A DNA stretch of 20,864 bases from a virus, in IMG/VR virus record IMGVR_UViG_3300010370_000300, positions 1-20,864 of that record; one strand, written 5' to 3'. The notes under the pieces are model-generated. The model did no database searches, had not been told where the DNA came from, and saw nothing but the letters and a program-made list of their open reading frames with translations. Every line of letters begins with the position of its first letter. Positions within the stretch are counted from its first letter, which is position 1. This document shows, one piece after another, positions 1 through 20,864 of the stretch. The translations under genes and the position numbers were made by a program.

Positions 1-1
1 G

Positions 2-3000
2 GGTGGCCGCGAGCTGACCGATGTACCTCTGATTCTAGAGAAGAGCCTTCTCGACGAGATGAGCTGGGAGGATCGGATGGAGGCGGGCCAAGAGCTTGCC
101 TTCGACCCGGACGCGATGGCTGAGCTGGAAGCCAAGAAGCAGAGCATGGTTTGGCAAGCGGGCTTTGATGTCACCCCCGCCATGCTTGAGAAAGTGGCCG
201 CCGGGGTTCCGCTGTTCTCCATTGATCAGAAAGCAAAACCTCGTATCGATGAGTTCGGTTACTCCGAGACCGGCGAAGACATGTTGTTTGCCGGAAGGTC
301 GATTCGAGACGATCAGATCAAGGAGTACGCCCGGCTTCGCTCCATGCTTGGCCGTCTGCCCAAAGCTGTTGCAGAAGGCAAGGCCAGCATCGACATGCAG
401 CGCAACGTCACGGATCTCATGCAGAGGTCCCGTGAGCTTCAGGCGGCAATCAATAAATCCAAGCCCAGGCTCGACAGCGCAGAGCAGTTTCTGGCGAAGG
501 CTCTTACCGAGTACGACAAGGGGAACATCTCCAAGGATGTGCTCGATGTCATTCAAACAGCCTATGCCAAACAGCCAGAGCTGCTTGAGGGTCTGCTGCT
601 GAGCGTTCCCATGTCCAAGTCTAGGGGCATGGCGTCCGGTCAGTTTGATCCACATGATCGGATCATCACGCTGTTCAAAGGCTCATCTGGAGTAGACAGC
701 CCGACCACCATTCGCCATGAGCTGACGCATGCGCTCGAGCAGATGATGACGCCCGAGCAGCGCAAGCTGGTTGTGCAGGCCTGGGGTAACGCTCTGATGA
801 AGGCCATCAAGCAGAACCCAGATGACACACATCAAAAGTATTTCCATGCGATTCTGAATTTCATTGAGAACCCCTCTCTGAAAAATCACAAAGCCGCGCT
901 TGATCTGCTGCCGTCTTATGACATGTATCAGTTCATCAACCCCTCGGAGTTCTGGGCGGTTAATGCTGAGAAGCTGATGGCCGCGCAGCTTGGAACGCCG
1001 TGGAGCAAGTTCAAGCGTGCTGTCCGGAGGATGTGGGAGGCGATCAAGCAGGTGCTTGGGTTTGATAATCGATCCGATGTTCACCAAGTGTTTGCTCAGG
1101 TCATGGGCGGAAAACTTGAGCGGGTAAACCGGTCAACTCTTGTGAATATGGTCGCGGCACAAGGCGCTGATTCAGTCAGGCTCCAGAACATTGATGACGA
1201 CAAGGACCTGCTTCGCTCCTACGGCAGGCCCAACACTCCCATGTTGGACAAGACGCCGATTCGCACGGCGGTCACCAGAACTGCGGCAGAGGCCAAGCAG
1301 GTCTTCAAAGAAACCGTCAAGAACCCGGTTGGCATGGCGAAGTCGGCCAACAACGCACTGGTTGATGGAGTTCTTTCTGCCCGTATGAGATCTGTCTGGT
1401 ACGGAGCTGGACTCGAGTCTCGAGACTTTGATCGCTACGGCGGAGCCCTGAAGGATTCTCAGGGCATCGTGGTCGCATCCGTTGCCTTGGATAACGCCAT
1501 CCGCAGCGGCAACATTGGCGCTCAGGTCATCTTCCGCGGCGGGCTGAAGTTCGACAAGAAGCTCGGGAACTTCGTTGCCGTAGATACAAAGCTCGGCATG
1601 AAGGGTGTCTACATGGCTGAAGCTGCCCTGAAGAAAAAGCTGGGCGAGCAACTGGGCACCGACATCATTCAGGCTTACCTTGAGGCAAAGCGCTCGATCA
1701 GCATCATGAAAGAGCTGTTCAACCGAGAGGCCAATGCTGAAGCGGCCAAAGATAACCTCAAGGCAATGCGCGATATGGGCGCCTCGCCCGACGATATTGC
1801 TCAGGCCAAAGAGGCTCTTGCTGAAGCCAAGCGAGATCTGGAGGCAATCGAAAAGGCAGCCTCTTCGGTGAACATGACCGAAGACGAGATGCAAGACTTC
1901 GCCGCACTGGAGGGTAAGCACCCCGAGCTGCGGGACCTGATGGATAACTGGACCGCGGTCAACCAGAACCTGCTGCGCGTGTGGCGTCAGGTCGGCCTCC
2001 TGTCCCAGGCTCGTTACGACACGCTGGCCGCGATTGAGGACTACGTGCCTTGGTATCGGATCATGCGCGACGACGAGGATCTGCATTCGCCAGACCAAGC
2101 GGCCGTGCAATCCACCACTCGATCCCTGACCAACATCGGCGTTGAGCGCAAGTTCAAACGTGGCCAACCTCGAGCGGTCTTTGACTTCCGTGCAAAAGAA
2201 GGTCAGAAGGACTTCAAGATCCAGCCGTCTTCAATAGTGCGTGCTCAGGTCAACGGACAGCCCGTTCCTCAAAACCTGATCTCTGTTAAGCCAAACGGCG
2301 AAGTAAAGATTGATGTCGATCTGAAAGAAGGCGATCTCGTTGTCTTTGAAACAAACCGCGAGATCCAGAACATCATCGACAACATGACCAGAAACGTCAT
2401 GCGGATGACGATGAACGGGATCCGTCAGTTCGCCGCCAACCGTATCGTGATGGAGTACGCGAGCCGGAACGAGAAGGGCAAGATCATGGTCTTCCCCTCG
2501 CCCGATCCCGATAAGGGTCGGTTCAACTGGATTGCCAACGGGCGCAAGGTTGTTGTGGAGATTCAGGATCCGCTGGTCGCCGAGGCGATCTACGGGATGG
2601 ACAACCTGAACCTGAAGATGTGGGCTCCGCTTGCCGCGGCTGCAAACCTTGTTCGTCGCTCCATCACCTTGTCCGGCGCGTTCCAAGTTAAACAGGTCTT
2701 CAAGGATGCTCCGACGGCCGCGATGGTCACCGGGGTCAAGAATCCGTTTGCTCTGATTGGCGGCGTCTGGAAGGGATTCCTTACCAGCTTGATTCAACCG
2801 GCTGGCAAGAAAGCCGGCGTTGATGTTGAGCCGGTGGTGGAGATCCTGAAGGCCGCTGGCATCGGCGGATTCCACAGCCCCGCTCGCACTCCAGAGGCGG
2901 AGGTCAAGCGCCGCATTGGAGTCATGAACGGCAACATATTCAGCGCCGTTATCCAGACTCTGGATCACATTGGCGATGCGTCTGACATGGCTCAGCGGGT

Positions 3001-4192
3001 TGCGGTGTACAAGCGGGTGCTGGCTGAGACCGGAGATGAAACGCAGGCGCTGTATCAAGCGGCAAATGTGATTAACTTCCTGCATCATGGCTCTGCTGGA
3101 TTTGCTCAGGCCGCGGTTAAGGTTGTGCCGTTCCTTGGCGCATACGCAAACTCCACCGACGTTCTGGTCAACTCCCTGATGGGCGGCGGGCTCAAGGGGA
3201 TGTCTCGCAAGAAAGCCCTTGCTAGGCTGGCGTTTACGACATCCATGCTGTCTCTTACGACCTTGCTGTACTGCATGTTGGCCGGCGGAGATCCTGAGTA
3301 CGACGAGCTGGACGACCAGACCAAGCTACGAAACATCATGATCCCGGGAACGAAGATCATCCTGCCGATGAACACGAGCCCTGCGTTCATCTTCAAGGCG
3401 ATCCCCGAGCTGATCTACAACGCGATCACCCGTCAGGGAACGGACAACGAGATGGATGCGCGTCGGCTCCGTCGCGCTCTGGCCGAGGTTGCTCGAGACT
3501 CTCTGCTCGGACCGGAGCCCGTGCCCGCTGGTATCAAGCCGCTGTTCGAGGTGGCCATCAACCACAACTTCTTCACAGGCCGGGAGATCATCCCCGAGGG
3601 CCTCAAGGATGTCGAGGCGGCAGAGCAGTACACGGCCACTACCTCAGAGCTTGGCAAGAAGCTCAGCGAGTACCTTGCCATCCCGGGTACGGACAAGCGC
3701 GTGCTCAACCCGATTGAGGCTGACCACATCATCCGCGGTCTTTTCGGAACTGCGGGCGCGATGGCTCAGTGGGCAAGCAATAGCATCGGTGCCGCATCGG
3801 AGACTCGCCCAGCGCCGACGCCACGCGAGCAGCCGGTCACTGGCGGCTTCTTGCGAGAGGAAGTGCCCCGGGGTAACGAGGATCTGTTCTACGACTTCCG
3901 CGATGCTGTTCGCAAGAAGCACGAGACATGGAAGAAGATGGTTGACCGGGAAGACTTCGACAAGGCGGACGCATACCTTGAAAAGCACGGCGATGTTGCT
4001 GGCATGTATCAGTACATCAACGAGACGGAAGCCGAGCTTAAAGAGATCAACTCTGCAATCCGCAGGCTTGGTGAGTCCAAAGACAAGGACCTGACGCCCA
4101 AGGAGCGCCGCGAGGACATCACAGAGTTCCAAAGGCTCAAGCAGGAGATCCTGTCTCCGGTCAAAGAGCTGCGGCGAGAAGTCCTCAAATAG
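2..4192 (+). CDS. Giant phage protein with HExxH metallopeptidase motif and LPD38-like C-terminal region (5' partial)
   Basis: The reading frame is open to the left edge, so this is the 3' part of a longer gene; the first in-frame ATG is at 59, giving 1377 visible residues from there. Counting from that ATG, HELTH lies at 220-224, with a downstream NPSEFWA...E segment that could supply the third ligand, as in zincin-type metallopeptidases. Residues about 540-620 are charged and probably coiled-coil. The region about 860-1130 resembles the LPD38 'large polyvalent protein' domain and contains a hydrophobic stretch near 1054-1078. The C-terminal 100 residues are highly charged and helical. Proteins of this kind in phages are thought to be packaged and ejected with the DNA; that role is inferred from the family. 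The end overlaps the convergent RusA gene by 8 bases. Confidence 0.8.
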   Translation, partial: GGRELTDVPLILEKSLLDEMSWEDRMEAGQELAFDPDAMAELEAKKQSMVWQAGFDVTPAMLEKVAAGVPLFSIDQKAKPRIDEFGYSETGEDMLFAGRSIRDDQIKEYARLRSMLGRLPKAVAEGKASIDMQRNVTDLMQRSRELQAAINKSKPRLDSAEQFLAKALTEYDKGNISKDVLDVIQTAYAKQPELLEGLLLSVPMSKSRGMASGQFDPHDRIITLFKGSSGVDSPTTIRHELTHALEQMMTPEQRKLVVQAWGNALMKAIKQNPDDTHQKYFHAILNFIENPSLKNHKAALDLLPSYDMYQFINPSEFWAVNAEKLMAAQLGTPWSKFKRAVRRMWEAIKQVLGFDNRSDVHQVFAQVMGGKLERVNRSTLVNMVAAQGADSVRLQNIDDDKDLLRSYGRPNTPMLDKTPIRTAVTRTAAEAKQVFKETVKNPVGMAKSANNALVDGVLSARMRSVWYGAGLESRDFDRYGGALKDSQGIVVASVALDNAIRSGNIGAQVIFRGGLKFDKKLGNFVAVDTKLGMKGVYMAEAALKKKLGEQLGTDIIQAYLEAKRSISIMKELFNREANAEAAKDNLKAMRDMGASPDDIAQAKEALAEAKRDLEAIEKAASSVNMTEDEMQDFAALEGKHPELRDLMDNWTAVNQNLLRVWRQVGLLSQARYDTLAAIEDYVPWYRIMRDDEDLHSPDQAAVQSTTRSLTNIGVERKFKRGQPRAVFDFRAKEGQKDFKIQPSSIVRAQVNGQPVPQNLISVKPNGEVKIDVDLKEGDLVVFETNREIQNIIDNMTRNVMRMTMNGIRQFAANRIVMEYASRNEKGKIMVFPSPDPDKGRFNWIANGRKVVVEIQDPLVAEAIYGMDNLNLKMWAPLAAAANLVRRSITLSGAFQVKQVFKDAPTAAMVTGVKNPFALIGGVWKGFLTSLIQPAGKKAGVDVEPVVEILKAAGIGGFHSPARTPEAEVKRRIGVMNGNIFSAVIQTLDHIGDASDMAQRVAVYKRVLAETGDETQALYQAANVINFLHHGSAGFAQAAVKVVPFLGAYANSTDVLVNSLMGGGLKGMSRKKALARLAFTTSMLSLTTLLYCMLAGGDPEYDELDDQTKLRNIMIPGTKIILPMNTSPAFIFKAIPELIYNAITRQGTDNEMDARRLRRALAEVARDSLLGPEPVPAGIKPLFEVAINHNFFTGREIIPEGLKDVEAAEQYTATTSELGKKLSEYLAIPGTDKRVLNPIEADHIIRGLFGTAGAMAQWASNSIGAASETRPAPTPREQPVTGGFLREEVPRGNEDLFYDFRDAVRKKHETWKKMVDREDFDKADAYLEKHGDVAGMYQYINETEAELKEINSAIRRLGESKDKDLTPKERREDITEFQRLKQEILSPVKELRREVLK

Positions 4193-4535
4193 GCAAGACG
4201 AGAACCGCGCATCTTCCTCCACGAACAACCTCGTGGCGGACGATGCGTAGTTCATCGATCTGACTGTCATCGATGAAGCACCCGGCATGCTCGCACGCAT
4301 CGAGCAGGGCCTTGATCGGGTTGTCGATGTCCCGCCTGCGCTTGTCTGGCGGCCACAGAGAGACATGAACAGCCAGCCTGCCCTCGAACGCTGACACGCC
4401 TTGCAGGGCGCAAGCCTCAGCAACGGCTAGGCGAAACTCCTTCCCCTTCTTGCCTATGTACCGGGCCTTGCCTCGCTGTCCCCAGTAGTGGTTGACGCTT
4501 GGAGGCCAGGGTAGCAGCAACTGAATCGGGTTCAT
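4185..4535 (-). CDS. rusA: RusA-family Holliday junction resolvase
   Basis: This 116-residue protein matches the usual RusA length of about 120. The N-terminus has the family's LPWPPSVNHYW start, and the catalytic acidic set is intact: RRRDIDNPIKALLDA places Asp69 and Asp71, followed by IDDSQID with Asp90. This matches the Asp70/Asp72/Asp91 arrangement of E. coli RusA. RusA dimers cut four-way junctions during phage recombination and may debranch DNA before packaging. The ATG at 4535 has AAAGGAC about 6 bases upstream. It is the only minus gene in the left 16 kb, divergent from the exonuclease operon and sharing its control region. Confidence 0.93.
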   Translation of the reverse strand: MNPIQLLLPWPPSVNHYWGQRGKARYIGKKGKEFRLAVAEACALQGVSAFEGRLAVHVSLWPPDKRRRDIDNPIKALLDACEHAGCFIDDSQIDELRIVRHEVVRGGRCAVLVLPI

Positions 4536-4548
4536 TGGGTCCTTTCAA

Positions 4549-4583
4549 TCAACAGATGAAAGATAGTGAGAACAATCTGTTGA
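4549..4583. promoter_or_regulatory. Operator-like inverted repeat in the rusA/exonuclease divergent region
   Basis: TCAACAGAT (4549-4557) and ATCTGTTGA (4575-4583) form a perfect 9-bp inverted repeat with a 17-bp spacer. It lies between the divergent rusA and exonuclease genes and overlaps the likely -35 box of the plus promoter. The same 9-mer recurs at 12670-12678, again overlapping a -35 box. A repressor or activator site is the simplest reading; a transcript hairpin is possible. No binding protein can be assigned. Confidence 0.5.
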
Positions 4584-4608
4584 CATGGTGATTTTTTTCC
4601 CTCACACT
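4580..4608 (+). promoter_or_regulatory. Candidate sigma70-type promoter of the exonuclease operon
   Basis: A perfect TTGACA (4580-4585) is followed after 17 bases by CACACT (4603-4608), which matches TATAAT at only three positions. The -35 box sits inside the repeated ATCTGTTGA element, so the weak -10 could mean activator dependence. It lies about 27 bases before the first gene of the long plus operon. The position is convincing and the -10 is weak. Confidence 0.4.
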
Positions 4609-4634
4609 TCGTTCCTCGTTCAGCAGGAGGGCAT

Positions 4635-5510
4635 GTGAAGCTCACAAACAAGCATAACTTGCCGCAGACGTTCGTGAATGTCTTGCGCCGTCCGACCTAC
4701 TCAAAGGGCCGGGCAAACCTCAGTGTTACACAGTTGATCAACAGCCCGAAGATTGTTGCTCTGACTGCCAAGCACGAGGAGGATCTGACCGAGGATGCAT
4801 CAGACATGGTCTGGTCTATCTTTGGTTCCGCGGTTCACGGCGTGCTCGAGCACGGCAAAGATCCCAACCATGTCGTTGAGGAGCGGCTGCACACAGAACT
4901 CGAGGGCTGGCGGATCAGCGGTGCCGTGGATCTCCAGATCATCCACGATGACGGCATCGGCATCCGGGACTACAAGACCACCAGCGCATGGGCGGTCATG
5001 AACGAGAAGATCGAGTGGGAGCAGCAGCTCAACATCTACGCCTATCTGGTTGAGCGGGTGAAGGGACGACCCATCAAAGACCTTGGGATCGTTGCGATCA
5101 TCCGGGACTGGAGCCGCAGGGATGCGGCCACCCGTGAGGGGTATCCAGAGGCTCCCATCAGGGAGCTGCCAATCAGACTGTGGCCGATGCAGGAGCGCGA
5201 GGATTTCATTTCCTCGAGGATCGCTCAGCACTCGGCGTTTGAATTTGCGATGGAGTCAGGAGAAGAGTTGCCGGAATGCACGCCGCAGGAGATGTGGGAA
5301 AAGCCCACGGTCTACGCGGTCAGGAAGAAAGGCAACGTCCGGGCGAAGTCGCTGCACGAATCGGAGCAAGAGGCTAACAGTGTTAAAGACCGACTGGGCA
5401 AGGACTACGAGGTTGAGGTCCGCCCGGGAGAGCGCACGCGCTGTGCAAACTTTTGCCCGGTAAACGAATACTGCCATCAGTGGCAGGTCTATCAACAAAC
5501 GAAGGAGTAA
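4635..5510 (+). CDS. PD-(D/E)XK nuclease, RecB/Cas4-like exonuclease with a likely Fe-S cysteine set
   Basis: This 291-residue protein has the RecB-like nuclease core in order: SAVHGVLE with His68, GAVDLQ with Asp99, RDYKTT with Asp112 and Lys114, and QLNIYAYL at 131-138 (the Q-x3-Y motif). Cys215, Cys270, Cys274 and Cys280 (C...C-x3-C-x5-C) resemble the four-cysteine iron-sulfur clamp of Cas4/AddB nucleases. It probably degrades DNA ends to make single strands for the ERF protein encoded two genes downstream. The start is GTG at 4635 with AGGAGG only 4 bases upstream; the nearby ATG at 4633 reads straight into a stop. Confidence 0.85.
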   Translation: MKLTNKHNLPQTFVNVLRRPTYSKGRANLSVTQLINSPKIVALTAKHEEDLTEDASDMVWSIFGSAVHGVLEHGKDPNHVVEERLHTELEGWRISGAVDLQIIHDDGIGIRDYKTTSAWAVMNEKIEWEQQLNIYAYLVERVKGRPIKDLGIVAIIRDWSRRDAATREGYPEAPIRELPIRLWPMQEREDFISSRIAQHSAFEFAMESGEELPECTPQEMWEKPTVYAVRKKGNVRAKSLHESEQEANSVKDRLGKDYEVEVRPGERTRCANFCPVNEYCHQWQVYQQTKE

Positions 5511-5513
5511 GAA

Positions 5514-5849
5514 ATGTCTGCAAACAAGATGCAGATTGGCGGCACGCACTACCAGAACAAGTCGATCCAGCCTTGGGACTACATCGTCAGCAACGGCCTT
5601 GGCTATCTGGAAGGCTGCGTAGTTAAGTATGTGAGCCGGCATTCTGAGAAGGGCGGCATCGAGGATCTCCAGAAAGCCAAGCACTACCTTGAGAAGCTGA
5701 TCGAGTTTTCTGGTGGCAATACCATCAAAGACTCTGCCCCGCAAGCTGCCGAGAAAGTTATTGCCGCAAAGCCCCGCATCAAGGCGCCCTACGGCTACAA
5801 GCTGGATGGCACTCCCAAGAAACGACCCGGACGCCCGAGGAAATACTGA
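5514..5849 (+). CDS. DUF3310 protein with C-terminal AT-hook
   Basis: Residues 8-65 (IGGTHYQNKSIQPWDYIV, then GYLEGCVVKYVSRH and a GIEDLQKAKHYLEKLI helix) match the DUF3310 family, common in phage DNA-metabolism operons; some relatives have been linked to nucleotide metabolism. After an Ala/Lys-rich linker the protein ends in PKKRPGRPRK (101-110), a classical AT-hook that binds the minor groove of AT-rich DNA. The 111-residue product is therefore a DUF3310 domain joined to a DNA tether. AAGGAG lies just before the ATG, and the stop overlaps the start of the ERF gene by one base (TGATG). Confidence 0.85.
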   Translation: MSANKMQIGGTHYQNKSIQPWDYIVSNGLGYLEGCVVKYVSRHSEKGGIEDLQKAKHYLEKLIEFSGGNTIKDSAPQAAEKVIAAKPRIKAPYGYKLDGTPKKRPGRPRKY

Positions 5850-6577
5850 TGTCAGTACATAAGAAATTGATGCAGGCCAGGATTCTTCTGGCCGCACAGA
5901 AGCTCAACAAGTCTGGAGAGAACAAGTTCGCCGGCTACAAGTATTTCGAGCTTGGCGACTTCCTGCCGCAGACGATGCAGATCTTCTACGATCTGGACCT
6001 CGCCAGCGTGGTGACGTTTTCCGCTGACGTTGCCAGCCTGACGATCATCGACTGCGAGGACAAGTCCACCATCGTCATCACCAGCCCGATGGCAGATGCC
6101 AACCTGAAGGGCGCTCACCCCATCCAGAATCTGGGTGCGGTTGAGTCCTACCAGCGCCGGTATCTGTGGCTCGCGGCCATGGAGATTGTCGAGAGCGACG
6201 TCATCGATGCGTCTGAGCCGCAGCGCAAGCCTAACCCTACGCCGAACCCTGTACCAAACCCGGTACCAAACCCGGTACCAAACCCTGTACCAAACCCTGG
6301 GAACCCTGTACCAAAACATCCCAAGGTCATCGTCGGGGAAGAGGGTGGGTGGCAGCTCAAGGTAGCGATCTCGCCTGATTCGCAGGACTGGCTCGGTGTG
6401 GTTGAGCAGGCCTGCAAGACTGCGCTTGCCATGACCGAAAGCGCGGACGACGTCATGCAGATCTTCAAGAAGAACAAGCAGTTGTTCGATGCCGTCAAGG
6501 CGCAAGATGCAGCCTTTTTCAAAGACCTCATGGCCGAGTTCTCTGCGGCCAAGAACAAACACTCGGAGCAGTCATGA
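5849..6577 (+). CDS. erf: ERF-family single-strand annealing protein
   Basis: The N-terminal 125 residues are a recognisable ERF domain: a helical start with GYKYFELGDFLP, then GAVESYQRRYLWLAAMEIVE (97-116), the family's G-x3-(T/S)YxRRY signature. ERF proteins anneal complementary single strands in RecA-independent phage recombination and form rings. A low-complexity NPVP linker (about 129-155) joins this to a C-terminal helical segment (about 170-242). It is coupled to the DUF3310 gene upstream and overlaps the SSB-tip gene downstream by ATGA; together with the exonuclease this is a complete annealing recombination module. Confidence 0.88.
   Translation: MSVHKKLMQARILLAAQKLNKSGENKFAGYKYFELGDFLPQTMQIFYDLDLASVVTFSADVASLTIIDCEDKSTIVITSPMADANLKGAHPIQNLGAVESYQRRYLWLAAMEIVESDVIDASEPQRKPNPTPNPVPNPVPNPVPNPVPNPGNPVPKHPKVIVGEEGGWQLKVAISPDSQDWLGVVEQACKTALAMTESADDVMQIFKKNKQLFDAVKAQDAAFFKDLMAEFSAAKNKHSEQS
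6245..6316 (+). repeat. 12-bp tandem repeat encoding the NPVP linker of ERF
   Basis: Four consecutive units of AACCC(T/G)GTACCA fill 6245-6292, followed by partial and interrupted copies to about 6316. Each unit encodes Asn-Pro-Val-Pro. The length is a multiple of three, so gain or loss of units changes linker length without frameshift. Unit-to-unit variation is only T/G at one third-codon position, which suggests recent expansion. Confidence 0.9.
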
Positions 6578-6882
6578 CCTTCATCCCCAAGCCCAACACC
6601 GGAACGCTCTGGCCCAACAATCGCAAGAGCGCACCGACTCACCCCGACATGCGCGGAGATCTTTTCCTCGACGTCAACTTCTTGCATGACATGATCAGCA
6701 AGGCAGACGGCGGACTGGCCAAGATCTCTGTGTCCTGCTGGGGGAAGAACATCAATGGCCAAGACTGCCTCTCGATGAGCGCATCTGAGCCATACGTCAA
6801 GCAGGAGTCTTCTGGCTATAGGCCTGCCTATAAGCCTGCCTATAAGCCCGCTCCCGCCGATGACAGCGACGTTCCGTTCTGA
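6574..6882 (+). CDS. Small protein with SSB-like acidic C-terminal tip, likely single-strand DNA binding
   Basis: This 102-residue protein ends in DDSDVPF, very close to the DDDIPF tip by which bacterial SSB recruits partner proteins. A Tyr/Pro repeat (YRPAYKPAYKPA) precedes it, acting as a flexible linker. The N-terminal 75 residues include KPNTGTLWPN and a strand-like KISVSCWGKN segment; I do not see a standard SSB OB-fold signature. Its place directly after ERF and its tail support a role in binding single strands or mimicking the SSB tail. The start overlaps the ERF stop by ATGA. The function is inferred. Confidence 0.7.
   Translation: MTFIPKPNTGTLWPNNRKSAPTHPDMRGDLFLDVNFLHDMISKADGGLAKISVSCWGKNINGQDCLSMSASEPYVKQESSGYRPAYKPAYKPAPADDSDVPF
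6817..6852 (+). repeat. 12-bp tandem repeat encoding Y(R/K)PA
   Basis: Three consecutive 12-base units (TATAGGCCTGCC, TATAAGCCTGCC, TATAAGCCCGCT) encode Tyr-(Arg/Lys)-Pro-Ala three times. They form the linker just before the acidic tail of the SSB-tip protein. The unit length equals that of the ERF linker repeat about 550 bases upstream, but the sequence is unrelated. Confidence 0.85.
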
Positions 6883-6884
6883 TC

Positions 6885-7304
6885 ATGAAGACGCTCCAGT
6901 TTGAGGCCGTCAAGGTCGCCATGAAGCAAGACAAGACGGGATACGTCCTGACTACTTGCATTCACCCGGACGAGGTCCCAGAGGATCTTCTCCGGGACTG
7001 GGTGGGCGCTCGGTATCAGGTGGTGATGGTGCGACTTGACGCGCACGAGCAGCCCATGGACAGGCAGGACGAGTTCTCTGGAGAGAAGTCTGTCAGACAG
7101 GCCGGAATCCTCAGTAGGGATCAGGAGTTCTGGTCCTTTCTGGTGGACCTCGGCGAGATCTTTGACAAGGATCAGGAGTCAGCTACCGAGTGGTTGCGTG
7201 AACACCTTGGCGTGAAGTCAAGATCAGAGCTGAAGACCAATGAGTCGGCCCGCCAGAGGCTTCAAAAACTTAACAAGGAATTTTCCGCGTGGAAAGAAAA
7301 ATGA
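6885..7304 (+). CDS. Unrecognised conserved-type phage protein, 139 aa
   Basis: No family recognised. The N-terminal half (FEAVKVAMKQDKTGYVLTTCIHPDEVPEDLLRDWVGARYQVVMVRLD) looks alpha/beta and resembles small phage proteins found beside recombination genes. The C-terminal 45 residues are helical and charged and end in a Lys-rich tail. It starts two bases after the SSB-tip stop and its stop overlaps the next gene's ATG (ATGA at 7301), so it is translated as part of the recombination operon. A role with the annealing proteins is a guess from position only. Confidence 0.75.
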   Translation: MKTLQFEAVKVAMKQDKTGYVLTTCIHPDEVPEDLLRDWVGARYQVVMVRLDAHEQPMDRQDEFSGEKSVRQAGILSRDQEFWSFLVDLGEIFDKDQESATEWLREHLGVKSRSELKTNESARQRLQKLNKEFSAWKEK

Positions 7305-7570
7305 TCCCGTATTCGTTCTATGTGCCGGAGGAGATGCACAAGAAGCTAAAACTTCTGGCCAAAGAGCGAAAGGCAGCTTCGATGATTCGTGACGCACTGG
7401 CGATGATCTTCGAGGGTAGCGACACCTACACAAGCGGCTACAACCGCGGTATCGCAGACGCCGCAAAGGTTGTCTTCGACTGCGAAGAAGCTCAGATGGT
7501 TGCGGTCAAAGGAAAGGATATCGGCGTGGTTTTGTCCGAACGAATCAACTCACTGGCGAGACACAAATGA
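7301..7570 (+). CDS. Putative ribbon-helix-helix (CopG/Arc-type) DNA-binding protein
   Basis: The first 40 residues, IPYSFYVPEEMHKKLKLLAKERKAASMIRDALAMIF, have the strand-helix-helix pattern of ribbon-helix-helix proteins, with a variable turn between the helices. The rest (GYNRGIADAAKVVFD and a short C-terminal helix) is unassigned. An in-frame GTG at 7289 is possible, with AAGGAA upstream, but the ATG at 7301 overlaps the previous stop as ATGA, the pattern used throughout this operon, so I prefer it (89 residues). RHH proteins usually act as dimeric repressors; the target is unknown. Confidence 0.65.
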   Translation: MIPYSFYVPEEMHKKLKLLAKERKAASMIRDALAMIFEGSDTYTSGYNRGIADAAKVVFDCEEAQMVAVKGKDIGVVLSERINSLARHK

Positions 7571-7872
7571 GTTACAACATTATTGAACTGGAGGTGCTAC
7601 GCTGGGCTGAGGCTCGCAAGATCATCCCTCGTAGCACCCCGATGGCCCAGGCAATCAAAACCATGGAAGAAGTCAACGAGCTTCTTTCTGCCATCCATCG
7701 AAACGACCAAGCAGGCATGGTCGATGCCTATGGGGATATTTTGGTGACCCTGATTATTGGGTCGGATCTTGCCGGGATTGATATGGTTCAGGCCCTGAGA
7801 AGCGCCTACGATCAAATCAAGGACCGGAAGGGAACGCTGCGAGAAGACGGCGTGTTTGTTAAGGAACAGTGA
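7567..7872 (+). CDS. MazG-like nucleotide pyrophosphohydrolase
   Basis: The 101-residue protein shows the all-alpha NTP pyrophosphatase layout: EEVNEL with Glu34, Glu35 and Glu38, and DAYGDILVTL with Asp53 and Asp57, which together bind Mg2+. MazG-like phage enzymes hydrolyse dNTPs or alarmone-type nucleotides and may blunt host starvation responses or clean nucleotide pools; the exact substrate cannot be read from sequence. The start overlaps the previous stop (ATGA) and its stop overlaps the next start by one base. Confidence 0.82.
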   Translation: MSYNIIELEVLRWAEARKIIPRSTPMAQAIKTMEEVNELLSAIHRNDQAGMVDAYGDILVTLIIGSDLAGIDMVQALRSAYDQIKDRKGTLREDGVFVKEQ

Positions 7873-8033
7873 TGCTTTACCCCACCGTTGTTTATAAGCG
7901 TTGCGACAAGCTGTGCAATAAGTGCAAGCAGTGCGTTGCGTTTCAGAGGCTGATCGAGAAGATCGATTTTCAGGAGCGGAGTGCGTTGGACAAACAGCGA
8001 GAGGCTGAACGAGAACTAAGGAGAGAGCGATGA
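7872..8033 (+). CDS. Small Cys-cluster protein, 53 aa
   Basis: The ORF starts at the ATG sharing one base with the MazG-like stop and ends in ATGA with the next gene. The protein has four closely spaced cysteines, CDKLCNKCKQC (residues 11-21), suitable for one zinc ion, followed by a long, very charged helix (about 25-53) rich in Glu and Arg. No family recognised. Coupling on both sides and the consistent frame are the evidence that it is real. Confidence 0.65.
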   Translation: MLYPTVVYKRCDKLCNKCKQCVAFQRLIEKIDFQERSALDKQREAERELRRER

Positions 8034-8167
8034 GATTTTGTTGCGACGAGCAATGCCATCAAGGAAGGAATTGTCCTGACAGGACTATCCCTGATTGGGT
8101 TGACGGGTTCGCGCTTGGCATCTGCGCGGTGTCATTCATAGTGATTCTGGTGATGCTGTTCGCATGA
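8030..8167 (+). CDS. Small single-pass membrane protein, 45 aa
   Basis: It starts at an ATGA overlap (8030-8033) and ends in another (8164-8167). Residues 1-16 contain four cysteines and a histidine (CC...C.H...C); residues about 24-45 form one hydrophobic segment (FALGICAVSFIVILVMLFA) running to the C-terminus. The predicted product is a tiny inner-membrane protein with a Cys-rich N-terminal head. Function unknown; phage proteins of this size often act on host membrane targets, but nothing here specifies that. Confidence 0.6.
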   Translation: MRFCCDEQCHQGRNCPDRTIPDWVDGFALGICAVSFIVILVMLFA

Positions 8168-8325
8168 TCTGCGTACTGCTGGAATGCGATGGCAAGTCCA
8201 AAGTTCTTGAGACCAGGGTTCATGAGAACACTGTGTGGATTCGCAGGAGAAGGCAGTGCTCTTGCGGCCACGTTTGGTGGACAACAGAAATCCCAGAAAA
8301 CAACTTAATCGTGAGAGAAGAATGA
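8164..8325 (+). CDS. Stand-alone NrdR-like zinc-ribbon protein, 53 aa
   Basis: The translation contains VLETR, WIRRRRQC, CGH and WWTTE, in the order and spacing of the N-terminal zinc ribbon of the NrdR repressor (V-x-DSR, IRRRREC-x2-C, FTT-x-E). Cys32 and Cys34 form the second knuckle as CSC rather than CxxC; Cys3 and Cys8 could form the first as C-x4-C. The ATP-cone of NrdR is absent, so it cannot sense nucleotides as NrdR does. ATGA overlaps on both sides support expression. It could bind DNA or act as an adapter; the resemblance is by eye. Confidence 0.6.
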   Translation: MICVLLECDGKSKVLETRVHENTVWIRRRRQCSCGHVWWTTEIPENNLIVREE

Positions 8326-8546
8326 GCACAAAGAAAAAAATTAACCCGTTTACAGAACTTAGAAAAGAGCGCGAAAAACTAGCTACGCAGCCGGAAGAGC
8401 CTTACATACCGTTCTACGAATACCAATTAAAAGACGGCCGAAAGGTGACTTATGGTGTTGCGGACAGCAAAGGACGGTACGGCTGGGTATTCAAAGACAC
8501 CCTCAAGCCGGTGACTGAAGAAGACATTAAAGGGACCAATAAATGA
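8322..8546 (+). CDS. Unrecognised small protein, 74 aa
   Basis: A longer frame from a GTG at 8235 exists, but the ATG at 8322 overlaps the previous stop as ATGA and is the better start. The N-terminus is Lys-rich (MSTKKKINPFTELRKEREK). The rest (YIPFYEYQLKDGRKVTYGVADSKGRYGWVFKDTLKPVT) reads as a small beta-rich domain, resembling an SH3-like barrel in spacing. This gene is lower in GC than its neighbours (AAAGAAAAAAATTAACCC near the start), which suggests a separate origin. Function unknown. Confidence 0.65.
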   Translation: MSTKKKINPFTELRKEREKLATQPEEPYIPFYEYQLKDGRKVTYGVADSKGRYGWVFKDTLKPVTEEDIKGTNK

Positions 8547-8869
8547 AAAAGCTCATCTGTGCAGCACTGATCTGTTTGGCCCCAGTTGCGAACGCGGAGT
8601 TCTGGGACGGGAACAAACTTCAACGATTCCTGAGCGAGTCGCCCGGGTACAACAGCGGGGCGGCCATGGGGTTCATCATCGGCGTTCATGACTTAGGCGA
8701 AGGCGTGCTTCATTGCTCCCCGACCAACATCACGGCCGGTCAGGCAAGGTCCGTGGTCCAGGCTTATCTGAACGAGGTCCCATCGCTCCTGCACAACACA
8801 GCGCAAATTCTGGTGACCCGGGCGCTCCAGCGTGCGTGGCCCTGCCCCGCGAAAGGCAGCCCGACATGA
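8543..8869 (+). CDS. Secreted Rap1a/Tai-like protein
   Basis: Residues 1-18 form a signal peptide (MKKLICAALICLAPVANA, cleavage before Glu19). The mature part follows the Rap1a/Tai pattern: an N-terminal helix, SGAAMGFIIGVHD, a cysteine in LHCSP (Cys58), NITAGQARSVVQAYLNEVP, a hydrophobic ILVTRAL helix and AWPCP (Cys101); the two cysteines could form the family's disulfide. Bacterial members are periplasmic immunity proteins against type VI amidases. In a phage it could protect the wall of the infected cell, delay lysis or block competitors. Family match by eye; role inferred. ATGA on both sides. Confidence 0.78.
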   Translation: MKKLICAALICLAPVANAEFWDGNKLQRFLSESPGYNSGAAMGFIIGVHDLGEGVLHCSPTNITAGQARSVVQAYLNEVPSLLHNTAQILVTRALQRAWPCPAKGSPT

Positions 8870-9057
8870 GCAGTCACATCATCACAATCGAGACCACGTT
8901 TCGATACGAACATGGCGACCAGAGGCAAAACACTTGGTCGGTGTCTTTGCAGGGCGACGGGACAGTTGGTTCTTACGTTCAGGCTTTCCGCACTGCGTTG
9001 ATGGCAGCAGGGTTCGATGCGGAATTGGCCGGATCACTGGGGATCAGAGATGAATGA
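8866..9057 (+). CDS. Unrecognised small protein, 63 aa
   Basis: It starts at ATG 8866, overlapping the previous stop (ATGA). The sequence (MSSHIITIETTFRYEHG...TWSVSLQGDGTVGSYVQAFRTALMAAGFDAELAGSL) suggests an N-terminal beta-hairpin followed by a helix. The same frame continues upstream through the Rap1a-like gene without a better start. No family recognised. It overlaps the next gene by eight bases. Confidence 0.65.
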   Translation: MSSHIITIETTFRYEHGDQRQNTWSVSLQGDGTVGSYVQAFRTALMAAGFDAELAGSLGIRDE

Positions 9058-9430
9058 CCTGAGAACCGCCGCCCAGCAGGCGCTGGAGGCATGGGACAAA
9101 GATGAGAACGGAACGGTTGATCATCCGATGTCTGGCGTGATGGAAACACTCCGCGCCGCACTGGAGGGGTTCGACGCTCTCTTCGCCGAACTAACGCACC
9201 CGGAGCAGGAGCCGGTGGCGTGGATGTATGTCAACTCTGATGGAGAGTGCGAGCAAATTGAATACGGCGTTTGTGACTTTGACGACCAAAACATAACTTT
9301 GCTCTACACCCACCCACCCCACCGCGAGTGGCAGGGGCTGACGGATGAGGAGGCTGCTGCATGTTGGTCCACAAGTGCTGTCGAAACGTGGAAAGCCATC
9401 GAGGCCGCGCTGAAGGAGAAGAACAAGTGA
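9050..9430 (+). CDS. Conserved-type phage hypothetical protein, 126 aa
   Basis: The N-terminus (LRTAAQQALEAWD), the central EPVAWMYVN and the later LLYTHPPHREWQGLTDEEA are modules I recognise from many hypothetical proteins of proteobacterial phages and prophages, but no biochemical role is known to me. The start at ATG 9050 keeps the LRTAAQQ beginning; an in-frame ATG at 9017 would add 11 residues and overlap the previous gene more. The stop overlaps the next GTG start (GTGA). Confidence 0.72.
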   Translation: MNDLRTAAQQALEAWDKDENGTVDHPMSGVMETLRAALEGFDALFAELTHPEQEPVAWMYVNSDGECEQIEYGVCDFDDQNITLLYTHPPHREWQGLTDEEAAACWSTSAVETWKAIEAALKEKNK

Positions 9431-9639
9431 CCCGCGACGACATCATCCGCATGGCGCGGGAGGCTGGGATAGTTGTGACCGGCGAGGCTGTTTGGCGTTT
9501 GTGCGAACTTGTCGCCGCTGCCGAGCGTGAGGCATGTGCGAAGGTGTGTGAAAAAGAAATTGCTCGGGTAAAACCGATCTACTCTGTAACAGCAGAGAAC
9601 TGCGTCAAAGCCATCCGAGCAAGAGGGGAAGAAGGGTAA
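9427..9639 (+). CDS. Small phage protein of the EREACAKVCE type, 70 aa
   Basis: The GTG at 9427 overlaps the previous stop (GTGA), giving TRDDIIRMAREAGIV at the start; the frame is open further upstream but without a better start. The core is AAAEREACAKVCEKE and the end is KAIRARGEEG. This short helical module is widespread in phage hypothetical proteins, often fused to or beside the EPVAWM family, as here. The 74-residue protein encoded at 11100 carries a diverged copy of the same pattern. Function unknown. Confidence 0.7.
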   Translation: MTRDDIIRMAREAGIVVTGEAVWRLCELVAAAEREACAKVCEKEIARVKPIYSVTAENCVKAIRARGEEG

Positions 9640-9641
9640 CA

Positions 9642-10484
9642 ATGAAAGATTTGTTCAAAATTGAGGCGCCTACTTGCATATCGTTTAGCGGAGGAAGAAC
9701 GTCTGCGTATATGCTCTGGCGCGTTCTGCAAAGCAACGATGGCCTGCCGTCTGAGGCCAAGATCTGCTTTGCAAACACAGGCAAGGAGGACGAGGCTACA
9801 CTGCGCTTTGTTGACCGCTGCTCAAAAGAATGGGGTGTTCCAATCACTTGGGTGGAGTACGCCGAGGCGGAGCAGACCAAGGATCGCTTTCGGGTCGTGA
9901 CCTTTGAAACCGCCAGTCGTGATGGCGAGCCGTTTGAGGCCATCATCAGAAGGCGCAACTACTTGCCAAATCCAGTCAGCAGGTTCTGCACCGTCGAGAT
10001 GAAGGTGCGAGCAATCCATCGCTACTTGAAGTCTATTGGTTGGACAGAGTGGGACTCCATGCTCGGCATCAGGGCTGATGAGCCACGCCGCCTAGCCAAG
10101 ATCGGAAATCAAGACTACGGCAAGCACGAAGAGAAAATCGCACCTCTCGGCCCTGCGGGAGTTACTAAAGAAATGGTCGGCGCGTTCTGGGCCGGACAGC
10201 CCTTTGACCTTGAACTGCCCAACATGAACGGCGTGACCATGCATGGCAATTGCGACCTCTGCTACCTCAAGGGCGCGTCACAGATCCTGTCCCTGATCGC
10301 CGAGAAGCCTCAACGCGCCGTCTGGTGGGCAAAGATGGAGGCGTTGGCGTTGGCGTCATCGCCCTCAGGGGACAAGTTCCGCACCGACCGCCCGTCATAC
10401 GCCCAGATGCTGAAGTTCACCAAGGAGCAGCGGTCGATGTTTGATGACGATGTTGATTCCATTGAATGCTTCTGCGGGGATTGA
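9642..10484 (+). CDS. PAPS reductase-like PP-loop protein
   Basis: The 280-residue protein begins with a PP-loop, ISFSGGRTSA (13-22), typical of the PAPS reductase/adenine nucleotide alpha-hydrolase superfamily, which activates substrates with AMP. FANTGKEDEATLRFVDRC follows the reductase pattern. Five cysteines (116, 204, 207, 276, 278) sit in RFCT, GNCDLC and ECFCGD contexts and could hold a metal or Fe-S centre. Phage and prophage relatives are common, and some superfamily members act in DNA or tRNA sulfur modification; the substrate here is not known. The gene starts two bases after the previous stop. Confidence 0.8.
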   Translation: MKDLFKIEAPTCISFSGGRTSAYMLWRVLQSNDGLPSEAKICFANTGKEDEATLRFVDRCSKEWGVPITWVEYAEAEQTKDRFRVVTFETASRDGEPFEAIIRRRNYLPNPVSRFCTVEMKVRAIHRYLKSIGWTEWDSMLGIRADEPRRLAKIGNQDYGKHEEKIAPLGPAGVTKEMVGAFWAGQPFDLELPNMNGVTMHGNCDLCYLKGASQILSLIAEKPQRAVWWAKMEALALASSPSGDKFRTDRPSYAQMLKFTKEQRSMFDDDVDSIECFCGD

Positions 10485-10486
10485 TT

Positions 10487-10723
10487 TTGAGAGCAAGAAC
10501 AATCACTAGCATGATCAATGAAGATCTTGTTCAGGCACTGGCTACTGTCCGCGCTCTGATTGATCTGACCGATCCGGAGAACGAGGCCGCGTGGGCGCAG
10601 ATAGAAACCTTCTGCTCAATCGCCCTTCGCGTGTTCGCTAAAACCAATCCATCCAAGCTACGGGATGCAGCCATGGCAGAAGAGATAAAAGCCAGGATTG
10701 AAGGAAGAGAGGTTCTCGAATGA
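10487..10723 (+). CDS. Unrecognised small helical protein, 70-78 aa
   Basis: The certain part is DLVQALATVRALIDLTDPENEAAWAQIETFCSIALRVF followed by a charged C-terminus, probably all helical. The start is uncertain: TTG at 10487 has GGGGA about 5 bases upstream and gives 78 residues; ATG at 10511 gives 70 residues but has no clear ribosome binding site. The stop overlaps the next gene's ATG (ATGA at 10720). No family recognised. Confidence 0.6.
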   Translation: MRARTITSMINEDLVQALATVRALIDLTDPENEAAWAQIETFCSIALRVFAKTNPSKLRDAAMAEEIKARIEGREVLE

Positions 10724-11103
10724 AAGATATGAGTTCAGATGCGACGGCAGAAAAAAGACTAATGGCCGCCGTCGTTGCACAGGCGGTAAAAGATGCGTGC
10801 CTTTTGCCTATCGAAAGGAGACGGCGAGGCAAGACGGAAATGGCTTTGCGATCAGATGCAATTACGGCCATGGCTTTCCTGTTTGAAAAGTCCATGCCGG
10901 GGCTCGATGCATATGCCATTTGGCTAGACTTTGATACCGATAGATTCAGAGAAAGGCTGATTGATGCATGCGATAGCAACAGGAGAGACCCAATGTTCAG
11001 TGATCAGCAGCGCCGTGCATTCAGGCATAACTACCGTATCTTCATGTCAATGACCAAGCATGAAAGGACCGGAAGCTATGAAATCGAGGATGAAGAAGAA
11101 TGA
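10720..11103 (+). CDS. Unrecognised phage protein, 127 aa
   Basis: It starts in an ATGA overlap and ends in another at 11100. The sequence has a helical N-terminal half with a basic patch (LPIERRRRGKTEMALRSDAITAMAFLF), then DAYAIWLDFDTDRFRERL, and an acidic C-terminus (EIEDEEE). The layout is that of a small helical DNA-associated phage protein, but I see no motif that defines a family. Real-gene status rests on length and coupling. Confidence 0.7.
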   Translation: MKDMSSDATAEKRLMAAVVAQAVKDACLLPIERRRRGKTEMALRSDAITAMAFLFEKSMPGLDAYAIWLDFDTDRFRERLIDACDSNRRDPMFSDQQRRAFRHNYRIFMSMTKHERTGSYEIEDEEE

Positions 11104-11324
11104 ATCAAGCTGAACAAAACAGGCTTGATCAAGTCTGGTTCAAGGCTCTTGATGAATCTGTAGCGGCAAACGAGATGTTCACCAGATACAGATTCGCCCA
11201 TCGCATTGCACAAGAGGAAAGAGAGTCTTGTGCAAAGCTCTTGGATGAATTAGCAGAATGCTGCAAAGGGATGCGTAAAGTCGCTCTCACTGCGGCAGCT
11301 AATGCAATCAGGCACAGGAAATGA
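11100..11324 (+). CDS. Small phage protein of the ERExCAK type, 74 aa
   Basis: The ATG overlaps the previous stop and the stop overlaps the next ATG. The core AQEERESCAKLLDELAE and the end ALTAAANAIRHRK parallel the 70-residue protein at 9427 (AAEREACAKVCE ... AENCVKAIRARGE), so the two look like diverged copies of one helical module. Two cysteines (ECCKG) lie in the middle. Function unknown. Confidence 0.7.
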   Translation: MNQAEQNRLDQVWFKALDESVAANEMFTRYRFAHRIAQEERESCAKLLDELAECCKGMRKVALTAAANAIRHRK

Positions 11325-11833
11325 GCGAGAACAAAGTAATGCCAGCAGTGAGTGGAGAAGTCTACTGGAGGGACCCGCATGGCAGCCCTCCCCCAAGAGG
11401 AGTGAAGATGTTGATACTGACAGATGGTGGAGTCGCCGTTATTGGTAGCTGGACGGACGACAGCAACTTTGTCGCATGGTCTCCGCTTCCAAAGAAGCGG
11501 CCTTCAGACTTGCAGTCCAGGATTTTTTCCATCCTGAGCAAAAGTAACATGACGGCAGACCAGATCGTTGAAGAGGTCAAGGCCCCGCGGTCCACGGTTA
11601 TCGTAGCCATCAACGCCCTGAAGAAACAGGGCAAGATTTGCATTCACTCCTACCAGAAGACGGTATCGTCTCCCGTCAGGATATGGACAATCGGCAGCGT
11701 GGATGCAGAGCGGCCGAATAACATGACCGTCGAGCAGCGCAACGAACGGCAGAGGCAGAAGCGCAAGGAAAAGAAGGCTGCCAGCAAGCAGAAGTTCACC
11801 CCCCGCCGCGACATTGCGGCTTCTTGGTTTTGA
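11321..11833 (+). CDS. Putative winged-helix protein with N-terminal phage domain, 170 aa
   Basis: Residues about 13-57 (YWRDPHGSPPPRGVKMLILTDGGVAVIGSWTDDSNFVAWSPLP) resemble a small domain common in phage hypotheticals that ends in a W-x-PLP motif. Residues about 62-115 (LQSRIFSILSKSNMTADQIVEEVKAPRSTVIVAINALKKQGKI) have a helix-turn-helix pattern with a following wing, then a very basic tail (RNERQRQKRKEKK). A DNA-binding regulator is likely; the target is unknown. ATGA overlap at the start. Confidence 0.7.
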   Translation: MSENKVMPAVSGEVYWRDPHGSPPPRGVKMLILTDGGVAVIGSWTDDSNFVAWSPLPKKRPSDLQSRIFSILSKSNMTADQIVEEVKAPRSTVIVAINALKKQGKICIHSYQKTVSSPVRIWTIGSVDAERPNNMTVEQRNERQRQKRKEKKAASKQKFTPRRDIAASWF

Positions 11834-11840
11834 GGAACTT

Positions 11841-12026
11841 ATGGAAGTCAAAGGAAGTCCCGCATCTCTTGAGATCGCCAAACCAGATTGCAGAACCTGC
11901 AAGCAAATCTACCTTGGGCACACTTGTCTCGAGACCGTCCAGTGCATCCAAGGAAACAAGTATCAAAAGCGCGAGCCGCTTCACCTCTGGAGTCCAGATG
12001 CACACCTACAAAGCGATGGTCGATAA
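11841..12026 (+). CDS. Small Cys-motif protein, 61 aa
   Basis: The ATG at 11841 has GAGGAA about 5 bases upstream. The protein has CRTC at residues 17-20, then cysteines 29 and 34, followed by a GNKYQKREPLHLW segment; this C-x2-C ... C-x4-C plus NKY-x-PxxLW layout is familiar from short putative zinc-binding phage proteins. Its last 29 bases overlap the nuclease gene in another frame. Function unknown. Confidence 0.6.
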   Translation: MEVKGSPASLEIAKPDCRTCKQIYLGHTCLETVQCIQGNKYQKREPLHLWSPDAHLQSDGR

Positions 12027-12321
12027 CGTAGTTGATGGCGACACCATCGATGTCTACATAGACCTCGGGTTCAAGATCGCCACCAAGCAACGCCTTCGAG
12101 TGGCTCACATTGATACCCCGGAGCGGGGCCATCCAAAGTACAAGGAGGCCGCTGACGCCGGTCGAGCCATGCTGCTCAACAAGACCGTGACCATCAAGAC
12201 AGAGAAAGTCTCGAAGTGGGGCTACTACCTCGCCCAGGTCACGCTCGAGTCTGGCGAGGACTATGCCCAGGCCATGGTGTCCATGGGTCTGGCCAAGCCA
12301 TACGAGGGTGGAGCGAAGTGA
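11998..12321 (+). CDS. Staphylococcal-nuclease-like (SNase/thermonuclease) protein lacking the second catalytic arginine
   Basis: Residues 11-42 match the SNase OB-fold core: VVDGDT with Asp13, then QRLRVAHIDTPE with Arg34, Asp39 and Glu42, equivalent to Asp21, Arg35, Asp40 and Glu43 of micrococcal nuclease. The later KYGR motif, which holds the catalytic Arg87, is KWGY here, so that arginine is replaced by tyrosine (Tyr76). At 107 residues the domain is short but complete through the last helix (AQAMVSMGLAKPY). GGAG lies 6 bases before ATG 11998. There is no signal peptide, so it acts in the cytoplasm. Confidence 0.85.
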   Translation: MHTYKAMVDNVVDGDTIDVYIDLGFKIATKQRLRVAHIDTPERGHPKYKEAADAGRAMLLNKTVTIKTEKVSKWGYYLAQVTLESGEDYAQAMVSMGLAKPYEGGAK

Positions 12322-12581
12322 ACAGCAAAAACCTGACCGCGGTTGACAGGGAGCACCTGTCCAACGTCAAGTCCTTGCCATGCGGTGTATGCGGTCACGC
12401 CGCGCCCTCGGATGCTCACCACATCGAGCAGGGCCTGCACTACCTGTGCATCCCACTGTGCAAGGACTGCCATCAGGGATCTCACAACGGGATCCACGGC
12501 CGACGAGCCATGTGGAACGTACTCAAGAAGACTGAACTCACCGTTCTCAATGACACCGTCAAGAAGCTCATGTTAGGATGA
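12318..12581 (+). CDS. Ref-like HNH-type nuclease
   Basis: This 87-residue protein starts with GTG in a GTGA overlap with the nuclease gene, with GGTGGAG upstream. The sequence CGVCGHAAPSDAHHIEQG...LCIPLCKDCHQGSHNGIHG carries Cys22/Cys25, the His34-His35 pair and Cys48/Cys51-His52, then His56 and His60. This matches the C-terminal HNH domain of P1 Ref and related phage proteins (CxxC ... HH ... IPLCxxCHxG ... HG). P1 Ref cuts DNA at RecA-made displacement loops; this copy has only the HNH part. It is the last gene before the terminator. Confidence 0.83.
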   Translation: MNSKNLTAVDREHLSNVKSLPCGVCGHAAPSDAHHIEQGLHYLCIPLCKDCHQGSHNGIHGRRAMWNVLKKTELTVLNDTVKKLMLG

Positions 12582-12623
12582 AGTCGCTCCCCCATGGAGC
12601 GTGCTCTCTCTCGTGTTGAGATT

Positions 12624-12651
12624 CGCCCCCTTCATTGGGGGCGTTTTTTTT
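12624..12651 (+). terminator. Intrinsic terminator of the long plus operon
   Basis: CGCCCCC (12624-12630) and GGGGGCG (12637-12643) form a perfect 7-bp stem with a 6-base loop, followed by eight T. It lies about 40 bases after the HNH stop and closes the operon that begins at 4635. A weaker 6-bp hairpin without T-run precedes it at 12585-12601. Confidence 0.92.
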
Positions 12652-12655
12652 CGAC

Positions 12656-12671
12656 ATTAACACCTGTTAAT
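12656..12671. promoter_or_regulatory. Operator-like palindrome upstream of the ncRNA promoter
   Basis: ATTAACACCTGTTAAT is a 6-4-6 palindrome (ATTAAC / GTTAAT) ending four bases before the -35 box of the promoter at 12675. Size and position fit a dimeric regulator site. It overlaps the third copy of ATCTGTTGA (12670-12678). The regulator is unknown; the ParB-like and ribbon-helix-helix proteins of this window are candidates. Confidence 0.5.
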
Positions 12672-12674
12672 CTG

Positions 12675-12702
12675 TTGACGACCCACAGCAGGGTGCTACA
12701 AT
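12675..12702 (+). promoter_or_regulatory. Sigma70-type promoter with extended -10
   Basis: TTGACG (12675-12680), 16-base spacer, TACAAT (12697-12702) preceded by TGC, an extended -10. This is the best promoter in the window and predicts a start near 12708-12710. The first downstream gene is over 430 bases away and a T-run-ended stem lies at 12733-12817, so its main product is probably an RNA. Confidence 0.75.
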
Positions 12703-12708
12703 CAGCAC

Positions 12709-12817
12709 CGCTGGAGTGGAAACCAAGCACGAGCCGTTAAGTCAGATCCCGACCCCGCGAGGGGTGCCTCCCTGCCAAGGGTGTGTTTCCACCGGGGTCT
12801 GTCTTAACGGCTTTTTT
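12709..12817 (+). ncRNA. Candidate structured phage small RNA (about 109 nt) with terminator-type 3' end
   Basis: A long stem pairs GCCGTTAAG (12733-12741) with CTTAACGGC (12803-12811), and after one U-U mismatch CAGATCCC (12743-12750) with GGGGTCTG (12794-12801), with one G-U pair. Six T follow at 12812-12817. Inside sit a hairpin ACCCC-GCGA-GGGGT (12752-12765) with a GNRA tetraloop and a short one, CCCT-GCCA-AGGG (12770-12781). GTGGAAAC near the 5' end (12716-12723) is perfectly complementary to GTTTCCAC in the junction (12785-12792), suggesting a pseudoknot or alternative pairing. Promoter, fold and T-run together indicate a discrete RNA; an attenuator leader is the alternative. I recognise no known family. 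Ends are estimated. Confidence 0.65.
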
Positions 12818-13080
12818 GTTCTCCACGCCAGCCGGACTCCGCCCGTTAGTAGCGCACCTGCATCGGTGGCTCGGAAGAGAAGACCCGTCCTGCTCGACAC
12901 CCCGGCAGTGGCGGCCCAGCCTGTCAGCGAGGGACTGGGGTAGTTGGTGGGAAAAAGGGTGGCCGTACCGAGCCCGCCAACGAACGAATCGCTGCCTCCG
13001 GGGGACTGGGGCCGGGCCTGTGAGCCTAGCCTGGGTCAGTGGTGGTCCCCGAACCACCCCTTGGAGAAACTCAGATCGGG
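12818..13080 (+). other. GC-rich non-coding stretch with nested complementary segments
   Basis: No ORF here looks protein-like on either strand. Nested complementary pairs are visible: CGGCCCAG (12912-12919) with CTGGGGCCG (13006-13014, one bulge), CAGCGA (12925-12930) with TCGCTG (12989-12994), and GTTGGTGGG (12943-12951) with CCCGCCAAC (12973-12981, one G-U). A separate hairpin GGTGGT/ACCACC lies at 13041-13058. GGGACTGGGG is repeated at 12931-12940 and 13002-13011. This suggests a second structured RNA or long leader; ends and function are unknown. Confidence 0.45.
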
Positions 13081-13090
13081 ATGTCATGTG

Positions 13091-13120
13091 ATGACCCTGG
13101 CGTGACTCATGTGCTATCAT
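13091..13120 (+). promoter_or_regulatory. Candidate promoter of the ParB-like/helicase operon
   Basis: ATGACC (13091-13096, four matches to TTGACA), 18-base spacer, and TATCAT (13115-13120) preceded by TGC as an extended -10. It would start transcription about 20 bases before the AGGAGG site (13135-13140) of the ParB-like gene. Confidence 0.55.
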
Positions 13121-13144
13121 GGGCGCCCAGCCTCAGGAGGAACG

Positions 13145-13975
13145 ATGAAAGTAAAGCTATCGGAAATCAGACTCGACGGAGACACGCAGGCACGGCAGGA
13201 GCTGAGCACAGACACAGTGACTCTGTATGCCGAACAGATGAAGGAGGGAGCGGAGTTCCCCCCGGTGGTCGTTTACAACGACGGCTCGAGCATGTGGCTT
13301 GCAGACGGGTTCCACCGGTACTTCGCCTGCAAGAGCATCGGCGGGCTGGAGATCAACGCGCTGGTGAACAAGGGCACAGTGATTGACGCCCGCATCTATG
13401 CGTTCTCTGCGAACGGCGGTCGAGGTCTCTCGCTCACGCCGGCGGACATCCGGGCCAACATCATCAAGATGTTGACCATGGAAGAAACCAAGAACTGGAC
13501 TAACACTGAGATCGCCAAGCATGTCCGGTCCTCGAGCATGACCGTCGGCAGGATCAGGGCGTCGCTTGGGGAGGAGGCAAAAGCCCCTGTTCGGACGTTC
13601 ATCAAGAAGGACGGGACCGAAGGCAAGATCGATACATCAAAGAGGAAAGAGAGGCAGCCAAAGCAGCAGCCCAAGCCTCAAGAAGAGCCCAGCGCTGATC
13701 ACCTTGCGGACGAGCTGGCCGACACTGTCAACGATCTGTCTGCCGAGAACCAGCGCCTCAAGGATGCGATTGCGATTGGTCAGTGGGATGCCAGCGACAT
13801 CGAGAAGATCGATGTTCAGGAGACGATTGCAGAGCTGCGCGAGAAGATTCGATTGCTCGAGATCGACAACGCAGCGCTGCGAGATTCTCGAGACATGTTC
13901 CAGAACCGAAACGCCGAGCTGATGGCTACGGTGAAGTCTTTGCAGGCGAAGCTTAAAAAAACGGAGGCGCCATGA
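13145..13975 (+). CDS. ParB-like protein with helix-turn-helix and C-terminal coiled coil
   Basis: The ATG at 13145 has AGGAGG 4 bases upstream; an in-frame ATG at 13109 lies before that site and is rejected. Residues 1-90 form a ParB/Srx-type N-terminal domain (VKLSEIRLDGDTQAR, FPPVVVYNDG, WLADGFHRYFACKSIG; DGFHR is the GxRR-box equivalent). Residues about 115-140 look like a helix-turn-helix (NTEIAKHVRSSSMTVGRIRASL). A Lys/Gln/Pro-rich linker leads to a long coiled coil (about 195-275). Phage ParB-like proteins act in partition, regulation or as nucleases. It heads the second plus operon, so a regulatory role is plausible. Confidence 0.8.
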   Translation: MKVKLSEIRLDGDTQARQELSTDTVTLYAEQMKEGAEFPPVVVYNDGSSMWLADGFHRYFACKSIGGLEINALVNKGTVIDARIYAFSANGGRGLSLTPADIRANIIKMLTMEETKNWTNTEIAKHVRSSSMTVGRIRASLGEEAKAPVRTFIKKDGTEGKIDTSKRKERQPKQQPKPQEEPSADHLADELADTVNDLSAENQRLKDAIAIGQWDASDIEKIDVQETIAELREKIRLLEIDNAALRDSRDMFQNRNAELMATVKSLQAKLKKTEAP

Positions 13976-14232
13976 AGAACAAATCATGGACTGTGTGTGG
14001 AGTCAGGATTAGCAAACCCGGAGACACTTCTGATCGTGCTGGGGCGTGGGTTCTGTTTGAGCGGACGTTTTTTGATCACGAAAACGCTCGATTGGCTTAT
14101 GAATACGGGCGCCTCAAGTTCGATGGAAGTCCGTTGTGGTACTGGTCAATGACAGAGGTGCCGAGCGATGACATCGACCCCATGAAAGAAATAGATGCGC
14201 TCGTCAAAGAGTTTTCTGAGGATCAACGATAG
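13972..14232 (+). CDS. Unrecognised small protein, 86 aa
   Basis: The ATG overlaps the ParB-like stop (ATGA). The sequence (WTVCGVRISKPGDTSDRAGAWVLFERTFFDHENARLAYEYGRLKFDGSPLWYWSMTEV) is aromatic-rich and probably beta-alpha-beta, ending in an acidic helix. No family recognised. It is separated from the helicase gene by 50 bases containing a 6-bp GC hairpin. Confidence 0.65.
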   Translation: MKNKSWTVCGVRISKPGDTSDRAGAWVLFERTFFDHENARLAYEYGRLKFDGSPLWYWSMTEVPSDDIDPMKEIDALVKEFSEDQR

Positions 14233-14251
14233 GGCGACAGCCCGAGCCCAA

Positions 14252-14268
14252 GCCGGGGGGTTCCCGGC
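14252..14268 (+). promoter_or_regulatory. GC hairpin before the helicase gene
   Basis: GCCGGG (14252-14257) and CCCGGC (14263-14268) form a 6-bp stem with a 5-base loop and no T-run. It ends 14 bases before the helicase ATG, just 5' of the GGAG site (14274-14277). It could mark an mRNA processing point or tune translation; it is not a standard terminator. Confidence 0.4.
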
Positions 14269-14282
14269 GTCATGGAGCAATC

Positions 14283-15761
14283 ATGGAACTTCAACTGCGC
14301 GAGCATCAGACGCAGGTTATTGAGGCACTGAGAGAGGGGTTCAGGCAAGGCCATAGAACCCAGCTTCTGTACGCACCGACAGGCTTCGGAAAGACCGAGG
14401 TGGCCATCGCACTGATGTCCGCGGTCCGAGAGAAGTACAAGAGGGCGGCAATGGTTCTCGACAGGCTGGTGCTGGTGGATCAGACCAGCATGCGACTCTC
14501 GAAGTACAAGCTGCCTCATGGCGTGTACCAGTCGGGCCATTGGAAGTACGACACGGGCGAGCGGCTGCAAGTGTGCAGTGCCCAGACCCTCGAGCGCAGG
14601 AGCGACTTCCCGAAGGTCGATCTCCTGATCGTCGATGAGTGCCATGTCGCCCGCAAGCAGACGACAGAGTTCATCAAGGCCAACCCTGATGTGAAGGTTG
14701 TGGGATTGACCGCAACCCCGTTCACAAAGGGCCTGGGAGAAATCTACAAGCATGTGGTGTGCGGCGCCACAAACGAGTGGCTTGTCGAGCGCAAGTGGCT
14801 CACGCCACTGAAGGTGTACATCGCAAAAGAGATCGACATGACCGGCGCGAAGAAGGTCGCCGGGGAGTGGGCTCAGGATGTGGTGACAGAGCGCGGCATG
14901 AAGCTCACAGGGGACATTGTCGAGGAGTGGGTCAAGAAGACTCACGAGATCTTCGGCAAGCCAGAGAAGACGATTGTGTTCTGTGCTGGCGTCGCTCACG
15001 GCGCTGATCTGGTCGAGCAGTTCGCAAGGAAGGGATACAACTTCGTCTCGATCAGCTACAGGGATAACGATGAGTTCAAGCGCGAGGCCATCGAGGATTT
15101 TGCCAAGCCAGACACGCAGATTCACGGCCTGATTGCGACGGACATCCTGACTCGAGGATTCGACGTTCCTGACGTCAAGATCGGGGTATCCGCCCGTCCA
15201 TTCAGCAAAAGCCTGTCGTCCCATGTCCAGCAGATGGGCCGGGTCATGCGTCCGCATCACTCGAAAGACTTCGCGGTCTGGCTCGATCACTCGGGGAACT
15301 ACCTCCGGTTTCAGGATGACTGGGATGCCCTGTTTTCGGATGGCGTGCAGGAGCTGGACCAGAAGGTTGAGAAGCCAAAGAAGGAAGTGTCCGAGGACAA
15401 GAAGGAGGCGTCCAAGTGCCCGAAGTGCGGCCACCTCTGGCCCAAGAACGCGGACAGTTGCCCTGCCTGTGGCCATGTCAGGATGAGAAAGAGCCAGATC
15501 GAGTCGGTGGCAGGCGAAATGCACGAGCTGGGAACCGCGGGAAAGAAGGAGAACAATCAGGCCTTTTACTCTGAGCTGCTCTTCTATGCTCACAGCCGCG
15601 GGTACAACCCGAACTGGGCGAAGCACAAGTATCGGGAGAGGTTCGGTTCCTGGCCGCGCAATCTCTCAGATGCATCGATTCCAACAACACCAAAGACTCA
15701 GGCGTGGATCAAGAGCAGGAACATTGCCTGGGCTAAATCGAGACAGAGGGTGGGAGCATGA
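14283..15761 (+). CDS. DEAD/DEAH-box (superfamily 2) helicase with zinc ribbon
   Basis: The 492-residue protein has the SF2 helicase motifs in order: REHQ Q-like motif (6-9), Walker A APTGFGKT (31-38), DECH (118-121), TATPF (143-147), IATDILTRGFD (284-294) and QQMGRVMRPH (316-325). A linker rich in Lys/Glu leads to a zinc ribbon with Cys379, Cys382, Cys393 and Cys396, then a C-terminal domain with KYRERFGSWP, which I know from phage helicases of this type. It likely unwinds DNA for replication together with the Toprim protein encoded next, with which it overlaps by ATGA. GGAG precedes the ATG. Confidence 0.9.
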   Translation: MELQLREHQTQVIEALREGFRQGHRTQLLYAPTGFGKTEVAIALMSAVREKYKRAAMVLDRLVLVDQTSMRLSKYKLPHGVYQSGHWKYDTGERLQVCSAQTLERRSDFPKVDLLIVDECHVARKQTTEFIKANPDVKVVGLTATPFTKGLGEIYKHVVCGATNEWLVERKWLTPLKVYIAKEIDMTGAKKVAGEWAQDVVTERGMKLTGDIVEEWVKKTHEIFGKPEKTIVFCAGVAHGADLVEQFARKGYNFVSISYRDNDEFKREAIEDFAKPDTQIHGLIATDILTRGFDVPDVKIGVSARPFSKSLSSHVQQMGRVMRPHHSKDFAVWLDHSGNYLRFQDDWDALFSDGVQELDQKVEKPKKEVSEDKKEASKCPKCGHLWPKNADSCPACGHVRMRKSQIESVAGEMHELGTAGKKENNQAFYSELLFYAHSRGYNPNWAKHKYRERFGSWPRNLSDASIPTTPKTQAWIKSRNIAWAKSRQRVGA

Positions 15762-16573
15762 GGTTCGAGGATTTTGCAAGGCTGCATGGGCTGCGGATTA
15801 ACTCGGTGATCGCAGGCAAGTGGATCGCAGTCCCTACGGATGACCACCCTCGAAAGAGGAATGGCCGATACAAGTGGCTAGGTGACATTGGATGGGTCCA
15901 GAACTGGGCGACCATGACGGCCCCCGAGATGTGGCGCAGCGAGCGCGATGACGTCCAGGCCATGAACGTCCGTCGAATCGTTCAGGACGCCGACAGGGAG
16001 CGTCAGGAGGCCGCCAATCAGGCAGCGAAGAAGGCTGGGTGGATACTGCATCAATGCAAGTCCGGGCAGCACCCGTATCTCGAGCGCAAGGGGTTCCCAG
16101 ATGAGCACGGGAACGTCTGGAACGGACTGCTAGTGATCCCTATGTCTATCGACTCGAGGCTCGTCGGAGCCCAGCTCATCGGTAACGAAGGGGGCAAGAA
16201 GTTCCTGCAAGGACAGATTACGAAGGGGGCAACCTTCGTCATCGACGCCAGGGGCATCAACATTCTGTGCGAAGGCTATGCAACGGCGCTGTCCGTCCGA
16301 GCAGTGATGAAGGCCATGAAGGTCCGGTACACCATCCACGTTTGCTTCAGCGCAGGAAATCTGAAGAACGTAGCGCAGAGCGTCCGGGGAATCGTGATCG
16401 CTGACAACGATCCGAATGGCACCGGGGAACGAGCTGCTCGTGAAACCGGCCAGCCTTATTGGCTCTCGGAGACAGTCGGCGAAGACTTCAATGACTACCA
16501 TCTCCGAGTGGGCCTTTTCAAATCGATGGCTTCGTTGAAGCCCATTGTTTTCTCATCAGCCGCAAAAACTTAG
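15758..16573 (+). CDS. Toprim-domain primase-like protein
   Basis: The 271-residue protein has an N-terminal segment typical of phage primases (DDHPRKRNGRYKWLGDIGWVQNW), a basic helical region, LLVIPM...LVGAQLIGNEGGKKFL, then a Toprim core: NILCEGYATALSV with Glu172 and VIADNDPNGTGERAA with Asp216 and Asp218, followed by GEDFNDYH. This matches the Toprim_3 type. No N-terminal zinc finger is present, so template recognition must differ from T7 or DnaG primases. It is coupled to the helicase upstream by ATGA. Its last 56 bases overlap the convergent sigma-like gene. Confidence 0.87.
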   Translation: MRFEDFARLHGLRINSVIAGKWIAVPTDDHPRKRNGRYKWLGDIGWVQNWATMTAPEMWRSERDDVQAMNVRRIVQDADRERQEAANQAAKKAGWILHQCKSGQHPYLERKGFPDEHGNVWNGLLVIPMSIDSRLVGAQLIGNEGGKKFLQGQITKGATFVIDARGINILCEGYATALSVRAVMKAMKVRYTIHVCFSAGNLKNVAQSVRGIVIADNDPNGTGERAARETGQPYWLSETVGEDFNDYHLRVGLFKSMASLKPIVFSSAAKT

Positions 16574-16814
16574 CCTCGATCTGGCGGACACGCTCCCGCG
16601 TGACTCCGCCAATCTTTGCGGCCTCGTCCAGGGTTGACCCCTTGATCCGCGCTGACAGCATGTCGAAGTATCTCTCCCTGCTCTCAGCGCTTACTTGATG
16701 CCCGTATAGCTTCGAGAACTGATCCCAGTCCGGGAAGTCCACCAGTTCAATCGGGTGCGTCGCGTCCCCTGTGGTAATGGGGACGCGGCCGTTATACAGC
16801 CGCAGGTTTGTCAT
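16518..16814 (-). CDS. Sigma factor region 4-like protein, 98 aa
   Basis: Residues 61-88 (TLDEAAKIGGVTRERVRQIEAKFLRLMR) match the region 4.2 helix-turn-helix of sigma70 factors (TLEE...[20 protein letters not shown]). The preceding 60 residues include an acidic FPDWDQF segment and no region 2. The frame is open upstream to 16898, but the ATG at 16814 overlaps the previous gene's stop as ATGA. A free-standing region 4 could bind the RNA polymerase beta flap or a -35 element. It is the last gene of the minus cluster. Confidence 0.75.
   Translation of the reverse strand: MTNLRLYNGRVPITTGDATHPIELVDFPDWDQFSKLYGHQVSAESRERYFDMLSARIKGSTLDEAAKIGGVTRERVRQIEAKFLRLMRKQWASTKPSI
16583..16610. terminator. 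Strong hairpin between the convergent operons (weak terminator candidate)
   Basis: GGCGGACACGC (16583-16593) pairs with GCGTG (16598-16602) and TCCGCC (16605-16610), giving an 11-bp stem with a TCCC loop and a 2-base bulge. It begins 10 bases after the Toprim stop, so it could define the 3' end of the plus transcript. No T-run follows, and the same bases encode the recognition helix of the sigma-like protein on the minus strand. Confidence 0.35.
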
Positions 16815-17002
16815 TCTTTCGTTTCCACAATTTTGTCGATTGTCTGGTTGAAGTAACGCCTCAATTCGCTTGGCGGCAGCCCGACGACCATCGCACATTC
16901 AATCAAGTGCGCGGTGAAAACGGGAATAAGCAATTCGCCCGGATAGTCCTGCGTCACCGAGTTTATTTTATTGCTGATTTTGGTCAGATTCTCTGGAATC
17001 AT
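16811..17002 (-). CDS. Unrecognised small protein, 63 aa
   Basis: The translation (MIPENLTKISNKINSVTQDYPGELLIPVFTAHLIECAMVVGLPPSELRRYFNQTIDKIVETKE) is helical with one moderately hydrophobic central helix. Its stop overlaps the sigma-like ATG. The GTGGAAAC just before the sigma-like start lies inside its last codons. No family recognised. Confidence 0.6.
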   Translation of the reverse strand: MIPENLTKISNKINSVTQDYPGELLIPVFTAHLIECAMVVGLPPSELRRYFNQTIDKIVETKE

Positions 17003-17135
17003 GATCGCGCTCCGTGTTGAGTGATTTGAAGAATGCCCATTTAGCCTTTACGTCCGCATTATCAGAGGGCGGCACCCATCCAAACCGGCGCCATGTCCGC
17101 TGTACGTCCGTCGTTTTGAAGTATGTCGAGATCAT
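16968..17135 (-). CDS. Unrecognised small protein, 55 aa
   Basis: Too short for most gene callers, but its ATG at 17135 overlaps the stop of the next gene upstream as ATGA, as elsewhere in this cluster. The product (MISTYFKTTDVQRTWRRFGW, then VPPSDNADVKAKWAFFKSLN and a polar tail) is basic and Trp-rich. It overlaps the following 63-aa gene by 35 bases in another frame; a shorter true product is possible. Confidence 0.5.
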   Translation of the reverse strand: MISTYFKTTDVQRTWRRFGWVPPSDNADVKAKWAFFKSLNTERDHDSRESDQNQQ

Positions 17136-17362
17136 GGTTCCTCCACGGGGACCGAGTCCAGGCTGATGAATGAGAGATAGGGGTGATCCGGGATGTCGTC
17201 CGCGTAGATCACAACTCGCGTCTGTGGATCGAGCTTCCGCAGATAGTCGATGACATCCTGCACCGTAGTGCCTCCGTCCTCCTCTGGCTCTGGCGTCCTA
17301 GGGTCCATTGGATGACCCATGCATGGCCCCCAGGTGATTTCGTCTCCGGGTCCGTAGTTCAT
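17132..17362 (-). CDS. Unrecognised small acidic protein, 76 aa
   Basis: The N-terminal 30 residues are Pro/Gly-rich; the core TTVQDVIDYLRKLDPQTRVVIYADD is a helix-strand unit seen in other small phage hypotheticals. The end (SLDSVPVEEP) is acidic. GAGGTGAGCA precedes the ATG on the minus strand, giving a clear ribosome binding site. Confidence 0.65.
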   Translation of the reverse strand: MNYGPGDEITWGPCMGHPMDPRTPEPEEDGGTTVQDVIDYLRKLDPQTRVVIYADDIPDHPYLSFISLDSVPVEEP

Positions 17363-17372
17363 TGCTCACCTC

Positions 17373-17528
17373 TCAGAAAAGAGCCGGCTCGAACTGCGCC
17401 GGCGGTCGTTTGATCACTTCAGACGCATCTAGCCATCGGGGGAAGGGCCAGCCCTCCACGATGACCAGAACGCGCCCTGGCGTCCGTCTGATCACGCGGC
17501 AGGGCATGCCGTGCGTCTGGTAGCTCAT
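17373..17528 (-). CDS. Unrecognised small protein, 51 aa
   Basis: The ATG at 17528 overlaps the stop of the 57-aa gene upstream (ATGA), and it ends 10 bases before the next start. The product (MSYQTHGMPCRVIRRTPGRV, then LVIVEGWPFPRWLDASEVIK) has two strand-like segments and a Pro-rich C-terminus. It fills what would otherwise be an unexplained gap. Confidence 0.55.
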   Translation of the reverse strand: MSYQTHGMPCRVIRRTPGRVLVIVEGWPFPRWLDASEVIKRPPAQFEPALF

Positions 17529-17698
17529 CGGTCATGCAGTCGCAGAACGTCCACCCGCAGGCGGATAGCCCCGACGATCAGATGGCCTTGAAGCCGCCCG
17601 AGTTCCTTCGGGTCCCTGGTCATGTCCGACAGTGTCATGCGCCCCATTTTCTCCATAATCTCGATCAGGGGCAGCAGGATGTGCTCGTGCTCTTTCAT
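17525..17698 (-). CDS. Unrecognised small protein, 57 aa
   Basis: The frame is open back to 17797, but the ATG at 17698 follows GAGGAAC by a normal distance and sits just after the upstream stop (17707), so it is preferred. The product is helical (MKEHEHILLPLIEIMEKMGRM, then LSDMTRDPKELGRLQGHL) with a basic C-terminus. No family recognised. Confidence 0.6.
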   Translation of the reverse strand: MKEHEHILLPLIEIMEKMGRMTLSDMTRDPKELGRLQGHLIVGAIRLRVDVLRLHDR

Positions 17699-17706
17699 GT
17701 CGTTCC

Positions 17707-18045
17707 TCAGTAGTTGAAAGACTCTGATGTTCTGAAAAGAATCCGCCGGCCTTTGCGACGGATCACCTTGACGTACCTCAAAACGCACCCGCAGCAATCG
17801 TATTCATGCCGGCAGTTGTTGCCTCCGGCCGTGTGAATGATCGCCCTCGATGCGTCGGTGTAGTCCATGCCTCGAGGCATGGTCGCCCATTGAAGATAGG
17901 TCGCCCCATGGTCGAGCCCATCTCCGTCCGACGTAATCCTGGGCGGCGTTACCCGCACGGGGCCGACGAAGCCCCATCTGTCATGTGACGCGAACCCGTC
18001 TCGGTATTTGAACGTCAGGCGTTCGTACAGATACATGGTGTGCAT
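17707..18045 (-). CDS. Unrecognised protein, 112 aa, with a Cys cluster
   Basis: The ORF is open to 18081, but ATG 18045 (MHTMYLYERLTFKYRDG) keeps it clear of the upstream 28-aa gene; ATG 18036 is an alternative. The body has aromatic-rich strand segments and ends with CRHEYDCCGCVLRYVKVIRRKGRR, a Cys/His cluster followed by a basic strand. A small metal-binding site is possible. Family unknown. Confidence 0.6.
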   Translation of the reverse strand: MHTMYLYERLTFKYRDGFASHDRWGFVGPVRVTPPRITSDGDGLDHGATYLQWATMPRGMDYTDASRAIIHTAGGNNCRHEYDCCGCVLRYVKVIRRKGRRILFRTSESFNY

Positions 18046-18052
18046 ATTGTTC

Positions 18053-18139
18053 TCACAGTGGGAAAAAAGGCCAGCCTGCAAGCAGGCATCCGAGAATCAG
18101 GCCCAGCAGGATGCAGATGAGCCATTCAAGTGCTTTCAT
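18053..18139 (-). CDS. Tiny hydrophobic membrane peptide, 28 aa
   Basis: The ATG overlaps the stop of the gene upstream (ATGA at 18139-18136), supporting translation. The product is MKALEWLICILLGLILGCLL then AGWPFFPL: a short charged start and a single membrane-spanning stretch, with ILGC resembling a lipoprotein box. Such peptides can disturb or tag the inner membrane, but no role can be assigned. Confidence 0.5.
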   Translation of the reverse strand: MKALEWLICILLGLILGCLLAGWPFFPL

Positions 18140-18366
18140 GCTGTCGGCGTCCGTTCGAGCAGCGAGATCGTCCGGTTATCGGTGACCTCCCACCCCTGCC
18201 TGCGCCAGCGTCCGTCCGTTTTGCTGGCGATTAGGCGTCCGTGCTCTCGAACCCGAGCGGCCAGCGTGCTGCCCGGGTAGTCGTTTAGATGCTGCGGCTG
18301 CACCGAGTAGACCGATGCGTCGCCGTTCGCCTCGACAAGCGCGAAAATTGAATCAGACAGAATCAC
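18136..18366 (-). CDS. Unrecognised small protein, 76 aa
   Basis: The frame is open to 18441, but GTG at 18366 has GAGGAG 7-8 bases upstream and gives the natural start ILSDSIFALVEANGDASVYSV. The rest contains LNDYPGSTLAARVREHGRLIAS and a W-rich strand. It overlaps the upstream gene by 14 bases. No family recognised. Confidence 0.6.
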   Translation of the reverse strand: MILSDSIFALVEANGDASVYSVQPQHLNDYPGSTLAARVREHGRLIASKTDGRWRRQGWEVTDNRTISLLERTPTA

Positions 18367-18601
18367 GTTGCAGCTCCTCGTTGGGTTCGGATTCGTATGC
18401 CGCATCGAGCGACGGGTAGATTGCCGCGATGGCCTCGTCATCGTCCCGGGTGATCAGGACCGTCCGTCCGTCCGTCATGACGACGATATCGGCCCAGTCG
18501 CCCACCCATTCCGAGAATTGCTCGAGGATCGCCCCGCCCCCAGGCACGCGCCACGCCCCGCAGGGCGCCAGCAGGGTTGATCCGTTCATCGCGTAGGTCA
18601 T
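18353..18601 (-). CDS. Unrecognised small protein, 82 aa
   Basis: ATG 18601 overlaps the upstream stop (ATGA); the longer frame from 18715 would run through that gene. The product (MTYAMNGSTLLAPCGAWRVP, then ILEQFSEWVGDWADIVVMTDGRTVLITRDDDEAIAAIYPSLDAAYE) is acidic and probably alpha/beta. TDGRT is encoded by a run of four ACGG units. Function unknown. Confidence 0.62.
   Translation of the reverse strand: MTYAMNGSTLLAPCGAWRVPGGGAILEQFSEWVGDWADIVVMTDGRTVLITRDDDEAIAAIYPSLDAAYESEPNEELQRDSV
18460..18476. repeat. Tetranucleotide tandem repeat (CCGT x4)
   Basis: Four consecutive CCGT units plus a partial copy, inside the 82-aa minus gene. The repeat length is not a multiple of three, so slippage would shift the reading frame. 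Four copies are few for active phase variation. Confidence 0.7.
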
Positions 18602-18795
18602 TGCTGCCCCCTGATCCATTCGGTCAGATCGCCCGCGGCCTCGAGGTAACAGCCGCGCCTGTACGTCCGCCCGGTAATGTCCGAGGCAACCTTCAGCATC
18701 CGGGTGGGCGTCCATTCGCGTCCGACTCGAATACCGCTCGCGTACAGCTTCAGGGCCTGACGCAGCACCATTGCCTGATAAATCAGTGGGTTCAT
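18598..18795 (-). CDS. Unrecognised small protein, 65 aa
   Basis: ATGA overlaps on both sides. The product (MNPLIYQAMVLRQALKLYAS, then GIRVGREWTPTRMLKVASDITGRTYRRGCYLEAA) is helical and basic in the middle; LKLYASGIRVGREWTPTRMLKVAS is a pattern I associate with small conserved proteobacterial phage proteins, without known function. Confidence 0.65.
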   Translation of the reverse strand: MNPLIYQAMVLRQALKLYASGIRVGREWTPTRMLKVASDITGRTYRRGCYLEAAGDLTEWIRGQQ

Positions 18796-19073
18796 TTCAT
18801 GCCTCCACGCGCCAGCTCGAGCGCCTCGCGCAGGATGGGCAGCTCTTGGTCTATCAGCACCAGTGCATTGCTGTGCGCCAAACTGGGCGATTCGTAGAAC
18901 CTAGTGAGCAGGCCGACGGCCCCCTCGAGTGCGGCCAGGATCGACGGGGCACGCCGGTTCCATCCGTCCATTGCGCGAGCGAGGCGTTCAAGTTCCTCGC
19001 GTGCGTCCGAGTCGCCGCGGGCGGCTGAGTCAATGAGAATGGGAAGCAGAGCCTCCCAAGGGACTGATATCAT
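18792..19073 (-). CDS. Unrecognised helical protein, 93 aa
   Basis: ATGA overlaps on both sides. Nearly the whole protein is predicted helical (LPILIDSAARGDSDAREELERLARAMD, APSILAALEGAVGLLTRFYES, LIDQELPILREALELARGG). It is leucine/alanine-rich without membrane segments. Function unknown. Confidence 0.68.
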   Translation of the reverse strand: MISVPWEALLPILIDSAARGDSDAREELERLARAMDGWNRRAPSILAALEGAVGLLTRFYESPSLAHSNALVLIDQELPILREALELARGGMK

Positions 19074-19198
19074 CGTTTGCGCTCCAGATGGGCGGCAGCA
19101 GCCGCACGGGTGGGGAAAACCCCCGACAGGGGGGTCTGATGCGGGCCGCGGACAACCAGCCAGCCGCCCAGCAATCGATTGAAGACAATGCGAGTCAT
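19070..19198 (-). CDS. Unrecognised small protein, 42 aa
   Basis: ATG at 19198, stop overlapping the next ATG (ATGA). The product (MTRIVFNRLLGGWLVVRGPH, then QTPLSGVFPTRAAAAAHLERKR) resembles a short strand-turn-strand followed by an Ala-rich helix; the 'F.T...A..HL' ending is common in tiny phage proteins. The frame is open upstream to 19480, but that part overlaps the 101-aa gene. Confidence 0.55.
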   Translation of the reverse strand: MTRIVFNRLLGGWLVVRGPHQTPLSGVFPTRAAAAAHLERKR

Positions 19199-19205
19199 GT
19201 TCAAC

Positions 19206-19511
19206 TCAATAGTTGCAGCAGCCGCAGCAGGGTGCGTCCTCGCACCGCCCGCGACGATTCCGGTACATCTCGACACCGCTCGACGTCCGATAGAAGTTCG
19301 ACACCGAGCGCTCGAGGGACTGGCGCAAATACCGACCGGCGGCCTGGGCGGCCTCGGGATCGGTGAATGCGTCCGGATCGATTGCCAGCGCGAAGCCTGA
19401 ATCGTCGGCCAGAGCGTACCGGCCGCGTCCGACGGATTCGATGCGGTCGCCCGGCTTGATGGGGGCGCCGGTGCGGGCACACTGGCCCGGGTAGCGTGCT
19501 GTGAATTTCAT
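19206..19511 (-). CDS. Conserved-type phage protein with C-terminal Cys cluster, 101 aa
   Basis: ATG 19511 has GAGGAAAATC before it. The N-terminus (MKFTARYPGQCARTGAPIKPGDRI) is a module seen in phage hypotheticals, where a C-x2-(C/T)G-x2-I-x2-GD segment suggests a small beta fold. The protein ends CEDAPCCGCCNY, with five cysteines in nine residues, a tail I have seen in related phage proteins. Metal binding is plausible; function unknown. Confidence 0.7.
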   Translation of the reverse strand: MKFTARYPGQCARTGAPIKPGDRIESVGRGRYALADDSGFALAIDPDAFTDPEAAQAAGRYLRQSLERSVSNFYRTSSGVEMYRNRRGRCEDAPCCGCCNY

Positions 19512-19519
19512 GATTTTCC

Positions 19520-20185
19520 TCAGGCAACGATAACGGGGATTCGGGCCAAGGCGTCGGCCGCCCGGGTGCGCGGGCCATGGGCGCGGAAACCGACGATAAC
19601 GGCGCGGCCCGGCCGGCTGCAGAGCTGGCATTCGGTGCAGCTAGTGTCCCGGAGCTGGGCGGGGCATACGGCTACAGACAGGCCGCCGGGTGTCTTCAGC
19701 TTCGCGGGTGCATCCGATGGGACAAGCGCAACGACGGGTCCGGCGCCGGTCTGCCAGAGGCGGTCGGCCTCTGCGAGATTGTCGGCCGATAGGTTGACCG
19801 TGAACCCTTCATCGTTAGCCCAGCGGATAGCATCGAGGGCGCCGGGTGTTTTCTTGTGCGTGAACGTAAACCCGCGTTTACCGCGGTTCGCTTTCACGAG
19901 CTGCCGAAGCTCGGTCATGTTGACCCGGGAACCCTGGCCTGGGAGGTCACCCGCGACGGCGTGGCGCCAGAGCGTACCGGCGGGGAGGGCTGAGACGGAT
20001 TCGCAATAGTCGCGCCACGGGTTAGCGGCGCGGTTCCAGGCGAGGCGGGCCGGACCGCCCTCAGCGTAGCAGCTCGAGCGATAGTGCGGGCAGCTCGAGG
20101 GGCAGGATTCGCGGCCGATATAGCTGACGGGCATCGGGCCGGTTTTGCGGTTCGAGGATTTCAGGACGAAAAGCGCTTGTGTCAT
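19520..20185 (-). CDS. DUF7227-type phage protein, 221 aa
   Basis: The sequence LFVLKSSNRKTGPMPVSYIGRESCPSSCPHYRSSCYAEGGP, then LWRHAVAGDLPG, RGFTFTHKKT, EGFTVNLSADNLAEAD and ICP-like VAVCPAQLRDTSCTECQLC..VIVGFRAHG matches a conserved phage family (DUF7227 as I recall it). Conserved cysteines occur near the start (CPSSC...C) and end (C...CTECQLC), suggesting a metal or Fe-S site. ATG 20185 follows GGAGTGGAAG; a GTG at 20194 would add three residues. Role unknown. It is the largest gene of the minus cluster. Confidence 0.78.
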   Translation of the reverse strand: MTQALFVLKSSNRKTGPMPVSYIGRESCPSSCPHYRSSCYAEGGPARLAWNRAANPWRDYCESVSALPAGTLWRHAVAGDLPGQGSRVNMTELRQLVKANRGKRGFTFTHKKTPGALDAIRWANDEGFTVNLSADNLAEADRLWQTGAGPVVALVPSDAPAKLKTPGGLSVAVCPAQLRDTSCTECQLCSRPGRAVIVGFRAHGPRTRAADALARIPVIVA

Positions 20186-20209
20186 GGCTTCCACTCCATG
20201 GATTAGGTT

Positions 20210-20539
20210 TCAGGCTGCGGTCAATTCGAGGCGCCGAGCGGCAAGCCATGCGTCGAAGTCGCGCAGGGCTTTAGTCTTCGAGCCGCAGGCCTCGAGCGAT
20301 GGGTGATAGACCATCTCCCCATCGGGTGCGAACACTACGCAACGCTGACCGCGGCGGGTGTGCTCCCAGTCCAGGGTGCAGCTCTCGCGGATCATGTAGA
20401 ACCGGCCGCCAAGCACGGGCGAAGCCTCGAGAATGCGCGACCGATGAAAACGGAGGTTTTCCGGGCTGACGTAGTGGGTCAGGCCCTCGAGATTGAGCTG
20501 CGCATCGCGGGTGGGGTTGTTGGACAGTCGGATAAACAT
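20210..20539 (-). CDS. Unrecognised phage protein, 109 aa
   Basis: The product (MFIRLSNNPTRDAQLNLEGL, then LRFHRSRILEASPVLGGRFYMIRESCTLDWEHTRRGQRCVVFAPDGEMVYHPSLEACGSKTKAL) looks beta-rich with a helical end. GGAG lies before the ATG, and a terminator-type hairpin ends only about 10 bases before the start. No family recognised. Confidence 0.65.
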   Translation of the reverse strand: MFIRLSNNPTRDAQLNLEGLTHYVSPENLRFHRSRILEASPVLGGRFYMIRESCTLDWEHTRRGQRCVVFAPDGEMVYHPSLEACGSKTKALRDFDAWLAARRLELTAA

Positions 20540-20548
20540 GGGGGCTCC

Positions 20549-20567
20549 AAAAAGGCCCCGAAGGGCC
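20549..20567 (-). terminator. UUCG-loop terminator inside the minus cluster
   Basis: On the minus strand GGCCC-TTCG-GGGCC is followed by five T. The UUCG tetraloop closed by C-G is unusually stable. It lies 23 bases after the 82-aa gene's stop and just before the 109-aa gene, so it probably acts as a partial terminator setting relative expression, or as an attenuator. Confidence 0.75.
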
Positions 20568-20590
20568 GAAGGGGTTAGCGGGTGAGGGCC

Positions 20591-20839
20591 TCAGTATCCG
20601 GCGGCGTAGTCTTGAAGGGAGGTTACGAGGCCGTCGAAGTCTTCCGATGGGCCGAGCAAGTCGGCCAGGACGAGGACGGTTTTGATGTCGATCTCGAGGC
20701 TATCTGCGAGGGTCTCGAGATAGTCGCGGCGGTTAGTGCAGCCGTGGGCGTGATAAAGTTTCGAGGTGCGGGCTCCGTGTGGGTTAACGTGTAGCGCGAT
20801 CGAGGGCTTCGCCGGTTTTACCGGTAAGGGGAAAGTCAA
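20591..20839 (-). CDS. Unrecognised small protein, about 82 aa (start uncertain)
   Basis: The frame is open to the right edge; TTG at 20839 with GAGG 9 bases upstream is the only plausible visible start, otherwise the gene begins outside. The readable part is SKLYHAHGCTNRRDYLETLADSLEIDIKTVLVLADLLGPSEDFDGLVTSLQDYAAGY, a helical protein. Function unknown. Confidence 0.55.
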   Translation of the reverse strand: MTFPLPVKPAKPSIALHVNPHGARTSKLYHAHGCTNRRDYLETLADSLEIDIKTVLVLADLLGPSEDFDGLVTSLQDYAAGY

Positions 20840-20864
20840 GCGACATAGCCTCGGCCACGGCGCA
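20784..20864 (-). CDS. Possible C-terminal end of the next minus gene (partial)
   Basis: A second frame is open from the right edge to TAA at 20784-20786, reading CAVAEAMSLDFPLTGKTGEA and LDRATR. It overlaps the 5' end of the 82-aa gene by 56 bases. It looks protein-like and would continue the chain of overlapping genes, but only 26 residues are visible. Confidence 0.3.
   Translation of the reverse strand, partial: CAVAEAMSLDFPLTGKTGEALDRATR

Follow-up and report, generated by a model that had tools for sequence, protein, structure and literature searches.

A short element in the virus genome fragment IMGVR_UViG_3300010370_000300 (the whole stretch of 20,864 nucleotides analysed here is termed the window) is, judging by comparison of sequences, an RNA family that had previously not been catalogued. 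With confidence evenly balanced, we propose that a modular phage noncoding RNA carries it as its 5′ domain, where it acts as a promoter-proximal attenuator. The family and its structure emerge from comparative analysis, whereas control of read-through is something we infer. A broader proposal, held at slightly below even confidence, is that modular phage noncoding RNAs form a class in which exchangeable promoter-attenuator 5′ domains are combined with exchangeable folded 3′ modules, some with tRNA-like inserts. Here a pseudoknot and a closing helix would exchange a single strand across an intrinsic terminator, thereby setting the ratio of short to long RNA.

Locus and promoter

The RNA gene lies on the plus strand, as do all features described below. 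Its promoter (12675–12702) consists of TTGACG (12675–12680), a 16-nt spacer, TGC and TACAAT (12697–12702), i.e., an extended −10 element. With a score of 10 of 12 it is the top sigma-70 match in a scan of window positions 1–20000, in agreement with the initial annotation, which had called it the best promoter. The upstream operon ends in a strong intrinsic terminator, CGCCCCCTTCATTGGGGGCG followed by T8 (12624–12651), which insulates the RNA gene. Taking the start from the −10 box, transcription that halts at the T-run of the element is predicted to yield a short RNA spanning 12709–12817.

Most loci of the family are set in a phage replication region with helicase, primase, ParB-like, RusA-like, RuvC-like and HNH genes (the RusA, RuvC and HNH neighbours were identified by eye), and the genes downstream are mostly on the same strand. 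In the window, a 1377-aa protein with an LPD38 domain (59–4192), a PAPS-reductase-like protein (9642–10484) and a thermonuclease-like frame recognised by eye (11997–12321) lie beside phage replication genes. A ParB-like gene begins beyond the 3′ end of the module that follows the element, and a promoter-like site is present at 13091–13120. tRNA genes adjoin the element in two loci, L002 and L012; in L002 (MW202545; 5389–5964) a set of six directly abuts the RNA promoter.

Fold of the 5′ domain

The promoter, the long stem, its T6, the two hairpins and the 8-base complement had all been placed correctly in the initial annotation, base for base. Downstream of the promoter, GCTGG (12710–12714) pairs with CCAAGC (12723–12728), with one bulge, to form hairpin P1 (12710–12728), and the loop of P1 holds strand A (GTGGAAAC, 12716–12723). 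P1 is backed by a partner-swap test (12.5 observed versus 9.5 ± 0.23 swapped). A is the 5′ strand of a pseudoknot whose 3′ strand, A′ (GTTTCCAC, 12785–12792), lies one base ahead of B′. The long terminator stem P2 is formed by B (12733–12750) and B′ (12794–12811), contains one U·U mismatch in the window, and is directly followed by TTTTTT (12812–12817). Enclosed in it are hairpins P3 (ACCCC-GCGA-GGGGT, 12752–12765) and P4 (CCCT-GCCA-AGGG, 12770–12781). Fold z-scores are −4.6 for 12706–12822 and −6.2 for 12709–12840, with no shuffle as good in either case. The one-base gap between A′ and B′ had been held against a pseudoknot; the gap alone does not exclude it, and A lies in the P1 loop. P1 and A:A′ together are about as long as P2, and from these lengths the two could pack side by side.

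Search for relatives and spread of the family

A blastn search of INPHARED recovered one remote relative, MW202545 (73% identity), in which every part is kept and A and A′ have changed together. With three pattern scans, about 165 loci (102 distinct) were recovered from IMG/VR, where the tightest pattern alone matched 113 stretches. The first of these scans required neither A nor the T-run, and at least five T, 11–14 nt past GGGGTC, are present in all 78 of its 78 distinct full-flank members. A promoter-like match of at least 9 of 12 occurs in 78% of members versus 10% of shuffles. Each locus holds a single copy according to the covariance model, on which ground we rejected a repeat or mobile element.

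The single INPHARED record that carries the element is of environmental-sample origin, and isolate phages and plasmids yielded no carrier besides MW202545. Among 84,980 bacterial and archaeal genomes the 5′ domain gave 61 pattern matches, all judged by eye to be due to chance and many falling in one conserved protein-coding stretch. The 5′ domain covariance model found none in 150 Burkholderiales genomes, an empty answer that weighs little. Rfam 15 has no gathering-level match in the window and, over the element, only noise at E up to 10, in line with the initial annotation, which had recognised no known RNA class. A literature search of open PMC papers returned no description of the family.

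Several other identities were considered and rejected. ARAGORN and RF00005 make no tRNA or tmRNA call in the window. The match to CRISPR-DR13 is weak (E = 1), and GTGGAAAC covaries, so it is no fixed repeat of the kind that a CRISPR-repeat mimic would carry. Length differences that are not multiples of three speak against a protein-coding stretch, despite the "hypothetical protein" UOF78434.1 annotated over the RNA in the MW202545 record, which is probably spurious.

Covariation in the pseudoknot and terminator stem

The structural alignment comprises 76 sequences. Pairing reaches 99.4% for A:A′, where 4 of 7 base pairs covary (at one example pair, AU 27, GC 22, CG 17 and UA 8), and 99.0% for P2, where 11 of 17 do. 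For A:A′, P2 and P3 jointly, 99.1% of cells are paired versus 35–53% in slid controls, and 16 of 29 pairs show two-sided change (222 cells versus 49 in shuffles). A occurs as GTGGAA, GTGGCA, GTGAGA, CTGGAA or TTGGCA, each with a matching A′. The compensatory change that the initial annotation had named as support for the long stem and the 8-bp pairing is therefore abundant, at 99% pairing, and homologs keep these pairings with covariation instead of losing them uncompensated. The P2 mismatch position stays mostly a non-pair (UU 44, CA 13, UA 11, CC 5, CG 3). The GCGA tetraloop, singled out earlier as a GNRA feature, is incidental: the P3 loop reads G-N-A-U in most members and three U in some. 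We also considered and dropped a competing helix between GGGGTC and the hairpin strand GACCCC, as loci L219 and L223 alter B′ along with B, not to keep that pairing.

The many one-sided G·U pairs in the alignment (columns 57/123, 56/124 and 42/138) make sense for one RNA strand only, and the promoter, T-run and pseudoknot are all strand-specific. These features make it very improbable that the palindromes belong to a DNA-level element such as an origin, operator or packaging site rather than to an RNA, even with helicase, primase, ParB-like, RusA and HNH neighbours in most loci.

A third partner beyond the terminator

Behind the T-run lies a further strand, A″ (TCCAC-G-CCAGC, 12822–12832), which pairs with 12710–12720 (GCTGG-A-GTGGA) to form P0, the closing helix of the read-through RNA; A supplies the inner part of the P0 5′ strand. 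Because the same bases are used, P0 and P1 plus A:A′ are mutually exclusive. The initial annotation had posed a choice between a pseudoknot and competing folds. Both exist, but the competing partner of A is A″, beyond the T-run, where it had gone unseen.

Swapping A″ among loci lowers the complementarity score from 19.7 to 16.7 ± 0.33, and swapping within the same downstream module lowers it to 17.1 ± 0.33 (none of 300 shuffles attained the observed score); shared ancestry is not fully eliminated by such tests. The P1 5′ part alone, with A′ not involved, also passes against A″ (12.1 versus 11.3 ± 0.22), and its complementarity to A′ does not pass the partner-swap test. TCTCA occurs behind the T-run in 5 of 16 loci in which A carries GTGAGA, versus 0 of 86 others (p = 5e-5). 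The matching test for the A variant GTGGCA against A″ was negative, so A″ is looser than A′.

P0 is present in the minimum-energy fold of the read-through RNA. In the window the predicted energies are −20.9 kcal/mol for P0, −11.7 for A:A′ and −1.7 for P1; across the family P0 is predicted to be more stable than A:A′ in 76% of members and than P1 plus A:A′ in only 44%. Weaker opposite-strand matches of the covariance model indicate that the whole element is quasi-palindromic, as expected from P0 and P2.

Downstream modules

The promoter had been described as driving no nearby gene, which overlooked a conserved, folded noncoding stretch that begins about 15 nt past the T-run. This spacing leaves no room for a promoter of its own. 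In the window the stretch is a type I module of about 230 nt (12833–13066, the 3′ boundary being approximate) with a conserved CCACCCCTTGGAGA near its end, and the type I consensus fold shows two-sided change in 18 of 30 pairs. Many type I 3′ ends (window 13055–13074; L004, L081, L089 and L104) read CCACCCTTGGGGAAC..ATG, so that the following gene's Shine-Dalgarno sequence and start codon may overlap this 3′ end.

Behind the 5′ domain family of the window, no fewer than four unrelated modules (types I, II, III and IV) were found, plus others at some loci. Searches for modules I–III in INPHARED and for type I in PLSDB found none. Type IV corresponds to Rfam family RF02932 (Betaproteobacteria-1 RNA), reportedly described in a 2017 paper; matches of 90–101 bits begin about 20 nt past the T-run of a window-type 5′ domain in L002, L015 and L041. 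The RF02932 model begins past the T-run and leaves out the promoter, the pseudoknot, the terminator and P0, and it has no above-gathering match in the window, which carries type I. Some type II modules have an apparent tRNA-like insert between GATGATGG and CCATCATC: in L260 (3327–3442, minus strand) the Rfam tRNA model matches with 33.7 bits over 116 nt, with no ARAGORN call, and similar inserts are apparent by eye in L258, L266, L282, L283, L285, L346 and L351. In L272 a match to int-alpA RNA (RF02996; 36.6 bits, 4260–4332) lies directly behind the type II module, before a gene start.

Exchange of 5′ domains and modules

Scans for modules I and II also found them behind 5′ domains of differing sequence that keep the same plan, namely a promoter, A in a hairpin loop, A′ near the terminator strand, a T-run and A″; modules I, II and IV all sit behind other 5′ domains of like architecture. 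In 72 distinct examples, a few of which are close variants of the window's family, both A:A′ (19.5 versus 14.7 ± 0.33) and A:A″ (18.6 versus 15.8 ± 0.41) are locus-specific. The plan is clear in the CATGC family and less clear in some others. By motif assignment, which is approximate, the window's 5′ family is combined with module I in 24 cases, II in 42, III in 14 and IV in 14, and the CATGC family with I in 9 and II in 42; three further 5′ families occur with modules I and/or II, and 27 cases are unassigned.

The domain is also missing from some modules. Read by eye, several Burkholderiales chromosomal RF02932 RNAs appear to have a promoter and a short P0-like hairpin directly followed by the module, with no T-run domain; RF02932-type modules in bacterial genomes that lack a terminator domain are L398, L399, L401, L402 and L404, and in L403 such a domain is present by eye. 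The chromosomal occurrence of RF02932 hints at Burkholderiales hosts. Phage module IV sits behind the window's 5′ family in L408 and L410, behind other terminator domains in L409, L411 and L414, and, lacking any cassette, immediately after an upstream gene in L405, L412 and L415. The promoter-terminator domain therefore looks optional and exchangeable.

Proposed model of attenuation and alternatives

In the proposed model, A would have only A′ to pair with during synthesis. A′ would emerge ahead of B′, and A:A′ would close a loop around B. Winding of the 18-bp P2 would then require threading of the end held by the polymerase, so that termination would be slowed and read-through favoured; this physical argument from topology and timing makes it probable that A:A′ slows the terminator and favours read-through. 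The polymerase would either stop at the T-run, giving an RNA of about 110 nt, or read through. After read-through, A″ would capture the 5′ strand, P1 and A:A′ would dissolve, and P0 would close an RNA of about 360 nt, with P2 free to close once A″ has taken the 5′ strand. Since A″ is made only after the T-run, it cannot itself decide that termination event. The long product would most likely be a trans-acting folded RNA or RNP.

Several observations argue for this model. The RNA has its own promoter behind a terminator, and a second intrinsic terminator follows that promoter ahead of the functional unit. A:A′, P2 and P3 are 99% paired with strong covariation, a T-run of at least five is present in all 78 testable members even though the scan did not require it, and A″ complementarity is locus-specific, with an outer part that passes independently of A′. 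A:A′ and the pairing of the 5′ strand with A″ share bases and are thus mutually exclusive helices with covariation, GTGAGA in A going with TCTCA in A″, and P0 is part of the minimum-energy read-through fold. The modules start too close behind the T-run to have a promoter of their own. Finally, sequence-divergent 5′ domains keep the plan ahead of the same modules. Against the model, P0 is predicted to outweigh P1 plus A:A′ in fewer than half of the members, the 5′ domain families share no ligand or core, and some modules occur without such a domain. A ligand common to all members is unlikely, as the divergent 5′ domains share a plan and not a core. We likewise rejected a riboswitch: there is no core common to all members and no single downstream gene function, an RNA module following instead, with varied genes beyond.

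That P0 is the nested closing helix of the predicted fold would also suit an ornate phage RNA in which the role of the 5′ domain is structural: polymerase would by default transcribe through the T-run, P2 would be an ordinary stem of the mature molecule, and A:A′ and P0 would represent intermediates of folding or alternative contacts, possibly intermolecular. The tRNA-like inserts apparent in some type II modules and the tRNA genes in L002 and L012 fit this reading too, GOLLD and ROOL being large phage RNAs near tRNA islands and the GOLLD linker sometimes containing tRNAs (PMC12286853). It is nevertheless fairly unlikely, since at least five T straight after a GC-rich stem in every testable member are hard to explain without termination. 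We consider it unlikely as well that the element is a stand-alone, trans-acting phage small RNA of about 110 nt terminated at the T-run, with the conserved sequence that follows belonging to a separate, fellow-travelling RNA. Its promoter, compact fold and terminator form a complete unit and the 5′ domain is combined with unrelated modules, but A″ complements the 5′ end locus by locus, which needs a read-through RNA, the modules lack a promoter of their own, and no conserved unpaired seed is evident beyond the structured core. What was first described as a phage small RNA is indeed a structured phage RNA with its own promoter and T-run terminator, but it is not self-contained, as the unit continues past the T-run.

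Relation to known RNAs and implications

The nearest kinds of RNA are the ornate phage RNAs GOLLD and ROOL and the attenuators, and the element is a member of no named RNA family tested. Terminator attenuators and pseudoknot riboswitches such as preQ1-I are likewise promoter-proximal, place a pseudoknot beside an intrinsic terminator and use mutually exclusive helices. Unlike in these systems, a noncoding RNA module follows instead of a gene, the competing strand A″ lies behind the terminator, and several unrelated cores share the plan with no common ligand evident. Like GOLLD and ROOL, the RNA is phage-borne, pseudoknotted and often near tRNA genes. It differs from them in its shorter length (about 360 nt for the window type), its internal T-run terminator and the swapping of entire, unrelated domains at either end; in GOLLD the 3′ region is conserved and the 5′ region variable (PMC12286853). 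The Rfam models of GOLLD, ROOL and HEARO have no above-gathering match in the window or the 46 loci scanned. Attenuation as a principle is already known; the novelty lies in the family and in the combinatorial way it is built.

Phage biology thereby gains a widespread RNA family, carried by many uncultured phages, and the orphan Rfam family RF02932 is placed as one module of a larger RNA. The element also offers a clean test of whether topology and timing allow a pseudoknot to govern an intrinsic terminator. If the attenuator model is true, the phage may choose between a short and a long RNA at the T-run.
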